DNA of 64,000 nucleotides, taken from positions 496,001-560,000 of the forward strand of contig NZ_AMPG01000002.1 in the NCBI RefSeq assembly GCF_000299415.1, given 5' to 3'. The translations under genes and the position numbers were made by a program. The stretch is from Candidatus Microthrix parvicella Bio17-1. Lineage in GTDB: Bacteria; Actinomycetota; Acidimicrobiia; Acidimicrobiales; Microtrichaceae. Below the pieces are notes generated by a model. It did no database searches. It saw only the letters and a program-made list of their open reading frames with translations, and was not told where the DNA came from. Every line of letters starts with the position of its first letter. Position 1 is the first letter of the stretch. This document shows positions 1 to 64,000 of this stretch, one piece after another.

Positions 1-2
1 TC

Positions 3-173
3 GGAGCCATTATCGGCCACATGGCCCTGAACCGCATCAAGACCTCCGGTCAGGAGGGTCGAGGTCTGGCGCTGGCGGGGATCATCATCGGCTGGTTCGG
101 CACCCTGCTGGCGGTGGGAGTGGTGATTCTGATCATCGTGCTCGTCGCTGCCGGCTCGGGTTCCACCACCTGA
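3..173 (+). CDS. C-terminal end of a DUF4190-type small membrane protein (5' truncated by window edge)
   Basis: Only the last 56 codons are visible, in frame 3, ending at TGA 171-173. The peptide has a short polar loop (HMALNRIKTSGQEGRG) followed by a hydrophobic segment (LALAGIIIGWFGTLLAVGVV and on) and a short Ser/Gly/Thr tail. The pattern of a GAIIGH.AL..I..SG..GRGLALAGIIIGW loop between two membrane helices is typical of DUF4190 proteins, which are small actinobacterial membrane proteins of unknown function. The next gene starts 5 bp downstream. The family call is by pattern and the start is not visible. Confidence 0.65.
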   Translation, partial: GAIIGHMALNRIKTSGQEGRGLALAGIIIGWFGTLLAVGVVILIIVLVAAGSGSTT

Positions 174-178
174 GGGCC

Positions 179-1531
179 ATGACGGCAGCAGTTGTGCAGC
201 GCGCCGGTCTGGCCGACGATGCCCAGGCGCGGTCGGCGGGGTGGCTGATCAACACGGGGTTGCGCCCTGGCGACCGCCTCGCCATCTCGGCTCCCAGCAG
301 TCTCGACTATCTCAACGTGGCCCTGGGTGCGCTGCGCAGCGGGATGATACCGGTGTTGATCAACACGTCGCTCCTGAAGGACGAGGTCGAGTACATCCTG
401 AGCGACGCCCGGCCCGCCATCGTAATGGGAGAACACGAGGTGGTTGCAGCCACCAAACATCACCGGCGTGCCGCCTTGTCACGGTGGCCCCTGGGGCGGC
501 CGATGGCCTACACGTCCGGCACCACCGGACAGCCCAAAGGCGTCTACTCGGGGGTCCTCAGCGAGACGGAGGCCCAGTCGCTCTGGGCCGAGGAAATCGA
601 TCTGTGGGGCATCACCGCCGCAGACACCTACGTACAGATCGGTCCGCTCTATCACTCCGCTCCGCTGCGCTTCGCAGCCTGCGTGCAACTGGCGGGCGGG
701 TCCGTGGTCGTTCCGGGCCCGTTCCAAGCGGAACGCACCCTGAAGGCCATCCTGGAGCACTCCCCCTCGGTCGGTTTCGCTGCACCCATCCATCTCAAAA
801 GGTTGTTCGCCGTCGACCCTGACGATGCCTGGACCGACATGCGTCTGCTGGCCCACGCCGGCGCGCCGTGCCCACCGGAGGTGTCTGCGGAAGCCAGGCG
901 ACGCTTTGGAGACGAAGCGGTTTGGGAGTTCTATGGCAGCACCGAGGGTCAGTTCACCGTGTGCTCGCCGGCCGATCGGCTGGCTGCGCCCGGGTCGGTT
1001 GGTCGAGCTCGACCCAACCGCAGGCTCCGGCTGGACGACGACGGCCACATCTGGTGCACCGCCCCGCCCGCCGCCGCCTTCACCTACTGGGACGACCCGG
1101 AGCGCACCAAGCTCGCATGGCGAACCACGTCGGATGGCCACGCCGAATTCACCGTGGGTGATCTGGGCCGCCTGGTGGATGGTTACCTGTACCTGGACGG
1201 GCGGCGGGACGACCTGATCATCTCGGGTGGGGTCAACGTCTACCCGGCCGAGGTCGAGCGGGTGTTGCGCCAGGTGGACGGCGTGGAGGACGTCGCAGTG
1301 TTCGGCGTCGCCGATGATGAGTGGGGCGAGGCGGTCAACGCCGTGGTGGTGCCGCGCTCACCCGCCGATCACACCGCAGACACCACCTTGATCGACGCCG
1401 TCAACGCGCACGCCCACGCTTCCTTGGCGCCCTACAAGCGCCCCAAGCGGGTTCTGGTGCGCGCCTCGATCCCCGTGAGCTCGACCGGAAAGGTACGTCG
1501 CTCGACCCTGTCGAGCGAGTTGGCCCGTTAG
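179..1531 (+). CDS. Acyl-CoA synthetase, ANL (AMP-binding) superfamily
   Basis: The 450-residue protein carries the ANL signatures in order: P-loop YTSGTTGQPKGV near residue 111, A5-type YGSTEGQ near 250, hinge/A8 region GDLGRLVDGYLYLDGRRDDLIISGG followed by NVYPAEVE, and the C-terminal catalytic lysine motif SSTGKVRRS. It should adenylate a carboxylic acid and transfer it to CoA. It is shorter than the usual 500-550 residues because the first ~30 residues of the family are absent and the P-loop approach is compact. ATG 179 is the first start after the upstream stop. Its stop overlaps by 3 bases the stop of the convergent MaoC hydratase gene. Substrate chain length cannot be read from sequence. 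Confidence 0.85.
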   Translation: MTAAVVQRAGLADDAQARSAGWLINTGLRPGDRLAISAPSSLDYLNVALGALRSGMIPVLINTSLLKDEVEYILSDARPAIVMGEHEVVAATKHHRRAALSRWPLGRPMAYTSGTTGQPKGVYSGVLSETEAQSLWAEEIDLWGITAADTYVQIGPLYHSAPLRFAACVQLAGGSVVVPGPFQAERTLKAILEHSPSVGFAAPIHLKRLFAVDPDDAWTDMRLLAHAGAPCPPEVSAEARRRFGDEAVWEFYGSTEGQFTVCSPADRLAAPGSVGRARPNRRLRLDDDGHIWCTAPPAAAFTYWDDPERTKLAWRTTSDGHAEFTVGDLGRLVDGYLYLDGRRDDLIISGGVNVYPAEVERVLRQVDGVEDVAVFGVADDEWGEAVNAVVVPRSPADHTADTTLIDAVNAHAHASLAPYKRPKRVLVRASIPVSSTGKVRRSTLSSELAR

Positions 1532-2376
1532 GCCGGATCGAACGTGACCCGACCTGCGTCCAACACGACGCGCCCGTCACCGCCGTGGGTGGAAAACCGC
1601 GCTGCGCCGTCGCCATCACGCCACATCCGCACCGTAAGCGACTCACCAGGAAACACGGGAGACGAGAACCGGCCCTCCATCGAGCGGAACCGGGCAGGAT
1701 CACCCTCGCACAGCCCCTGCAACAACGCCCGACCAGTGAACCCATAGGTGCACAGCCCATGGAGTATCGGTCGGTCGAAACCGGCCAACGCGGCGAAGGA
1801 CGGATCCGAGTGCAGCGGGTTTCGGTCGCCCGACAGGCGGTAGGTCAGCGCCTGATCCTCCCGGGTGGTCAACGTCACCTCAAGATCGGGGGTCGACCCC
1901 TCGTGCGGCATGCTGCGGGACCCCGAGGGCCCACGCTCACCGCCGAAGCCGCCCTCGCCACGGATGAACACCGACATGACCTTGTCAAACATGGGCTCAC
2001 CATCCGGCGCGACCGACCGCGAGGTCACCTCGACCACGGCACCCTTGCCCTTGTCCCAGACCGCCGTCACCTCACCCGTGGTCACCACCGAGCCCTGCAC
2101 CGGCAGTTCCCGGTGCAGGGTGATCGCCTGCTCACCGTGCACCAACATGGCCGGGTTGAATGTGCCGATGTTGGCGAAGGCACCCGAGGCATCACCCAGC
2201 ACCACGGCCTGCGTTGGGTAGGCACGCTGGGCGATGTTCATCGAATTTTCGGTGGTAAAGGCCAGGTCGGTGGTGCCTGCGCCGATGCCGACGGCATAGA
2301 GCAACGAGTCCTTGGACGTCCACGACGACTCGACAGGCGTGCCGGTCGTGCCGACTGCGTCCGGATTGATTGCCAC
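1528..2376 (-). CDS. MaoC-family enoyl-CoA hydratase (hydratase 2 type)
   Basis: The 282-residue protein has a double hot-dog architecture. The C-terminal half holds the hydratase-2 motif DRNPLHSDPSFAALAGFDRP followed by ILHG, with the catalytic Asp/His pair in D-x-N-P-L-H. The N-terminal half (LLYAVGIGAG) matches the substrate-binding hot-dog of peroxisomal-type (R)-specific enoyl-CoA hydratases. It should hydrate trans-2-enoyl-CoA to (R)-3-hydroxyacyl-CoA. I place the start at GTG 2374-2376, preceded by GAGGAG at 7 nt. A much longer open frame upstream has no family similarity. It is convergent with the acyl-CoA synthetase and divergent from the VanW gene. Confidence 0.88.
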   Translation of the reverse strand: MAINPDAVGTTGTPVESSWTSKDSLLYAVGIGAGTTDLAFTTENSMNIAQRAYPTQAVVLGDASGAFANIGTFNPAMLVHGEQAITLHRELPVQGSVVTTGEVTAVWDKGKGAVVEVTSRSVAPDGEPMFDKVMSVFIRGEGGFGGERGPSGSRSMPHEGSTPDLEVTLTTREDQALTYRLSGDRNPLHSDPSFAALAGFDRPILHGLCTYGFTGRALLQGLCEGDPARFRSMEGRFSSPVFPGESLTVRMWRDGDGAARFSTHGGDGRVVLDAGRVTFDPA

Positions 2377-2533
2377 GGTCGTTCTCCTCGATCCGGACGG
2401 CCACACGGGGTGCCGAATCCATTCCATTCTGTCGCAGGTTCGTGGCACATGGGGTGACAAACCCCTGCGTCCAACCAGCAAACCCACCCACTCCCTCAGC
2501 CAGTGCGGCCATTGCCGCCACTTTTGGTCCCCC

Positions 2534-4204
2534 ATGCGCGATGGTAGATCGGTGAGTTTGTCGCGCCGAACGGTCCTGATCGCATGTTTCACGCCGTTGG
2601 TCGCCATGGCTGTGCTCTCGGCGGGCTACCTCATCGACGGCGCGCTCCAGAACGGCAAAGTCGTCCGCAACGTCTCCGTTGCCGGCGAGGACGTCGGCGG
2701 ACTGAATCGACCCGAGATGTTGGCCCAGGTGAAACGGTTGGCCGAGGGCTTCCCCGATACCCCCGTCAGCATCACCGCCGACGACCTCATTTTGAACACC
2801 ACCGCCGGCGACCTGGGGTACGAAATCGACGTGAACACCACCGTCGATCGCGCGTTCGCTCAGGGTCATCAGGGCTACAGCCCGGCCAAAGCGGTGCTGT
2901 GGTTGTCCAACCTGTTCGAGGAGTACCGGTTGCCCGTGGCCCTGACGACCGACCAGGACCGGTTGAACTTCACCGTGCTGGCCCTTGAGGGCGACCGCCG
3001 CACCGATCCGGTGAACCCGGCCATCACCTTCGCCGGCACCACACCTGAGCTGACGCCTGGAATCCCTGGTCGCAAGATCGATCCCTCGTCGATCACCAAT
3101 CAACTTCCCGGTTCACTCAACAGGTTGGGAGAGCCGATTGAGCTGACCGCCACCCGGGGAACCATCCCAACGCCCATCTCCGACGACGTCATGGTCATGA
3201 TCAAGGCACAACTCAACAATATTTTGGGGACACCATTCACCCTTCGGGCAGGCGATCAAAGCGCCGAGGTGGAGCCAAGCGAGATCGTCCCGCTGCTTTC
3301 GGTGACGACCAAGGGCAACAAGCCTCAGGTTGTGGTCGATGCCAAGGCGGCCGCCTTACTGCTGACCGACAAGCTGCCAACCCCCTCCAACCCAACAGGG
3401 GTGCGGTTCACGCTGGGACCAAACGGGCCCGCCCCCGTCGGCGGCAAGGATGCGGTGGTCTGTTGCGACAAGACCGCAGGCACCGTCTTCACCAAGGCGA
3501 TCGAGCAGGCTCAGCACGACGTCAAGTTGCCGACAACCAAGTACAGCGCCGCCCAGGGACTCAAGGATGCTGCTCAGGCGGGCGTCAAAGAGCAGGTCGC
3601 CACGTTCACCACGGAACACCCGGCCGGCCAACCCCGAGTGCAGAACATCCATCGCATCGCGGATCTCACTCAGGGGGTGTACATCCCTCCGGGTGGGTCG
3701 TTCTCGGTCAACGACTTCGTGGGGCAACGCACCGAGGAAAAGGGGTTCGTCTCTGCACCGGTGATCGAAGACGGTGTCTTCACCAAAGACACCGGCGGGG
3801 GCATCAGCCAATACGCCACCACGCTGTTCAATGCATCGTTCTTCGCCGGTTTGGACATTCCGAGGTACAAGGCACACTCGGTGTACATCTCTCGGTATCC
3901 GTTCGGACGAGAGGCCACCCTCGCCTATCCGGGGGTGGACCTGAAGATCTCCAACCCAAGCCCCTACGGCGTCATGATCTGGCCCACCTACACCGACACG
4001 TCCATCACGGTCAGCCTCTACTCCACCAAATGGGCCAACGCCGACCAGACCGCTCAAACCGGCGAAAAAGAGGGCGAAGGTGGGCTGCGTTGCGGCAACA
4101 TCACCACCCAGCGCACCACCACGGTCATCGCCACCGGCGCCGCGACGAATGACACGTTCAATGCCAGCTACGTGTGCAAGGAGCCGGAGACCAAAGGGGA
4201 CTAA
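2534..4204 (+). CDS. VanW family membrane-anchored protein
   Basis: About 556 residues from ATG 2534 (GTG 2552 is an alternative; neither has a strong ribosome site). A single N-terminal membrane anchor lies at about residues 10-32. It is followed by two extracytoplasmic repeats resembling the YoaR/peptidoglycan-binding-4 domain that precedes VanW (for example VRNVSVAGEDVGGLNRPEM). The C-terminal VanW domain runs from about 410 to 540 and includes IPPGGSFSVNDFVG, GGGISQYATTLFNASFFAGL and RYPFGREATLAYPGVDLKI. VanW domains occur in vancomycin-resistance operons and in many wall-associated Gram-positive proteins, but the biochemical role is unknown. No resistance genes lie nearby, so a general envelope role is more likely. 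Confidence 0.85.
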   Translation: MRDGRSVSLSRRTVLIACFTPLVAMAVLSAGYLIDGALQNGKVVRNVSVAGEDVGGLNRPEMLAQVKRLAEGFPDTPVSITADDLILNTTAGDLGYEIDVNTTVDRAFAQGHQGYSPAKAVLWLSNLFEEYRLPVALTTDQDRLNFTVLALEGDRRTDPVNPAITFAGTTPELTPGIPGRKIDPSSITNQLPGSLNRLGEPIELTATRGTIPTPISDDVMVMIKAQLNNILGTPFTLRAGDQSAEVEPSEIVPLLSVTTKGNKPQVVVDAKAAALLLTDKLPTPSNPTGVRFTLGPNGPAPVGGKDAVVCCDKTAGTVFTKAIEQAQHDVKLPTTKYSAAQGLKDAAQAGVKEQVATFTTEHPAGQPRVQNIHRIADLTQGVYIPPGGSFSVNDFVGQRTEEKGFVSAPVIEDGVFTKDTGGGISQYATTLFNASFFAGLDIPRYKAHSVYISRYPFGREATLAYPGVDLKISNPSPYGVMIWPTYTDTSITVSLYSTKWANADQTAQTGEKEGEGGLRCGNITTQRTTTVIATGAATNDTFNASYVCKEPETKGD

Positions 4205-4213
4205 CTTGGCCCG

Positions 4214-5632
4214 GTGACAGACGTGATGCAAGACATCGAGAACTTCGAGTTCATTGACCGCATGAGCGACAGCGATGCACTCATGTGGAGCATCGAGAAG
4301 GACCCCCTGCTCCGGTCCACCATCGTCACCGTCAGCACCTTCGAAGGCAGCCTGGACCACGATCGGGTCCGTCACCAGGTGGACTTTATGAGTCGGGCGA
4401 TCCCCCGATTGCGGCAGCGGGTCCGGGCGAACCCGTTGTCGATTGCCCCGCCCCGCTGGGAGTTCGACCCGTACTTCGATCTGGCCTATCACCTGCGATT
4501 CGTCACGGTGTCGGAGGGTGCCACCCTGCACGACGTGCTGTCGATGGCAGAGCCCATAGGTATGCAAGGTTTCGATCGGGCCCGACCGCTCTGGGAGTTC
4601 ACGGTGGTTGACGGCCTGGCCGATGGCACCTCAGCGGTGATCATCAAGATCCACCACTCCATCACCGACGGTGTGGGCGGTATGAAGTTGCAGTTGGCGC
4701 TCTTCAATCTGTCACCCGACGACCCAACTCCCGAGTTACCCGACGCCCCCGAGATCCACGTACTGAGCCAACCCGAGCGCGTGGCCGACGCAGTCAGCCA
4801 CGAGAGTCGCCGCAGCGCCGGCATGTTTGCCGATTGGGCCAAGCGGGGCCTGGGTGGCGTACTGGGCGTCCTCACCGACCCCGTTGGCGCGCTCGCCGAC
4901 GCGGAGGAACTCAGCGGCTCGGTGGTGCGCATGATCAAACCTGCGTCACCGATGAGCCCGCTGATCACCGAACGCTCGTTGTCGGTTCGCTTCGACACGC
5001 TGCAGTTTCCCCTGGCCCAGGCCAAAGGGGCGGCCAAGGCGTCAGGCGGCCGTCTCAACGATGCCTTCATCGGCGGCTTGGCGCTCGGTTTGCGCCGCTA
5101 CCACGAGGCCCACGCGCGCAACGTCGGTGCGCTCCGCATGAACATGCCGATCAACATCCGTAATCAGACCATCGGCAATCAGGCGGGCAATGCGTTCATC
5201 CCCGCCCGAGTGGAGGTGCCGCTGCACCCCGATGACCCCGCCGAGATCATGAAAAAGGTGCGCACCGCGGTGCTGTCCGCCCGGGACGAACCCGCCAACG
5301 ATCTGATGGAGTTGCTGTCCAACGGCCTCAACCGGCTGCCAACCTCGATGACGTCATCGCTGTTCGGGGCCATGCTGAAGGGAAACGACTTCACCGCATC
5401 GAACGTTCCGGGTGCCCCCATCCCCATCTATCTCGTGGGCCAACGCATGCTGAGCCAATACGCCTTCGGCCCCAATGCCGGGTCGGCGATGAACTTCACC
5501 CTCGTCAGCTACGCCGACGAGTGCTTCATCGGCGCCAACATCGACCCGGTGGCCGTGCCCGACCCGGACGTGCTCATGCTGTGCGTGCAGAAGGGCTTCG
5601 ACGAAGTCCTGTCGCTCAGCCCTACCAGCTAG
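4214..5632 (+). CDS. Wax ester synthase / acyl-CoA:diacylglycerol acyltransferase (WS/DGAT)
   Basis: The 472-residue protein has the catalytic HHxxxDG motif of bacterial WS/DGAT enzymes as HHSITDGVGG near residue 147. It also has the typical start (DRMSDSDALMWSIE, substrate-facing N-terminal lobe), the conserved LNDAFIGGLALGLRRYHE stretch and NVPGAPIPIYLVGQ near the C-terminus. It should acylate diacylglycerol or long-chain alcohols from acyl-CoA, making triacylglycerol or wax esters for storage. The GTG start at 4214 lies 9 bp after the VanW stop; ATG 4226 is an in-frame alternative. The flanking acyl-CoA synthetase, hydratase and GGR-like genes fit a lipid-storage neighbourhood. Confidence 0.92.
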   Translation: MTDVMQDIENFEFIDRMSDSDALMWSIEKDPLLRSTIVTVSTFEGSLDHDRVRHQVDFMSRAIPRLRQRVRANPLSIAPPRWEFDPYFDLAYHLRFVTVSEGATLHDVLSMAEPIGMQGFDRARPLWEFTVVDGLADGTSAVIIKIHHSITDGVGGMKLQLALFNLSPDDPTPELPDAPEIHVLSQPERVADAVSHESRRSAGMFADWAKRGLGGVLGVLTDPVGALADAEELSGSVVRMIKPASPMSPLITERSLSVRFDTLQFPLAQAKGAAKASGGRLNDAFIGGLALGLRRYHEAHARNVGALRMNMPINIRNQTIGNQAGNAFIPARVEVPLHPDDPAEIMKKVRTAVLSARDEPANDLMELLSNGLNRLPTSMTSSLFGAMLKGNDFTASNVPGAPIPIYLVGQRMLSQYAFGPNAGSAMNFTLVSYADECFIGANIDPVAVPDPDVLMLCVQKGFDEVLSLSPTS

Positions 5633-5639
5633 CACGCTC

Positions 5640-6857
5640 ATGAAGACAACCGTCGTCGTCGGCGCCGGCCCGGCCGGGTGCGCAGCAGCCATCACGCTGG
5701 CCCGCAGCGGCGCCCCAGTCACCCTGATCGACAAGGCCACGTTTCCTCGGGACAAGATCTGCGGCGACGGCCTGACCACCGGCGCCCTCCGGGAACTGGA
5801 GTCGCTGGGCTTCTCCCCGGACGGTGTCGCCAACTGGACCCCGGTGTCGGACGTGGTGGTCCGTTCCCCCACCGGATCGGTCGTCCGCTTCCCGCTGCCC
5901 CGTGACGACAGCCTGCACGCGGTGGTCGTGCGGCGCCTCGATCTGGACGCGGCGCTGCTGAAACACACCCGCAGTTTCGACGTGGAGGTGCTGGAGGGCG
6001 AGGGCATCGCAGCGATCGATCCCGGCGCCGACGGCATCGAGGTGACCACATCCGGCGGGCGCACCATCGCAGCCGGACGAATCATCGCCGCAGACGGCAT
6101 GTGGTCGGCCACCCGCAAACTCTCAGGGGACACCGTCGACCGCTACCGGGGCGACTGGCACGCGTTCCGTCAATACTTCACCGGCGTCACCGGCCCGGCG
6201 GCCGACGACCTGTGGGTCAGCTTCGAGCCCGACATCCTGCCCGGGTACTTCTGGTCGTTCCCCCTTGGCAACGGCCGGGCCAATGTGGGATTCGGCATCA
6301 TGCGACACGACGGCATCTCGCCGGGCAACAAGCTGGACCGCGTGCACGACATGGCCAAGCGCTGGCCCGAACTCCTTGATCGGCCCCATATCCGCGAGCT
6401 GCTGGGCAACGAGGCCACTCCGGAGTCACCCCACCGGGCCTGGCCCATACCCGCCCGCATCGGTGACCTGCCCCTGGTGGGCGACCGGGTGCTGTACGTG
6501 GGCGACGCCGCTGCCGCAGGCGACCCGATGACAGGCGAGGGCATCGCCCAGGCGCTGGTCACGGGAAGGCTCGCCGCCGAGGCGGTGGTGGCCGAGGGCG
6601 CCGGCGTCGAGGCGAACTACGAACAGGCCGCCCGGGCCGCCCTGCTGGCCGATCACCGCATGTCGCTTGCGCTCACCCGTGCGCTCAGCCACCGCAAAGG
6701 AGCCGCCGTTGCATTGGCGCTGGCCGGCGCAACAGGTTGGACCCGACGCAACTTCGCCCGCTGGCTGTTTGAGGACTACCCACGTGCCCTCGTGCTCACG
6801 CCCCGCCGCTGGGGTCGAGGAATGTTCACCCCACCGGGCGCTACATTCGAGCGATGA
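5640..6857 (+). CDS. Geranylgeranyl-reductase-family FAD-dependent oxidoreductase
   Basis: The 405-residue protein starts with a Rossmann FAD motif (VVVGAGPAGCAAAITLARSG) and an acidic ribose-binding residue in VTLIDKATFPRDKICGDGLT. The second FAD contact YVGDAAAAGDPMTGEGIAQAL is near residue 285. This combination is typical of the GGR family, which reduces isoprenoid chains of lipids or quinones and includes related hydroxylases. The start ATG lies 7 bp after the WS/DGAT stop, and the stop overlaps the next ATG by 4 bp, suggesting a single transcript. Candidate substrates are menaquinone side chains or polyprenols; the sequence does not decide. Confidence 0.85.
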   Translation: MKTTVVVGAGPAGCAAAITLARSGAPVTLIDKATFPRDKICGDGLTTGALRELESLGFSPDGVANWTPVSDVVVRSPTGSVVRFPLPRDDSLHAVVVRRLDLDAALLKHTRSFDVEVLEGEGIAAIDPGADGIEVTTSGGRTIAAGRIIAADGMWSATRKLSGDTVDRYRGDWHAFRQYFTGVTGPAADDLWVSFEPDILPGYFWSFPLGNGRANVGFGIMRHDGISPGNKLDRVHDMAKRWPELLDRPHIRELLGNEATPESPHRAWPIPARIGDLPLVGDRVLYVGDAAAAGDPMTGEGIAQALVTGRLAAEAVVAEGAGVEANYEQAARAALLADHRMSLALTRALSHRKGAAVALALAGATGWTRRNFARWLFEDYPRALVLTPRRWGRGMFTPPGATFER

Positions 6858-7843
6858 TCTCCACTCGTCTCACCGAGCTACTCGACATCGAGGCTCCCGT
6901 CATGCTGGCGGGCATGGGCGGGGTGAGCTATCACGAGCTCGCCGCAGCCGTCTCGAATGCGGGCGGCTTCGGTTGTTTGGGTGCCTCGACCATGTCCGAC
7001 GAGTCGATGGCCGAGGAGATCGCCCTCACGGCCGCCGCCACCGAGGCACCCTTCGGAGTCGACCTGCTGACCGCCGCCGGGGACATGACCGAAAAGGTTC
7101 GAGCCATCATCGCCGGGGGCGCCCGTGTGTTCGTCGCCGGGTTGGGCGTGCCCAGGGACGTGGTCGAACTCTGCCACGAGTCCGGCCTGTTGGTGGTGAA
7201 CATGTGCGGCAAGGTGCGCCACGCCGTCGATGCGGTGGCCGCAGGGTGCGACATCGTGGTGGCCCAGGGAACCGAGGCGGGCGGCCACACCGGCCGGGTT
7301 GCAACCATGGCGCTGGTGCCCCAGGTGGTCGATGCAGTGGGAGACCGCGTGCCGGTGGTCGCCGCGGGAGGCATCGTCGACGGCCGCGGGCTGGCCGCCG
7401 CGCTCAGCCTGGGCGCCGACGGAGTGTGGGTGGGTACCCGCTTCATCGCCACACCCGAAGCCCGAGCGGTGCCCGGCTACAAGGACACGCTGCTGGCCAC
7501 CGGGGAGGACGGCACCACGGTTACCCGGGCTTACACCGGCAAGACGTGTCGGGTGGTGCGTAACCGCTACACCGAGAGCTTCGAGGAATCCGGTGGCGTG
7601 GCCCAGCCGTTTCCAGGTCAGTTCCTCAAATCCCTGGAGGATGGCGCCAACCACCTGGGCGGCGGGCCGGACACCGAAGGTGTTGACGCCGACCGCGAGT
7701 TCTTCCCCTGCGGCCAGGGCGTGGGCTCACTCGGGCAGTTGACCCCGGCGGCCGACATCGTCACCTCGATGGTGGCCGAGGCCGAGGCCGTGCTTACCGC
7801 CCTAACCGGGACAATCGGGCAACCAGCACCTGCGTCACCGTGA
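6854..7843 (+). CDS. Nitronate monooxygenase / 2-nitropropane dioxygenase-like FMN enzyme
   Basis: The 329-residue TIM-barrel protein has the NPD-family N-terminus (APVMLAGMGGVSYHELAAAVSNAG), the substrate/FMN loop QGTEAGGHTGR with the histidine expected for catalysis, and the phosphate-binding region PVVAAGGIVDGRGLAAALSLGADGVWVGTRF. Family members oxidise alkyl nitronates; many homologues next to lipid genes are instead called enoyl-ACP-reductase-like (FabK-like), so the exact substrate is open. The start overlaps the preceding stop by 4 bp (ATGA). The last 50 bp overlap the 3' end of convergent holA. Confidence 0.85.
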   Translation: MISTRLTELLDIEAPVMLAGMGGVSYHELAAAVSNAGGFGCLGASTMSDESMAEEIALTAAATEAPFGVDLLTAAGDMTEKVRAIIAGGARVFVAGLGVPRDVVELCHESGLLVVNMCGKVRHAVDAVAAGCDIVVAQGTEAGGHTGRVATMALVPQVVDAVGDRVPVVAAGGIVDGRGLAAALSLGADGVWVGTRFIATPEARAVPGYKDTLLATGEDGTTVTRAYTGKTCRVVRNRYTESFEESGGVAQPFPGQFLKSLEDGANHLGGGPDTEGVDADREFFPCGQGVGSLGQLTPAADIVTSMVAEAEAVLTALTGTIGQPAPASP

Positions 7844-8789
7844 GTGCATCCAAGCCCGACGCGCCCCGCAGGTCGACGTCGGCTTGCGCCAACAGGGCGA
7901 TCGCACGCGCCACACCTTCCGGGCCCAACCGTCGGCTTTGAGCCAGCGCCTTCTTGGCAGGGAACGTCGACCCCTTGATACCCAACAGGTCGGCTGCGTC
8001 GCGCTCGGTTCGCACATCTGAGCCCGACAGCGCAGCGATGCGTTGATAGTGGGTGATGAGCGATGCCATGACCTGAAGTGGATGTCGGTCTCCGCCACTC
8101 ACCATACGGTTGAGGTTGTCGATGGCCACCTTGGATCGACGATCGTCAATTGCGTCGGTCAGGTCCCACGGCGGCACCGAGCCGGCCTCGCCGAGATAGT
8201 GCGCCAGGTCGGGAGCATCCACCAGAGCGCCCTCGCCGTACACGCCCTTCAACGTGGCGCCCAGACCGACCAGCCGACCCAGATCCTCCCCCAGCGTCGA
8301 CTGCACCAACGTTTTGGCGGCCGGGGTCAGGCGCACCGGCAGGGCGGACAACTGCTCGCCCACCCACTGCGACCGCGCCTTGCCGCCACCGGGGGCCTTG
8401 GTCTCCAGCAGCCCGCCGGCCGCTTTCACGGCGCTCAGCAACTTGCGGGGCGTGGCGCCCAGACGGGCACCCGAAACCGCAGGGCGTTCCCAGGCAATCA
8501 CGATCACCGAGCTCTCTGAAGGCGACTCGATGTAACGCAGCACCTCTGCGCAGTCGTCGGTGTTGAACCGTCCGCCCTCACGTGCCACCAACACCCTCCG
8601 ACCAAACATCGACGGTGTTTCTGCCGCCATCACCACGGCACCAAGTTCGTAGTCGGCACCCGAGAAGACGTCCACGGTCTCGGAGCGGTTGGCGTCGCCA
8701 ACCAGACGATCGACGAGTTTACCGACCGCGTCCTCCACCAGAACCGGGTCGTCGCCACGAACCAGCCATACAGGGGGGGCTGCGGTCAT
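7794..8789 (-). CDS. holA: DNA polymerase III delta subunit
   Basis: The 331-residue protein begins PPVWLVRGDDPVLVEDAVGKLVDRLVG, the standard HolA N-terminus. It continues with the AAA+-like clamp-loader core, where VDVFSGADYELGAVVMAAETPSMFGRRVLVAREG is diagnostic, and ends with the delta C-terminal collar helices (MVSGGDRHPLQVMASLITHYQRIAALSG). It opens the beta sliding clamp within the clamp-loader complex. ATG 8789 overlaps the stop of the small ORF upstream, so holA is probably the last gene of the comEA-comEC unit, a frequent actinobacterial arrangement. Its 3' end overlaps the nitronate monooxygenase gene by 50 bp. Confidence 0.9.
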   Translation of the reverse strand: MTAAPPVWLVRGDDPVLVEDAVGKLVDRLVGDANRSETVDVFSGADYELGAVVMAAETPSMFGRRVLVAREGGRFNTDDCAEVLRYIESPSESSVIVIAWERPAVSGARLGATPRKLLSAVKAAGGLLETKAPGGGKARSQWVGEQLSALPVRLTPAAKTLVQSTLGEDLGRLVGLGATLKGVYGEGALVDAPDLAHYLGEAGSVPPWDLTDAIDDRRSKVAIDNLNRMVSGGDRHPLQVMASLITHYQRIAALSGSDVRTERDAADLLGIKGSTFPAKKALAQSRRLGPEGVARAIALLAQADVDLRGASGLDALTVTQVLVARLSRLGR

Positions 8790-9097
8790 CGTCGAACCGT
8801 CCTGCGGTCGGTGATGGCTGCGATCACGTGACACACCCTGCGGGCGGCCCGGGGATCGTCGGTGGCCACGCCGACACCGGCGATGAAGGCTGCGCTCATC
8901 AGACCTATTCGGGCGGCAGGGGTCAACGCCGTCGGCACACACACCACCTGCTGCTTCGGGGATACGGGCGCGGCATTGCCGGGCATCACCACGTGGTGGC
9001 CCCGCGCGATGGCCTCCGAGTGAGTCGTGGTGCTGACGGTCACGATGCAGCACCGTAGCGCCGTCGGCACAGATCCTGCCTCATGACAGCACCTCAC
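8786..9097 (-). CDS. Small hypothetical protein between comEC and holA
   Basis: I do not recognise this ORF of up to 103 residues. It fits tightly in the gap: it begins with GTG overlapping the comEC stop by 17 bp and ends in a TGA sharing 4 bp with the holA ATG. A shorter version from GTG 9043 gives 85 residues. The C-terminal half (ALTPAARIGLMSAAFIAGVG) is alanine-rich, weakly hydrophobic, and ends in a basic tail (ITDRRTVRR). Coding is plausible from the spacing, but a non-coding gap cannot be excluded. Confidence 0.35.
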   Translation of the reverse strand: MRCCHEAGSVPTALRCCIVTVSTTTHSEAIARGHHVVMPGNAAPVSPKQQVVCVPTALTPAARIGLMSAAFIAGVGVATDDPRAARRVCHVIAAITDRRTVRR

Positions 9098-10793
9098 AGC
9101 CGGGTGTCACAGCGCGGTCGGTGACGACACCCACGGGCAATGCGTCACGAACCTGTACCACCGTGGCGGCCAGGCGGAGCCCACCCGGGGTCACGGCCAG
9201 CACGTCGATCCGGCGCACCTCCACATCCGCCAGCGCCGCCAACAGACGGCGATCCGACGGAGGCGCCCGCTCGAGCACCAGGACGGTGCCCCGCTCGTCC
9301 ACCAACAGGCAACCCCCGGGGACCGCGCCGCTTGTGGGTGCAATCGGCCGCCCGGCCCAAAGGGCCGCCACCACCAGTGGTGCCCACAGCACTTTTGATG
9401 CCACGACGGCTCGGGAGCGCCCCTCCCAATGGCCCCAAACCATCCAGGTCGCCAAGCCCAGGGCCATCAACGCGTAGGTCTCTGTGGGCGTCACCCGACC
9501 CAGCGGCAGCAAGGCCGCCGACCGGGCCACCCCGTCGACCCACCAGGCAGCCATCGCCACGGGCAGCCGGGCGGCCGTTGCCACCGGACCGGGCAGCGTC
9601 CCGGCCACCAACCCGATGGTCATGCCCCACAGCGTCAAGAATCCGGCGGGTGCACCGGCGAGGATGTTGGCCGGAAACGAGGCCAGCGGCACCGCCAGGC
9701 CCGCAGCGGCCAACACCGGCGCCACCCCGACCTGCGCCGCCAACGTGGCCCGTGCGACAGCCACCGGGTTTACGTCGCTGCCGCGCCGATCGCCCAAACC
9801 CACCACCAGGCCCAACGTGGCCGCCGCAGACAGCCAGAATCCCAGGGAGCCGACCACCAACGGGTCCACCAGCACCACTGCGGTCAGGGCGCCCGCCAGC
9901 ACCGTGGACGCATCCACCAGGTGACCACGTCGGGCTGCGACGGCCGCCACCAAGGCCGCCGCGCCCGCCCGCAACACCGACGGGTCGGGGCGCACCAGCA
10001 CGACGAACCAGCCCACCACGGCCGTCACCATCATCCAACGGCGCCCCACCGGCACCCTCGTGATCAGCGGGGCGCACAACACCAACATGAGCGCCACGTT
10101 CTGTCCCGACACCACCAGCAGGTGGGTCAGCCCGGACCGCAAAAAGCGGTCTCGTTGCGCAGCGGACTGAGTGCGATCGTCGCCCAGCGCTGCGCCCAGC
10201 ACCAGGGCCCTGGCGTCAGGATCAAGCGGAGCCACCGACGTCCGGATGCGCTCCCGCACCCCGGCCGCAACCGCAACGGCGCCACGACCCACCCGTATAT
10301 CCCCCACCCAATCCACCTGAAGCTCGCCCGCGAGATGGCGGGACCTGTGCCATCCCGTTGACTCACGGAATCGCCGTGTCCGTCCGGTCACCCGCATCGA
10401 GTCGCCCAGCTGCAAGGCGGCCACCTCTCCGGCCGACGGCCCATCGATTGAGGCAAGCAAACGTCGGTCGCCATCGGCGACAACCACCTCGATACCGCCA
10501 AAGCTCACCTCAGGATCGCCGCGCAACACCACCACTCCGCTGACCGGTCCAGGGTCGAGGGTGTCCAGCGGCGCCAGCGCCCGAAGGGACAGCCCCACGA
10601 CCACCACCATCAAGGCAGTCGCCACACCTGCGGCCGAGCGGCCCAGCCAGGCCCACACCAGCCCTCCAGAGCCCAGCAACAGGGCGAGCAAGGCAGCCCG
10701 GGTCGCCATCGGACCCAACCTGGCGTACACGACCGGCCCGGCCACGGCGCCCAGCAAGGCCCCGACCGCAACCTTGGCCGGGGCCAGGTTCAC
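9081..10793 (-). CDS. comEC: ComEC/Rec2 family DNA-uptake channel protein with degenerate C-terminal domain
   Basis: The 570-residue membrane protein has N-terminal helices, then an OB-like DUF4131 region (VSGVVVLRGDPEVSFGGIEVVV). The Competence domain includes the hallmark SGLTHLLVVSGQNVALMLVL and many further helices. ComEC forms the channel that passes single-stranded DNA across the cytoplasmic membrane. The usual C-terminal metallo-beta-lactamase domain is cut down to about 90 residues (GCLLVDERGTVLVLERAPPS to the end). Where the metal-binding THxDxDH motif should follow RIDVLAV, the sequence reads TPGGLRLAA, so a nuclease role of that domain is unlikely. The GTG start overlaps the comEA stop by 4 bp. 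Confidence 0.88.
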   Translation of the reverse strand: MNLAPAKVAVGALLGAVAGPVVYARLGPMATRAALLALLLGSGGLVWAWLGRSAAGVATALMVVVVGLSLRALAPLDTLDPGPVSGVVVLRGDPEVSFGGIEVVVADGDRRLLASIDGPSAGEVAALQLGDSMRVTGRTRRFRESTGWHRSRHLAGELQVDWVGDIRVGRGAVAVAAGVRERIRTSVAPLDPDARALVLGAALGDDRTQSAAQRDRFLRSGLTHLLVVSGQNVALMLVLCAPLITRVPVGRRWMMVTAVVGWFVVLVRPDPSVLRAGAAALVAAVAARRGHLVDASTVLAGALTAVVLVDPLVVGSLGFWLSAAATLGLVVGLGDRRGSDVNPVAVARATLAAQVGVAPVLAAAGLAVPLASFPANILAGAPAGFLTLWGMTIGLVAGTLPGPVATAARLPVAMAAWWVDGVARSAALLPLGRVTPTETYALMALGLATWMVWGHWEGRSRAVVASKVLWAPLVVAALWAGRPIAPTSGAVPGGCLLVDERGTVLVLERAPPSDRRLLAALADVEVRRIDVLAVTPGGLRLAATVVQVRDALPVGVVTDRAVTPGCEVLS

Positions 10794-11671
10794 ACCGTGA
10801 CCAGGTCGGCCATACCCTCCAGCTTTGCGTCGCCGATACCACGCACCTCCAGCAGGTCCTCCACCTGGGTGAACGGCCCCACCTCGCTTCGGTGCGCCAC
10901 AATCGCCTCAGCGGTCACCGGGCCGACGCCGGGAAGCTCCTCCAGCGCGGCCTCATCGGCGGTGTTGAGGTTGACCAGCCCTCCTGGCGTTGCCGAATTG
11001 CCCGTGTCGGCCTCGTTCGTTCCCGTGGACTCCGGCACCGAACCCTGCGAGGAGCCCAGACCCGGCCCCAACGCATCCTGAGGCATCGTTCCCGGGGCCT
11101 CAGCCTGACCGAGGGCCGGGATGTACGCGCGTGAGCCATCGGCCAATGGCTCGGCCAGATTCACACGATCGAGGTCAGCCTGGGGTGTGGCGCCACCGGC
11201 AGCTGCAACCGCATCAGCCAGGCGACCGCCGACGTTCACGGTGTAGAGGCCGGGGTGGAGCACCTGCCCGGCGACGTGCACCACCACCTCCTGCGGTACC
11301 GACGATCCGCTTGGCATCGTCGTAACTGCCGGCACAGCCTGTCCGGCCGGCACAGCCTGTTCAGCCGGCACAGCCTGTCCGGCCGGAGTTGGCACCGATG
11401 GTGCCGCTGCCGACTTCACCGCTGCTCTCGGCAAATCGACAGGTTGCGCGCGTCCCTGCGACATCCACCAGGCGCCAAGCCCGAGCAGCGCCACGACGCC
11501 GATGGCCACCAGCCCCATGGCGATGGGCCCACTCCTCTGTTGACCCGGATCCTCAAGCGGGTCACCGCGGGGTCGCAATCGGGCGCGAAGGTCTCCAATC
11601 AGCTCAGATGCAGCGCCACCCGGGCGCGAGCGCTTTTCGCGGGGAGACAGCGCGTCAAAGGGATCGTCCAT
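10790..11671 (-). CDS. comEA: ComEA-like DNA-binding protein (SLBB plus helix-hairpin-helix)
   Basis: The 293-residue protein has a charged cytoplasmic start, one membrane helix near residues 53-70 (IAMGLVAIGVVALLGLGAWW) and a Pro/Ala-rich linker with repeated AVPAGQ/AVPAEQ units. An SLBB domain follows (VVVHVAGQVLHPGLYTVNVG), then a C-terminal double helix-hairpin-helix (VNLNTADEAALEELPGVGPV and FTQVEDLLEVRGIGDAKLEG). ComEA binds incoming double-stranded DNA outside the membrane and passes it to ComEC, encoded immediately downstream with a 4-bp overlap. Its ATG lies 107 bp from the next gene, and that gap contains a GC-rich tandem repeat. Confidence 0.9.
   Translation of the reverse strand: MDDPFDALSPREKRSRPGGAASELIGDLRARLRPRGDPLEDPGQQRSGPIAMGLVAIGVVALLGLGAWWMSQGRAQPVDLPRAAVKSAAAPSVPTPAGQAVPAEQAVPAGQAVPAVTTMPSGSSVPQEVVVHVAGQVLHPGLYTVNVGGRLADAVAAAGGATPQADLDRVNLAEPLADGSRAYIPALGQAEAPGTMPQDALGPGLGSSQGSVPESTGTNEADTGNSATPGGLVNLNTADEAALEELPGVGPVTAEAIVAHRSEVGPFTQVEDLLEVRGIGDAKLEGMADLVTV
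11324..11395. repeat. Coding tandem repeat of about 18 bp in comEA linker
   Basis: Three to four near-identical 18-bp units (plus-strand reading gccggcacagcctgtccg with tca/tcc variation) encode the six-residue AVPAGQ/AVPAEQ linker of ComEA on the minus strand. The unit is a multiple of three, so copy-number change would alter linker length without shifting frame. Confidence 0.7.
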
Positions 11672-11735
11672 AGGCCAACGGTAGAAACCGAATCCCTTGT
11701 TGGCACTGGGGATCGCTCACCGGGGACCCCTCACC

Positions 11736-11763
11736 GGGGAGGGCGCCCCGGGGAGGGCGCCCC
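11736..11763. repeat. Two tandem 14-bp GC hairpin units between the M15 peptidase gene and comEA
   Basis: The unit GGGGAGGGCGCCCC occurs twice in direct succession and each copy contains the palindrome GGGCGCCC. Just upstream, a shorter direct repeat (CTCACCGGGGA) also occurs twice. The element is in the 107-bp gap downstream of the minus-strand M15 gene and upstream of comEA. It could act as a transcription barrier for the first or a structured leader for the second; there is no T-run, so it is not a standard intrinsic terminator. Confidence 0.55.
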
Positions 11764-11778
11764 GGAGCCGCCTCGCAC

Positions 11779-12624
11779 CTATCCGGCGGACACCGCCCCC
11801 ACCTGACGTTTCGGCTGCCATTCGGGTTGACCCACTTCGTCGTGCTCATCATGCTCGATCAGTTCGACTCCCGTGGCATTGGGCGCGGAGAAGTGCATCC
11901 AGTCCTTGGTGGTCAACCAATCCCCACCCCAGTTCCATCGCAGCCGCCAGAACGCGGAGGTGACCGGACCGTAGGGTGCGACCTCACCGACTCTGGCCTT
12001 ACCTCTGGTGCGACGCTGCGTGTAATCGATGGTGGGGTGTTTTGGAAAGACGTACTTCCTGTGCGAGTAGGGATTGATCACGGGGTTGATGTCGATCGCC
12101 TCCCCGAATGAGTGACGCGACCAGCTACCGCTCTGCAATTTGCGACACGAAAACCCAACCGTGTTGTTCACGAGTTCTCCTGCCGCCGGATCAAGCCGGG
12201 CCCACCATGCGGCCCAAATATCCATCCGTTCAATTCTGAATCCGGCTGAGTACAGCTCACCAAACGCACGGCCCAGCGTCTCTGCCTTGGCCCGGGCCAC
12301 GAGGATGGTGCCACGCCTCGGCGCGCCGTTCAGGTCCAAGAACGTCGGCTCGAGCACCACCAACCGCCCGATCGGCACCGGGCACTGGTGGGACGGTGCG
12401 TAGACCGGACCCAACCGGGTGACCTCATTCTGGCTGGGCGCCCGCCAGGAAACCTCGTACCCCTTCGCCGATTTTGGGGCAGGAAGGTATGCGGGCGCCG
12501 GCCTCGAGGGCCGAACTGGTCTCGGTGCGGGCTTGCCACCACATGCTCCCAAGAGCGCGCCCCCTACACACAGGGCCACCAACCCGCCGATGAAGCGCCG
12601 AGCGCGTCCCGTATTGACAAACAT
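11779..12624 (-). CDS. M15-family (VanY/LAS-type) D-Ala-D-Ala carboxypeptidase-like lipoprotein
   Basis: The 281-residue protein has a lipoprotein signal: basic start, hydrophobic stretch and lipobox LLGAC with the modified Cys near residue 28. A proline-rich spacer leads to the M15 peptidase domain. Zinc ligands are visible in SRHSFGEAIDINPVINPY (His and Asp of SxHxxGxAxD) and in DWMHFS. These enzymes cut peptidoglycan stem or cross-bridge peptides outside the membrane. The gene stands alone between the comEA gap and the thioredoxin gene. A second M15-type gene in this window (about 15.4 kb) is broken, so this is the intact one. Confidence 0.85.
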   Translation of the reverse strand: MFVNTGRARRFIGGLVALCVGGALLGACGGKPAPRPVRPSRPAPAYLPAPKSAKGYEVSWRAPSQNEVTRLGPVYAPSHQCPVPIGRLVVLEPTFLDLNGAPRRGTILVARAKAETLGRAFGELYSAGFRIERMDIWAAWWARLDPAAGELVNNTVGFSCRKLQSGSWSRHSFGEAIDINPVINPYSHRKYVFPKHPTIDYTQRRTRGKARVGEVAPYGPVTSAFWRLRWNWGGDWLTTKDWMHFSAPNATGVELIEHDEHDEVGQPEWQPKRQVGAVSAG

Positions 12625-12678
12625 AATTCACATGTTAGCGGGGCCCATTGAACAACCGTGAGGTCTCCCTGCGGAGGC

Positions 12679-13386
12679 TTAAAACAACCGTGCGGTCAAC
12701 TTGCGGCGCCACTCCGACGTAGCCGGGTCGTCCGGGTCCAACAACTCCAGCAGCTCCAAAAATCGGGTACGGGCGTCGTCGTCACCCTTGACGCGGTCGA
12801 GAAGAGACGCCAACTCGGTGGTGACCCCACCGACGGGGATCAACCCACCCGAGGCGGCCAGGGCGCGCACATGTCGAACCTCCAGATCGCCCTCGGAGAG
12901 CCCCTCGACGAGGGCGAGCGCCTCCTCGGTGCGGCCGTCGCCGACCAACACCTTGGCCAACGCCACACGCGCACCCTCGTGGGAGGCGTCAATGGCGAGC
13001 GCGGCACGTAGCGACCCTTCGTCGCCGAAGCCGACCAGTTCATCGAGTCGCTCGCTCTCGTCCGCAGGCAGCAGCCCCCGCACAAACTCCGCCACCTTGG
13101 CCTCCGGTTGTGCGCCCAGGAAGTTGTCGACCACCTGGCGGTCCACCAACCCGAAGACCGCCGGGATCGACTGCACCCGAAAAACCTGCGATGCCTGCGG
13201 GTTTTCGTCGACGTTGATCTTGGCCAAGGCCACCTTCCCGCCAACGTCGGCAACGACCTTTTCTAGAATCGGACCCAGGGTCTTGCACGGCCCACACCAC
13301 GGAGCCCACAGGTCGACCACCACCGGAAGCTGTTCGGAGCGTGCCAGCACCTCGGTTTCGAAGGTGGCATCGGTGACGTCGACCAT
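12679..13386 (-). CDS. Thioredoxin-domain protein with C-terminal TPR-like extension (CnoX/YbbN type)
   Basis: The 235-residue protein has an N-terminal thioredoxin fold with active site WCGPC near residue 29 and the cis-proline segment VQSIPAVFG. It is followed by about 120 residues of helical repeats (SLRAALAIDASHEGARVALAKVLVGDGRTEEALALVEGL and on). This layout matches YbbN/CnoX co-chaperedoxins, which guard folding proteins against overoxidation. Active-site Cys are present here, unlike E. coli YbbN. I chose ATG 13384-13386 because the longer open frame upstream has no thioredoxin similarity. A -10-like TATGAT lies 38 bp upstream. Confidence 0.85.
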   Translation of the reverse strand: MVDVTDATFETEVLARSEQLPVVVDLWAPWCGPCKTLGPILEKVVADVGGKVALAKINVDENPQASQVFRVQSIPAVFGLVDRQVVDNFLGAQPEAKVAEFVRGLLPADESERLDELVGFGDEGSLRAALAIDASHEGARVALAKVLVGDGRTEEALALVEGLSEGDLEVRHVRALAASGGLIPVGGVTTELASLLDRVKGDDDARTRFLELLELLDPDDPATSEWRRKLTARLF

Positions 13387-13423
13387 GGGGTGAACCTCGG
13401 AGGTGGGAGTGGTTGGAACCCAC

Positions 13424-13452
13424 ATCATACGGGCCCAGCAATCTCCGATCAC
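13424..13452 (-). promoter_or_regulatory. Candidate promoter of the thioredoxin-TPR gene
   Basis: On the minus strand the hexamer TATGAT (13424-13429) matches five of six -10 positions, about 38 bp before the chosen ATG. The -35 region 17 bp upstream (GTGATC) is poor, so this rests mainly on the -10 match and its position in the divergent gap. Confidence 0.35.
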
Positions 13453-13501
13453 CCAGAGGCGATAGCGTGGCCGAAGCGGGAGAGGACCACGGGAGAAGAC
13501 G

Positions 13502-14548
13502 GTGAGCGACCTACCAGAAGGCATCAACGCCGACGCCGTCGGGGCGTGGATGGCCGAGCACATCGACACCCTGGCCCCGCCACTGACCTACACGTTGATC
13601 GCGGGCGGCCACTCCAACCTGACGTACTCGGTGACCGACACGGCCGGCGGGCACTGGGTGCTGCGCCGTCCGCCGTTGGGGCAGGTGCTGGCCACCGCCC
13701 ATGACATGGCGCGTGAGCACACGATCATTTCGGCGCTTGGGCCGACCGACGTGCCGGTGCCTTCGGTGGTCGGCCTCTGCACCGACGAATCCATCAACGA
13801 CGCGCCGTTCTACGTCATGGACTTTGTCGACGGCGTGGTGGTGCGAGACGAGAGCATCGCTTCGGACCTGACACCCGAGCAGCGAGCCCGCGCCGGCAGC
13901 TCCCTCATCGAGGTCTTGCACACCATCCACACCGTCGACATCGACGCGGTTGGCCTGGGCGACCTCGGGCGCAAAGAGGACTACCTGACGCGCCAACTCA
14001 AACGCTGGAATCGCCAGTACGAGCAGAGCTGCACGCAGGTGGACGAAGGAACGCTGCCCGACCTGGGCACATTGCACGACCTGCTGGCTCAGTCGGTTCC
14101 GCCCCAACAGCGCAGCTCGATCGTGCACGGTGACTACCGCTTGGACAACACCATGCTGGGCTCCGACGGTTCGGTGGTTGCAGTGCTGGATTGGGAAATC
14201 TGCACGTTGGGCGACCCGCTGGCCGATCTCGGCATGCTGATGTGTTACTGGCCCGATTCGGGCGACGCCGCAGCCATGCCCCAGCTTGCCACGGTGTCGC
14301 TGCCCGGATTCCCCCGGCGGGCGGACCTGCTGAACGCCTACAAGAAGCTGTCCGACCTCGACCTGTCCGGCATCGACTATTACGTGGCATTCGGCTACTG
14401 GAAGCTCGGCTGCATCATCGCCGGGGTGTACGCCCGCTACTCAGGCGGCGCCATGGGCGATGCCGGTCGCCAGGGAGCCGAGGGTTTTCGAACCATGATC
14501 GAGGGCATCGTGGAGCTGGCTTACGACGCATTGGAGCACGACACATGA
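13502..14548 (+). CDS. APH-family phosphotransferase (ACAD10/FadE36-like aminoglycoside-kinase fold)
   Basis: The 348-residue protein has kinase-fold landmarks: a glycine-containing nucleotide loop (LIAGGHSNLTYSVTD), Lys/Arg strand VLRRPPLGQ, catalytic loop HGDYRLDN near residue 204 and the metal-binding LDWEICTLGDPLADLG. Close relatives are the kinase-like domains associated with acyl-CoA dehydrogenases (ACAD10-type) that phosphorylate hydroxyacyl-CoA derivatives, rather than antibiotic kinases. The VLRRPPLG stretch is typical of that subfamily. The GTG start at 13502 follows GGAGAAGA. The stop overlaps the next ATG by 4 bp. Substrate is inferred from family only. Confidence 0.85.
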   Translation: MSDLPEGINADAVGAWMAEHIDTLAPPLTYTLIAGGHSNLTYSVTDTAGGHWVLRRPPLGQVLATAHDMAREHTIISALGPTDVPVPSVVGLCTDESINDAPFYVMDFVDGVVVRDESIASDLTPEQRARAGSSLIEVLHTIHTVDIDAVGLGDLGRKEDYLTRQLKRWNRQYEQSCTQVDEGTLPDLGTLHDLLAQSVPPQQRSSIVHGDYRLDNTMLGSDGSVVAVLDWEICTLGDPLADLGMLMCYWPDSGDAAAMPQLATVSLPGFPRRADLLNAYKKLSDLDLSGIDYYVAFGYWKLGCIIAGVYARYSGGAMGDAGRQGAEGFRTMIEGIVELAYDALEHDT

Positions 14549-15432
14549 GCGAACTGGTGGACATTCACCTCCGACCCGAGTTGGCCGAGCCGACGCTGAT
14601 CATCGCTCTCGACGGGTGGATCGATGCGGGCGGCGCCGCCGATACGGCCGCCGAGGCCATGGCCGATCAGGCGGGCGTTGCCACGCTCGCCAGCTACTCC
14701 ACCGATGAGTTGCTGGACTACCGGGCACGTCGCCCCACCATGCACCTGTTGGAGGGCGTCATCACCGACCTGGAGTGGCCGGCGATTGAACTGAGTGGCG
14801 GCACCGACGCCGCCGGCAACGACGTGCTGTTCCTGACCGGCGCAGAACCCGACCGGCTGTGGCGAACCTTCGTGGGCGCAACCGTGGAGCTGGCCCTGAG
14901 CTTTGACGTGAAACGGGTCATCGGCCTGGGTGCCTACCCGGCACCGGTACCTCACACCCGGTCCAGCCGACTGAGCATCACCACCGCGTCCCAGGAGGTT
15001 TCCGACAGCCTCACCGGATTTCAGCGAGGCACCCTCGAGGTCCCCGCCGGCGTTTTCGCCGCACTTGACGAGGAATTCAACGCCGCAGGCATCCCCGCTT
15101 TCGGCCTGTGGGCGCAGGTGCCTCACTACGCGTCCAACCTGCCCTCCCCCGCCGCAGCCAAGGCATTGGTGCAAGGGGTCATGCACCACACCGGCCTGAG
15201 CTTCAACCTTGACCCGATGGAGAGCGAGGTCAAGGCCGGCCGGCTGCGGCTCGATTCGCTGTTGGAGTCCAACCCGGAGCATCAGCCACTGGTGGAGCAG
15301 CTGGAGGAGGCCTGGGACCAGGGCCAGAGCGCCGACGCGGCGTTCACGTCCCCCGACGGCAACCTCCCGTCCGGCGAGGAGTTGGCCGCCGAGTTTCAGG
15401 AGTTTCTGCGGGACCAGGGTCCCGAAAGCTGA
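14545..15432 (+). CDS. PAC2 family protein
   Basis: The 295-residue protein starts at ATG 14545, overlapping the kinase stop (ATGA). It has the PAC2 core: LIIALDGWIDAGGAADTAAEAM, a middle section DVKRVIGLGAYPAPVPHTRSSRL, and VPHYASNLPSPAAAKALVQGV. PAC2 proteins resemble proteasome-assembly chaperones in fold and are common in actinobacteria, where their role is not settled. The C-terminal ~60 residues are acidic and helical. No proteasome genes are in view. The coupling to the APH-like gene is the only functional hint. Confidence 0.85.
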   Translation: MSELVDIHLRPELAEPTLIIALDGWIDAGGAADTAAEAMADQAGVATLASYSTDELLDYRARRPTMHLLEGVITDLEWPAIELSGGTDAAGNDVLFLTGAEPDRLWRTFVGATVELALSFDVKRVIGLGAYPAPVPHTRSSRLSITTASQEVSDSLTGFQRGTLEVPAGVFAALDEEFNAAGIPAFGLWAQVPHYASNLPSPAAAKALVQGVMHHTGLSFNLDPMESEVKAGRLRLDSLLESNPEHQPLVEQLEEAWDQGQSADAAFTSPDGNLPSGEELAAEFQEFLRDQGPES

Positions 15433-15434
15433 GC

Positions 15435-15807
15435 AAACTCCTCACCAATGGCACCCTGATCGTCCATCACGACGTTGCGGACCAACTCGCCGACGTGTTC
15501 GAGGAGCTGTTCGAGAACAACCACCCCATCAGATCGATCATCCCGATTCATCGGTTTGGTGGCACCGGCGCCCCATTCCTACGGGACGCCGCTCGACCTG
15601 AGCCCGCTGGAGAACCCCTGCGTCAGCATCTCGGGCATGACCTCGCCCCCGGCGAGCGAGCGGTACCTCGACCGCGTCCCGAGCCACACGGCGGTGATCT
15701 CCCATGGCGACAACGTCGTCGAGGCCTTCTCACAAACCGGGTGGCAGTGGGGCGGGATCTGGCCCGGCCCGGTGGACTACCAACACTTCTCGGTCAACGG
15801 CCGCTGG
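15435..15807 (+). pseudogene. Decayed M15-family peptidase (frameshift plus internal deletion)
   Basis: Two frames together read as an M15 peptidase. The first frame (15435 to about 15570) gives NGTLIVHHDVADQLADVF then ELFENNHPIRSIIPI. The second (about 15565-15807, shifted by one) gives HSYGTPLDLSPLENPCVSI, then SERYLDRVPSHTAVISHGDNVV, and ends in GWQWGGIWPGPVDYQHFS. These match the order of M15 landmarks (strand, S-x-H-xx-G-xx-x-D, final H), but about 25 residues before the zinc motif are missing. The zinc motif has lost its first Ser/x spacing (PHSYGTPLD), and there is no start codon in the first frame. The remnant abuts the PAC2 stop and runs into the 3' end of the opposite-strand glycosyltransferase gene. 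Confidence 0.7.
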
Positions 15808-17094
15808 GCGCCTTGCGTCGATCATGCTCATCAGGAGTGACGCCATGCCGATCGACAACACCGGAAGGGCCGTCACGTTGAACCTCGGGTTGCCGTAGCT
15901 TGCCGCAGCGCTCACGCACACGATGACCAACGGTGCCGACACGACGAGCCACTCCCAGCCCCACGACCGCCTCCGACCAAGTTGCGCCAGGCCGACGACC
16001 CCGGCGACGGCCAACACAGCGTCAAGCGGGCGGCTTGCCAGCTGCCACCCGTAGCGTCGGGTCTCATCCGCGTCGCGGCGGGCCAGGTCTCGCGGATCCC
16101 AGAGCCCCCACACCCGGGCCTCGCGTGCCCCCAGGACCAGCGGCACGTCGGTCAGGTGCCTTCGGACGTACTCGACGGCTTGCGCCCGTTGGGCGTCGGC
16201 CACCTCCACCTCCGCCTCCCCTCCGGTGGGCGTCGCGTCCACGACGCACGGGAAGCTCCAACTGCCCAGGTCGGGTCCACCGTAGGTGGCATCGCAGTTC
16301 GACCCAGCCAACGCGCTGCTCGGCGAGATGGTTGACACGGCGTAGGTTCCGACCTTCCGATGGTTGCGCCACATCCATGGCCCCACAACCGACGCCACCA
16401 CCAGCACCAGCAGCGACGTCGCCAACAGCCTGGTTCGCAATCCCGTGCCAACGCTCGCCAGCACCGCCGGCAACGCGACGAGCACCACCATCAGTGCCAG
16501 GTCCTGACGGGTCAGAACGGCCACGCCGCACACGGCTCCGAGGGCGATCACCGACGGCCAGCCGACCCCCTGGGTGAGCACCCGATGCGCCAGCACCAGC
16601 GCCGCCAACACCAGGGGTACCGTGAGGTTCTCGCTCATCGTCGAGGAGTCGGCGGCGATGAGCGTCGGGCTCAGCGCCACCGCTGCTGCTGCGAGCAGTC
16701 CGACCCGTGCGTCAGCGAGCGCTCGTCCCAGCAGGGCAACCAGTACCACCGTGATGACACCCGGTACCACCCCGGCCACGCGGACTGACATCGCACCGGG
16801 GCCAACCGCCCACTGCCAGACCGCCTGATAGGCCGGATACGCAGGCGGGAATGCCGCCGTCGACGTCAGGTTCCCCTCGAACAGCGACGTCGGCACCACA
16901 AATCCAGTCCCCGCCAGGATCGAACCGCCCTGCAACTGGTACCAGATGGCATCCAGTCCCGATTGCACCGGTCCGAGCACCCACACCACGTAGCCCACCC
17001 GAACCGCAACCGCCACGGTCGAGATCAGCGTCAGGCTCAGCGCCCACCGTCGAGGGCTCCCCCACCCACGCACGTTCGTCGTCACGCCGGACAT
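15730..17094 (-). CDS. Polytopic glycosyltransferase (GT39/ArnT-like, GT-C fold) with abnormal 3' end
   Basis: The 454-residue protein has about ten membrane helices. The early extracytoplasmic loop contains the Asp expected of GT-C enzymes (SGLDAIWYQLQGGSIL), followed by AAFPPAYPAYQAVW. GT-C enzymes transfer sugars from polyprenyl phosphates on the outer face of the membrane. The last ~26 codons (RRPAAVDREVLVVHRAGPDP and on) are the exact antisense of the M15 pseudogene remnant. The natural C-terminus was therefore probably lost and the frame now reads through into foreign sequence. The ATG start is 39 bp downstream of the preceding gene's stop, so it may be last in the operon. Confidence 0.8.
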   Translation of the reverse strand: MSGVTTNVRGWGSPRRWALSLTLISTVAVAVRVGYVVWVLGPVQSGLDAIWYQLQGGSILAGTGFVVPTSLFEGNLTSTAAFPPAYPAYQAVWQWAVGPGAMSVRVAGVVPGVITVVLVALLGRALADARVGLLAAAAVALSPTLIAADSSTMSENLTVPLVLAALVLAHRVLTQGVGWPSVIALGAVCGVAVLTRQDLALMVVLVALPAVLASVGTGLRTRLLATSLLVLVVASVVGPWMWRNHRKVGTYAVSTISPSSALAGSNCDATYGGPDLGSWSFPCVVDATPTGGEAEVEVADAQRAQAVEYVRRHLTDVPLVLGAREARVWGLWDPRDLARRDADETRRYGWQLASRPLDAVLAVAGVVGLAQLGRRRSWGWEWLVVSAPLVIVCVSAAASYGNPRFNVTALPVLSIGMASLLMSMIDARRPAAVDREVLVVHRAGPDPAPLPPGL

Positions 17095-17113
17095 CGTAGA
17101 CCCGCCCTTACAG

Positions 17114-17146
17114 GTTGGCCTGCGACTGGACCATCAGTCGGCCAAC
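17114..17146 (-). terminator. Bulged hairpin at the stop of the 898-residue membrane protein gene
   Basis: Arms GTTGGC (17114-17119) and CGACTG (17123-17128) pair with CAGTCG (17135-17140) and GCCAAC (17141-17146). This gives 12 base pairs with a 3-nt bulge and a 6-nt loop. The stop codon (17134-17136) is inside it. No T-run follows on the minus strand, so it may be a processing or stability element rather than a true terminator, ahead of the last glycosyltransferase gene. Confidence 0.4.
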
Positions 17147-19830
17147 GCGGATGCCAAGTCGTCGTGGTCGAACTCATCGAGCGGCCAGGTACCGAGCACC
17201 CCACCATCCGGGGTCAGCGCCACAACCACGGCCTCGTCGCCGGTTGCAAGCAACTCGTCGATGGACGACGTCGCATACACCGACACTCCGGCAGCAATCG
17301 CCGCGTCGGCGAGGTCAGAATCAAGCCGGGGCACACCGACGAGCAGCAGCGAGTAGTTCGGGGCGTCGAACGCCCGCTCACGCAACGACAACAGCGCCGC
17401 CTCGCACGACGCGCATCCCTGCCGGGTGACCAGCAGCACGGTCGGGCGGTCCGCAGCAAGCAATGACCCCAGCGTGTCATTCAGATCGAACCCCGTCATC
17501 AGCGTGGACCGGGTGGCCTCGCTCAGGCTCCTCTGGGTCGTGCGGGCAACCGGCGCCCGCGCCACCCGATGCCCCGGACCGCCGGCACAGCCGGCCAGCC
17601 CCAACGACCCCACGGCCAGCGCAGACGCCACGACGGCGGGCCGGACGTGTGAAGGCCCTGTGCCACGCCGCCGGGGCCACCAGTACAGGGCGGCCAGCGC
17701 TATCGCGGCGACGAGGAGCCACCACCAGTAGAGAGGATAGGCGCGGTACACGAACTCCACCCGGTGACGGCCCTCGGGCACGGCCACGCCCAGGAACGAC
17801 GGGGTCACCATCTGGGTCGGCACCACCTCACCGTCGACCCGGGCCTCCCAACGTGGATGGAAGTTGGTGGCCGCCGTCACCACCCCGCCACGGTCCATCT
17901 CGACCTCGGCTTCAAAGCGCCCACCGTCGAGGTCGATCGTCGATGCCAGAACCGACCCTGGTGGTCCCTCCAGCGACGCCTCGAGCGATGAGTCATCGGG
18001 TGCGGTCGGCGTTGCCGGGGTTCGTCCCTCCAGGTTCACCACGCGTGCCTGCCACGGGGGACGATCCAGTGCCAGCTCAGTCCGGGCCGCCTCACCCAGC
18101 TCGGCTCGTGAGGTGTTCAGCGGTTCACCGACCGTGTCTACCACCGACACCCAGCCCGAGTCGGGCACCTCATAGAGCGCCAACCCGTCCTCAAGAGCAA
18201 CCAGGTGGGTGCCGATGGGCCGTGCCCGCTGCGCCGGCTGGATCACCCAACGAATTCCGAAACGACGCAGGTCGGCCGCATTGGTGTCGTCAAGGTAGGT
18301 CTCCACATCGGCGCTCAGCGAGGCGATGCGCAGATTGAAACCGATCGAAGACACCGGGTAGTAGGCGAGGACCACCGGCACCGGAGCCCGTCCCACAAGA
18401 AACTCGTCACCCCAGTTGTTGATCCGTCCGGCGTACACCTTGCCGGGCCCCCGCTTCGTCACGTACCCGAGCAGGTCCTCAAGTGCAGACCCCCGAGATC
18501 GGTCCGCCTCAGCCTGTTGGGCAATCCACGAAGCGTCCTCTCCGGCGAACCGCACCCGCTCACGCATTGCAGGCGTGAGGATCACCAGCGCCAGTGCCGC
18601 GGCCCCGACGCTGCGCACGACCGCCCAATGGCGGGTTTCCGGCCCGAACCTCGGGGCCACCGCGGTGTGGCGGCGGGCGGTGTCGAAGATGGCCGTTCCA
18701 AGCCGGTCGAGGGCCGCTCCCGCCAACAGCACCAGCACCAACTGGATGGCCACGTGGTAGCGGTGCAGGAACACCTGATTGGCACCGGGCAGCAGGTCGA
18801 TGATCGGAGCAAATGGATTTCGGCCAACGAACAACACGGAGCCCAGCAGCAACATGGCGGGCAACTCCCGGGCCCATCGAATCGGTGGGCGTCGCCAACG
18901 CAGCAGGGCCAGCACCAGGCCGGCCGAACCGAGCAACGCGATCACCGGCAGGCGACCCCGATCGGTCAGGTCGCCGTGCAGCAGCCACCCGCCCACTTTT
19001 CGCCAACCAAAGGAGTCCGGAAAGTCGCCGCCGGCATCGAAGGCAGAGTCGTTGGTGGCCCACTGGTCGGTCAGCAGGGGCACGAGCACCCAGGCCGACA
19101 TCGCCAACGAACCAACCGCCAGCAGTGCGGTGCGAGGCAGTCGCTCCCGCCACTGCGACGGCCGCACCAACGGCCACAGCCCCAGGCACAACAGCACAAA
19201 CCAGGCCGTGGGGAGATGGCACGCCACGGTGAGGGCCACCGCCGCTCCCGCACGGCCAAAGCGTCGCCCCTCGGCGACGGCCCGGGCCGACCACGCCAGC
19301 GCGAGTGGCGCCACCCACATGCCCCACAGCTGCGACCACAGGCCGTTGCCCAGCCACGAATAGCTGAACAGCTCGAAGCCGTAGCCGGTGGCCGACACCA
19401 GCAGCGGCGAGCACACCGCCGCCAACGCCGCGGCGCGGGGCCGCAGCCCAAAAGCACGGGCCGCGACCGCCACCGCGATCGGCCACGTGGTCCAGAGCGC
19501 CCAGTTGGTCCACACAAACGCCGACTCCGCGCCGACCGCCCAGCCGAGCAACCCGGTCAACGAATGGGGCAGGCTCTGATAGTGATGAAACTGGGCGAGG
19601 CCCGAGCTGAGACGGTTGAACCAACCGTCGAGGGGCAGGTGCCCGGCGCCAATGCGGCTCGACGCCCAATCGACCATCGCCTCGTGAAAGCCCGCGTCGT
19701 TGGGGTAGCTCACCCGCTGCAACAGCGCCCGAGTGGCCCAGCCGTTGGCCGTGACCGTGGCGGCGATCAGCAGCAGGTTGCCCCGGCCCCAGCCGTGTAT
19801 CCAGGTGCGGATGGCGTGGCGGACGTTCAT
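17134..19830 (-). CDS. Large polytopic membrane protein (YfhO-like) fused to a lipobox-like segment and thioredoxin-like domain
   Basis: 898 residues. The first ~420 are membrane helices with short loops (FHEAMVDWASSRIGAGHLPLDGWF, GT-C-like). An extracytoplasmic part to about 690 follows, with a beta-rich section (FHPRWEARVDGEVVPTQM, VPEGRHRVEFVYRAYPLYWW) as in YfhO-type proteins. After a final helix pair comes SALAVGSLGLAGCAGG, which looks like a lipoprotein signal and lipobox. The last ~130 residues form a thioredoxin-like fold with GCASCEAALLSL as the CxxC site and GVPRLDSDLADAAIAAGV. I start at ATG 19830, which overlaps the upstream stop (ATGA). The fusion is unusual; a sequencing frameshift joining two genes is the alternative. 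Confidence 0.8.
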   Translation of the reverse strand: MNVRHAIRTWIHGWGRGNLLLIAATVTANGWATRALLQRVSYPNDAGFHEAMVDWASSRIGAGHLPLDGWFNRLSSGLAQFHHYQSLPHSLTGLLGWAVGAESAFVWTNWALWTTWPIAVAVAARAFGLRPRAAALAAVCSPLLVSATGYGFELFSYSWLGNGLWSQLWGMWVAPLALAWSARAVAEGRRFGRAGAAVALTVACHLPTAWFVLLCLGLWPLVRPSQWRERLPRTALLAVGSLAMSAWVLVPLLTDQWATNDSAFDAGGDFPDSFGWRKVGGWLLHGDLTDRGRLPVIALLGSAGLVLALLRWRRPPIRWARELPAMLLLGSVLFVGRNPFAPIIDLLPGANQVFLHRYHVAIQLVLVLLAGAALDRLGTAIFDTARRHTAVAPRFGPETRHWAVVRSVGAAALALVILTPAMRERVRFAGEDASWIAQQAEADRSRGSALEDLLGYVTKRGPGKVYAGRINNWGDEFLVGRAPVPVVLAYYPVSSIGFNLRIASLSADVETYLDDTNAADLRRFGIRWVIQPAQRARPIGTHLVALEDGLALYEVPDSGWVSVVDTVGEPLNTSRAELGEAARTELALDRPPWQARVVNLEGRTPATPTAPDDSSLEASLEGPPGSVLASTIDLDGGRFEAEVEMDRGGVVTAATNFHPRWEARVDGEVVPTQMVTPSFLGVAVPEGRHRVEFVYRAYPLYWWWLLVAAIALAALYWWPRRRGTGPSHVRPAVVASALAVGSLGLAGCAGGPGHRVARAPVARTTQRSLSEATRSTLMTGFDLNDTLGSLLAADRPTVLLVTRQGCASCEAALLSLRERAFDAPNYSLLLVGVPRLDSDLADAAIAAGVSVYATSSIDELLATGDEAVVVALTPDGGVLGTWPLDEFDHDDLASALAD

Positions 19831-21686
19831 CCGTCGGTGGCCTCGGCGAGTTCGAGGTGCAGCGAGCGCAGGCACACGCTGGACCCGGGCGCCAACGCCA
19901 GGCCGACGCGATCGGCGGTAAAGGGCTCGCCGGTGATCAGTACTTCACCGTCCGGCCAGCGGTCGATCACCTCATCGGCGATGTAGCGCGGGGCCTCCAC
20001 TCCGGCAACGGCCAACCTCGGTGCCGGGTCAACCGCATCGACCAGATCCAGGCGCAAGGTCCACTCGGCGGGTGTCAGCCGGCGGTTGAGCGGGATCCAC
20101 GCCAGTGTCCCGTCGGGGCCCGCCCGTACGCACGTCCCCCCACCCGGCGAGGCCTCCACGGTCCCGGATCCCGTTGAAACGAAGATGTTGGAAAGGTCGC
20201 CGCTGGTGTAACGACCCCACGTCGCCGGGCCAAGGCGTCCGGTGTCGTCGGCAAGCAGCAGGTCGACACCGGGCTGGTTCCACGACGCCGTCACCCCAGC
20301 GAGCCCAAGCGTCACCGAGAGGTGGGTGCCCGAACCGAACTGGGGCCCAATCACAACGTGAGGAACGGTCGTGTCGGCCACGGTCACGTCCCCCCGGTTG
20401 GATGTGGCCTGGCGGTTCAGGCTGGACACGAAACGATCCCGATACTCCCGCGAACGAAACGCCGGGCCCTCGGCCCACGCTGCCGGGATCGATGCCAGCA
20501 TCAGGCCGATTGCGATGGCGCTGAGTGCGACGAGCCGGCCGCGAGCAGTGGCCAGGTCCCGCAAGTTCGGTGTCCCCTCGACTGGTGTCGCACCGCTCCC
20601 AGACCGTCCCCAGGCCAGCCCCACCATCGCAATGACCGGCACCATCCAGGCACCGATCGCCACCTGGCGGTTCACCGTGCTGATCTGCCAGCCCAACTCG
20701 TCGAATCGCGAAGCTCCCAGCGCAGTGCCCCGAAGGAGCCCGACAGCAAGCACCGGACCTGCCAACACCCACCAGTGTCGCCCAACCCTGCGGGCCCACC
20801 ACCAGGTGGCACCGGCGAGCACGAGCACCGACGCGGCCACCAGCAACCAGCCGGCGCCCGACCATCCCGCCTCCGGGGGCCGAATCCCCACCTGAGCCGG
20901 AACGGCGCCGTCGAGCACGCCGCGCACGCCCACCCACGCAGCCGTGGGGAGGGCAACTCCTCCGTCGGAACCCGACAGCCCAGCGGCGATCCACACCACC
21001 GCCGCTCCGCCCAACACTGCGCCGAGCGCCACACCCACACGCCACTGACGCCGCAGCGCCGACCCCACCGAACCTCCCTGGGCGAGCGCCACAAAAACCA
21101 CGATGGCCACCAGAAGCGGCACGGTCAGCACCGAGGCCTCGAACGCGGAGAGCGCCAAAGCCACTGAGGCCCCCACCCCAACCGCCGCAGGCCACCCCGG
21201 CCGACGGATGGACGCCAAAAGAAACCAGACGGCACCCAGTGAACCCAGGGTGGAGCCAAGAACGTTGATCGATGCCGAAAACCACGACAGGGTTGACGGC
21301 CACGACCCATTGACCGCCACGGCGACGGCCGCCAGTTCGGGAATGGGCCGTGCGAGCCCCAGGCGGCGCCCAACGGCCACAGTGAGCGCCAAGCATGCAG
21401 CGAAGCCCCCGATCATCAGGAAAGCGGCGACCAGCCACGACGCGGTGCCCGCCAAGGACACCGCCTCAAAGGCCACCACCAAGCCGGGCATGACGTGACC
21501 GAAGATGTTACGGGTCAGCGCGTCCCAACCGAACGGCGATCGATCCACCACCTGCAGATGGTAGAAGTCGTCGTAGTAGAACCAGCTTTGAGTGACCACC
21601 CACAACGCCGGCGAAATCAACACCGCCACCAGCCCGAGGTCGCCTAGACGCCTCCTGGCCGCATCCCGCCCGGGCGCGGCGCTCAC
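19827..21686 (-). CDS. Polytopic membrane protein, GT-C-like, family not recognised
   Basis: The 619-residue protein starts at GTG 21686, overlapping the preceding stop by 4 bp. About eleven membrane helices occupy the first ~420 residues. Between the first two is an extracytoplasmic loop with WFYYDDFYHLQVV, whose Asp pair resembles the catalytic loop of GT-C glycosyltransferases. A soluble C-terminal part of ~200 residues follows, rich in beta strands, with a carbohydrate-binding feel (GTHLSVTLGLAGVTASWNQP, LDLVDAVDPAPRLAVAGVEA). It is followed by the 898-residue protein with a 4-bp overlap. I infer a role in building or exporting a surface glycan but cannot name the enzyme. Confidence 0.7.
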   Translation of the reverse strand: MSAAPGRDAARRRLGDLGLVAVLISPALWVVTQSWFYYDDFYHLQVVDRSPFGWDALTRNIFGHVMPGLVVAFEAVSLAGTASWLVAAFLMIGGFAACLALTVAVGRRLGLARPIPELAAVAVAVNGSWPSTLSWFSASINVLGSTLGSLGAVWFLLASIRRPGWPAAVGVGASVALALSAFEASVLTVPLLVAIVVFVALAQGGSVGSALRRQWRVGVALGAVLGGAAVVWIAAGLSGSDGGVALPTAAWVGVRGVLDGAVPAQVGIRPPEAGWSGAGWLLVAASVLVLAGATWWWARRVGRHWWVLAGPVLAVGLLRGTALGASRFDELGWQISTVNRQVAIGAWMVPVIAMVGLAWGRSGSGATPVEGTPNLRDLATARGRLVALSAIAIGLMLASIPAAWAEGPAFRSREYRDRFVSSLNRQATSNRGDVTVADTTVPHVVIGPQFGSGTHLSVTLGLAGVTASWNQPGVDLLLADDTGRLGPATWGRYTSGDLSNIFVSTGSGTVEASPGGGTCVRAGPDGTLAWIPLNRRLTPAEWTLRLDLVDAVDPAPRLAVAGVEAPRYIADEVIDRWPDGEVLITGEPFTADRVGLALAPGSSVCLRSLHLELAEATDG

Positions 21687-22486
21687 GCCGGGTTGGACCC
21701 GCCCGAACGTCGCCGCCAAAGCACCAGCCCGGCCGCCACAAGCAACGCCAGAACAACGATTCCGGCCAGCATCCACGTGGCGGCTCCGCCCGACGACGAG
21801 GCCTCATCCGACGGCTCGGCAGCCTCCCCGGCATCAACCGGTGGAGCCGGTTCTTCGGCCTTCTTGATGTCGATCTCGTCACCGGTCAGATCGAACTCCA
21901 CCGAGACCGGCCGGGCCACCGGAACCACCCCATCAGCCGTGGAAACCGAGCCCAAAGAGGCTCCCACCAACTGACCGCCGATCGCGCCGGTGATCCATGC
22001 GGTGTAGGTGCCATCGCCCAATCCCAAGCGGGGCAGACGGCAGCTGGTTTCGGCGTCCGGCGGCAGGGCCTGGACCGGTTCTGGGAAGGTACAACGAACC
22101 ACCAGGATGCCACCACGGGTAATCCACTGGGAATCAGCGGGACCACCTTCGACACTGCCCTCCGGCTCAGACGCAGTCAAACCGTCGGCCACAAGTTCCA
22201 TCCCGATTGGGCTGCCGTTCCATGCCTCACCAGAACGATTCTCAACCTTGAAGGTGAGGCTCTCCGCATCGGCGGCTCCGGTGAGCAACACCTCGATGGA
22301 AGGACAGTCCTCTGACGCCGTCATGGTGGGCAACTCAAGGCAGGCGGGGATGCCGCCCTGCAAGGGTGCTGCACCGGCAGCAGTCGTCGTGAAGCCCAGC
22401 ACCGACATGGCGACAATGCACCCGGCCGCCACGCTTCTCTGCGCCCAACGCGGCCCCCAGATTGGGGGCCGCTCAGCCGAAGGCAA
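21683..22486 (-). CDS. Secreted, C-terminally membrane-anchored hypothetical protein
   Basis: The 267-residue protein has a signal peptide (RSVAAGCIVAMSVLGFTTTAAGAA, cleavage near residue 39). A beta-rich ectodomain with paired Cys follows (CLELPTMTASEDCPS, VVRCTFPEPVQALPPDAETSC), with an acidic/Pro-rich stalk (EEPAPPVDAGEAAEPSDEASS), a C-terminal helix (WMLAGIVVLALLVAAGLVLW) and RRRSGGSNPA. There is no LPxTG-like motif, so anchoring is by the helix. It lies 14 bp after the collagen-like gene's stop and overlaps the next gene by 4 bp. I do not recognise the ectodomain. Confidence 0.75.
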   Translation of the reverse strand: MPSAERPPIWGPRWAQRSVAAGCIVAMSVLGFTTTAAGAAPLQGGIPACLELPTMTASEDCPSIEVLLTGAADAESLTFKVENRSGEAWNGSPIGMELVADGLTASEPEGSVEGGPADSQWITRGGILVVRCTFPEPVQALPPDAETSCRLPRLGLGDGTYTAWITGAIGGQLVGASLGSVSTADGVVPVARPVSVEFDLTGDEIDIKKAEEPAPPVDAGEAAEPSDEASSSGGAATWMLAGIVVLALLVAAGLVLWRRRSGGSNPA

Positions 22487-22500
22487 TTTGATGTCGTCGC

Positions 22501-26208
<3,708 letters not shown>

Positions 26209-27984
26209 TCACTGGCCGCCCAGGGTCTTGCCCTTACGGGGCCCGGCGATCGGCGCCCAGTCCGCCGGGATCTCCTGAGCGGTCGGAGGAAGCTCGTCGA
26301 ACCCGGTGACGCCGGTTTCGGGATCGAACACGTGCGGTTCGTCGTCGGGCCACTCCCCCGGCAGGTAACGCTTGCCGCCGTCGGAATAGCGCCAGCCACC
26401 CTTGCCCTCAACGCCGCCCTCGTCGAGCGCCATCACAGCCGGATCCCAGGAGATCTCGGTCATGTCATCAAGGGCCACATAGTCAGGGTTGGGAAAGAAA
26501 CCACGGTTACCAAAGCTCACCTGCGGGGCAATCGGCGACGATGGCAGCACCGGCGAGGCGAACAGAACGTCGCGGAACCGCTCCGGCGTCAGATCCGGGC
26601 CGGCCCCCTGCAACGCACCGAACAGCACCTGAAGGTTCGGCACGGCGAGCAGGGTGGCAGCACCGCCGGGCGGGTCGATGCCGAAGTACCACTTGTGTAA
26701 TCCAATGGGGCTGCCCAGACCACCGGCGACCCTCGGAAACAGGCTGGTCGGCCCGAACGCATGCGCCCACTGTTTCTGGTCGTAGGTGCGGCTGAACACG
26801 TTGTTCTCCACCAGGGTTGATCCGCTGGTCACCCACTCGGGGAAGTAGTCCTGCTCGGTGGAGATGCGGGTGAGCGTCTGAGGCGCAATCGGGTCGCCCA
26901 CAAACACGATCGTGGTGACGCCCGCCGACTTGAACTGGCTGAGCATCGCCCGCCCCGTGGAACCGAGCGCCAGCGGGTCGTCGTAGCGCTGAATCTTGGT
27001 CAGTTTGGCGTCGTAGTCGTCGGCCAGGGTCTGTATGAACTGCTTCACCGGATCGTCGTCGGCCTCGGCACCCTCGGCGGCGATCATGGCGATCTTGCGG
27101 GGCTTGTTTTTGAGTGGCCCACCGGCCCACTTGGCCGGTCGGTCGAAGAGCCGCTTTCCCAGGTACTCGGCCACCAGGACCAGGTTCTGGGTGAGCGTCT
27201 TCTGAACTCCCCACTGGGTGGGGTCACGGTCGGCGTAAAACGAGTCGTCGCCAGTGGAGGTGCAGCCCACACAGAGCACGCCGTTGGCCGAAATCGTGTC
27301 GGCGAAGGCGTTGGACAACTGCGGTCCGTTGATGACGGCGAACGGCTTGATGTCGCGAGCGATTGTTTCGGCATCGGCGGTGGCAGAAACGGAGTCCTGG
27401 ATGTTGCCGGTCGCGGTATAGGGAATGAGCTTGACCTTGCGGCCGTAGAACTCGTAATACTCGCCAAAGATCTCGTTGAAGTTGGCATAGGCCCGCTGGG
27501 CATCACCCGGCTTGGTCTTCAGACCGATCTGGCCGTAGATGAACTCGAGGATCGGGTCGCCCGGCTGGTTGAGATAGGCGACCACTTTGATCTCATCCGC
27601 GGTAACACCGGGTGTGGTCTCACCGCCGTTGTCGCCGGTGAACTTGGCGAAGCAGTTCTGCTGAGGAGCCAACGGCAGCGCCAGGGTGCCCGTGTCGGGG
27701 TCGCAGCGATCACCGAAGTCGTACTCATCGAGGGTGCCCTTGGCCTTGGCTTGATCGTAGGTCATGACGCCGGGCGGCAACTCGATATCGGTGGTGTCCT
27801 TGGCCCCGGCCCCCGTCGAGGTGACGGTTGGCGCCGCTTGTGTGCCATCGATGGGGTCGACGAACACGACGACCGCCGCCACCAACGCCAGCGAGGCGAG
27901 AATGGCAACCATCGGACCCCACCGGGCAATTGGACTGGGGCCATGTTCTTCGATGGTCCTGGGTACCTGCGTTCCGCGACTCAT
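26209..27984 (-). CDS. Membrane-anchored ABC substrate-binding protein, LIV (Peripla_BP_6) type
   Basis: 591 residues. Instead of a lipoprotein signal it has a single N-terminal helix (WGPMVAILASLALVAAVVVF, about 23-42), so it seems tethered by that helix. The binding domain has type I periplasmic-binding features: VTADEIKVVAYLNQPGD, AETIARDIKPFAVINGPQLS and GVTTIVFVGDPIAPQTLTR. It is longer than ordinary LivK proteins (~390) because of an N-terminal ~100-residue segment with two Cys and a C-terminal tail (VFDPETGVTGFDELPP). It is the last gene of the unit after the fusion transporter (ATGA overlap). Ligand unknown; the operon context suggests acyl or aromatic acids rather than amino acids. 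Confidence 0.85.
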   Translation of the reverse strand: MSRGTQVPRTIEEHGPSPIARWGPMVAILASLALVAAVVVFVDPIDGTQAAPTVTSTGAGAKDTTDIELPPGVMTYDQAKAKGTLDEYDFGDRCDPDTGTLALPLAPQQNCFAKFTGDNGGETTPGVTADEIKVVAYLNQPGDPILEFIYGQIGLKTKPGDAQRAYANFNEIFGEYYEFYGRKVKLIPYTATGNIQDSVSATADAETIARDIKPFAVINGPQLSNAFADTISANGVLCVGCTSTGDDSFYADRDPTQWGVQKTLTQNLVLVAEYLGKRLFDRPAKWAGGPLKNKPRKIAMIAAEGAEADDDPVKQFIQTLADDYDAKLTKIQRYDDPLALGSTGRAMLSQFKSAGVTTIVFVGDPIAPQTLTRISTEQDYFPEWVTSGSTLVENNVFSRTYDQKQWAHAFGPTSLFPRVAGGLGSPIGLHKWYFGIDPPGGAATLLAVPNLQVLFGALQGAGPDLTPERFRDVLFASPVLPSSPIAPQVSFGNRGFFPNPDYVALDDMTEISWDPAVMALDEGGVEGKGGWRYSDGGKRYLPGEWPDDEPHVFDPETGVTGFDELPPTAQEIPADWAPIAGPRKGKTLGGQ

Positions 27985-30983
27985 GACGCTCCTTCGGGCT
28001 CGATGTCGGCGACACGCCGGCCAGAACGCGCCACCACCTCGGGGCTGCCGCCCAGGTAGCTGGCCACCACCTCGGGGTGGGACAACACCTCATCAGGCGG
28101 ACCGGAGGTGATCACCCGACCGGTCTCGAGCGCCACCAACCGGTCGGCGACGCTCGAGAGCAGACCCATGTCGTGCTCGACGATCACCATGGCGCACTCC
28201 AACTCGTCGCGCAGTCGCAGCAGCAGCGGGCCCAACGCCTCGGTTTCGCGCTGAGCGATGCCGGAGGATGGCTCGTCAAGCATCACCACGCTGGGCCGCT
28301 GGGCCACCACCGCTGCCAGGTCGACGATACGGCGCGAGCCGGTGGACAGCTCACCGACGAATTTGTCGCGGTAATCGCCCAGCCCAAACCGTTCGATCAG
28401 CTCGTCGGTGTCGCGCCGCACCTTCCACTCGGAGAGCACCAAGGGTGGCGTTCGCAGCACCGCGTCGGCGGTGGAGCGCACCTCCACCCAGCGTTCGTGC
28501 GCCAGAGCCAGCGCCTCGGTCACGGTGAGGCCCGGAAACAGCCTGGCGTCCTGAAACGACCGGCCGAGCCCTGCCTTGGCCCGACGGGCCACGCTCAGGT
28601 TTGTCAGCTCGACGTTGCCGAGACCGATGGTGCCCGACTGCGTGGGTACAAACCCCGAGATGGCATCGAGCACGGTGGTCTTGCCTGCGCCGTTGGGTCC
28701 GATCAGACCCACGATCTCTCGTGGACGAACCTCGAGGGACACCCCGTCGACGGCCCGTACCCCGCCAAACGCGCACACCAGGTTGCTCGCCTGGAGCACG
28801 GGCGAATCAGGCATCGGCGCCGAGGATGGCCGATCACCTGTGGAGTGCGTCGGCCCTTCTCCAAGAAACACCGAGCGCAACAGGTCGGGCCGCTCGAGCA
28901 GTTCGGCGGTGGGGCCGGTGAAGCGGAGTTTGCCCTTCTCCATGAACAGTGCCCGATCGGCCAGGGTGAGCGCCACGTTGACCGACTGCTCCACCACAAT
29001 GACCGTGGTGCCCGACGCTGCCACCTGACGCACCAGGCTCACCAGGTCCTCAACCACGACCGGAGCCAGTCCGAGCGACAACTCGTCAATCATCAGCAAT
29101 CGAGGCCTGGCGAGCAGTGCCATGGCCAGGGCCAGTTGTTGCTGCTGCCCGCCAGAGAGGTTGGCCGCCGGTTCGGCCATCCGGTCGGCCAAAACCGGGA
29201 ACGGCGCACACACCTCCTCGATGCGACGCTTCAGGTTGTGGGGATCCGAGCGCAGCATCCACCCGGCGGTACGCAGATTCTCGGCAACGGTAAGGCTGGG
29301 GAAGGTGCCCTTGCCCCCGGGCATCTCGCCCAGGCCCAGGTGGGCGATCGCTTGGGGCGGGGCGTGCGTGATGTCGCGCCCATCGAAGATCACCGCCCCC
29401 CGGCCGGCGTGCACCGTGCCGGCGATCGCCCCCAGCAGCGTCGACTTGCCTGCGCCGTTGGTGCCGAGCAGTGCCACCACCTCCCCCTCCCCCACCTCCA
29501 TCGACAGGCCGGTGAGTACCCGCAGGTTGTCGTAGGAGACGTGCAGGTCGCGAACGACCAGCAGCTTGGCCCGCCCCTCGGCGCGCTCCCGTGCGTCCTC
29601 AGCCCGTGCGAGGGATCCTGTCCAAACGTCGGCGATGTCACCCTGGATCGTGGAGGCCGCAGTCGACACGATCAGCCCACCCACTACGAGGACAGGCACC
29701 ATGACCAGCATGCCCACCCGGGCGCTGTAGCGGTCGGTGAGCCAACCGATCAGCGGCAACACCAACAAGCCGGGGATGGCCCAGTAGCTGGCGATGGCAA
29801 AGCCCACCGCTCGGGCCCGAGCCGGGATGGCCACCGAGAGGCTGGCGAGCAGGCCGGGCAGGATGATGGCCAGGCACGAGGTGAGTGCGATGTTGGCTAC
29901 GACGGTGAGCCAGACGGTGGGGGCCAGCGCGAATGCGAGTGCAAACACGCCCGACACGATGGCGACCACCCGAAGAAACTTGAACACCAACGAAGGGTCG
30001 CGCATGAACAGCTTGGTTCCCATGGCGGCGCCGACAGCCAAACCGACGAACTGGAACGGTTCAACCGCGGCGGCCAGATACCCGCGCTGGAGCTCGTCGA
30101 GGTTGTACGTCTGCTCGTACAGGATGCCTGCCAGGCTGACGAAACCGATCAGCGACACCGACAGAAACGGCACCGAATACCAGAGGCGCCGCAGCGACGG
30201 GATCTCGTTGCACAGCCGGAATGCCTCCTCGAAGCTGGCCTGAGGTTCGGCCAATGCAATCATCGCCTCGTCGCCACCGGCGGCCTTGCGCTCCTGGCCG
30301 CCCCGAACCGGCTCACGCAGGCGCAACGCCAGCGCCGCGAAGACGACGGTCGGGATGACGAACACGAAAAACGGGGTCCGCCAGGAACCGGTGGCCGCAG
30401 CCAGGCCCCCCGCCAGAAGCGGCCCGGCGAACTGGCCCAACACGTTGGCACCACGATGGATCGAGTACACCGACGAGCGTCGGTCGACGGCGTAGTAGTC
30501 GGCCAGGAGGGAGTTGTGAGTGGGGTCGACGACGGCGCGGCCGATGCCGGCACCGGAGCGGGCAATCACCAACATGAGCGCGCCGTTGGCCAGCCCGGTG
30601 AACAGCGAGAACACTCCCCAGGCGATGGCCCCCGCGATGGCGATGGGCACCCGCGGATATCGATCGGCAGCCACCGCAATGGGCAACTGCAACAAGAACG
30701 CGATCAGCAGGCTGATGGCGACGAGCGACAGGATGCCTGCGTTGGACAAGCCAAGGTCGTCGCGAATGTTGGGGATGAGGATGCCAAACCCGGTGCGGTC
30801 CAACTCGTCGACGGCGTTGAGGCCGAACAACACAACCAGGGCCATCAGCGGGCCGTCGCCAACGGCCCGACGCAGCGCCTCGATGGGGTGTCGAATCGAC
30901 GGCCACCAATGCGACGGCTGAACGACCGTGCGGCTGGACTCCAGCAGCAGCGAGCCCCAGCCCACGGGCTGCTCAACGCTCAT
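27981..30983 (-). CDS. Fusion protein: MFS transporter plus two ABC ATPases (LivF-like and LivG-like)
   Basis: 1000 residues. About 45-455 form a twelve-helix MFS unit (LIPNIRDDLGLSNAGILSLV, IGRAVVDPTHNSLLADYYAV). From about 475 an LivF-like ATPase follows, with Walker A GTNGAGKST near 508, LSGGQQQQ near 612 and Walker B LLMIDELSLGLAP. From about 735 an LivG-like ATPase follows, with Walker A GPNGAGKTT near 765, an altered signature LSTGSRR near 878 and Walker B VVMLDEPSSGIAQRE. Known LIV systems use separate LivF and LivG, and MFS carriers are not ATP-driven, so one chain with both is notable. Start and stop overlap neighbours by 4 bp (ATGA). It should work with the LivH-LivM fusion and binding protein. 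Confidence 0.9.
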   Translation of the reverse strand: MSVEQPVGWGSLLLESSRTVVQPSHWWPSIRHPIEALRRAVGDGPLMALVVLFGLNAVDELDRTGFGILIPNIRDDLGLSNAGILSLVAISLLIAFLLQLPIAVAADRYPRVPIAIAGAIAWGVFSLFTGLANGALMLVIARSGAGIGRAVVDPTHNSLLADYYAVDRRSSVYSIHRGANVLGQFAGPLLAGGLAAATGSWRTPFFVFVIPTVVFAALALRLREPVRGGQERKAAGGDEAMIALAEPQASFEEAFRLCNEIPSLRRLWYSVPFLSVSLIGFVSLAGILYEQTYNLDELQRGYLAAAVEPFQFVGLAVGAAMGTKLFMRDPSLVFKFLRVVAIVSGVFALAFALAPTVWLTVVANIALTSCLAIILPGLLASLSVAIPARARAVGFAIASYWAIPGLLVLPLIGWLTDRYSARVGMLVMVPVLVVGGLIVSTAASTIQGDIADVWTGSLARAEDARERAEGRAKLLVVRDLHVSYDNLRVLTGLSMEVGEGEVVALLGTNGAGKSTLLGAIAGTVHAGRGAVIFDGRDITHAPPQAIAHLGLGEMPGGKGTFPSLTVAENLRTAGWMLRSDPHNLKRRIEEVCAPFPVLADRMAEPAANLSGGQQQQLALAMALLARPRLLMIDELSLGLAPVVVEDLVSLVRQVAASGTTVIVVEQSVNVALTLADRALFMEKGKLRFTGPTAELLERPDLLRSVFLGEGPTHSTGDRPSSAPMPDSPVLQASNLVCAFGGVRAVDGVSLEVRPREIVGLIGPNGAGKTTVLDAISGFVPTQSGTIGLGNVELTNLSVARRAKAGLGRSFQDARLFPGLTVTEALALAHERWVEVRSTADAVLRTPPLVLSEWKVRRDTDELIERFGLGDYRDKFVGELSTGSRRIVDLAAVVAQRPSVVMLDEPSSGIAQRETEALGPLLLRLRDELECAMVIVEHDMGLLSSVADRLVALETGRVITSGPPDEVLSHPEVVASYLGGSPEVVARSGRRVADIEPEGAS

Positions 30984-33061
30984 GGGCTCACCTCGGCCGA
31001 TTCGTCGACGGATTCGTCAGCAGGACCCGCCGACGCGTCCGTCAACACCTCGGGATCGCCGAGGTCGGACAACGACGGCACGATGATGCCGCGGCGCCGT
31101 GCCAGGTTGGACAGCATCAGGTCGCGGAACCGAACAAGGGCGCCGCCAACCCCGTCGGGCATCACCAACAGCACGAACAACGCCCCGGCGGCGGTGGCGA
31201 ACAGGTTCCACGGTGCGGGCAGCAGCCACCCGCTGCCACGCAAGATGAACGCACCGATGACGGCGCCGGGGAGGCTGGCCAAGCCGCCCAAAACCACCCC
31301 GATGAACGTGGCCACGCTTTCCTCCGGGAGGAACAACGCCTGTTTGAAGGCGCCCTGGTGCAGCGTGAACACCGCACCGGCGGCGCCGGCGATCGCCCCG
31401 GACACGGCGAACGCAGCCAGCTTGGCCTGAGTCACCGCCACACCGTAAGCCCGGGTGGCGTCCTCATTTTCCCGGATGGCGATGAGGACCCGTCCCGAGC
31501 GGGACCGACGCAGGGCCGTCGCCGCCAGCAGCGACACCACCAGAAGGCCCAAGGCCAGGAGGTAAAGCTCGGCCGGGGTGTCCATGGGTATGCGACCCAG
31601 GAGCGCCGGCCGATGACCGGCGAACGAACCGGTGGGGATCCAGTCGAAGTAGCCGTTGTCGAAGACCCCGTTGGAGCATGCCACTGCCAAGGCCAGGGTG
31701 GTGACCGCCAGGTACACCCCGCGGATGCGCAGCGCCGGAAGACCCACCACCACCGCCGCAACCGCCCCGGCACCCGCACCCATGCAGATGGCCAGCGCCG
31801 GATCGACCGCGTGAGTCTGATTGGCCCAGGCAAACACCGCGCCGCCCATGCCGGCGAAGGCCATCTGCCCAAGGCTCAGCTGACCCGCCCAACCGGACAG
31901 AATCACCAGCGACACGCCGACGCTTGCGATGATCAGCACCGCTCCCAACTTCAACATGGCGCCCGTGGACAAGACGAACGGACACACCGCAAGAGCCGTC
32001 ACACCGAGCGAGACCAACCCCAACCTGGCGGCGGTCACCTCCCAGCGCCGGGCCAGTTCTGCGGGCACCGGCCGAACGTCGGAGGCCAGGCGCCACGACG
32101 AGGTGTCGTCACGGTCCGCCCGGGTGACCCCCATGCGCCGCAACAACAGCGCACCGATGATGATGGCGGCCAGCAACGGCGCCACCAGTGCGCCATCGCC
32201 GGTTTGGAACCGCACCGCAAGCTCGAGAACGCCCAGCACCACCGACGAGAACACGATGACTCCCACGTGCGTCATGCGGCCCAGCACCAGGGCGGCGATG
32301 GCCCGGAGCAGCAGACCGAGGCTGGTGCCATACCCAACTCCCAGGCCTCCGGTGCCCGCGGTGAGGAAGAGGGCCACGAACGCTCCGACAGTTGCCAGCG
32401 TCCAGATCAGGCTCTGGAGCCGCTTCACCGGAATGCCAAGCGTCAGCGCACGGGAGCTGCGGTCGGCCGAGGCACGAATTGCGACCCCAAGCGCCGTTCG
32501 GTTGAGAACCAACACCAATCCGATCAGCAGCAACGGCACCACGAAGAGCGCCACCAGGTCGGAACCGTCGAACACGGTCCCACCGATCTCAATGGACATA
32601 CCAAAAGGTTCGGGCAAGGAACGCACCGACGGCGAGGCCCCCCAGGCGCGCGGCAGGATCAGGGCACCGAAGCCGAGCAGCTGGGCGAGGCCAATGGTGG
32701 CCACGGTGATAAGCACCCGCGGCGCGTCGAAGAAGCGGCGGATGATCAGGCCCTCCACCGCCACGCCCAGCACCACCGCCGCCGCCAGCCCGGCGGCCGC
32801 GCACGCCCAATAGTTCCAGCCCCATTGATCGGCGAGCAGCACGGCCAGGGTGGCCGGCACGATACCCAGGTCACCGGCGGCAAAGTTGATGACCCGGCTG
32901 GCGCGCCACACGAGCGCCAGGCCAACCGCAGCCAACGAGCCGACGAGGCCGGCCAGCGCGCCGGCGACGAAGGTGCCCAACGGTACGGGCAACAGCACCA
33001 ACTGAGCCACCAGCAGCACGGCAGGCGCCAAATACGGCGACGCGCTGTGACGCCAGTCCAT
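30980..33061 (-). CDS. Fused LivH-LivM branched-chain-type ABC permease
   Basis: About 693 residues. The first half (about 20-310) matches LivH (AAVGLALVWRASRVINFAAGDLGIVPATLAV, VLITVATIGLAQLLGFGALI). The second half (about 360-650) matches LivM (GWAGQLSLGQMAFAGMGGAVFAW, LRIRGVYLAVTTLALAVAC, RSRSGRVLIAIRENEDATRA). Such transporters normally have two separate permeases; here they are one polypeptide, mirroring the fused ATPases downstream. ATG 33061 follows GGGGGGCAGGG; TTG 33094 and GTG 33085 are upstream alternatives near a GGAGGAGG. The C-terminal tail after the last helix is acidic (SAGPADESVDESAEVSP). Confidence 0.88.
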   Translation of the reverse strand: MDWRHSASPYLAPAVLLVAQLVLLPVPLGTFVAGALAGLVGSLAAVGLALVWRASRVINFAAGDLGIVPATLAVLLADQWGWNYWACAAAGLAAAVVLGVAVEGLIIRRFFDAPRVLITVATIGLAQLLGFGALILPRAWGASPSVRSLPEPFGMSIEIGGTVFDGSDLVALFVVPLLLIGLVLVLNRTALGVAIRASADRSSRALTLGIPVKRLQSLIWTLATVGAFVALFLTAGTGGLGVGYGTSLGLLLRAIAALVLGRMTHVGVIVFSSVVLGVLELAVRFQTGDGALVAPLLAAIIIGALLLRRMGVTRADRDDTSSWRLASDVRPVPAELARRWEVTAARLGLVSLGVTALAVCPFVLSTGAMLKLGAVLIIASVGVSLVILSGWAGQLSLGQMAFAGMGGAVFAWANQTHAVDPALAICMGAGAGAVAAVVVGLPALRIRGVYLAVTTLALAVACSNGVFDNGYFDWIPTGSFAGHRPALLGRIPMDTPAELYLLALGLLVVSLLAATALRRSRSGRVLIAIRENEDATRAYGVAVTQAKLAAFAVSGAIAGAAGAVFTLHQGAFKQALFLPEESVATFIGVVLGGLASLPGAVIGAFILRGSGWLLPAPWNLFATAAGALFVLLVMPDGVGGALVRFRDLMLSNLARRRGIIVPSLSDLGDPEVLTDASAGPADESVDESAEVSP

Positions 33062-33095
33062 CGAACCCTGCCCCCCGGCCGTCACCTCCTCCAAT

Positions 33096-34772
33096 CTAAC
33101 TGGTTCCGGCGGTCTCCAGTTCGCCGTTCAGCCACCGGGACTTGGCCAGTGAGCGCTGTAGCTTGCCGGAGGAGGTCTTGGGCACCGTTCCCTTGGCCAC
33201 CATGACCACCTCCTTGGGGGGCACCCCGATGTCGCTGGTGATCCGCTCGGTCAGGAGGTCTCGCACCGTCGCTGCCTCGGCATCGCCCAACTCGGCCACC
33301 ACAACGATCGATTGCGCGCCCGCCCGACCGTCGGCGCCAAAGGCGATCACATTGCCGGGCCGCACGCCGGCCACGTCACCGGCCGAACGCTCGATGTCCT
33401 GTGGGTAGATGTTGCGGCCACCGACGATGATCACGTCCTTGATACGTCCGCACACCACGAGCTCGCCGTCCAGCAGATACGCAAGGTCACCGGTGTGCAG
33501 CCATCCGTCCACCAGCAGTTCGGCGGTCGCCTCGGGGTTCTTGTAATAGCCCGGCGTCACCGAGGTGCCGCGAATCAGCAGCTCACCCACCTGGCGGTCA
33601 CCCAGTTCCTGCCCACTGGAACGATCGACGACGCGCATCTCCAGCCCGGGCACCGCCCGGCCCAGCAGCGCCAGTTCCCGCGTGGTGGTCTTTTCACCCT
33701 CCGGTGCGCCATCCTCACTCGGCGGCCTGGCGACGTGCTCGTGCTCCAATGCATCGGCATCGACCACATCGGTACGAAAGCCGTCCCAGCGGCGAGAAAA
33801 GGCGCCACCAATGCCAACTTCGGCCATCCCGAAGGCGGGAAACGCCGCACCGGGACGGAGCCCGAACGGCTCCCCCGCCGCGAGGAACCGACGGAATACG
33901 TCGGCGTCGATGGGCTCGGCCCCATTCAGCAACACCTCGAGCGACGACAGGTCGAGTTCCTCGGCCCGCCGCAACGCCCTGGCAGCCAGCGCGTACGCGA
34001 AGTTGGGTCCGGCCGTCATCGTGCCGCCGTAGTCGGAGATCCACTGCATCCATCGTGCAGGTCGGGACAGGAAATCTTGAGGCGCCGCCTGCACGAGGTT
34101 GCGACCGGTCGTCATCGGAATGGTCAACAGGCCGACCAACCCCATGTCGTGATACAGCGGCAGCCACGAGACGAACACCTCGTCGTCGATCAGGCCTCCG
34201 GCCTGGGTGCAGGCGTCAAGGTTGGCGCAGATGGTGCGATGGGGCAGCATGACCCCCTTGGGCTCGGCGGTGGATCCCGAAGTGAACTGCAGCACTGCAA
34301 GCGCGTCAGGATCGTCGTCGGGGCGCTTCCAATCGGCCGGCGCCAACTCGGAGGAACGGGCCACCAGATCCTGCAGGACCACGAAGGGCGGATCGCCTTC
34401 GGCGCGTTCAACAAAAGCAGCGAACTGCTCGTCGATCAACACCAGCGAGCAGTCAGCGGCGCGAATTCGGCTTCTGGTCTGTTCGACGAACGCCTCAATC
34501 GATCCCAGGCGCATCGGTAACGGCAACATCACCAGGCAACCACCGGTGAGCCAGGTGGCCTGGATCGCCGTGATCAACGGCCGGGTGGTGGGCCCCAGCA
34601 GCGCCACGTGGGTCCCCGGCGTCACCCCGTAAGTCTGCAGCCCCGCAGCCAGCGATCGAGCGGCGGAATGGGTCTGTGCCCAGGTGGTGGTGTCGTAGCC
34701 TTCCGGCGAGGCCACCGTGAGGGTGGCATCGCTTTCGGCCGCGCGTTCGATTCGGGAGATCAGGCTGTGCAC
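33096..34772 (-). CDS. Fatty acyl-AMP ligase / acyl-CoA synthetase (FadD32-like)
   Basis: The 558-residue ANL enzyme has P-loop LQFTSGSTAEPKGVMLPH near residue 163, the FAAL-like WLPLYHDMGLVG near 206, A5 FGMAEVGIGG, hinge GDLAYLLDGELVVCGRIKDV, IVGGRNIYPQDIE and a C-terminal lysine motif TSSGKLQRS. The FTSGSTAEPKGV and YHDMGL forms are those of fatty acyl-AMP ligases, which load acyl chains onto carrier proteins. No polyketide synthase is nearby, so CoA ligation of an imported acid is equally possible. It is the first gene of the LIV-like unit, only a few bases ahead of the permease gene. The start is GTG 34772. Confidence 0.85.
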   Translation of the reverse strand: MHSLISRIERAAESDATLTVASPEGYDTTTWAQTHSAARSLAAGLQTYGVTPGTHVALLGPTTRPLITAIQATWLTGGCLVMLPLPMRLGSIEAFVEQTRSRIRAADCSLVLIDEQFAAFVERAEGDPPFVVLQDLVARSSELAPADWKRPDDDPDALAVLQFTSGSTAEPKGVMLPHRTICANLDACTQAGGLIDDEVFVSWLPLYHDMGLVGLLTIPMTTGRNLVQAAPQDFLSRPARWMQWISDYGGTMTAGPNFAYALAARALRRAEELDLSSLEVLLNGAEPIDADVFRRFLAAGEPFGLRPGAAFPAFGMAEVGIGGAFSRRWDGFRTDVVDADALEHEHVARPPSEDGAPEGEKTTTRELALLGRAVPGLEMRVVDRSSGQELGDRQVGELLIRGTSVTPGYYKNPEATAELLVDGWLHTGDLAYLLDGELVVCGRIKDVIIVGGRNIYPQDIERSAGDVAGVRPGNVIAFGADGRAGAQSIVVVAELGDAEAATVRDLLTERITSDIGVPPKEVVMVAKGTVPKTSSGKLQRSLAKSRWLNGELETAGTS

Positions 34773-34876
34773 GGCGTTTGGACCCTCTCGGTCAGGAGCC
34801 GGTTACAAGCGACCGGCGATCGGTTCGAAGTGGCGTGAACCCACCCGCCTGCTGCTATCGTGTCAGCTTCCCCTAC

Positions 34877-34949
34877 GGGGCTGTAGCTCAATTGGTAGAG
34901 CGCTTCCATGGCATGGAAGAGGTCGTCGGTTCGATTCCGATCAGCTCCA
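34877..34949 (+). tRNA. tRNA-Ala (anticodon GGC)
   Basis: The 73-nt gene folds cleanly: acceptor GGGGCTG/CAGCTCC with one G-T pair, D-arm GCTC-AATTGGTA-GAGC, anticodon stem CTTCC/GGAAG enclosing loop ATGGCAT with anticodon GGC, and T-arm GTCGG-TTCGATT-CCGAT. The discriminator base is A and CCA is not encoded. TATCGT at 34856-34861 is a possible -10. It is convergent with rsfS, whose stop lies 6 bp beyond. Confidence 0.95.
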
Positions 34950-34954
34950 CAGCA

Positions 34955-35335
34955 TCACTGCCATTGGAGGCGCGGAACGTCGCCGTACAGGCGTTCCAGC
35001 CGGTAGTAGCCGCGGTCCTCCTCGACGAAAGCGTGCACGATCACGTCGCCGTAGTCGAGCAACACCCAGCGCAAGGAGTCACGGCCCTCCACCGACTGCG
35101 GGGTTCGTCCGGTTCGCTCCCGCACCACGGCCTCAACCTCGTCGGCGATCGCCTTCACCTGACGCTCGGTTCGACCGCTCACCAACACGAAGACGTCGCA
35201 CATCACCTGTACGCCGGAGACATCCAGCACCTCGATGGCCTCGCCGTCCTTGGCATCGGCCGCAAACGAAGCGGCTCGGGCCAGCGCCACGGTGTCGACA
35301 TCCAGGTTGGTCAGCTCGTCGGTCTCCAAGGTCAC
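34955..35335 (-). CDS. rsfS: Ribosome silencing factor RsfS
   Basis: The 126-residue protein has the RsfS/Iojap core: AKDGEAIEVLDVSGVQVMCD, FVLVSGRTERQVKAIADEVE, and the C-terminal SLRWVLLDYGDVIVHAFVEE followed by RGYYRLERLYGDVPRLQW. RsfS binds ribosomal protein L14 and blocks joining of the subunits during starvation. The GTG start overlaps the stop of the LytR_C protein by 4 bp. The order nadD-LytR/LCP-rsfS is common in actinobacteria. Confidence 0.95.
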   Translation of the reverse strand: MTLETDELTNLDVDTVALARAASFAADAKDGEAIEVLDVSGVQVMCDVFVLVSGRTERQVKAIADEVEAVVRERTGRTPQSVEGRDSLRWVLLDYGDVIVHAFVEEDRGYYRLERLYGDVPRLQWQ

Positions 35336-36843
35336 AGTTGATCCTGGCCCAACACGACCACCGCGCGCACGTCCTCGCCCAACTTCTCCTGATCGGTCAA
35401 CTTCGCCTTGAGCGCGTCCGCCAACCGTTGGGCCTGCTCGCGTTCCTCCGGGGAAGCGTCCAATGAGATGGCAACACTGCTGGTCGCCTGGGGAAGTACC
35501 TTCGCGTTGCCCACCACCTTCACCTCGGCGCCGGCGTTCACCACGTCCGAGGCCAGCTTCAGCGCCAGCTGTGGCTGGTTGGTGCCGTTGAGCAGTTTCA
35601 CGCCCAGGCGCTGTCCGGGGAACCCGGAGATTGGGAACGGGACGATACTCCCCAATGTGGCGTCGATCGCCTCGTTGTCAGGTGCGGTAAACGACGCCCC
35701 TTGGCCGGTGCCTCCGTCCGGACGACCGCCGATGCGGGCCTCCTTCACCGGCAGCTGGATAACCGACGCTTCGCCCGAACCCAGCGCCGTGAACAACTCG
35801 GCCAGTGCGGTCACGTTGTCGTCAGGTGCCGTGGGTTTGAAGCCGTCCGCTCCGAGCGCCAAGAGGCGTTCCAGCACCAACTGCTGCCGGTTCAGCCGGT
35901 TGTACTCCGACTCTTCCGGCCCCAAGTAGTTCAGGTAGGCCATGAGCCCCCCGGGGTCGAGCGAAACGTCACCCGACTCGAACTGCGGCACCAACACCCC
36001 CTGAAAGTCAACCAGCAGCTGCTCCGGGTTTCGAACAGCGAGCGGCTTGCCCCCCAGCAGCGAGTCCACATCGGACTCCGTGACCACGAGTTGGTCGGTC
36101 ATGCCAAAACCGAGCGATGCCTCCAACTCGGTCTGCAACTCGTCCATGCCATCCTCGGCTTCGATGTAATTGGGGATGCGCACCTTGCCGTCTTCGCTCT
36201 TCAGGAAAAGGCTGCTGGGGATGGTCACGATGGTGCCCCCGGTCTCACCCGTACCCTGGGTGACCACCGAAAGCGATCGCAGCTCTCCGCCATCGGTGGT
36301 GATGGCAAGAAAGGTCACAGGCGTAGGCCTGACGGCGGCCTCGTAGCCCGGTTGGCTGGGCGATCGCTGTTGCGGGCTGATCGACGCCCCGCCGGTCATG
36401 CGGAGGGAGCTGCGATAACCCGTATACGACAGCGCCACCAGCGCCACGGCAAAAGTGACGCTGAGAGCCAGGAAACGACGGCTGGACCCACTACGTCGCG
36501 TTGTGCCTGGTCGAGAGGATTCGTCCCCCTCCAGGGACCGCGCCTCGTTGGCATGGGTGTCGCTGAACCCCGACTGGGCGTCAAACGTGCGCGTGTGCGG
36601 CGCTGCCTGTTCCCCGCCGTCATCGAGTGGCCGCTCCAACACATCGGCGAACTGATCGTCGCCGGCTCCGCCGACGGAATCGCCGCCAACAAGTGATGGC
36701 GCCTCGTCGGGTGCAGGGACGTAAGCCGTCGTTGGCGCTTCGGGCAGTTCGCGTTCAAGAAGCTCGTCACTCCAAGCGGCGTCGGGGCCACCCGGGGTCG
36801 ATCTCCCCGACTCAGGGGCCGCCTCAACTGCCATCGTCACCAT
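35332..36843 (-). CDS. LytR C-terminal-domain protein with degenerate LCP-like region
   Basis: About 503 residues (starts 36855, 36843 and 36834 are all possible; all overlap the nadD 3' end). A long acidic, disordered cytoplasmic part is followed by one membrane helix (RRFLALSVTFAVALVALSYTG, about residue 125). The extracytoplasmic region resembles LytR-CpsA-Psr domains in layout (VTFLAITTDGGELRSLSVVT, TIVTIPSSLFLKSEDGKVRI) but lacks the conserved Arg/Asp residues of active LCP ligases. The LytR_C domain is at the end (LGVKLLNGTNQPQLALKLAS, EVKVVGNAK). Active LCP proteins attach glycopolymers to peptidoglycan; this one may be structural or regulatory. Confidence 0.75.
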   Translation of the reverse strand: MVTMAVEAAPESGRSTPGGPDAAWSDELLERELPEAPTTAYVPAPDEAPSLVGGDSVGGAGDDQFADVLERPLDDGGEQAAPHTRTFDAQSGFSDTHANEARSLEGDESSRPGTTRRSGSSRRFLALSVTFAVALVALSYTGYRSSLRMTGGASISPQQRSPSQPGYEAAVRPTPVTFLAITTDGGELRSLSVVTQGTGETGGTIVTIPSSLFLKSEDGKVRIPNYIEAEDGMDELQTELEASLGFGMTDQLVVTESDVDSLLGGKPLAVRNPEQLLVDFQGVLVPQFESGDVSLDPGGLMAYLNYLGPEESEYNRLNRQQLVLERLLALGADGFKPTAPDDNVTALAELFTALGSGEASVIQLPVKEARIGGRPDGGTGQGASFTAPDNEAIDATLGSIVPFPISGFPGQRLGVKLLNGTNQPQLALKLASDVVNAGAEVKVVGNAKVLPQATSSVAISLDASPEEREQAQRLADALKAKLTDQEKLGEDVRAVVVLGQDQL

Positions 36844-37402
36844 CGTAGAGGCCAAGCTCGCTGATCAGTGAAACAACGCCTGGTGGGCAGAGCACATCAA
36901 TGGGGCGACCCGTCTGGACACGGGCGCGAATTCCGGTCGAACTCACATCCAATTGTGGCACGGCCAGGGTGGCCGGGGTGGTCGACCCGCAACCCGGCCG
37001 GTCGACCACAGCGATCTCGGCGAGCGCTGCCACGTCGGCGCTGCGATGCCATGTGCCAACACCGGCAGCGGCATCCGCGCCCAGGATCAACGTGGGCATC
37101 ACCTCCGGTCGCAGCCGGACGAGACGCTCCAGCGTGTCGACCGTGTAGGTCGGCCCAGGCGGGTCAAACTCAAAATCCGACGCCACCAACCCGTCCAGCC
37201 CCACAACCGCAGCGCGCGCCATCGCAAGCCGGTGTTCGGCATCGGTCACTCCGCGACCGGTCTTCTGCCAGGGCGTGTGGGCCACCAGCAGCCACACCTC
37301 GTCCAGGTTCAGGGTGGCACGAGCCTCAACGGCGACGACCAGGTGACCGATGTGGGGGGGATCGAAGGTTCCGCCCAACAGGCCGACTCGTCGTTGGGAC
37401 AT
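36824..37402 (-). CDS. nadD: Nicotinate-nucleotide adenylyltransferase
   Basis: The 192-residue protein has the nucleotidyltransferase signature GGTFDPPHIGHLVVA near residue 8, a KTGRGVTDAEHRLAMARAAV helix and the C-terminal VSSTGIRARV (the ISSTxxR motif that holds ATP). It makes deamido-NAD from nicotinate mononucleotide and ATP. I start at ATG 37402 (MSQRRVGLL); two in-frame ATGs just upstream are possible. It is divergent from the sigma factor gene, and an inverted repeat sits between them. Confidence 0.93.
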   Translation of the reverse strand: MSQRRVGLLGGTFDPPHIGHLVVAVEARATLNLDEVWLLVAHTPWQKTGRGVTDAEHRLAMARAAVVGLDGLVASDFEFDPPGPTYTVDTLERLVRLRPEVMPTLILGADAAAGVGTWHRSADVAALAEIAVVDRPGCGSTTPATLAVPQLDVSSTGIRARVQTGRPIDVLCPPGVVSLISELGLYDGDDGS

Positions 37403-37415
37403 TCTCATCATTGTA

Positions 37416-37435
37416 GAAGTCATCCAAACGACTTC
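37416..37435. promoter_or_regulatory. Inverted repeat between nadD and the sigma factor gene
   Basis: GAAGTC (37416-37421) and GACTTC (37430-37435) form a perfect six-base inverted repeat around ATCCAAAC. It covers the region just upstream of the nadD start and about 80 bp before the sigma gene ATG, so it could be an operator for the divergent pair. A chance match cannot be excluded. Confidence 0.3.
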
Positions 37436-37512
37436 CGCCGCGAATCCTCAAATTTTTTCAGGTCTGTCCGATGGAGCCGCAACAGCAGCGTTACCTGAAA
37501 GGCAAACAACAC

Positions 37513-38346
37513 ATGAACGACTCGGTTGGCCTGTACCTCTCAGAAATCGGAACCGTACCCCTACTCACCACGGAGGAGGAGCGTCAATTGTCTCGACGCA
37601 TCGACGCCGGACGCCTGGCCACTGCGGCGTTGGCGGCCGGGACGACCGTCGGCGACGAACACCGGACCATTCGCGACGCAGCCCGCGCCAAAGACCACTT
37701 CATCCGGGCCAACCTGCGGCTGGTGGTCAGCATCGCCCGCCGTTATCCAATGCAGCCGAGCTTGGAACTGCTGGACCTGATCCAGGAGGGCAACCTGGGT
37801 CTTGAACACGCGGTCGACAAGTTTGACTGGCGTAAGGGATTCAAGTTCTCCACCTACGCCACGTTCTGGATACGACAGGCAATCGGCCGGGCCCTGGACC
37901 AGAAGGGCAGCCTGGTGCGTCTTCCCGGTGATCGCTCCGCGGCGCTCCGCAACGCACTCCGGCGCAACGGAGGCGACAGCGAGGCACTTGACGCCGATTT
38001 GGCCGAACTGAATCACCTGACCTCCGTGAGATCACTCGATAAGACCGTCGGCGACGACACCTCAACGGAGTTGATCGACCTGCTGGCCGACACCCGACCC
38101 GGTCCGGCCGAGCATCTCATGGCCGACGTAGAGCGAGAGCTGCTCGGTGACCTGTTGAAGTCCCTCGACGACAGGGCCCTCATCGCCGTATCTCGGCGGT
38201 TCGGCCTCGCGGACGGTACCAAGCGCTCCTTTCGGGAAATCGGGGAGGAACTGGGGCTGTCGGCCGAGGCGGCCCGACGCCTGGTCAAGCGTGCACTGCA
38301 TCGGGTGCGCAGCACCGCCAACGAGTCGCCCGCGTTCGTGAGCTGA
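37513..38346 (+). CDS. RNA polymerase sigma factor, group 2 sigma-70 type (SigB/HrdB-like)
   Basis: About 277 residues from ATG 37513 (an ATG at 37471 would add 14). Region 1.2 is DSVGLYLSEIGTVPLLTTEE. Region 2 contains NLRLVVSIARRYPMQPSLEL, LDLIQEGNLGLEHAVDKFDW and KGFKFSTYATFWIRQAIGRA (core binding and -10 recognition). Region 4 ends with SFREIGEELGLSAEAARRLVKRAL. It lacks region 1.1 and most of the non-conserved region, so it is an alternative rather than the principal sigma factor. Region 3 is shortened. No anti-sigma gene is adjacent. Confidence 0.9.
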   Translation: MNDSVGLYLSEIGTVPLLTTEEERQLSRRIDAGRLATAALAAGTTVGDEHRTIRDAARAKDHFIRANLRLVVSIARRYPMQPSLELLDLIQEGNLGLEHAVDKFDWRKGFKFSTYATFWIRQAIGRALDQKGSLVRLPGDRSAALRNALRRNGGDSEALDADLAELNHLTSVRSLDKTVGDDTSTELIDLLADTRPGPAEHLMADVERELLGDLLKSLDDRALIAVSRRFGLADGTKRSFREIGEELGLSAEAARRLVKRALHRVRSTANESPAFVS

Positions 38347-38414
38347 CCCGGGAGGTCGGTAGCCTCGGGTGCCCCCACTCCTGCACGTACCTTGCAGCGA
38401 ACCAGAGGAGCACC

Positions 38415-39809
38415 GTGACCCCCCCACATGCGCCCAGCGAAGCAGCACCGGCGGTCGCGCCGGCCGGTTGGAGCCCGGCGAGCTGGCGCGATCGAGTGGC
38501 GGTCCAACAGCCTGAGTGGGATGGACTCGACGAGTTGCGCGCGGTCACCGACGAGCTTGAATCGGCCCCACCCCTGGTGATACCCGGCGAAACCCGTCAG
38601 CTGTCCGCGTCGCTGGCTGAGGTTGCGCAGGGTCGGGCCTTCCTCCTCCAGGCCGGAGACTGCGCCGAGAGCTTCGACTCGGCCACTCCGGAGAGCATCG
38701 AACGGCGCCTGAGGGTCATCCTGCAGATGGCGATCGTGCTTACCCACTCGGCGGGAGTTCCGGTGGTCAAGCTTGGTCGAATCGCCGGGCAGTACGCCAA
38801 GCCGCGTTCATCCAGTCACGAGACCCTGGACGAGGTCAGCCTCCCCAGCTTCCGGGGACACATCGTCAACCTGCCCGAGTTTGAAACCGACGCCCGCCGC
38901 GCCGACCCCCGACGCATCTCCCAGGCCTACCAGCGATCCGCCACCACGCTGAACCTGCTGCGTGCGATGACCCAGGGCGGGTACGCCGACCTGACCAAGG
39001 TGCACCAGTGGAACGAAGCGTTCGTGGCCGCCACCGGTGTCGGGCGGCGCTACGAGACACTCGCCGACGACATCGACCGGGCGCTGCGTTTCATGCAGGC
39101 CTGCGGCCTGGACACCGACGAGGTGCCCCAGTTGCACGAAGCCACGCTGTACAGCAGCCATGAGGGCCTGATCCTTGATTACGAGGAGGCGTTGACCCGC
39201 CAGGACACAGAAACCGGCGAGTTCTTCGATACCGCCGCTCATTCGGTCTGGATCGGCGAACGAACCCGCGACCTGGATGGCGCACACGTGGAGTACTTCT
39301 CCGGAATCGCCAACCCGATCGGCACCAAGGTGGGCCCCACGGCCACCCCGGCCGAGGTGGTTGCGTTGTGCGATGCGTTGGACCCACATCGCGTTCCAGG
39401 TCGTCTCACGTTGATCGCCCGCATGGGCGCGGGGTTGGTCACCGAAAGGCTTGGCCCGTTGGTGGAGGCTGTTGCCGAATCCGGCCACCCGGTGATCTGG
39501 GCCACCGACCCCATGCACGGCAACACCTTCACCGCGCCTTCAGGTCGCAAGACCCGACATTTCGACGCGATCGAGCAGGAAATCCGCGGGTTCTTCGAGG
39601 TTCACCACCGGTTGGGAACCTGGCCGGGTGGCATTCACGTTGAGCTGACCGGCGACGACGTGACCGAGTGCCTCGGCGGATCGGAAGAACTCTCCGATGA
39701 CCAACTGGGCCTCCGCTACGAGACCATGTGCGATCCCCGGCTCAACGCACGTCAGAGTGTCGACCTGGCATTTCGCGTGGCCGAATTGCTGCGAGAACAG
39801 CAGCACTAA
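38415..39809 (+). CDS. aroG: 3-deoxy-7-phosphoheptulonate synthase, class II (DAHP synthase)
   Basis: The 464-residue enzyme has class II (plant/mycobacterial) landmarks: LLQAGDCAESFD (metal-ligand Cys), VKLGRIAGQYAKPRS, PSFRGHIVNLPEF, YSSHEGLILDYEEALTR, WIGERTRDLDGAHVEYFSGIANPIG and WATDPMHGNTF. It condenses phosphoenolpyruvate and erythrose 4-phosphate at the start of the shikimate pathway. The GTG start follows GAGGAG at 4 nt. It stands alone; its 3' end is 21 bp from the convergent LGxTG protein gene. Confidence 0.95.
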   Translation: MTPPHAPSEAAPAVAPAGWSPASWRDRVAVQQPEWDGLDELRAVTDELESAPPLVIPGETRQLSASLAEVAQGRAFLLQAGDCAESFDSATPESIERRLRVILQMAIVLTHSAGVPVVKLGRIAGQYAKPRSSSHETLDEVSLPSFRGHIVNLPEFETDARRADPRRISQAYQRSATTLNLLRAMTQGGYADLTKVHQWNEAFVAATGVGRRYETLADDIDRALRFMQACGLDTDEVPQLHEATLYSSHEGLILDYEEALTRQDTETGEFFDTAAHSVWIGERTRDLDGAHVEYFSGIANPIGTKVGPTATPAEVVALCDALDPHRVPGRLTLIARMGAGLVTERLGPLVEAVAESGHPVIWATDPMHGNTFTAPSGRKTRHFDAIEQEIRGFFEVHHRLGTWPGGIHVELTGDDVTECLGGSEELSDDQLGLRYETMCDPRLNARQSVDLAFRVAELLREQQH

Positions 39810-39830
39810 CGGTCGCTGGGCGGCTCAGTT

Positions 39831-40799
39831 TTACGAACGGCGACGACGGCCGCCGAGCACCAGGGCACTGCCCAGCAACACGACCGCTGCGGCAACGGCG
39901 GCGACGGTACCCGCCGCGGTGCCGGTGCGCCCAAGCTCGCCGCTGACGGCCGGCTGCGATTGACCGCCAACGGTGGGCCCACCGGTGTCGGAGTAAACGG
40001 GCGCGGCTCCTGAAGCCTGCGTGCGATCCGGGTCCTCGCAAGCAATTCCGTCCGGAATGCCTCCCTTCTCACGATCCAGGTCCGTTCGATACAAAGGATC
40101 GCCCGTAGGAATATTGCTCCTGCCTGTCTGGGCTTTGATCTCGGTGCAATTTCTTGTGTCGCGCACCTCGCTCGTAGAGCCGGTGACGTCGACCGTGGTA
40201 CCGGGTGCGTTGGTGCCGCCGACCTCAAAGCCGATGTCTTTCGCAAGCGGCTTGCCATCGGCGCCTCTGCCGTAGGCCACCACCTGGTGCACTCCGGCCG
40301 CCAGGTCGGTCGGGAGCGTCCCGCCTCCCTGAAAGGCTCCGCTGTTATCGGCAGTGGAATTGCCGATAACGATCGGCGTGGAGCATACGTACAGCGTGAT
40401 GACTGCGTTGGCCTCGAACCCATCGCCGGCCACGACGAAGTCGCCACCTGGGGCGAGTTCGCCTGACACGAGCGTGAGCCCGCCGGTGGCCGGGAGGCAT
40501 TCGGTCAAGGATGGGTTGGGCGAACTGGTCGGCCCGGTGGTCTCGCCGCTGGTATCGGAATCCCCGGTACTGGTGCCCGATCCATCCGCGCCCCCCGACG
40601 TGCCCGAGCCACTGGTCGACGTGCCCGAGCCGCTGGTCGACGTGCCCGAGCCACTGGTCGAGCCCGAACTGCCACCGCTGTCGTAACCTTGCGCGCCCGC
40701 CTGGCCGCCCACAACAAGGGTGCCCATGGCCAGCGACACCACTGCGACCATTTGGATCGATCTCAGCGCACGACGGCGCATCGCGTTGGGTTGGTTCAT
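39831..40799 (-). CDS. Secreted wall-anchored protein with Excalibur-like motif and LGRTG sorting signal
   Basis: 322 residues from ATG 40799, chosen for GGGAG five bases upstream. Signal peptide ends at AGAQG; a Ser/Gly/Thr-rich repeat follows. Next is a beta domain (TLVSGELAPGGDFVVAGDGF, ITLYVCSTPIVIGN) closely matching the paralogue at 42715-43527. About residues 180-245 hold TRNCTEIKAQ and a calcium-binding DLDREKGGIPDGIACED, like an Excalibur domain. The end LGRTG, a helix (AAVAAAVVLLGSALVLGG) and RRRRS form a sortase-type signal with Gly instead of Pro/Ala. It is transcribed divergently to nothing; the sulfatase gene is upstream on the same strand. Confidence 0.75.
   Translation of the reverse strand: MNQPNAMRRRALRSIQMVAVVSLAMGTLVVGGQAGAQGYDSGGSSGSTSGSGTSTSGSGTSTSGSGTSGGADGSGTSTGDSDTSGETTGPTSSPNPSLTECLPATGGLTLVSGELAPGGDFVVAGDGFEANAVITLYVCSTPIVIGNSTADNSGAFQGGGTLPTDLAAGVHQVVAYGRGADGKPLAKDIGFEVGGTNAPGTTVDVTGSTSEVRDTRNCTEIKAQTGRSNIPTGDPLYRTDLDREKGGIPDGIACEDPDRTQASGAAPVYSDTGGPTVGGQSQPAVSGELGRTGTAAGTVAAVAAAVVLLGSALVLGGRRRRS
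40597..40662. repeat. 21-bp coding repeats, Ser/Gly/Thr linker
   Basis: About three copies of a 21-bp unit (plus-strand gacgtgcccgagccactggtc) encode repeated TSGSGTS blocks in the secreted LGRTG protein. The unit length keeps the reading frame. Confidence 0.65.
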
Positions 40800-40928
40800 G
40801 CCCTCTCCCACAATGTTGAACCTCGACCGGAGGCCTGAGGTTGACGTAGGTCACATGATAGGCAGGTTGACCGACGTCGTTCACTGACTTTCAGCCAACG
40901 TGGTTGAGGGTGCCTGCCCAACCTGGGT

Positions 40929-42614
40929 CTACGTCGTGGCCTCGGCCGGCACTTCCGTATCGTCGCACACCGCGCCGGCGCATTGGCGTAAGTCGGTGAC
41001 CAACCGTGACATGCCGGTGACCAGCGGCTGCTTTTCCGGATCCAACACCAGGTTGACGAGCTGCTCGGGGTCGGAACGCAGGTCGTACAGTTCGGCCCCC
41101 TGCAACCCTCCCCCGGTGTACTCGATATAGCTGTAATTGTTGGTGCGGATACCCTGATATTGGGGGCGGAAAGGCGCCGGAGGCTGAAAGCCCTCCAGGA
41201 GGATCGGGCGGTCCCATTTTTCAGCGGGATTTGCCATCAGCGGTGCCAGGCTTCGACCGTCCATCTCCCGAAGCTGTTGGGCACCGGCGACGTCAAGGAA
41301 CGTGGGGCCCAAGTCGATATTGGCCACCACCGAGTCAACCTTGGCGCCCTTGGCCACCCCCGGGCCACGCATGAGCAACGGCACCGCCAGGCTCTCCTCC
41401 CATGGGTAGTACTTACCCTGGTATTCACGATGCTCACCGTGGAAGTAGCCGTTGTCCGAGGTGAACACCACGAGCGTATTATCGGACACACCCAGCTGGT
41501 CGAGACGGTCCAACAACTTGCCGACGCCCTCGTCAACGGACAGCAACGACTCGAGTTCAGCCTGGTAGTTGCGGGTGATGTCCGCAGTGCGCGCCGGTTC
41601 GATCTCCGGGCGCCACTGGGGGACCACCTGCCCCGGCGCCGCCACACCGAAATTGGCCTTTTCCGGCAGTTTCTCACCCTTGAACTTGCCCTCGTGACGA
41701 GGTGCAGGCGTCGGCGACGTGATGTCAAAGGCGGTGTTGGCCTGCTCGATGTCATCCCGGACGATACTGGGATCCGCCCGATACTTCTTCAGGGTGTACC
41801 CAAACTTGGCGTGTGGCGCCAGATAACTGACGTTGACAAACCAGGGGTCACCAGACTTCTGACCGGCGTCGATCTCCTCCAATGCGAGATCGGTCAGAAC
41901 ATCGGTCTGATATTTGGTCTTGTCATCTTCGTCGTAGGTGTCGATCACGCCGTTGTCGTTGATCGAAAACCCAAAGTATCGACCCGTGGACGGGTCGATC
42001 AGCGCACGGAAGTCGTCCCAACCCGCCGGTATCTCGGTGGGGTTCTTCACGCCGTAGCCGTTGAGATACTTTCCAACGTGCGCCGTGTGGTAGCCCGCTT
42101 CTTGGAGCCCAGCCGGAAACGCCGTCTCCCACTCGGTGAACCGAGTGAATCCTCCGGTGGGCAACGCGTTCCACAGCACCCCGTGGTTGTGGGCGTACTG
42201 GCCTGAGTAGTAGGTGGCCCGGCTTGGGCAACACAGCGGGTAGCTGGTGACGCTGTTGGTAAACGTCGTACCCTCGCCCCCGATGCGGGCGTTGATGCGC
42301 TGAAGCACTCGCATTGACTCGACCGTCTGGTCGTCGGTCATCACCATCAGGACGTTGGGGTGATCAACCTTGGGGGTTGCCGTGACGCCCTCTGGCAGCG
42401 GGGGGGCCTTCGTCGTGCTGGTCGGGGCGACGGAATCACCACCAGATGCGCCCGAGCTTCCGCCACCTCGGGTCGTGGGAGCCGCTTCGACATCAGCACG
42501 TGCAGCGGCACCCGGCGGGCCAGGAGTGATGACGGGCACGCCGCTATCACTTCCGCAGGCGACAACCAGGCTCATCGCCAGCCCCAGCAGTGCCACCACA
42601 CCTGATGCTCGCAT
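40929..42614 (-). CDS. Type I sulfatase lipoprotein
   Basis: About 561 residues from ATG 42614, chosen because it gives a lipoprotein signal with lipobox VVAC (in-frame ATGs at 42659 and 42674 are alternatives). After a Pro/Thr linker the sulfatase domain starts at HPNVLMVMTDDQTVESMRVL (metal-binding Asp pair). The formylglycine motif is CCPSRATYYSGQ, with C-x-P-S-R giving the Cys to be oxidised. Further landmarks are HVGKYLNGYG, VVFTSDNGYFHGEH and ESLAVPLLMRGPG. It should remove sulfate esters outside the membrane and would need a formylglycine-generating enzyme, not seen here. It is flanked by two paralogous anchored proteins. Confidence 0.9.
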   Translation of the reverse strand: MRASGVVALLGLAMSLVVACGSDSGVPVITPGPPGAAARADVEAAPTTRGGGSSGASGGDSVAPTSTTKAPPLPEGVTATPKVDHPNVLMVMTDDQTVESMRVLQRINARIGGEGTTFTNSVTSYPLCCPSRATYYSGQYAHNHGVLWNALPTGGFTRFTEWETAFPAGLQEAGYHTAHVGKYLNGYGVKNPTEIPAGWDDFRALIDPSTGRYFGFSINDNGVIDTYDEDDKTKYQTDVLTDLALEEIDAGQKSGDPWFVNVSYLAPHAKFGYTLKKYRADPSIVRDDIEQANTAFDITSPTPAPRHEGKFKGEKLPEKANFGVAAPGQVVPQWRPEIEPARTADITRNYQAELESLLSVDEGVGKLLDRLDQLGVSDNTLVVFTSDNGYFHGEHREYQGKYYPWEESLAVPLLMRGPGVAKGAKVDSVVANIDLGPTFLDVAGAQQLREMDGRSLAPLMANPAEKWDRPILLEGFQPPAPFRPQYQGIRTNNYSYIEYTGGGLQGAELYDLRSDPEQLVNLVLDPEKQPLVTGMSRLVTDLRQCAGAVCDDTEVPAEATT

Positions 42615-42714
42615 CCGGAGATCCGAACCTCGGTTTGGTTTCCCCGTCGGGGCTTCCATGTTGAGGTTGCTCATTGGGCAGTCAGGAGAAACGCCCTGAG
42701 CAGCACGATGGGTC

Positions 42715-43527
42715 TCAGCCCTGACGACGTCGGCGGGCACCCAGCACCAAGGCGCTACCCACCAGCACCACCGCTGCAGCCACCATCGCGATGGTTCCTG
42801 CGGATGTACCAGTGTTACCAAGCTGCCCTGCGACCGGCACCTGCTGGGCGCCTGCGATCGTTGGGGTGTTGGCGGAGGGCGAAGCAACCGCGACCGTGGC
42901 GGCCGGGGCACTCACCGGCACCACAACTGCCGTGGAGGGCGGAGTTGGCCGCGTCGGCAGTGACACCGGGGCAAGATCGTTGCCACTCGGCGGATTGTTG
43001 CTGCTGGGAGCGTTGTTGTTGCTGCTGGGAGCATTGTTGTTGCTGCTCGGTGACGAAGTGACCTTGAAGCTGACGTCTTTGGTCAGCGGGTCACCGTCGG
43101 GGTCGACGCCGCTGGCGACGACCAGGTGCTCACCAGCACCGAGATCGGTGGGAACGGTGGATCCTGCCTGAAAGCCGCCGCTGCCGTCGGCGATCGCTCC
43201 GCCCAGCACAATCGGGGTGGAGCAGACGTAGATCTGGATTTCGGAACCAGGCTTAAACCCGTCACCGCCGACGACGAACTCGCTACCGGGAGTCAGCGAC
43301 CCGGAAACCAAAGTGAGACCACCAACCGACGGCAAGCACTCAAGCGTCTCCGATCCCTGTCCACCGGTGCCGGGGACCAAGGTGGTGGCGGTTCCTCCCG
43401 TGCCGCCGCCGTCGTAGCCCTGGGCGCCGGCGGACGAAGCAAAGGCCACGCCGCCCAGTGCCAGTGCGGCTGCTGCGGCCCAGCGGGCCATCGTGTGATT
43501 GGTACGGCGCTTCGAATGGTGGAGCAT
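42715..43527 (-). CDS. Secreted wall-anchored protein with LGNTG sorting signal
   Basis: 270 residues from ATG 43527, which follows AGGGG by five bases. Signal peptide (AAAAALALGGVAFASSAGAQ), then a beta domain (LTLVSGSLTPGSEFVVGGDG, IQIYVCSTPIVLGGAIADGS) nearly identical in layout to that of the 39831-40799 protein. A PSSNNNA repeat and Pro/Thr/Val-rich wall-spanning part follow. The end has LGNTG, a helix (AMVAAAVVLVGSALVLGA) and RRRRQG. Compared with the paralogue it lacks the Excalibur-like segment. It lies 100 bp before the sulfatase start on the same strand. Confidence 0.75.
   Translation of the reverse strand: MLHHSKRRTNHTMARWAAAAALALGGVAFASSAGAQGYDGGGTGGTATTLVPGTGGQGSETLECLPSVGGLTLVSGSLTPGSEFVVGGDGFKPGSEIQIYVCSTPIVLGGAIADGSGGFQAGSTVPTDLGAGEHLVVASGVDPDGDPLTKDVSFKVTSSPSSNNNAPSSNNNAPSSNNPPSGNDLAPVSLPTRPTPPSTAVVVPVSAPAATVAVASPSANTPTIAGAQQVPVAGQLGNTGTSAGTIAMVAAAVVLVGSALVLGARRRRQG
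43002..43056. repeat. 24-bp coding repeats (PSSNNNA linker)
   Basis: Two to three imperfect copies of a 24-bp unit containing ttgttgttgctgctggga encode PSSNNNA/PSSNNPP blocks in the LGNTG protein. Asn-rich coding is rare in this GC-rich window. Confidence 0.6.
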
Positions 43528-43610
43528 TATTTCCCCTGTTTCAGGCTTGCGGCCCATCAAGACCGTCCAACGGGTTACACCGTAGAGCATGAACCACCAA
43601 CGGCTCAAGC

Positions 43611-45530
43611 TCAACCTGCACGAATTTCGCGGTCGGAGCGAAAACTGCGCCACGAGAGTAGGGCGACCACCAACAAGACCAACTGGTTGATCGCAGTAAA
43701 GACCGACGGCGGAAACCATACCCAACCATGCTCCTGCGGGATCACCAGACGGCCACCTGGCCCTGGCGGAGTACCGGAAACCCCGGCCCGCCAGCCATTT
43801 CCTGAGTCATCGACCACAGCACGGTCGACCACATCGCCTGGAGCCGCCCCGGTTCGGAGCCAGAGGCCCCACCACAGCCGTTTCGCCTGGTACGGGTCAC
43901 TCCCCCCGGTCACCCTGTAGAGCGAGACGGACGGGTCCACGACCACCGGTTCCAGGCCACCCTGTTGGGCCAACCCCGGGAAGAGGTCACCCTGAGCCAC
44001 TGCGGGCACGACCAGCCATCGCACCCCGGCGGTCCGAAGGGCAGGAACCAGTCCGGCTCCACGCCTCGTTCGGTAGGCGTCCAATGCAGGGCCGATCGTG
44101 TCCATACGAGGATCGGACTCCCTCGACGGCCCCTTGTCGGCATCGCTCGAGATCACCGTGTCGACCCCCAGGTAGTCCGGCCACGGGTTGTAGCTCCGCC
44201 TCACGTCGCCCACCTTGTAAAAGGCGTAGCTCCACTGGGGCGCCGTCGCCACCGTGCCGGGTTGCGCTCGAACCGCGGCACGCACCTTGGTCCATGCCGC
44301 CGGGAGTTCAACACCGCGGAGTTGCCCATCCATGCCCCAGATCTGCGGGGCCGCCAACGCCAACGCCAACGCCAACGCCGCCACTTGGGCCAGCGGCTCG
44401 AGCACCACCAGGCGACGTCCCAGCCACTGCGCCCCCCAGGCCACCCCCGGCACCAAAACGAGCCATGCCACCAGGAAAAGTCGATGAGGCTCGCGCGCCA
44501 GGTTGAAAGGTTGCACGTCGGAGATGTCACTCCAGACCCGAGCCGTGACATCAAACAAGCCCGAGAGGGGCACCAACAACCCGATGGCCATGGCGGCCAG
44601 GCCACTCCAGCCAAGGGCCAGCGCTCGCAGTGCATCCCGTGGGGCCTGCTCCCCGTCGCTCTCGGCCCCTCCCTGTGCGCTTCCGGAGCACCGGGCGGCG
44701 AACAGACCCAGGCCCGCCAGCAAGCCCACCACCACGCCGAGGACGGCCCCCCATGCGCCTGGCAGCGGGACTGCGCCGGCCTCCGTCTGGAAGTACCCCT
44801 CCCCGATCAGCAACCTGGCCGGAGCCGACCAGCCCGACAGCGCGAGACGAAACCCAGCTCCACCCGGCTGGTCGAAACCGACCGCCCGCGCAACCGTCAC
44901 CCCCGGAACCAGCCACAAGAACTGTGCAGCGACCACGGCTCCGATGCCGCGCATCCGTTCCAAGACCGGGAGACGAGACCGATCCGCCAGCACCAGCACC
45001 GGGATCAGCGCCAACACAATGGTGCCGGCCAGATAGCCGCCCACTGCCAGGAGCAGCGACCACAGAAAGGCGCGAGCCGGCGATCGGGCTGACGAGATCA
45101 GAGCCGGTAGCGCCCATGGGATGATCGCTGCCGCCCACAACACCCCCAGGTGCCCCACCGCCAGCCGTCCCATGAGGTACGGCCCAAACGCATAGAGCAA
45201 CCCTGCACCGAGCGCCGGGACCGCACCCACCGAGGTCAGCCGACGGGCCATCCCCGCCGTGGCCGCCGCCAGCAGCACGATGACCATGAATTTCATCACC
45301 CAGGCCGACCCACCCCAGGGGGATGCCAACGCGGCGAGGGCGGTGAACGGCCCCCGCCGAGGGATGTCCGGTCCGACGCCCAACAGCACGGTGGGCAAGG
45401 GAAGGTGCGGTAGCACCGATTGGTCGAGGTTGATCCACGCTCGGCCGTTGAGCCCCGGCCCGATGACCGCCAGGGCGCCCACCGTCCCCGCAGCCCAGGG
45501 CACCAGACGATCGATGGATTGCACACGCAC
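43611..45530 (-). CDS. Polytopic membrane protein, GT-C-like (YfhO/alpha-arabinofuranosyl-type layout)
   Basis: The 639-residue protein has about twelve helices. The first extracytoplasmic loop is GRAWINLDQSVLPHLPLPTV. A soluble part follows after about residue 400 (TAPQWSYAFYKVGDVRRSYN, VRWLVVPAVAQGDLFPGL), and a final helix lies near the C-terminus (AINQLVLLVVALLSW). This layout resembles the N-terminal half of AftD-type arabinosyltransferases and YfhO proteins, though I see no diagnostic catalytic motif. GTG 45530 is 49 bp from the divergent methyltransferase that starts the AftD unit, suggesting a shared regulatory gap and a related function. Confidence 0.7.
   Translation of the reverse strand: MRVQSIDRLVPWAAGTVGALAVIGPGLNGRAWINLDQSVLPHLPLPTVLLGVGPDIPRRGPFTALAALASPWGGSAWVMKFMVIVLLAAATAGMARRLTSVGAVPALGAGLLYAFGPYLMGRLAVGHLGVLWAAAIIPWALPALISSARSPARAFLWSLLLAVGGYLAGTIVLALIPVLVLADRSRLPVLERMRGIGAVVAAQFLWLVPGVTVARAVGFDQPGGAGFRLALSGWSAPARLLIGEGYFQTEAGAVPLPGAWGAVLGVVVGLLAGLGLFAARCSGSAQGGAESDGEQAPRDALRALALGWSGLAAMAIGLLVPLSGLFDVTARVWSDISDVQPFNLAREPHRLFLVAWLVLVPGVAWGAQWLGRRLVVLEPLAQVAALALALALAAPQIWGMDGQLRGVELPAAWTKVRAAVRAQPGTVATAPQWSYAFYKVGDVRRSYNPWPDYLGVDTVISSDADKGPSRESDPRMDTIGPALDAYRTRRGAGLVPALRTAGVRWLVVPAVAQGDLFPGLAQQGGLEPVVVDPSVSLYRVTGGSDPYQAKRLWWGLWLRTGAAPGDVVDRAVVDDSGNGWRAGVSGTPPGPGGRLVIPQEHGWVWFPPSVFTAINQLVLLVVALLSWRSFRSDREIRAG
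44350..44382. repeat. Hexanucleotide run (GCCAAC)n inside a membrane-protein gene
   Basis: About four perfect copies of GCCAAC flanked by GCCGCC encode an alternating Ala-Leu stretch (AALALALALAA) in a helix of the 639-residue membrane protein on the minus strand. Slippage would change helix length in frame. Confidence 0.7.
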
Positions 45531-45579
45531 GGGTCGGGACCGTACTCACATCTCGGCAGTTGGCTAGGTTGGCGCCCCG

Positions 45580-46326
45580 GTGACCCCCCCAGCGAAGGTG
45601 ACGAACCGAGCCCCCTCCGCCAGCACGCTCAGCGTGCTACGACGCTTTTTTGCCGAGCGTGGCGACCCGGAACCGTTCTACGACGACCTTGCCCGGCGGG
45701 CACTCGACAGGTTTCCGGTGCCCGTCGAGGGCCGACGTATCGCCGACGTGGCCTGTGGCACCGGGCAATTCACCGCCGCCCTGACCGAACGCGGCGCGCG
45801 TTGCGTGGCGATCGATCTGGACCGCGCCGACATTGCAGGCGCCCGCGCCCGGGGCCTTGACGCTGTCTGGACCGACGCCCGTTGGCTGCCGCTGGCGGAC
45901 GCCTCGATGGATGGGGTGGTGTGCTCCAATCTGCTGGAACATACCCCCGACCCCGGTTCGGCCCTGGCCGAGATCGCGCGTGTGCTGGCACCTGGCGGCT
46001 GGGCCTGGGTGAGCTGGACCCTGTGGTGGTCACCGTGGGGAGGCCATGCCATCGCACCGTTCCACCTTTTGGGCCCCCGGATCGGAGCGCGGGTTCGGCA
46101 TCGCCTGCTCGGTCCGCCCACCGGCAAGAACCTTCCGTTCGAACGCCTCTGGCCCACTCATGCAGGGTCGATCCTGCGAATCGTCGACGAGCTCGATCAG
46201 CTGCAGCTCGACGACTGCTACCCCCGCTACTGGCCCTCGCAACGATGGTTGATGCGAGTGCCGGTGCTGCGCGAGGTTGCCGGCTGGAATGCAGTGCTGG
46301 TGTTGCGCCGCACGGCCGACGAGTGA
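45580..46326 (+). CDS. Class I SAM-dependent methyltransferase
   Basis: The 248-residue protein has motif I VACGTGQFTAALTERGA near residue 58, the acidic ribose ligand AIDLDRADIAGAR, and motif II/III LPLADASMDGVVCSNLLEHT with LAPGGWAWVSW. It belongs with Methyltransf_11 enzymes. The TGA overlaps the AftD gene ATG, and the short 49-bp gap to the divergent membrane protein leaves little room for two promoters. Substrate may be a glycan, lipid carrier or quinone; context favours an envelope glycoconjugate. Confidence 0.85.
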   Translation: MTPPAKVTNRAPSASTLSVLRRFFAERGDPEPFYDDLARRALDRFPVPVEGRRIADVACGTGQFTAALTERGARCVAIDLDRADIAGARARGLDAVWTDARWLPLADASMDGVVCSNLLEHTPDPGSALAEIARVLAPGGWAWVSWTLWWSPWGGHAIAPFHLLGPRIGARVRHRLLGPPTGKNLPFERLWPTHAGSILRIVDELDQLQLDDCYPRYWPSQRWLMRVPVLREVAGWNAVLVLRRTADE

Positions 46327-49300
46327 TGCTCCGAGCGATCAACAAACCCGACAGCCCGCTCCGCCGGGCGGCCGCCGCGATGCCGCTGTTGGCGTGGGTG
46401 GCACTCGGCACGTTCGTGCTGGCCCTGGCGGCTGCCGCTGCCAGCTCAACCGGCCGGTACGTCGCCGATGCCCGCTTCGAGATCTACTGGGGCACGGGGC
46501 GTTACCTGCGCAGCCAGCTGTCGTTGTGGGACGGCGTCCGCAATCTGGGCCGCCCCAACCCGTACTTCAGCCCGGTGGTCGGCGTGTTCGTCGGGGCGCT
46601 CCGCTTGATCGGCCTCTCGCCCGCGTGGGCCGAACGGGTGCTGCACGCTGCCATGATCTCGCTGGGGGCCACCGGGGCGGCGGCGGTGATGGCCCAGCGT
46701 CGGCCAAAGGACCGCACGGCCGTCGTGCTCACCGCGTTGGTGTTCGGCTTCAACCCCATCGTCGCCGAGTTCCTGGTGCCCTCAGGCATCTTCTTCCACT
46801 ACGCACTCGCACCTTGGCTGGTCTGGTGCGTGCAGGGTGCCGTGGCCGCTCCGGGCCGCACGGCACCATGGAAATGGCCGGCCCGCACCGCGTTGGTGAT
46901 CTTCGCCATGGGCGCCATCAACTCGGCCAGCCTGCTCTACGCATTCGGTCCCGCCGTGGTCGTGGCGGCGGGCCTGGTGTTGGTCGAGGCTCGCGGCCGA
47001 CCGGATCGCCATGCCCGACTTCGGTCGCTTTGGGGGTACGCGTGGCGGGCCGCCGTGCTCGGTCTGGCCAGCGCCGCCGCCGCCCTCGTCGTGTTGGCGG
47101 TGAACGGTCCGGTGGTGCAGGCCAACCTGAGCGTCACCGAACTGCCCCAGACGGTGAGCGCACACAGCAGCTGGGCAGAATCGCTGCGGGGCCTGGGCTA
47201 TTGGCTGACGTACTTCGGTGGCGGAGGCACCACCCGCCCCCACCCGTCACCGTTCGTCATCAACCAGTTCGCAGCCGCGCTGAGCCTGCTCCTCCCACTC
47301 GTGGCGCTGATCACGCTGGTGCGGACCAAGTGGCGCCCCGCCCGCACCTTCGGTTGGTTGTTGGTCCTCGCCATGGTGGCCATGGTTGGGCTGTACCCGG
47401 TCGACGGTGACTACCCGGTCGGCAAGGCGATGTCGTGGCTGTTCGACAACGTCGCCACCACCCGGTCGCTGCGCAACGGCTACAAGGCCGGCGCAGGTTG
47501 GGCGTTGGCCATTGCCGTGTTGGTGGGCATCGGCGTTTCCGATGCCGGCTCATCGTGGCTGAGGCGACGCGCCGGACGCCCCGGCGCCGCGCGGCGCTCC
47601 GACAACGCGCGCTTCAACGCCCGCCACCTCCTGAGCGCTGGTGCCGCCGCAATCGTTTTGGTGGCCGCCGTGCCCTTCTGGAGCGCCAACCTGTATCCAG
47701 AGGCCGAGACCACCGCCGGAGTTCCCCAGTATTGGAAGACCGCCGCCGCCTACCTGAACGACCTGCCGAACGACGGTCGGGTGCTGATCCTCCCCGGGGC
47801 CAACCGCACGCGGTACCGCTGGGGCTATATCGGGGATGACCTCTTCGATGCGTTGCTGTCCCAACCCCACGTCTCCCGTTCAACGCTTCCCCAGGGCACC
47901 CCTCAGGCCGCCGACCTGCTCGATGCCCTCGATCGCTACGTCACCGGACCCACCTTCGAACCAGGGGTGATTGGGCCGATCCTTGCCCGAATGGGCATCA
48001 AGTGGGTGGTCTTGCGCAACGATCTCAACTGGGAGGTGATGGGTGCACCCCGCCCCATCAGCTTCAACGGCCTGCGCGGAGACCCCGACCTGAAGCGCAT
48101 CGCCACCTTCGGGGCGCCCGGCGTCTTCGTCGCCGCCCCCGACAGAAGCCCCGATGCCGAACCCTCCGAGGAGGAACAACAGGGACTGAGCCCGGTCGAG
48201 GTGTTCGAAGTGGCCGATTCGCCGGGAATGGCCCGGGTGGACCCACGTCCGCCATTGCTGGTGGCCGGATCGGGTCCTGCCTGGCCCGGCATGGCCACCG
48301 CCGGCTACCTGGACGCTGACGGCCCGGTCCGATATTTGCCGACCATGTCATCGGCCACAACCGAGCGACTGTTGGACCAAGGCTCGTCCCTGGTGATCAC
48401 CGACAGCAACCGTCGCCGAGTGCAGCGAGGAACCGCGGAACAGAACTTTCTCTCCCCCGTGCTGCCCGAGGGCGAGGACGGCGACGATCGCCCGGCGCGA
48501 CCGCTCTTTGATGGACCCGGCCGTCAAACGGTGGCCGACTATGGCGACGCCTCCTCGATCACCGCCACCGCCTACGGCGCCCCCAACCAGACCTTTCCGC
48601 CGTCGAACCGCCCATCGAACGCCACCGATGAAAACCCTCGGACCGCCTGGGCACTCTCCGGGCTTCGAGACCCCCGGGGGGAATCCCTCACCATCAACCT
48701 GCGGCGCCCGACCGTGGTGGATCGCGCCTCGATCAGCCAGCTTCGCAACCCGGCCGACACCCCCTCGATCGCACGCATGACCGTGACCGACGATCAGGGG
48801 CGCTCGGTGGCCTACAACCTGGGTACCGGCACCACCAGCATCAACCTGCCACCACGAGAGGTTCGCTCGTTGAACTTCAGGATCGACGCTGTCAACACCC
48901 AGAGTGCCGTTGGGGTCGGTCTCACCGAGGTGGCGCTGTTCGATTCCAACTCGATGCGGCTGGACCTGGCCGAACGCCTGGTGATGCCAACGGTTCCCGA
49001 CCTCGACGGCGCCGGAGACGCTGCCAGGTACCTCATGGAGCGCTCAATGATGGGCGCACCGCTGGTCGAGGAGCCCAGCCTGCGTCGACGCTTTGAAACG
49101 GTGGGTGCCGCCCGCAACTACCGCGCCCGTGTTTGGGCCGGCGCCGGCGTTGACACCCCGGACGTGGTGTTGGACAACCTCGACAACCATGAGGTGGGCG
49201 CGTACGGCTCGTCACGGTTCCAGGACCGGCTGCGAGCAAGCGGTTCCGGCGCCGTCGACGCCGTCGGTGACGACCTCGGCCAGTCCTGGGAGGCATCGCC

Positions 49301-50264
49301 CGTAAGCGGCGAGACACTGACCCTCAGGCTCCCAGAGACCTCGGTGACCAGCCTCTCGATGATCACCCCTGGAGCGGACGACCTGAGGTCGTCCAAGATC
49401 GACACCCTGACGGTGTCGGGTTTCCTGAACGATGACGCGGTGTACACCAACGTGGAGGTCACACCCGAAAAGCGCTGTGCCCCCGAGCTGTCCGAACGCG
49501 CCGACCGCTGTCTGGCTCGGACCGAGATCGAGCTTCCCCCGGCGTCGGTGGACCGGGTGGTGATCCGCGTCGGAGCCGTCTCCCCGGTCGCCGACGCGTC
49601 GGGGCCGCTCCCCATCAGCATCACCGAGCTCGGCGTCAACGGTCGCATCGGATTCGACAAGACGGCCCAGCGCCGCAGCCCCGAGGACTGCATCAACGTG
49701 CTCACGGTGGATGACACCAAAGTGGGAGTTCGGCTGACGGCCACGAAGGCCCAACTCCTTGCCGGAACCACCGAACTGGAGGTGTGCGACAAGGTCGGGC
49801 TTCGGCCCGGAAACCACGAGCTGCAGACCACCTTGGGAGGCGACGGGCTGATCAATCGAGTCTCATTGGTGCCTCAGGACCTGAAGGAGCCAACCCCGCC
49901 CGCCGACTCCCCCGACGGCGGTAAGGATCCACTCGGCACCGCCACACTGACCAATCTGAATCGCACCTCCCTCAGCGCCGATCTGAAGGTCACGGGGCCC
50001 ACCCAGGTGATCATCGGCGAGGCAGCAGGCGCGGGCTGGTCGGCCAGCTTCGATGGCGAGAGCGCGAAGCGGTCGGTGGCCCTCGACACGATGGCCGGAT
50101 GGCCCATCGATCAACCGGCCGACATGATGGTTGCGGTCTATACCCCTCAGCGCACGTACACGATCGCGCTCGGCATCAGCCTGCTGTCGGTCACGCTGGC
50201 AACAATCCTTGCGTTTCGAGGCGACCGTCGCCGCACACGACGTCAATCCCAGGTCCAAGCGTGA
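46326..50264 (+). CDS. AftD-like alpha-(1->3)-arabinofuranosyltransferase (DUF3367) with discoidin-like domain
   Basis: 1312 residues. The N-terminal ~560 are a GT-C membrane unit: YVADARFEIYWGTGRYLRSQ in the first loop and FVLNP-like segments such as GFNPIVAEFLVPSGIFFHYA. The long extracytoplasmic part includes a discoidin/F5-8-like carbohydrate-binding module at about 740-880 (PSNRPSNATDENPRTAWAL, ESLTINLRRPTVVDRASIS) and a second galactose-binding-like fold at about 950-1110. A last helix (YTIALGISLLSVTLATILAF) and basic tail close it. Mycobacterial AftD adds arabinofuranose branches to arabinogalactan and lipoarabinomannan. ATG 46326 overlaps the methyltransferase TGA, and the stop overlaps the flippase GTG (GTGA). 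Confidence 0.8.
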   Translation: MLRAINKPDSPLRRAAAAMPLLAWVALGTFVLALAAAAASSTGRYVADARFEIYWGTGRYLRSQLSLWDGVRNLGRPNPYFSPVVGVFVGALRLIGLSPAWAERVLHAAMISLGATGAAAVMAQRRPKDRTAVVLTALVFGFNPIVAEFLVPSGIFFHYALAPWLVWCVQGAVAAPGRTAPWKWPARTALVIFAMGAINSASLLYAFGPAVVVAAGLVLVEARGRPDRHARLRSLWGYAWRAAVLGLASAAAALVVLAVNGPVVQANLSVTELPQTVSAHSSWAESLRGLGYWLTYFGGGGTTRPHPSPFVINQFAAALSLLLPLVALITLVRTKWRPARTFGWLLVLAMVAMVGLYPVDGDYPVGKAMSWLFDNVATTRSLRNGYKAGAGWALAIAVLVGIGVSDAGSSWLRRRAGRPGAARRSDNARFNARHLLSAGAAAIVLVAAVPFWSANLYPEAETTAGVPQYWKTAAAYLNDLPNDGRVLILPGANRTRYRWGYIGDDLFDALLSQPHVSRSTLPQGTPQAADLLDALDRYVTGPTFEPGVIGPILARMGIKWVVLRNDLNWEVMGAPRPISFNGLRGDPDLKRIATFGAPGVFVAAPDRSPDAEPSEEEQQGLSPVEVFEVADSPGMARVDPRPPLLVAGSGPAWPGMATAGYLDADGPVRYLPTMSSATTERLLDQGSSLVITDSNRRRVQRGTAEQNFLSPVLPEGEDGDDRPARPLFDGPGRQTVADYGDASSITATAYGAPNQTFPPSNRPSNATDENPRTAWALSGLRDPRGESLTINLRRPTVVDRASISQLRNPADTPSIARMTVTDDQGRSVAYNLGTGTTSINLPPREVRSLNFRIDAVNTQSAVGVGLTEVALFDSNSMRLDLAERLVMPTVPDLDGAGDAARYLMERSMMGAPLVEEPSLRRRFETVGAARNYRARVWAGAGVDTPDVVLDNLDNHEVGAYGSSRFQDRLRASGSGAVDAVGDDLGQSWEASPVSGETLTLRLPETSVTSLSMITPGADDLRSSKIDTLTVSGFLNDDAVYTNVEVTPEKRCAPELSERADRCLARTEIELPPASVDRVVIRVGAVSPVADASGPLPISITELGVNGRIGFDKTAQRRSPEDCINVLTVDDTKVGVRLTATKAQLLAGTTELEVCDKVGLRPGNHELQTTLGGDGLINRVSLVPQDLKEPTPPADSPDGGKDPLGTATLTNLNRTSLSADLKVTGPTQVIIGEAAGAGWSASFDGESAKRSVALDTMAGWPIDQPADMMVAVYTPQRTYTIALGISLLSVTLATILAFRGDRRRTRRQSQVQA

Positions 50265-52057
50265 CACCGGCGAAGGAGCTTCGACCGGTGGCGACCGCAC
50301 TGCGGGTGCTGGCGGCAACCGGCGGAGGTTGGCTGATCGGCGGTCAACTCGGGGCCCTCTTCGGCTTCCTCGGTGCCGTCGTGGCCTCGCTGTCGCCCAG
50401 CCTGGCCGGCGCCTACGTCGTGGCCGCCGCGGTGCTCACCGGGGCGGCCACGCTGTTCGAGGCTCGGTTTGGTGGGCTGTTTGCGTCGGCGCGGTTCGTA
50501 CGCGAACGCCCGTTGGCGGGTGACATCGGCCGACTCACCGGCGTGTTGCTGCTGGCATGGCTGATCGCCGCTCGGCCGCGCGAACGGACGAGCATTGACG
50601 GCGAAGACGCAAGTGCAGACGACGACGAGAACGACGGCGCGGCAACGGCCGGCCGAATCGGCGACGATTCCGGTCCCGAGAATACCGGTCCCGAGGATGC
50701 CGGTGCCTTGGCCACCGCACGGACCGGCATCCGACGTCTGAGGGGGCGCACCGACGACACCTCAGGTCAAGGGCATCTCGTTTCCGGTTCGGCCTGGGTG
50801 ATGATGGGTTTTTTGGCCCAGGCGGTCACGGGTGTGGGCTTCTGGGTGTTGGCCGCCCGGGTGTACAGCCAGGTCGACGTTGGGGTGGCGTCGGGCCTGT
50901 TCACCTCGCTTCAATTCATCAACTACGCCACCGCGTTGGGGCTGCAGGAGTTGCTGAGCCGCTACCGACCCGAAACCCGGGGCGACCCGCTGCTGGGGTG
51001 GTCCACCCTGGCCACCATGGCCAGTTCCTTGGCCGGCACCGCCATCTACCTCGGGCTGGTGGGCCGGGGTGGCGGCAACTCGGCGCTGTCGGCGCTGACC
51101 GGCGCCGGAGCGCCCGCAATTCTCGGGTTCGTGGGTGTGGCGGCGGCCAACGCGATCGCAGCCCTCGCAGACGCACGAATGATGTGGGCCAGAAAGTGGA
51201 GTTGGGTGTTTTGGCGCCTGGCCCTTGCGGGTGCGGTCCGTCTTCCGTTGGTGCTGCTTCCGGCCGCCGCCACCGCCGAGACCACGGACGGCTCGGTGGG
51301 CGTCTGGCTGTTCTTCGTGATGGCGGCACCCATCGCACTCTCCGGCTTGGTCTCGCTGTACCTGTTGCGCCGCGCAGGCAACCCGCCCCTGTCCTTGGAC
51401 CGACCCGAGACCGGATGGAACGGCCCTCTTCGATACGCCGGGGTCAACTACCTGTCTCACCTGGCGATCCTGGCTCCACAGTTCATCCTGCCCGTGATCG
51501 TCTTCGTCAACGTTCGGGCCGTCACGTACGCCAACTTCTTTTTGGCGTGGTCCATCGCGGCGGTGGCATTCATCCTGCCAGTGACCATCGGACGGGTTTT
51601 TCTGGTCGAGGGAAGCCGCACGACCGCCGCTGCGGGTGCCACCCGACAGGCCGCCGTGTTGGCGGTCGGCTCCATGCTCGTGGCCACGGTGGGGGCAGGC
51701 GCGTTGGCCCTGCTGCTGCCGGCCATCTATGGGGCCGACTACACCGAGGCGGGCCGGATCCTTCCGTGGCTCGTGGCCGGGGGGATCCCCTGGTCGGTCA
51801 CCTCGATAGCGCTGGCGAGGGCCAGGGTGCACGCCGACTCGCTATCGATCGTGGTCATGACCGCCTTTGCAGCGGTGTCCGTGCTGGGCCTGGCCATGTG
51901 GCTGGTTCCGCAACGAGACCTGGACGGTGCCATCGCCGCGTGGGGTTTGGGCAATGCCGTAGCCTCGGCCGTCGCCGTCGTGTTGGTATCGATCCGCAAC
52001 GATGACGGCAACGCCGCTCCGGTCTCCTATGTGGCCGCCAACCCCGAGCCCCGTTGA
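50261..52057 (+). CDS. MOP-superfamily polysaccharide flippase (Wzx/MurJ-like)
   Basis: 598 residues starting at GTG 50261, overlapping the AftD stop. Two N-terminal helices (ATGGGWLIGGQLGALFGFLG and next) and a charged acidic linker (DGEDASADDDENDGAATAGR) precede a 12-helix export domain: VSGSAWVMMGFLAQAVTGVG, FTSLQFINYATALGLQELLS, YAGVNYLSHLAILAPQFILP. This is the polysaccharide biosynthesis protein pattern that moves lipid-linked glycans across the membrane. The extra N-terminal two-helix domain is not standard for Wzx. It is convergent with the sulfotransferase gene (31-bp overlap). Confidence 0.82.
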   Translation: MTPAKELRPVATALRVLAATGGGWLIGGQLGALFGFLGAVVASLSPSLAGAYVVAAAVLTGAATLFEARFGGLFASARFVRERPLAGDIGRLTGVLLLAWLIAARPRERTSIDGEDASADDDENDGAATAGRIGDDSGPENTGPEDAGALATARTGIRRLRGRTDDTSGQGHLVSGSAWVMMGFLAQAVTGVGFWVLAARVYSQVDVGVASGLFTSLQFINYATALGLQELLSRYRPETRGDPLLGWSTLATMASSLAGTAIYLGLVGRGGGNSALSALTGAGAPAILGFVGVAAANAIAALADARMMWARKWSWVFWRLALAGAVRLPLVLLPAAATAETTDGSVGVWLFFVMAAPIALSGLVSLYLLRRAGNPPLSLDRPETGWNGPLRYAGVNYLSHLAILAPQFILPVIVFVNVRAVTYANFFLAWSIAAVAFILPVTIGRVFLVEGSRTTAAAGATRQAAVLAVGSMLVATVGAGALALLLPAIYGADYTEAGRILPWLVAGGIPWSVTSIALARARVHADSLSIVVMTAFAAVSVLGLAMWLVPQRDLDGAIAAWGLGNAVASAVAVVLVSIRNDDGNAAPVSYVAANPEPR

Positions 52058-53013
52058 GTGTCAGACCGGCTGGAGTACCCGTAACGGCGGCCCACGGGAC
52101 CGGCGAGCAACCTGGTCCAGGTCCGCATCGACCTCGGCGCGTTGCGCTCCCATTCGTCATCGTTACGCAAGGTGACCGGCCCGGTGGCGAAGCGGTTTGG
52201 GTTGCCCCAGGCGGCGTGTCCGGGTGCGCTTCGCTTTCGGTCGGCCGCTTGCCGGCCGAGGGCCACCTCAGGGTCGATGACCAGCCCGGCGAACCGACCG
52301 ATACGCCTCAGGGTGTCATCAGGGCTTGCCACCAGGTCCTCGTAGCGCACGCGCAGATACCGGTCTCCGCCACCCCACAGCGCGTCAGCGGCCAAGTTGG
52401 ACACGTCGTAGTAGATCGAGGCGGAGATCGGGCCTCGACGCTCCATCTCGTGCCCGACGCCAAATCCCAGTTCCGTGCGGCGCCTTGCCCAGGAATACGC
52501 AGTGGCCTGTGGATTCCTCACCAGGTGCAGGAACCGGACGTCAAGCTCGGCCCGGGCGGCAAGGATCGACGAATAGTGGGGTTCCTTCGACGAGTCGACG
52601 ATCAGTTCCGCACCGGTGTGTTCAAGAAGGTTGCGATACAACGACGCCAGCCGTGACGGATACGGACCCAGCCGGCTGGTCAGCGCCTGCTTCGCTCCCG
52701 GCAGGCCCATCACCGGCAGGTACCGGCTGTCGAATCGGCGTCGAAGCGCAAACATCTCGTCGGCGACCTCAGCCATCGCGTCCGGGTTGCCGAAGTCCTC
52801 AGGAAACGTCGCCAGCAACACCGGGCCCCACACCCGGCAGTCCACGTGGCGCGCTCCGCAGGCGCACCGACCACCGGAACGGAGCGCAAACCACAGCCAG
52901 GTGAGCTCCCCGGCAGCGAACACCCCGGGCACGTTGCCCAACATGCGGTCGAGCACCGTGGACCCGGTGCGGCCCGTCCCACCCACATACAGGATGGGTA
53001 CGGCGGCTGTCAT
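52027..53013 (-). CDS. PAPS-dependent sulfotransferase
   Basis: 328 residues. The 5'-phosphosulfate-binding loop is GTGRTGSTVLDRML near residue 11, and the 3'-phosphate motif is FLHLVRNPQATAYSWARRR near 163. The middle helix LIVDSSKEPHYSSILAARAE fits bacterial carbohydrate sulfotransferases (Sulfotransfer_3). It should move sulfate from PAPS to a sugar or lipid. It ends the nine-gene glycan unit; its ATG overlaps the preceding stop by 4 bp. Three Cys in GRCACGARHVDCRVW are unusual for the family and may bind metal. Confidence 0.88.
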   Translation of the reverse strand: MTAAVPILYVGGTGRTGSTVLDRMLGNVPGVFAAGELTWLWFALRSGGRCACGARHVDCRVWGPVLLATFPEDFGNPDAMAEVADEMFALRRRFDSRYLPVMGLPGAKQALTSRLGPYPSRLASLYRNLLEHTGAELIVDSSKEPHYSSILAARAELDVRFLHLVRNPQATAYSWARRRTELGFGVGHEMERRGPISASIYYDVSNLAADALWGGGDRYLRVRYEDLVASPDDTLRRIGRFAGLVIDPEVALGRQAADRKRSAPGHAAWGNPNRFATGPVTLRNDDEWERNAPRSMRTWTRLLAGPVGRRYGYSSRSDTQRGSGLAAT

Positions 53014-54002
53014 TGCCCGCCGGCAGGCTCCACCGCGCCCGGCGTGGGGGCTCCCGACTGGCTCGTCGCAGGGCCGGCCGGGCCGTCAGCGGCCGGCTCC
53101 GACGGGGCGGGGCCACCCGATGTGGTGTCCGGCTGGTCACTTTCCTTGGCCCCACCGTCGCTGACGGTCGTCGAAGTGGCAGCGCCAAGGCCACCCAACG
53201 CGCCGATCTTTTCGGTGCTTAGTGGGACCGCAACCACGTTGTCGATCGAGGTGCTCGTGCCTTTGGCACCACCCCGCACCAGCAATCCAACCCGGGTTCC
53301 ATCCGTCAGTTCGGGAACGACCTGACGCCCAGACTCGGCCCCGTTGACGTAGACGATCACGTTCTTCCCCTCGGTTCGCACGCCAAGGGTGACCTCACCT
53401 TCGGGCAGCGCCGAACCGATTTGGGAGGGTTGGGCCTGGGTCCCGTCCACGGTGACCCCCAACTGCACGGTTCCCGTCACCGGGGCGAAGGTGACTCCGA
53501 TGAAGTTGTTGGGCCCCTGAAAGCGGGTCACGAGGCCGGTGCCGGCCTTGGGATCAAAAAACGTCGCCTGAACAAACTGGTCACCCACGCCGGTGTCGAG
53601 CACCGCCAACGCGCTGCCCCCTCCACCCGCAGGACCCGGCAAGGGTTTGGCCTCAACCCGCCCATCACTCACCGACCACTCGCCGCCAACAATCTGCCAG
53701 GGCCGACCGGTTTCGGTGGTCTCCAACGGTGAGCCGTCCGCCCGATTGAACGAGTCAAAGCTCATGCCGCGAAGGCGTCCCGCCACCTCCGGTTCGGGAG
53801 CCTGCAACATCGACCGGGTCAACAACACCGCCACCACGGCGGTGATGGCAATCAGCGCTACAGCACCACCGATCAGCTGAAAGAGCCGGGAACGGTCCGG
53901 CGCCTGCAGGTCCGGCTCACCACCCAGCTCATCGGGCTCATCGGGCTCATCTTGCCCGCCGGCCAAACCGGATGATCCTTCGGTCTCCTCCGCCGCGACC
54001 AT
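53010..54002 (-). CDS. Single-pass membrane protein with LamG-like extracytoplasmic domain (paralogue 1)
   Basis: 330 residues from ATG 54002, which shares one base with the methyltransferase stop. An acidic cytoplasmic N-terminus (GGQDEPDEPDELGGEPDLQA) and one helix (LIGGAVALIAITAVVAVLLT) lead to a concanavalin/LamG-like beta domain (FDSFNRADGSPLETTETGRP, VQATFFDPKAGTGLVTRFQG, VIVYVNGAESGRQVVPELTD) and a Pro/Ser/Gly tail. Layout and domain match the 386-residue protein at 56154-57314. Such folds often bind glycans. The tail has no sorting signal. Function is unknown; the operon suggests a glycan-handling scaffold. Confidence 0.78.
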   Translation of the reverse strand: MVAAEETEGSSGLAGGQDEPDEPDELGGEPDLQAPDRSRLFQLIGGAVALIAITAVVAVLLTRSMLQAPEPEVAGRLRGMSFDSFNRADGSPLETTETGRPWQIVGGEWSVSDGRVEAKPLPGPAGGGGSALAVLDTGVGDQFVQATFFDPKAGTGLVTRFQGPNNFIGVTFAPVTGTVQLGVTVDGTQAQPSQIGSALPEGEVTLGVRTEGKNVIVYVNGAESGRQVVPELTDGTRVGLLVRGGAKGTSTSIDNVVAVPLSTEKIGALGGLGAATSTTVSDGGAKESDQPDTTSGGPAPSEPAADGPAGPATSQSGAPTPGAVEPAGGQ

Positions 54003-54814
54003 CAGTATGGCCACTCTCCGGACGGGTTGCCGATCAACCGGGTGAGCGCACCCAACTTCAGCGTGATCAGCACCTTCACCAGTTGGCACCAGGCAAAGTA
54101 CGGCAACTGCCCAACCTGCCGTCCCAGGTTGGTGATTCGTCGCAGCGGTCCCAGGCGTTCACGCCGGTACTCGGCCATCGACTCGGATCGGCCCACGTAG
54201 CGAAATTCACCCGAGGTAAACAACACCGCCGCCTGGGCCAAGGTGACCCCAAGCGCGTTGAAGCTGTCGTGGATCAACATGGTGCCGCCGGGCACGACCC
54301 GCGCCCCCCAGGCCACGATGTCGTCGCGTGCGGGAGCAAACCGGTGGGCGCCGTCGATGTAGAGCAGGTCGATCGGGCCCTCCACCTCGTCGAGCGCCGC
54401 ATCGGAGAACTCCCGAACGTGACGCACGCGCTCCGCAACGCCCGCCGCCGCCAGATTGGAGTTGAAGATCTGGTGGTCGGACTCGGCCTCGTTGGCGAAT
54501 CCCTCGATCTCGTTTGGGCCGCGGTCATTTCCCGCATGCGGATCAATGGCCACCACCTCGGCGCCCTTCGGGGCACCGGAGGCCAGCACGATCGTGGAGC
54601 GGCCCTGAAAGGAACCGATCTCCACGATTCGCTGGCCCGGGTCCAACACCCGGGATGAGCGCCACAGCAGTCGGGCCTGACCCGGGGTCATCCATCCCTT
54701 CACTCCGGCGACGGCGTCGGTCACCTCAACGAAGCGGCCAGGCGGCGAGGCATCGGGCCGTTGGACTCCGGGGGTTGATTCGATCGCTGGGTCCTGCGCA
54801 GATGCAGAGGCCAT
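54002..54814 (-). CDS. Class I SAM-dependent methyltransferase (Methyltransf_24/cephalosporin-hydroxylase-like)
   Basis: 270 residues from ATG 54814, with GAGG eight bases upstream (a longer start at 54874 is possible). Motif I is RIVEIGSFQGRSTIVLASGA, followed by VVAIDPHAGNDRGPNE, and motif III region IDLLYIDGAHRFAPARDDIV with GGTMLIHDSFNALGVTLAQA. The YIDGAH..... pattern is typical of Methyltransf_24. It probably methylates a sugar or lipid-linked intermediate of this cluster. It overlaps the next gene by one base. Confidence 0.85.
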   Translation of the reverse strand: MASASAQDPAIESTPGVQRPDASPPGRFVEVTDAVAGVKGWMTPGQARLLWRSSRVLDPGQRIVEIGSFQGRSTIVLASGAPKGAEVVAIDPHAGNDRGPNEIEGFANEAESDHQIFNSNLAAAGVAERVRHVREFSDAALDEVEGPIDLLYIDGAHRFAPARDDIVAWGARVVPGGTMLIHDSFNALGVTLAQAAVLFTSGEFRYVGRSESMAEYRRERLGPLRRITNLGRQVGQLPYFAWCQLVKVLITLKLGALTRLIGNPSGEWPY

Positions 54815-54876
54815 GTGGGGTTCCTCGTTGACGGTGGGAGCGTGTACAACCGACGGGCTGATCGGGCTCGGCAATC

Positions 54877-56157
54877 TTAGGTCGCGTCGGCCTCGGCGCC
54901 GCGCTTGGAGGCTGCGCTTTTGGCCGCCGACCGTCGAGCTTCGCTACGACGGCGACGACGGCTGGGGCTGAGATCCATCGCCGGACGCTCAACGCCCCAG
55001 TACGTGATCGTGGCCACCACCACCGAAGCGACAAACACGAACAGCAGCTGCCACCAGCGACCCTTCGGCACCTGGCCCTCGAGACCCATTCGGAAAAACA
55101 GCTTCACGAAACCCGGATGCCACAGATAGAGGCCGTAGGAGATTGCGCCAAGCGACGCAAACACCCAGGAACGCATCACCCAGCGGATGGCACCCTTGGA
55201 CTGATCACCCAAGGTCAGCGGGAGCAGCAACAGCCCGGCACCGGCGCCATGCGCCACATGCCTGGCCAAGGATTGCCCCATGGTCGGGAAGTAGATGAAG
55301 TAGTAGCGCAGCTGAACAGCGGCCCAAATCACCCCGACCGCCGAACCCCAACAAAACCAGGGCCGATCGGACATCCACCGGATCCAACCGGGAAGCGCAA
55401 GGCCCCGGACCTGTGCTGCGGCCAGCGCCGAAAAGAACATTCCTACGGCAAACCAGTCCAGCATCGATGGCATCCACACCAGCGATGGATGGGTGGTGTC
55501 GCGGATCGTCATGATCAACACCTTGATGGCGATCGAGAACACCACTTGCGCGCCCAAGGCCAGGTAAATACCGACCATGCGGTCCTGAACCGACGTTCCG
55601 AACGCTCGGCTCACACGCCGATAGGCCATCGCCAACAGAGGCAAAATCAGGTAGAAGGCCAGCTCAACCCCCAACGTCCAGGCAGCAAAGATGGCCCAGA
55701 ACTCGCCTCCAAACACGTAAATCTGCCCAAACCCGAACAGTGCCACCCAACCGACAGCGTTGGTCGGCAGGTCAACGTCTGGAAAGACGGTGATGTAAAA
55801 GAACAGCGCCACCCAGTACAGCGGCACCAGCCGCAGCAGGCGGCCGGTGGCATAGTCGCGCAGGTTGGGAAACGGCGTGCCATCCAGAATCCCCTCCACG
55901 AATGGACGGAACAGCAGAAATCCCGACAGCGCGAAGAACGTGCCGACGGACATGTGTCCGATGTGTTGCACCAGTTGATCGCTCGCGCCCAGCGAGGTAC
56001 GAAACACCCCCAACGTGTGCGTGCACATCACCAGGAACGCAGACAGAAACCGCAGGCCGTTCAGACACGGGTAGTACGTGCGGCTGACCTTGGGCACCTG
56101 CCGGCGACCATCGCCCGACTGAGGGGCGACGGCGGCGCGGTCCAGCGTGGAGGTCAT
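54877..56157 (-). CDS. Acyltransferase family 3 (OafA-like) membrane protein
   Basis: The 426-residue protein has about ten helices, with the family start YYPCLNGLRFLSAFLVMCTH (catalytic H within RF-S-x-x-V-x-C-x-H), then GFLLFRPFVEGILDG, LRLVPLYWVALFFY and the late GLYLWHPGFVKLFF. OafA-type enzymes O-acetylate or acylate extracellular glycans. The C-terminal tail is very basic (SPSRRRRRSEARRSAAKSAA). The start overlaps the upstream stop (ATGA). Confidence 0.9.
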   Translation of the reverse strand: MTSTLDRAAVAPQSGDGRRQVPKVSRTYYPCLNGLRFLSAFLVMCTHTLGVFRTSLGASDQLVQHIGHMSVGTFFALSGFLLFRPFVEGILDGTPFPNLRDYATGRLLRLVPLYWVALFFYITVFPDVDLPTNAVGWVALFGFGQIYVFGGEFWAIFAAWTLGVELAFYLILPLLAMAYRRVSRAFGTSVQDRMVGIYLALGAQVVFSIAIKVLIMTIRDTTHPSLVWMPSMLDWFAVGMFFSALAAAQVRGLALPGWIRWMSDRPWFCWGSAVGVIWAAVQLRYYFIYFPTMGQSLARHVAHGAGAGLLLLPLTLGDQSKGAIRWVMRSWVFASLGAISYGLYLWHPGFVKLFFRMGLEGQVPKGRWWQLLFVFVASVVVATITYWGVERPAMDLSPSRRRRRSEARRSAAKSAASKRGAEADAT

Positions 56158-57314
56158 CCCCCCTGACCCCCGGCCCCTTCACCGTTTGGCGGGGTGGATG
56201 CGGGAGCACCGCCACCATCGGCTGCCGGACCGGGGATGCTGACCTGCGTGGTCGCCCCGCCCGATGTCGCCGGCGTACCGCCCGATGTCGGCGGCGTACC
56301 GCCGGTGGGTGCGGGGACCGGCGCTGTTGTCACCCCGCCGGCCGGTGGCGTCGCCACGGTTGGGGTTGTCGCTGCGCCGGCCGGCGCCTCGGGGTTGACC
56401 GATTCCGGTTGCAGCTGGCGAACGGTCGGCTCGGCAAACAGCGCGAAGTCATCAAACTGTGCACCTCTCGCCTTGCGGTCCACTCCGACCAGGCCTGCTG
56501 ATTGGTTTGCATCGGCGAACGTGTCATCACGAACCCGCGTGGAGATTGAGCCATCCACCCAGATGCTGAACCCGTCATCCTCGAAACGAACCGTCACGAG
56601 CGTGGCCCCAAACACGTTCAACGAGTTCTTCTGTGTGTGGCCCACCTCCTCCACCTTGCCGTTGACCACCCGCAGAATGCGCAGCCACTGCCTGCTGTCC
56701 ACCGGGTCTGCGACGACCGCCCAGTAGTCGTCCACCGAAGCGATTCTAAAGGCCACCCCAGCGTTCGTCATCGGTCTGCTCAGCCGGGCCTGCACCGCCG
56801 AGATCGGCGAGGCCCATCCCATGGCCACCAGTGCCGGGGAGTCCTTGTCGACATCGATGATCGCCCCCTGCCCGCCGTTGATGCCCCAGATGCCGCCGTA
56901 GACCGACCATCGCGTCGAGTCGTAAAATGGATTGATCGAGCTCTTGGAGTCGACGATGACGCCCAGTTCGTCGCTGAAAATACCCCGGTCGAAGCTGTCC
57001 ATGCGCACCGGGATCTCCATGCCATCGATCACCTCCGGAGGCACGACGTAGGTGTTGATCAGCACCGCCGCCGCTCCAAGCACCATCGCCACACCCACCA
57101 CGATCAGGAACTGGCGATTGACGAAGGGCAGACGGTCCGACGCCAGCAGGTCTCGTACCCGCTGTCCTCGCGTCCGGTCATCTGTCGCGTCATCGGTCGC
57201 GTCATCGGTCGCGTCGCCGGGCACATCGTCCGGGGCGTCGCCGGGCACATCGTCCGGGGCGTCAGCACCGTCGACGGGTGGGGGGTTCAACTCGTTCTGT
57301 TCGTCGATACTCAT
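56154..57314 (-). CDS. Single-pass membrane protein with LamG-like extracytoplasmic domain (paralogue 2)
   Basis: 386 residues. The acidic cytoplasmic N-terminus is made of repeats (PDDVPGDA, TDDA). One helix (FLIVVGVAMVLGAAAVLINT) leads to a LamG-like domain (WSVYGGIWGINGGQGAIIDV, GVAFRIASVDDYWAVVADPV, VTVRFEDDGFSIWVDGSIST), then a Pro/Thr/Gly tail with TPPTSGG repeats. It parallels the protein at 53010-54002 in every part. Both junctions are ATGA overlaps. The pair in one operon suggests a hetero-complex on the outer membrane face, but no function can be assigned. Confidence 0.8.
   Translation of the reverse strand: MSIDEQNELNPPPVDGADAPDDVPGDAPDDVPGDATDDATDDATDDRTRGQRVRDLLASDRLPFVNRQFLIVVGVAMVLGAAAVLINTYVVPPEVIDGMEIPVRMDSFDRGIFSDELGVIVDSKSSINPFYDSTRWSVYGGIWGINGGQGAIIDVDKDSPALVAMGWASPISAVQARLSRPMTNAGVAFRIASVDDYWAVVADPVDSRQWLRILRVVNGKVEEVGHTQKNSLNVFGATLVTVRFEDDGFSIWVDGSISTRVRDDTFADANQSAGLVGVDRKARGAQFDDFALFAEPTVRQLQPESVNPEAPAGAATTPTVATPPAGGVTTAPVPAPTGGTPPTSGGTPATSGGATTQVSIPGPAADGGGAPASTPPNGEGAGGQGG
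56258..56306. repeat. 21-bp coding repeats (TPPTSGG tail)
   Basis: Two copies of about 21 bp (plus-strand cccgatgtcgccggcgtaccg with one change) encode TPATSGG/TPPTSGG in the tail of the 386-residue membrane protein. Confidence 0.6.
57178..57262. repeat. 12-bp and 24-bp coding repeats (acidic cytoplasmic tail)
   Basis: Three copies of a 12-bp unit (gtcgcgtcatcg) encode DDAT, next to two copies of a 24-bp unit (ccgggcacatcgtccggggcgtcg) encoding DAPDDVPG, in the N-terminus of the 386-residue membrane protein. Confidence 0.7.
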
Positions 57315-58468
57315 CGCTGCCGTCGCGTCGTTGGATTGGCCGAGATGCTACGCCCCCGGTCGGCGTTGGAAAGAACGGCGGCAGCGAGAACGGCCTCGTA
57401 GTCCGCAACTGACCGTTCCCAGGTGAACGTGGCCGCCCGTGCCCGTGCCGATTTGCTCAACCGTGCCCGTTCGGCCGGTTGAGCGGCCAACGATGCCAGC
57501 GCCCCACGGAGCGCGTCAGGGTCACGTCGGGGCACCACCCGCCCGGTGTCCCCCACCACGTCACCCAACCCCGGCAGGTCGGAACACACCGGGATCAGAC
57601 CGGCAGACATGCCTTCGAGAAGCACCATGCCAAAGGCCTCCAGTTCGTTGATCGATGGCAACACGATGACGTCGTGGCTGCGGTAGGCGGCCAACAATTC
57701 GTCGTGGTCGACGCGCCCGACAAAGCGGGCGTTGGTCAGGCCCCTGCGTCGCGCCAACTCGCGGTACTGCTGCTCATCCAGTCCGCCACCCACCAGGGTG
57801 GCCTCCACCCCGGGGAGCCCGTCGAGAGCCTCCAGCAGCACCGGGACTCCCTTGTAGGGCCGCATCTGACCCACGAACAGCACTCGCAACGGGCCGTTTG
57901 ACCGCGCGGTCACATCCTCCGGTGTGTCCGCGCCCGCCGGTGCCACGGCATCGACCCCCCACGGAATGACGTGAGCTCCCGGTACCCCCGCCGCCGCAAG
58001 CAGGTCCCGATAGGACGGCGACGTGACCACGACCTCGTCCGCCACGCGGGCCAGGCGCTCCTGTGCGGTGTTCACGCCCAGTTGGGCCCGATACATCGCG
58101 CCGCGACCACGTCCGGCGGCCTCCACCATCACTTGAAAATGATGGGTGTACACCACCGCCGGTCGGCGCCGCGCCAACGCGGTTCGCGCCAGAAACAACT
58201 CCGAGCAGAACGGCGATGGCCCGTGCAGGCCCACCACGTCGTAGCCCTCGGTGAAGCGGGCAAAGCGGGCGAAGCGTCGAGCAATAAAGTGCATTCGGTA
58301 CTCGCCGTAGGTCAACCCTCGATCGGCCAGGGCCGAAACCGCGTCCACTCGATGACCTCGCTCGATCAAGCCGCGACGAAGCCGATCAACCGACCGTGAC
58401 ACGCCGGAGGTCACCGGGGGAAGTTGCGATGCCACCAACAGCACCGACATTGGCTTGGATTCGGTCAT
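57311..58468 (-). CDS. Glycosyltransferase family 4 (GT-B)
   Basis: The 385-residue protein has the N-terminal GT-B loop VASQLPPVTSGVSRSVDRLR, the middle PLRVLFVGQMRPYKGVPVLLE and the nucleotide-sugar site VIVLPSINELEAFGMVLLEG, with the E-x7-E pattern of GT4. It retains configuration and probably adds a hexose or mannose to a lipid-linked intermediate on the cytoplasmic side. The start overlaps the GT2 stop and the stop overlaps the next ATG, both ATGA. Confidence 0.92.
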   Translation of the reverse strand: MTESKPMSVLLVASQLPPVTSGVSRSVDRLRRGLIERGHRVDAVSALADRGLTYGEYRMHFIARRFARFARFTEGYDVVGLHGPSPFCSELFLARTALARRRPAVVYTHHFQVMVEAAGRGRGAMYRAQLGVNTAQERLARVADEVVVTSPSYRDLLAAAGVPGAHVIPWGVDAVAPAGADTPEDVTARSNGPLRVLFVGQMRPYKGVPVLLEALDGLPGVEATLVGGGLDEQQYRELARRRGLTNARFVGRVDHDELLAAYRSHDVIVLPSINELEAFGMVLLEGMSAGLIPVCSDLPGLGDVVGDTGRVVPRRDPDALRGALASLAAQPAERARLSKSARARAATFTWERSVADYEAVLAAAVLSNADRGRSISANPTTRRQR

Positions 58469-59307
58469 GGCGCAGCCGGGTCGAGGATCTCCAGGCCGTC
58501 GGTGCGTGGCTGCGCCGGCTCAGGGCCCCATCCAACCCTGGTGCTCCACCACAGGCGCACCAGGTGCTTCACCATGTTCCAACCTTCCACCAGGGTGCTC
58601 TTGGTCTGACCATCGGTGCGGGTCTCGAAGCGATAGGGCACGTCCACCAACACCTCCCATTTCCCCCGAACCAGGATCTCCACCAGCATTTTGTAGCCCT
58701 CAGGCGCCAGGGTGGCGTTGGCCAGCACCTCGGGGCGAATGGCAAAAAGCCCACCCCCAGGGTCCGAGGAACGCCGAGTCTCCCGAAACATGAACTGCAC
58801 CAGCCACCGCGAGCCCACCGATGCCCAGTGCCGCCAGCGGTACTCAAGGCCTTCCGCAGAGCCTCCCGCCGCATAGCGGCTACCCACCGTCACCTGCGCA
58901 GGGCCGTCCAACAGCGGCGCCACCATCGACTCGGCGACCTCGGGCGGATGCTGCAGATCTCCATCCATCACGATCACGGCACGACCTCTCGCTTGGGCCA
59001 TGCCCAGTGTCAGCGCACCGGCGAGGCCTCCGTCGCGCCGCCCCACAGGCCGGTGGATCATGCGCACCGGCTCGCCCGCCGCGGCCGCCCGACGAACCAC
59101 CTGCGGCGTCTCATCGTCGGAGTCGTCGACGAACAACACCTCGTAGCTGCGTCCGGTCTCGCCGAAGTGGGTCGACAACCGGCCCAACAACCGCTCGACG
59201 TTGTCGCCCTCGTTGCGCGTCGGCACCAGCACGGTCACCGCGACTCCCCGCAGACGTTCCGCCGCGGCCATGGCGTTGGTCTGCCCCTCGGCCGCATCGT
59301 TACTCAC
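58465..59307 (-). CDS. Glycosyltransferase family 2 (dolichol-phosphate mannosyltransferase-like)
   Basis: 280 residues from GTG 59307, overlapping the VWA gene stop (GTGA); ATG 59271 is the alternative. The GT-A fold shows VTVLVPTRNEGDNVERLLGR, VLFVDDSDDETPQVVRRAA and the metal-binding DGDLQHPPEVAESM near residue 115. The end lacks membrane helices, as in DPM1-type enzymes that make polyprenyl-phosphate mannose or glucose for GT-C enzymes. That donor could feed the GT-C proteins elsewhere in the window. Confidence 0.9.
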   Translation of the reverse strand: MSNDAAEGQTNAMAAAERLRGVAVTVLVPTRNEGDNVERLLGRLSTHFGETGRSYEVLFVDDSDDETPQVVRRAAAAGEPVRMIHRPVGRRDGGLAGALTLGMAQARGRAVIVMDGDLQHPPEVAESMVAPLLDGPAQVTVGSRYAAGGSAEGLEYRWRHWASVGSRWLVQFMFRETRRSSDPGGGLFAIRPEVLANATLAPEGYKMLVEILVRGKWEVLVDVPYRFETRTDGQTKSTLVEGWNMVKHLVRLWWSTRVGWGPEPAQPRTDGLEILDPAAP

Positions 59308-60800
59308 GCGAGGTTGTCGACGAAGGTCTCGAGCTGGCGAAGGTTGCGGCACTCGAAGGCACCATCGGTGTACACCGCGTAATCGGACACGATCGAATCG
59401 CCGGTGTCCCAGTAGCTCTTTGGTTCGGGGTTCAGCCAGTAGGTGTGGCGGGCCCGGTGCGCTATCTCCTTCACCACCCAACTCTGGCTGGCGTGGTAGT
59501 TGTTGCGAGCGTCGCCCAGGATGATCACAGTGCTCTTCGGGCTGATCTCGCGCCCGGCCTTCTCCCAGAAGGCCTCGAATGCATGGCCGTAGTCGCTGTG
59601 ACCGTCCACCCACACCACGTCGGCCTCCGTGTTCACCCGGTGGATCGCCTCCATGATGTCGTCGGTGCCCTCAAACATGTGGGTCACCTCGTCGATGCCA
59701 TCGATGAACACGAAGCTTCGCACCCGACTGAACTGGCCCGAAAGCGCATACACGAGGTGCAGCGTGAACCGGGCGAAGGCAGCCACCGAGCCGGAGATGT
59801 CGGCGATGACAAAGATCTCGGGCTTGTGGGGCCTCGGGGGTCGAAACTGTGGGTCGGCGGGCACCCCGCCTGTGCTGAGGGAGTGGCGAACCGTCGAACG
59901 AAAATCCAACGGACCCCTGCGGCCGCGACGACGCTTGCGGGCCAGACGCACCGCCAACTTGCGGGTGAGCGGCTGGATCGCCTGACGAAGCACCTTCAGC
60001 TCGTCGCGACTGGCATGCATGAAATCGATGTCTTCTGGAAGCGGCTTGCGCAGGGTGCGCGACATGGCCTCCACACCGCGGTCCGCCACCAGGCCACGAC
60101 GGATCTCGGCCTCGATCTCAGACTTGAGCTGGTTGATGCGGTGTTCGTACTCGTCGGCCTCGAGCCGCGCATCAAGGGAGTTTTGGTCCTCCGGGGCCGC
60201 GTCCTTGGCCGCCTCCAGCAACTTTGCCAGCACTCCATCGAGGTCGAGCTGTCGCAGCGTTCGATAGAGGTAGTAGGTGCCGCCGACCGGCCGGCCCGGC
60301 TCCATGCCGGCGTAGCGACGCACCGCTTGGCGGGCCACCGCCCGCATTTGTGCATCGTTGCCCTTCAACAGCGACTGGTACAACGCCTCGGCCAGTTCCT
60401 CCGAGGTCATCGCCTCGCCGCCCGCACCACCCGCGCCGGTTGCGCCCTCACCGGGCGGCAGGTCCATCTGGTCCTCGAGCTCGGCCAGCGCGGCCGCAGC
60501 ATCCTCGTCCAGCACGTGGGCCGACCCGCGGTGGCTGAAATACACCTCAAAGACGGTCTCGAACACACGCCAATGGCTGTGGTTTTTCACCAGGGTGGCG
60601 GCCAGCGCGTACTTGAATGCGTCCCTGTCCTCCAGCGGGATGTGCCCAACCGCCTCCATGGCGTCCAGGTTCTCGGTCAGGCTCACCGGCAGACCGGCCT
60701 CCCTGAGCGCGAGAATGAAGCCCCCCAGCAGCTCCAGGAAGGGCTCGCCGGTCACTGCGAGGGTTGCGAGGGTGCCACCGCCGGCGGTCTCAGGGAGCAC
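59304..60800 (-). CDS. CoxE-like VWA-domain protein
   Basis: The 498-residue protein begins FILALREAGLPVSLTENLDA, typical of CoxE/VWA partners of MoxR ATPases. A helical middle (to ~330) is followed by a C-terminal VWA domain with MIDAS DISGSVAAFARF, TEADVVWVDGHSDYGHAFEA and STVIILGDARNNYH. MoxR-VWA pairs act as chaperones that insert metals or assemble complexes. The GTG start lies 3 bp after the MoxR stop, and the stop overlaps GT2. Being translationally joined to sugar-transfer genes is unusual. Confidence 0.88.
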   Translation of the reverse strand: MLPETAGGGTLATLAVTGEPFLELLGGFILALREAGLPVSLTENLDAMEAVGHIPLEDRDAFKYALAATLVKNHSHWRVFETVFEVYFSHRGSAHVLDEDAAAALAELEDQMDLPPGEGATGAGGAGGEAMTSEELAEALYQSLLKGNDAQMRAVARQAVRRYAGMEPGRPVGGTYYLYRTLRQLDLDGVLAKLLEAAKDAAPEDQNSLDARLEADEYEHRINQLKSEIEAEIRRGLVADRGVEAMSRTLRKPLPEDIDFMHASRDELKVLRQAIQPLTRKLAVRLARKRRRGRRGPLDFRSTVRHSLSTGGVPADPQFRPPRPHKPEIFVIADISGSVAAFARFTLHLVYALSGQFSRVRSFVFIDGIDEVTHMFEGTDDIMEAIHRVNTEADVVWVDGHSDYGHAFEAFWEKAGREISPKSTVIILGDARNNYHASQSWVVKEIAHRARHTYWLNPEPKSYWDTGDSIVSDYAVYTDGAFECRNLRQLETFVDNLA

Positions 60801-60803
60801 CCA

Positions 60804-61757
60804 TCAACCCAGCATCGATTTCGCAGCGGACTGGCCGCCATCCTTGACAAACTCCCGGGTGGCCTTGGCGATGTCCGACTGGTACTTCAAGAGGATGTTG
60901 GCCGTGTCGGTGGCCACCTGGGCATCCACCTTCTCCACGCCCAGCAGCATGAGGGTGCGGGCCCAGTCGAGCGTCTCGGAAACCGACGGCGACTTCTTGA
61001 GTTCGAGCTGGCGGATCGACCGCACGATTCGGGCCACCTGATCGGCCAGGGCCTCGGTGATGCCCGGCACCTTGGTGAGCACGATCTCGCGCTCCCGCTC
61101 CATGTCCGGGTAGTCGATGTACAGGTACAGGCAACGCCGCTTGAGCGCCTCGGACAGTTCCCTGGTTGCGTTCGAGGTCAGGAACACCAGCGGGATCTGG
61201 CGGGCGGTGATCGTACCCAGCTCGGGAATGGACACCTGGTAATCGCTGAGCAGCTCCAACAGCAGCGCCTCGGTTTCCACCTCCACCCGGTCGACCTCAT
61301 CGATCAGGAGAACCACCGGGTCCTCGGCCCTGATCGCCTCGAGAAGCGGGCGAGTCAGGAGGAAGTCCTCGGAGAAGATGTCCTCCTCAAGCTCACCCCA
61401 GCCGGCGCCACCCTCGCTGTTGCCCTCAATGCCTGCCGCCTGGATCCGCAGCAACTGCTTCTTGTAATTCCACTCGTACAGCGCCTTGGCTTCATCCAGG
61501 CCCTCGTAACACTGCAGGCGAATCAGTCGGCTGTTGGTGATCTCGGCCACCGACTTGGCGAGTTGGGTCTTGCCGGTGCCCGCAGGGCCCTCGACCAGAA
61601 TCGGCTTACCCAGCCGATCGGCGAGGTAGACGATTCCTGCGATCCCCTCGTCGGAGAGGTACTCCACCTCACCGAGACGGGCTCGCACGTCGTCGACCGC
61701 ATCGAAGCGGGGCTCGGTCTCGGGAAGTCCGTCGGTGCGTGCGCTGGCCGTGCTCAT
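60804..61757 (-). CDS. MoxR-family AAA+ ATPase
   Basis: 317 residues. Walker A VEGPAGTGKTQLAKSV near residue 57, Walker B VVLLIDEVDRVEVETEALLL, sensor 1 LVFLTSNATRELSEALKRRC with the arginine finger, and the MoxR lid (LELKKSPSVSETLDWARTLM). It works with the VWA partner encoded next. It is the first gene of the nine-gene unit. The 101-bp gap upstream separates it from the divergent DoxX-like gene. Confidence 0.92.
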   Translation of the reverse strand: MSTASARTDGLPETEPRFDAVDDVRARLGEVEYLSDEGIAGIVYLADRLGKPILVEGPAGTGKTQLAKSVAEITNSRLIRLQCYEGLDEAKALYEWNYKKQLLRIQAAGIEGNSEGGAGWGELEEDIFSEDFLLTRPLLEAIRAEDPVVLLIDEVDRVEVETEALLLELLSDYQVSIPELGTITARQIPLVFLTSNATRELSEALKRRCLYLYIDYPDMEREREIVLTKVPGITEALADQVARIVRSIRQLELKKSPSVSETLDWARTLMLLGVEKVDAQVATDTANILLKYQSDIAKATREFVKDGGQSAAKSMLG

Positions 61758-61801
61758 TGGCAGAGAGACTACCGATCAGGCGTCGGGGCGCTCCCAATCG
61801 C

Positions 61802-61830
61802 TTGTGACGAACGGCCGGGTGGTGTTTGAT
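61802..61830 (+). promoter_or_regulatory. Candidate promoter of the DoxX-like gene
   Basis: TTGTGA (61802-61807) and TTTGAT (61825-61830) are 17 bp apart, each four of six matches to consensus, with the start ATG 29 bp after the -10. It lies in the gap shared with the divergent MoxR unit. Confidence 0.35.
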
Positions 61831-61858
61831 CCGGTCCTGCCATGGGAACATCTCAGAC

Positions 61859-62404
61859 ATGATGTTGTTACGACGAGTTGCCCGACCCCTGATCGCCGGA
61901 CTGTTGATCAACGAGGGACTGGCAAGCGCCCGCAATCCCGAGTCGAAGGTGGACACGGCGGCACCGCTCCTGGGTGCAATCAGGGACGCCACCGGGTTGA
62001 CGATGGCCGATGCGGATCTGGTGAAGGCCAACGGCGCCATCATGGTGGGCGCAGGAGTGTTGTTTTCCCTCGGCAGGTTCCCGCGCCTCTCGGCGCTGGT
62101 GCTGGCGGGCACGCTCGTACCAACCACGTTGGCGGCGCATGCGTTCTGGAACGAGGAGCCGGACACCCAAGCCCGAACGATGTCTCGCATTCAGTTCGAG
62201 AAGAACGCGTCGATCCTGGGCGGGCTGTTGCTGGCCACCGTCGACACCGAGGGCCGTCCCGGCCTCGGCTGGCGGGCCCGACGGGCCGCCAAGGACACCG
62301 AGCGGATGGTCAACACCGCCCAGCGCGAGGCCAAGCTGGCCGGCTCCTTGGCACAGGCCAGGCTGGAGTCCGCGGCCCAACCACTCAAGGCCGCACTCGG
62401 CTGA
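61859..62404 (+). CDS. DoxX-like membrane protein
   Basis: About 181 residues from ATG 61859 (ATG 61862 next to it). The pattern of RRVARPLIAGLLINEGLASA, an intervening loop, LVKANGAIMVGAGVLFSLGR, LSALVLAGTLVPTTLAAHAF and KNASILGGLLLATVDTEG is that of the four-helix DoxX family. It ends in a soluble, Ala-rich helix (ERMVNTAQREAKLAGSLAQA) that is longer than usual. DoxX relatives sit in respiratory and redox-stress complexes; no partner is visible here. Confidence 0.8.
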   Translation: MMLLRRVARPLIAGLLINEGLASARNPESKVDTAAPLLGAIRDATGLTMADADLVKANGAIMVGAGVLFSLGRFPRLSALVLAGTLVPTTLAAHAFWNEEPDTQARTMSRIQFEKNASILGGLLLATVDTEGRPGLGWRARRAAKDTERMVNTAQREAKLAGSLAQARLESAAQPLKAALG

Positions 62405-62470
62405 GTTCACAACCACGGGACGCCAGTGTTCTTGCATGATTGGGCAAGCCGACCTTCGCCATGGCGCCGG

Positions 62471-62523
62471 TCACCGACGGTGATCACCAACGAGCACGTG
62501 GCATACTCGTGGCATGGCACGAG
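62471..62523. promoter_or_regulatory. Palindromes in the toxin-antitoxin promoter/start region
   Basis: Three inverted repeats crowd the 43 bp before and over the antitoxin ATG: TCACCG-A-CGGTGA (62471-62483), the overlapping perfect palindrome GGTGATCACC (62479-62488), and CTCGTG-GCATGG-CACGAG (62506-62523), which contains the start codon. A direct repeat of CGTGGCAT lies between. This is what one expects of an autoregulated antitoxin operator. Confidence 0.5.
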
Positions 62524-62750
62524 TTCGGGTCAGCACCACGGTCGACGAACAGCTGCTCGCAGCTGCTCGTTCGGCGTCTCCAGATGCTCGTGACTCGAAG
62601 CTTCTCGACGAAGCCCTCGCTGCCTTCGTGGCCAAGCATCGGACCGATGAGGTCGATCGAAGCTACGAGGTGTACGACCGCCGACCGCTGAGTGAACCTG
62701 ACGAATGGGGCGACCTCGATTCTTTCCATCGCGCAGCCAAGGCTTCGTGA
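62514..62750 (+). CDS. Type II antitoxin, ribbon-helix-helix type (MazE/VapB-like)
   Basis: 78 residues. The first strand VRVSTTVDEQLLAAARSA has the ribbon-helix-helix look, followed by SKLLDEALAAFVAKHR. The C-terminal half is acidic and probably disordered (DEVDRSYEVYDRRPLSEPDE), as expected of the toxin-binding tail. The stop overlaps the toxin GTG (GTGA). The ATG lies inside an inverted repeat. Confidence 0.85.
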   Translation: MARVRVSTTVDEQLLAAARSASPDARDSKLLDEALAAFVAKHRTDEVDRSYEVYDRRPLSEPDEWGDLDSFHRAAKAS

Positions 62751-63085
62751 GCGAACTCCCCCAGCGGGGCGAACTGTGGTGGTGTGAGCTGCCCGAGATC
62801 GCGCGCCGACCGGTTGTTGTGCTCTCCCGCGCCGAGGCGATCCGTCGGCTGAAGCGAGTCATCGTTGCCCCGTGTACCACGACAATTCGTGACCTCGAAA
62901 GCGAAGTGCTCTTGGAGCCAGGCGAGGATCCGGTGCGGAGAACGACCGCTGTCAACCTCGACTCGGTAGAAAGCGTCAGCGTGGGAGCGATGGTCGAACC
63001 GGTCGGGCGCCTTTCGGAGTTCCGAATGCGCCACATCTGCCAGGCGATGGCGGTTGCCGTCGGATGTGACTCGGCGTTCGGGTAG
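62747..63085 (+). CDS. mazF: MazF/PemK-family mRNA interferase toxin
   Basis: 112 residues starting at GTG 62747, overlapping the antitoxin stop. MazF signatures: RGELWWCELPEIARRPVVVL, SRAEAIRRLKRVIVAPCTTT with the catalytic Thr/Arg (TTTIRDLESEV), VNLDSVESVSVGAMVEPVGR and the last helix FRMRHICQAMAVAVG. It should cut single-stranded RNA at short motifs when the antitoxin is degraded. It is a complete pair of normal size. Confidence 0.9.
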   Translation: MSELPQRGELWWCELPEIARRPVVVLSRAEAIRRLKRVIVAPCTTTIRDLESEVLLEPGEDPVRRTTAVNLDSVESVSVGAMVEPVGRLSEFRMRHICQAMAVAVGCDSAFG

Positions 63086-63088
63086 ACG

Positions 63089-64000
63089 ATGGGTGCCTCG
63101 ATCAACTCGGCGACCGGGCCGCTCGGCTTGGCGGTGGACCGCTTTTGCGGCAACGTCACCACCGCCCTGGTCGAGGTCACCCACTCGGTGGGCAACACGT
63201 CAGATGCGTCCAACGTGGCCAACATCGCTTCCGATGGAGACCTGGCGGGCGACGTGTCGGTCGAGGCCTACCGCATCGCCTGCGCCTTCATCGACAGCGA
63301 CGGCCGCCATTCCGACGACGAGCTGTGGCCGCTTATCGGCGTCTTCGGCGGCCGCTTCGACACCCAACTGGCGGGCGCCACCCCCGCCAAGGTGCGCGAG
63401 ACCGACCTGCTGCGGGGCGCCCGGCGCTGGCTCGACCGGCCCAGCGACCTGTTCGAGATCCTGCTCGGCGCCGACCGTCTCGACGGTGGCGAACGGGCGC
63501 TCGGGTACTACCGGGACGCCATGGCCATCGCCCACACAGTGGTGGATCTGGACATCATCTGCACCGAGGGCGAGTTGGCTGCGCTCGATGCCTTCCGCAA
63601 CCGCCTGCTGGGACGAATCGGGACGGTCGGTCCGGGCAACCATGCCACCCGGGCGAACCGCATCGCCACCGACGCTCCCGACGTCGACGCGCCCTCCACC
63701 AACGCTTCCGCCACACCCGCGTCCGACGCACAAACCGCCACGGAGGCCGCGCCCGATGTCCACGAGCCCGAGCCGCTGCCGCCGCCTCGCCCCCTCGAGG
63801 AGTTGATGGCCGAGCTGGACGGCCTGATCGGGTTGGCCGAGGTGAAGGCCGAGGTGCGGCGCCTCACCGACCTCATCCGGGTGGGCCGGATGCGGGCCGA
63901 GGTTGACCTTCCGGTCGCCGACCGTTCGAACCACCTGGTGTTCACGGGTAATCCCGGCACCGGCAAGACCACGGTCGCCCGGCTGCTGGCCCAGATCTAC
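63089..64000 (+). CDS. AAA+ ATPase, CbbX/SpoVK/EccA-like, with TerB-like N-terminal domain (3' truncated by window edge)
   Basis: 304 codons are visible from ATG 63089, three bases after the toxin stop; the frame is open to the window end. Residues 50-170 look like a TerB-type helical domain (AYRIACAFIDSDGRHSDDEL, ICTEGELAALDAFRNRLL). A Pro/Ala-rich linker follows, then the CbbX-type AAA start LDGLIGLAEVKAEVRRLTDL and Walker A FTGNPGTGKTTVARLL at about residue 290. CbbX-like ATPases remodel protein complexes (Rubisco activation, sporulation, type VII secretion). The TerB-like domain in front may add metal or stress sensing. Confidence 0.8.
   Translation, partial: MGASINSATGPLGLAVDRFCGNVTTALVEVTHSVGNTSDASNVANIASDGDLAGDVSVEAYRIACAFIDSDGRHSDDELWPLIGVFGGRFDTQLAGATPAKVRETDLLRGARRWLDRPSDLFEILLGADRLDGGERALGYYRDAMAIAHTVVDLDIICTEGELAALDAFRNRLLGRIGTVGPGNHATRANRIATDAPDVDAPSTNASATPASDAQTATEAAPDVHEPEPLPPPRPLEELMAELDGLIGLAEVKAEVRRLTDLIRVGRMRAEVDLPVADRSNHLVFTGNPGTGKTTVARLLAQIY

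Follow-up and report, generated by a model that had tools for sequence, protein, structure and literature searches.

A probable lineage-restricted fusion of a YfhO-type membrane protein with a thioredoxin-like lipoprotein in Candidatus Microthrix parvicella

We found a single gene in Candidatus Microthrix parvicella Bio17-1 that is probably a genuine, lineage-restricted fusion of two adjacent, overlapping genes, one for a YfhO-type (GT-C) putative glycosyltransferase and the other for a thioredoxin-like lipoprotein. In the closest homologue found, from a genome (referred to as G292) that falls in a different family of this order, the YfhO protein and the thioredoxin-like lipoprotein are encoded separately by two neighbouring genes that overlap; because of this arrangement, the window gene was interpreted as a fusion of two such neighbours. 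Here, the window is the whole 64,000-nucleotide stretch of contig NZ_AMPG01000002.1 that was analysed, and the coordinates of the features described below are window positions (Table 1).

Overall architecture of the fused protein

A sequence-only reading of this DNA had described a single 898-residue frame in which a YfhO-like membrane protein passes into a lipobox and then into a thioredoxin fold with a GCASC site, and both the frame and the order of domains were borne out. The minus-strand frame runs from the ATG at 19830 to 17134 and encodes 898 residues without an internal stop; upstream of this start, the open reading frame extends further, to a GTG at 19875. A search of the organism's own genome revealed a single copy of the gene, again without an internal stop. 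The YfhO family (PF09586) was recognized with a score of 46 bits against a gathering cut-off of 28.5, the lipobox and the GCASC site (from residue 805) were evident in the sequence, and the thioredoxin fold was indicated by the predicted structure. The structure model of the full-length protein had a mean pLDDT of 43.7 and was used solely for the order of the elements; in this low-confidence model, a β-rich part of the YfhO moiety at approximately residues 627-695 is expected to lie outside.

Beyond the last YfhO helix (residues 697-715), the hydropathy profile revealed a second hydrophobic span at residues 732-750, which ends in the LAGC motif with Cys748 and is separated from the helix by the basic segment PRRRGTGPSHVRP. 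Residues 736-748 of this span read SALAVGSLGLAGC. Lipoboxes follow the pattern [LVI][ASTVI][GAS]C, and the segment combines such a motif (LAGC, residues 745-748) with a hydrophobic span and a basic head at R730. The lipo-invert C-terminal anchoring domain of NCBIfam (NF058595) scored 19.7 bits at residues 697-754; because this value is far below the cut-off of 37, membership in that family is not claimed.

Table 1. Window coordinates of the fused gene, its parts and the neighbouring cluster genes.
Feature	Coordinates	Strand	Basis or remark
Fused gene, 898 aa	17134..19830	-	ATG start
YfhO-type polytopic membrane protein, residues 1-716	17683..19830	-	Pfam PF09586; homologues stop soon past the last helix
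Last YfhO membrane helix, residues 697-715	17686..17742	-	Hydropathy
Basic junction PRRRGTGPSHVRP, residues 719-731	17638..17676	-	Sequence; cytoplasmic location according to the inferred topology
Signal-peptide-like segment RPAVVASALAVGSLGLAGC, residues 730-748, with lipobox LAGC and Cys748	17587..17643	-	Aligns with the signal at the N-terminus of the G292 lipoprotein
Thioredoxin-fold domain, residues 780-898	17137..17493	-	Model and fold matches
CxxC (CASC), residues 806-809	17404..17415	-	Sequence; CTRC in G292
PMT_2-family membrane glycosyltransferase, next gene downstream	15730..17094	-	Pfam
649-aa membrane protein, FYYDDF motif near the start	19827..21776	-	Overlaps the fused gene by 4 bases; G292 homologue
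267-aa probably exported protein, C-terminal hydrophobic span	21683..22486	-	Four Cys conserved in G292
Collagen-like protein, 1222 aa	22501..26169	-	Pfam Collagen, DUF11

The thioredoxin-like domain

When residues 741-898 were modelled alone, the model revealed the strand-helix order of a thioredoxin fold with modest confidence (mean pLDDT 61, pTM 0.57). A Foldseek search with this model gave a best E-value of 6.9e-6, and VIA-align yielded a Z-score of 11.8 over 113 residues with an rmsd of 2.8. The structures matched by the two programs were ResA, DsbE/DsbF (DsbF from Mycobacterium tuberculosis), the pneumococcal lipoproteins Etrx1 and Etrx2, which are named as lipoproteins in their PDB titles, and peroxiredoxins. 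C806 and C809 sit at the start of the helix formed by residues 807-820, which places the CxxC motif at the beginning of the first core helix.

The domain is similar to Etrx1/Etrx2 of Streptococcus pneumoniae and to ResA/DsbE/DsbF in its predicted fold and CxxC motif, but it differs from them in that it reaches no Pfam or NCBIfam thioredoxin family, does not have the usual cis-proline and is not free-standing. The best Pfam match in the domain was the Glrx-like family PF05768, with an E-value of 0.14 and 13 bits against a cut-off of 26; NCBIfam gave no thioredoxin family, and a sequence search of solved structures gave no match. Upon inspection, the cis-proline that precedes the third core strand was absent both from the window protein (residues 861-874, around E866/A867) and from the G292 lipoprotein, and classical oxidoreductase activity is uncertain because no proline occupies this place. 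A search for VKOR in the window's genome gave no match.

Comparison with the closest homologue

The G292 YfhO protein was 50% identical to the window protein over residues 23-727. Its gene stops shortly past the last helix (...EVPA and then the stop codon), and its TGA and the start ATG of the following gene lie in a four-base overlap (ATGA). This next gene contains 191 codons in another frame, begins with MTDPGAGSSARPLVGALALLVAATLAACG and encodes an ordinary-looking lipoprotein (MTDPGAGSSARPLVGALALLVAATLAAC...GCTRC) with the lipobox signal at its N-terminus, whereas the corresponding segment of the fused protein begins only at residue 730 of 898. The window domain and the G292 lipoprotein showed 27% identity over 113 columns, with an E-value of 5e-5 in a two-sequence BLASTP comparison. 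An Arg-Pro head was common to the window segment and the G292 lipoprotein, with a distance from the Arg to the Cys of 18 residues in the former and 17 in the latter, and all three cysteines of the window C-terminal part (the lipobox Cys and both CxxC Cys) were aligned with cysteines in G292. As judged from the sequence comparison, the two overlapping genes likely represent the ancestral state and would later have been joined into one. This comparison lends support to the earlier suggestion of a lipoprotein at the C-terminal end, because the closest homologue has a free-standing lipoprotein gene for the same part.

Distribution of the fusion

The full-length protein was searched against four genome sets that overlap one another. 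Counting its own genome, matches were obtained in 10 of 61 relatives (E ≤ 0.001), in 24 of 298 genomes of the order (E ≤ 1e-20) and in 10 of 396 phylum genomes (E ≤ 1e-30); among the 24 genomes of the G292 family, one had a match. One pattern scan of genome contigs gave two loci. The C-terminal tails were read at 32 and 8 loci, which include near-identical sequences and repeated, overlapping records of a single place. Apart from some that are cut by the contig end (L046, L052, L062 and L127), they terminate past the last helix, and none continues into a thioredoxin domain. The same fusion, for which the sequence-only reading had proposed looking in relatives, was sought across the relatives, order, G292-family and phylum sets and not found, and the fusion is known from one genome.

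When the C-terminal 179 residues were searched against the 298 genomes, weak matches were obtained, the best outside the own genome having an E-value of 1.5e-6, and the separate copy in G292 scored at best 0.221. Absence elsewhere is no proof, because this search is insensitive and did not clearly recover the G292 copy. Among the 24 YfhO loci, only that of G292 had a thioredoxin lipoprotein beside YfhO, as determined by tblastn, an insensitive search in which the window domain itself missed G292. The G292 lipoprotein, searched against the 24 genomes of its family, found itself and weak partial matches only. A search of plasmids gave no match. Two of the 19 loci read from the C-terminal search (L021 and L031, in genomes G135 and G239) contained a real thioredoxin-type domain preceded by different membrane helices; in both, a different membrane protein carries a GCGAC thioredoxin-type domain after several hydrophobic stretches. 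Several other loci of this search were rejected as ABC transporters or other enzymes.

The junction between the two parts

The junction was analysed in silico for single-base changes only, covering all one-base insertions and deletions over 84 bases (n = 168) as well as stop-making substitutions. Every insertion or deletion (168/168) left the YfhO frame overrunning the lipobox Cys by 21 or 36 codons, and none of them produced a short overlap like the four bases of G292. In the cases sampled, the sole possible lipoprotein starts were the short GTG734 and GTGs located 26 to 45 codons before the Cys. Substitutions could create a stop at codons 717, 718, 727, 742 and 743; the best start would then be GTG734, which gives a signal without a basic residue, and none of the in-frame starts that could be paired with such a stop would give a signal peptide with a charged head. 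The finding that had been named as one that would overturn the fusion, a single wrong base dividing the frame into two ordinary genes, was therefore not borne out in simple form, because neither the indels nor the substitutions give an ordinary pair.

An assembly or sequencing error, such as one involving two or more bases, may still have joined two overlapping genes like those of G292 in this record, and we consider this unlikely. G292 has precisely such a two-gene state, with the second gene in another frame, the fusion is absent from every other genome read, and the coding signal within the junction is weak in all frames, all of which would fit an error. Codon usage favoured the fused frame on both flanks. 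An error is opposed by the failure of all 168 one-base indels to yield a normal pair, by the longest homopolymer in the junction being 4 bases, and by the neighbouring cluster genes, whose frames are uninterrupted and which match those of G292 over their length. A genuine fusion is the preferred explanation.

Organization of the gene cluster

The genes in the window are arranged in the order collagen-like protein, 267-residue probably exported protein, 649-residue membrane protein, fusion and PMT_2 membrane glycosyltransferase, and G292 contains homologues of the first four in a different order. The 649-residue membrane protein matched no Pfam or NCBIfam family and was found, among the 298 genomes of the order, in its own genome and G292 only; a profile built from these two sequences gave two weak partial matches in 395 genomes of the class. 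This protein is possibly an undescribed GT-C type transferase. The Gly-rich and DUF11 N-terminal part of the collagen-like protein was 56% identical to that of G292, a genome of another family, and such identity across families may reflect transfer of the whole cluster.

Comparison of the cysteine columns revealed that 9 of 9 window cysteines were common with G292 in the collagen-like stretch, which was cut so as to end one residue before the window's next cysteine, together with 4 of 5 in the 267-residue protein and 2 of 5 in the 649-residue membrane protein. Because both genomes keep the YfhO and thioredoxin-like pair next to a collagen-like surface protein and two further proteins whose cysteines are conserved, disulfide handling for the cluster is suggested. 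The sequence-only reading had connected disulfide chemistry with surface glycan enzymes, a connection drawn by inference, and the partner is described more precisely as a collagen-like surface-protein cluster.

Collagen-like repeats were also located near YfhO homologues at L014, L064, L082 and L090, although this was not a significant enrichment: with L063 included, 5 of 24 loci had them, compared with 1 of 20 control stretches (p = 0.14, with loci that differ in length). At L014 (7303-11528, Actinobacteria bacterium IMCC26256), two large collagen-like ORFs are convergent with the YfhO homologue. Additional features were observed elsewhere in the window. A minus-strand gene at 12679-13569, near the cluster but separate from it, encodes a thioredoxin domain followed by TPR-like repeats. 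A 1000-residue protein (27981-30983, minus strand) contains an MFS transporter domain and two ABC ATPase stretches of the branched-chain amino acid type, and it adjoins a 704-residue chain (30980-33094) with two BPD_transp_2 permease stretches.

Comparison with known systems

YfhO proteins transfer a lipid-linked sugar outside the cell, and to our knowledge they end after the last helix. The window protein is similar to YfhO of Bacillus subtilis and Lmo1079 of Listeria (GT-C) in being polytopic and in scoring above the PF09586 cut-off; whereas the YfhO homologues that we read end past the last helix, the window protein adds a lipobox and a thioredoxin domain. The nearest conceptual precedent is FbcH, the cytochrome b/c1 precursor of Bradyrhizobium japonicum, in which a polytopic membrane protein is joined to an exported protein and an internal signal sequence is cut; unlike that of the window protein, the FbcH signal is not a lipobox. 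The parts of the fusion are of known kinds, and their arrangement was not met in the literature searched, which also covered polyproteins and collagen-like proteins with disulfides and contained no paper on YfhO, an internal lipobox and a thioredoxin lipoprotein in this combination.

LTA glycosylation in B. subtilis depends on yfhO (PMC5836110), and a review places YfhO among the GT-C enzymes (PMC8035078). The available text on the Streptococcus mutans pgf operon (Cnm, PgfS, PgfM1 and PgfM2) describes membrane proteins that adjoin, and are partly co-transcribed with, the surface protein that is modified; PgfM1 and PgfM2 help to modify Cnm, an adhesin that contains a threonine-rich region (PMC5856776). 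The window differs in having a thioredoxin partner, whereas that text mentions none for the pgf operon (PMC5856776). The PgfM1 profile matched residues 648-713 of the fused protein with 18.6 bits, far below its cut-off of 1400.

Proposed topology, processing and role

We infer that the two parts would be expressed as one chain, in which the former signal peptide of the lipoprotein would now lie within the protein as a membrane segment. From the last YfhO helix, the chain would enter the cytoplasm and continue into a short, basic, positive-inside loop, and the former signal segment would then cross back out, so that Cys748 and the thioredoxin domain would end up outside, as in the unfused form. 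Lgt and LspA may still recognise the lipobox, in which case the thioredoxin domain would be set free as a lipoprotein; otherwise it would remain tethered to the transferase. The window's genome contains an Lgt gene with a score of 205 bits as well as two matches to LspA with 101 and 97 bits. Release as a lipoprotein appears slightly likelier than permanent tethering. Either way, the domain could perform thiol-disulfide chemistry for the surface proteins of the cluster, namely the collagen-like protein and the two partners with conserved cysteines. The YfhO and PMT_2 enzymes probably glycosylate these surface proteins; by analogy with PgfM1/PgfM2 and Cnm, the Gly-Pro-Thr/Ser triplets of the collagen-like protein would offer many hydroxyls to the transferases. 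In its fullest form, which we put forward tentatively, the proposal is a polyprotein matured by the lipoprotein pathway: one chain, with Lgt and LspA acting on an internal lipobox, would supply both parts in equal amounts and couple glycosylation of the collagen-like protein with its disulfide formation.

Two other accounts of the product were weighed. A real fusion may never be cleaved, in which case the old signal segment would be a plain membrane helix and the thioredoxin domain would stay attached to the transferase as its outer domain, where it would act either on the transferase's substrate proteins or on the transferase. The lipobox is internal, the literature searched offered no precedent for lipidation at an internal lipobox, and the topology is workable without cleavage, whereas the retention of LAGC and its Cys, the short hydrophobic span of the signal-peptide type and the presence of Lgt and LspA argue for processing; we regard an uncleaved product as a serious possibility that falls short of an even chance. 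Separate synthesis of the lipoprotein from an internal GTG at codon 734 of the fused frame is, by comparison, very improbable. Between residue 700 and the lipobox Cys, the in-frame candidates are GTG734, GTG740 and TTG743, of which GTG734 gives the longest signal, MASALAVGSLGLAGC, but this signal has no positive charge and, by inspection, no purine-rich ribosome-binding sequence lies just upstream of it.

If the internal lipobox is used, Lgt and LspA would accept signal segments behind a polytopic membrane protein. The rule of the N-terminal signal would then be broader, and other internal lipoboxes would need to be re-read. Independently of its use, the comparison of the two genomes ties a thioredoxin-like lipoprotein to YfhO-type transferases and to a collagen-like protein rich in conserved cysteines, and it suggests, in a form open to testing, that protein glycosylation is paired with disulfide formation in these poorly known actinobacteria.

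Follow-up and report, generated by a model that had tools for sequence, protein, structure and literature searches.

A candidate sulfated-glycan island abuts a probable core MoxR–VWA gene pair in Candidatus Microthrix parvicella

We examined a 64,000-nucleotide stretch of the Candidatus Microthrix parvicella Bio17-1 genome (contig NZ_AMPG01000002.1, positions 496,001 to 560,000; hereafter the window), which a first-pass annotation had described as holding a nine-gene unit for a sulfated, acylated glycan headed by a MoxR–VWA pair. Gene calls and domain matches confirm the nine genes (52027-61757, minus strand) in the order described. Their near-total 1–4 bp overlaps hold up for the most part, mostly 4 bp and in one case 1 bp, but MoxR and VWA are separated by a 3-bp gap with no overlap. 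The unit does not end at 52027, as had been supposed; the cluster continues through flippase-like, AftD-type and methyltransferase genes on the plus strand and then MmpA-like and sulfatase genes on the minus strand. The features, from high to low coordinates, are:

60804..61757, minus strand: MoxR-like AAA+ ATPase (AAA_5, 47.8 bits; Walker motifs), probably a bystander core gene
59304..60800, minus strand: CoxE-type VWA protein (PF05762, 161.9 bits; MIDAS motif DISGS), probably a bystander core gene
58465..59307, minus strand: GT2, polyprenyl-phosphate-sugar-synthase-like (PF00535, 93 bits), the first island gene
57311..58468, minus strand: GT4 glycosyltransferase (PF00534, 107 bits), 4-bp overlap with GT2
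56154..57314, minus strand: LamA, LamG-like, predicted CBM66-like fold, 4-bp overlap with GT4
54877..56157, minus strand: acyltransferase-3 (AT3), integral membrane O-acyltransferase (PF01757, 84.9 bits), 4-bp overlap
54002..54874, minus strand: Methyltransf_24 methyltransferase (MT; PF13578, 76 bits), start uncertain
53010..54002, minus strand: LamB, second LamG-like protein, predicted CBM66-like fold, 1-bp TGATG overlap
52027..53013, minus strand: PAPS-type sulfotransferase (ST; Sulfotransfer_3, 63.9 bits against a cut-off of 27), 4-bp overlap
50288..52057, plus strand: flippase-like polytopic protein, judged Wzx/MurJ-type solely from its sequence
46323..50264, plus strand: AftD-type GT-C enzyme, putative arabinofuranosyltransferase (AftD2; GT-C_AftD, 221.8 bits against a cut-off of 26)
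45580..46326, plus strand: class I methyltransferase (Methyltransf_11, 78.8 bits), overlapping AftD by 4 bp
43611..45482, minus strand: MmpA-like membrane protein (NF053599, 91.6 bits, under the cut-off of 210)
40929..42347, minus strand: sulfatase (PF00884, 150.7 bits)
34955..39809, both strands: rest of the ancestral core block, orthologues of genes downstream of MoxR–VWA in relatives, comprising the next five
38496-39809, plus strand: DAHP synthase
37471-38346, plus strand: sigma factor
36824-37402, minus strand: nadD
35332-36447, minus strand: LCP/LytR_C
34955-35335, minus strand: rsfS

The glycan island thus spans 39.8–59.3 kb (~19.5 kb, both strands) between VWA and DAHP synthase, and also holds small cell-wall-type proteins (Excalibur, LPXTG-like). 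The five core genes beyond it are oriented as expected. Because the two halves of the core block flank the island, MoxR and VWA belong to the flank, and the nine-gene finding represents one strand of the island. The distance from VWA to DAHP synthase, 19.5 kb in the window, has a median of 2.6 kb and a maximum of 9.5 kb in relatives with both genes on the same locus (n=59).

Sampling 148 genomes across the order, we found VWA in 142; of the 115 near-complete ones, 114 have it. Clustering of neighbouring genes recovers a stable upstream order of rne-rplU-rpmA-obg-proB, pspA, murJ, a CbxX-like AAA gene and proA, then MoxR and VWA, followed by cysH-sir (in many genomes), DAHP synthase, sigma factor, nadD, LCP, rsfS and leuS; the names rne, rplU, rpmA, obg, proB, nadD, rsfS, leuS and LCP were assigned by sequence inspection. 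The same neighbourhood appears in 80 named records, mostly Acidimicrobiales or unplaced actinobacterial metagenome-assembled genomes, and among 20 genomes drawn phylum-wide, nadD and/or rsfS lie downstream of the pair in 10 and proA upstream in 6. Mycobacterium tuberculosis presumably has the same order: proA, Rv2426c, Rv2425c, nadD.

For each relative, our neighbour surveys extended ~8–10 kb past the downstream end of VWA. None of the 132 MoxR–VWA loci examined carries island genes nearby, and GT2, GT4, LamA, AT3, MT, LamB and ST were absent near VWA from all 40 regions searched (each up to 20 kb). The pair elsewhere keeps its proA-to-nadD address among genes unrelated to glycans (proA, cysH/sir, DAHP synthase, sigma factor, nadD, rsfS), and the window's gene order is unique among the genomes examined; the suggestions that MoxR–VWA heads the glycan unit and is locked to sugar-transfer genes therefore fall. 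We considered a GT4 gene that follows VWA at three loci (L105, L125 and L133) as the same linkage and rejected it: it belongs to a different block, with phosphoglycerate mutase-like, GMC oxidoreductase-like and PimB-like GT4 genes (names by inspection).

MoxR–VWA pairs are regarded as chaperone and co-chaperone of CoxD–CoxE ancestry (PMC7159879). The window pair is of this type, with a MoxR-clade AAA+ ATPase bearing Walker A/B adjoining a VWA_CoxE protein that bears a MIDAS; Walker A/B in MoxR and the MIDAS residues in VWA are invariant across the order. Unlike CoxD–CoxE, it is fixed beside proA and nadD, with no CO dehydrogenase or other metal-enzyme client beside it in the window or among the conserved neighbours in relatives. 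In MoxR–vWA ternary conflict systems (PMC7159879) a third component (VMAP, iSTAND, FtsH or a beta-propeller) comes with effectors; we saw none among the conserved MoxR–VWA neighbours, with profile searches covering part of this set. The NCBIfam models MadB and MadC, names whose origin we could not trace in the literature, score below cut-off (314 bits against 475 for MoxR, 150 against 600 for VWA); PADLOC returned weak generic AAA matches for MoxR and none for VWA, and a VWA profile matched no solved structure. By mean identity the window VWA ranks 23 of 38, as an ordinary orthologue would. The pair would act as an AAA+ motor with a MIDAS adaptor, a core chaperone pair whose client is probably not specific to the island.

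Where pair and island meet, GT2 read from a GTG at 59307 has a 4-bp GTGA overlap with VWA, while an ATG at 59271 would leave a gap of ~32 bp; its GT2 homologues do not decide between the two. The junction is tight and shows no obvious promoter or terminator, so that read-through and local recruitment are possible, and VWA and GT2 may share a transcript in this one genome.

The island genes themselves point to glycan synthesis. The sulfotransferase matches solved CurM-type sulfotransferases, and its GTGRTGST and LVRNPQA motif regions are conserved in homologues 45–46% identical; the genome also encodes an APS kinase. Cell-wall arabinan has AftD and AftC among its arabinofuranosyltransferases (PMC6034362; PMC2610374). 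AftD2, like the AftD of Corynebacteriales arabinan assembly, is an AftD-type GT-C enzyme that matches the solved AftD-type proteins 6w98/6wbx (72 bits); the CBM_AftD model, which marks C-terminal CBMs, scores 24.6 bits against a cut-off of 27. It differs from that AftD in its low identity, in being a paralogue alongside the genome's other, usual AftD (locus L251), and in its linkage to a sulfotransferase, a sulfatase and CBM-like proteins. The flippase-like protein has no Pfam match. With AT3 and GT2/GT4 it recalls Wzx-type polysaccharide clusters in its lipid-linked assembly logic, unlike which the island has no recognised Wzy or chain-length protein and has the AftD-type enzyme as its large transferase.

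The two LamG-like proteins were described as single-pass, and one transmembrane helix followed by a concanavalin-type sandwich is predicted for each, although neither has a Pfam match above threshold (for the curated LamG family, Laminin_G_3, 13.4 bits against 27.6). LamA has an acidic N-tail, a helix at 67–87, the sandwich and a Gly/Pro/Thr-rich tail; LamB has a helix at 38–65 and a CBM66-like sandwich at 76–263. By alignment LamA, LamB and their homologues form one family, whose full-length members share a low-complexity, often acidic N-tail, a transmembrane helix, the sandwich and often a low-complexity tail. In the models, the sandwiches are mostly at pLDDT 80–95 and superpose on CBM66 (LamA, Z 17.0, rmsd 2.3 over 151; LamB, Z 17.6, rmsd 2.5 over 156), with other high matches to mycobacteriophage fibre and receptor-binding domains and to GH43 C-terminal domains; Foldseek also paired LamB with lectin-fold parts of large toxin complexes, which we set aside as a matter of shared fold only. 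In predicted fold the two resemble concanavalin-type carbohydrate-binding modules, among them CBM66 of Bacillus subtilis; they differ in their low sequence identity (~15%) and in being paired, anchored by a single helix and placed in a synthesis locus. A common fold is no proof of binding, yet the natural reading is that the two would serve as membrane-anchored glycan-binding proteins.

Sequence searches with LamA and LamB returned almost no direct homologues, and AftD proved the better marker of related clusters. In 11 other genomes of the order, AftD homologues resemble AftD2 more closely than they do the AftD usual in the family. Near AftD, other loci carry a flippase-like gene (7 loci, at 1 of which the AftD is a more distant one), a LamG-like protein (5), an MmpA-like gene (5: L085, L272, L275, L276, L278), AT3 (4: L085, L271, L274, L278), MT at 47–59% identity (3: L085, L272, L276) and the GT2–GT4 pair (2: L272, L279), its GT2 at 44–48% identity; gene order is shuffled from locus to locus and only subsets recur. 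At the same threshold, no LamG-like gene is seen at the family's other AftD loci. Three genomes combine sulfotransferase, methyltransferase and sulfatase: the window's, G538 (L272) and G016 (L276). The sulfatases of the latter two are 40–41% identical to the window's, and in the AftD tree these three genomes group exclusively together (support 0.996). G538, from a different family, has a homologous island placed between sigma and nadD, inside the core block that also holds the window's island; how far it lies from MoxR–VWA is hidden by contig breaks.

With GT2/GT4, sulfotransferase, methyltransferases, flippase-like protein, AftD-type enzyme and AT3 together, the product is likely a glycan that is lipid-linked, exported and decorated. 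From these families we infer a pathway, the sugar's identity included, in which GT2 and GT4 would assemble, on the cytoplasmic side, a sugar chain linked to polyprenyl, to be decorated by the sulfotransferase (using PAPS) and the methyltransferases and moved across the membrane by the flippase-like protein. Outside, the AftD-type enzyme would add a polyprenyl-phosphate-linked pentofuranose; AT3 may acylate the chain, the two membrane-anchored CBM66-like proteins may bind and hold it at the outer face, and the sulfatase and MmpA-like protein may remodel or move it.

We considered whether the LamG-like proteins and sulfatase serve instead in the uptake or degradation of external sulfated polysaccharides. 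A sulfatase with CBM66-like folds is typical of degradation loci, but among the island genes we recognised neither a glycoside hydrolase nor a lyase, and GT2, GT4, AftD, AT3 and sulfotransferase indicate synthesis; we judge this reading unlikely. Less likely still is that the glycan machinery has MoxR–VWA as a dedicated chaperone, with the sulfotransferase, AftD or the LamG-like proteins as clients. The tight, codirectional VWA–GT2 junction with no outstanding terminator would fit such a role; against it, the pair is order-wide and the island patchy, the other AftD2 genomes have MoxR–VWA on a different contig or, in G002, ~1.5 Mb away, the window pair has not diverged in any special way, and the other MoxR–VWA loci examined lack island genes nearby.

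A further possibility, which we hold open without favouring it, concerns the site and not the function of MoxR–VWA: the core block from the pair to nadD may be a hotspot at which glycan islands have settled time and again, or else an ancestral site for an island, since rearranged locally. The G538 island suggests as much, and the cargo between VWA and nadD varies in many relatives (cysH-sir, paaX and others). However, only 2 of about a dozen islands lie here, and by a rough estimate, not computed with a tool, the chance of 2 doing so is about one in ten in 4-Mb genomes; the shared site is suggestive only. Such a hotspot is compatible with the reading we consider probable as a whole: that MoxR–VWA, an old core chaperone pair of actinobacteria, keeps a fixed place between proA and nadD, that the island is a so far undescribed cluster for an envelope glycan that is sulfated, acylated and probably contains pentofuranose, and that the two are unrelated things abutting. 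Of the proposal of an undescribed envelope-glycan assembly system, sulfation and acylation are supported by gene content, with homologous subsets recurring in other families; the membership of MoxR–VWA is not.

Among the papers we searched, none links Acidimicrobia with sulfated polysaccharides and sulfotransferases. The misleading link to sugar transfer is removed, and MoxR–VWA gains a firm core-genome address, from proA to nadD, with a client that can now be looked for. The island points to a sulfated-glycan system, linked to AftD and open to test, in an actinobacterial order that has been little studied; its gene set is defined, and LamA and LamB are a candidate surface glycan-binding pair. 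More tentatively, and at somewhat short of even odds, the Acidimicrobiales may have a class of envelope glycan that has yet to be described. It would carry sulfate, methyl and acyl groups, grow through a distinct AftD-type GT-C enzyme and be kept at the cell surface by CBM66-like proteins, single-pass and paired; one clade of these clusters would encode the sulfated form.

Many relatives, among them loci L093, L097 and L163, carry cysH and a sulfite reductase gene between the CoxE-type VWA gene and DAHP synthase, exactly the position held in the window by the island of envelope-glycan genes. At L105, L125 and L133, the codirectional block 3' of the MoxR-VWA pair differs from the island genes and, as named by inspection, contains:

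phosphoglycerate mutase-like, GMC oxidoreductase-like, PimB-like GT4 and ROK kinase-like genes, downstream of VWA

The phosphoglycerate mutase-like/GMC oxidoreductase-like block follows MoxR-VWA in several MAGs, Ilumatobacteraceae names among them. Repeated LamG-like segments, of the type in the island's single-pass membrane protein LamB, occur in a 604-aa fragment (L087, G165:C7, 2-1816) adjoined by glycosyltransferases, in a genome of the same family as that of the window.

Two further window genes are:

27981-33019 (-), a 1000-aa protein with an MFS domain and two ABC ATPase domains in one chain, an unusual transporter fusion, adjoined by a branched-chain-type ABC permease
63089-64000 (+), an AAA protein of the CbxX/SpoVK-like kind, encoded divergently to the MoxR-VWA pair

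Neighbour comparison showed that the CbxX/SpoVK-like gene is kept near MoxR-VWA in many genomes of the Acidimicrobiales, and the core-genome neighbourhood shared by these two AAA proteins, CbxX/SpoVK-like and MoxR, may not be accidental.
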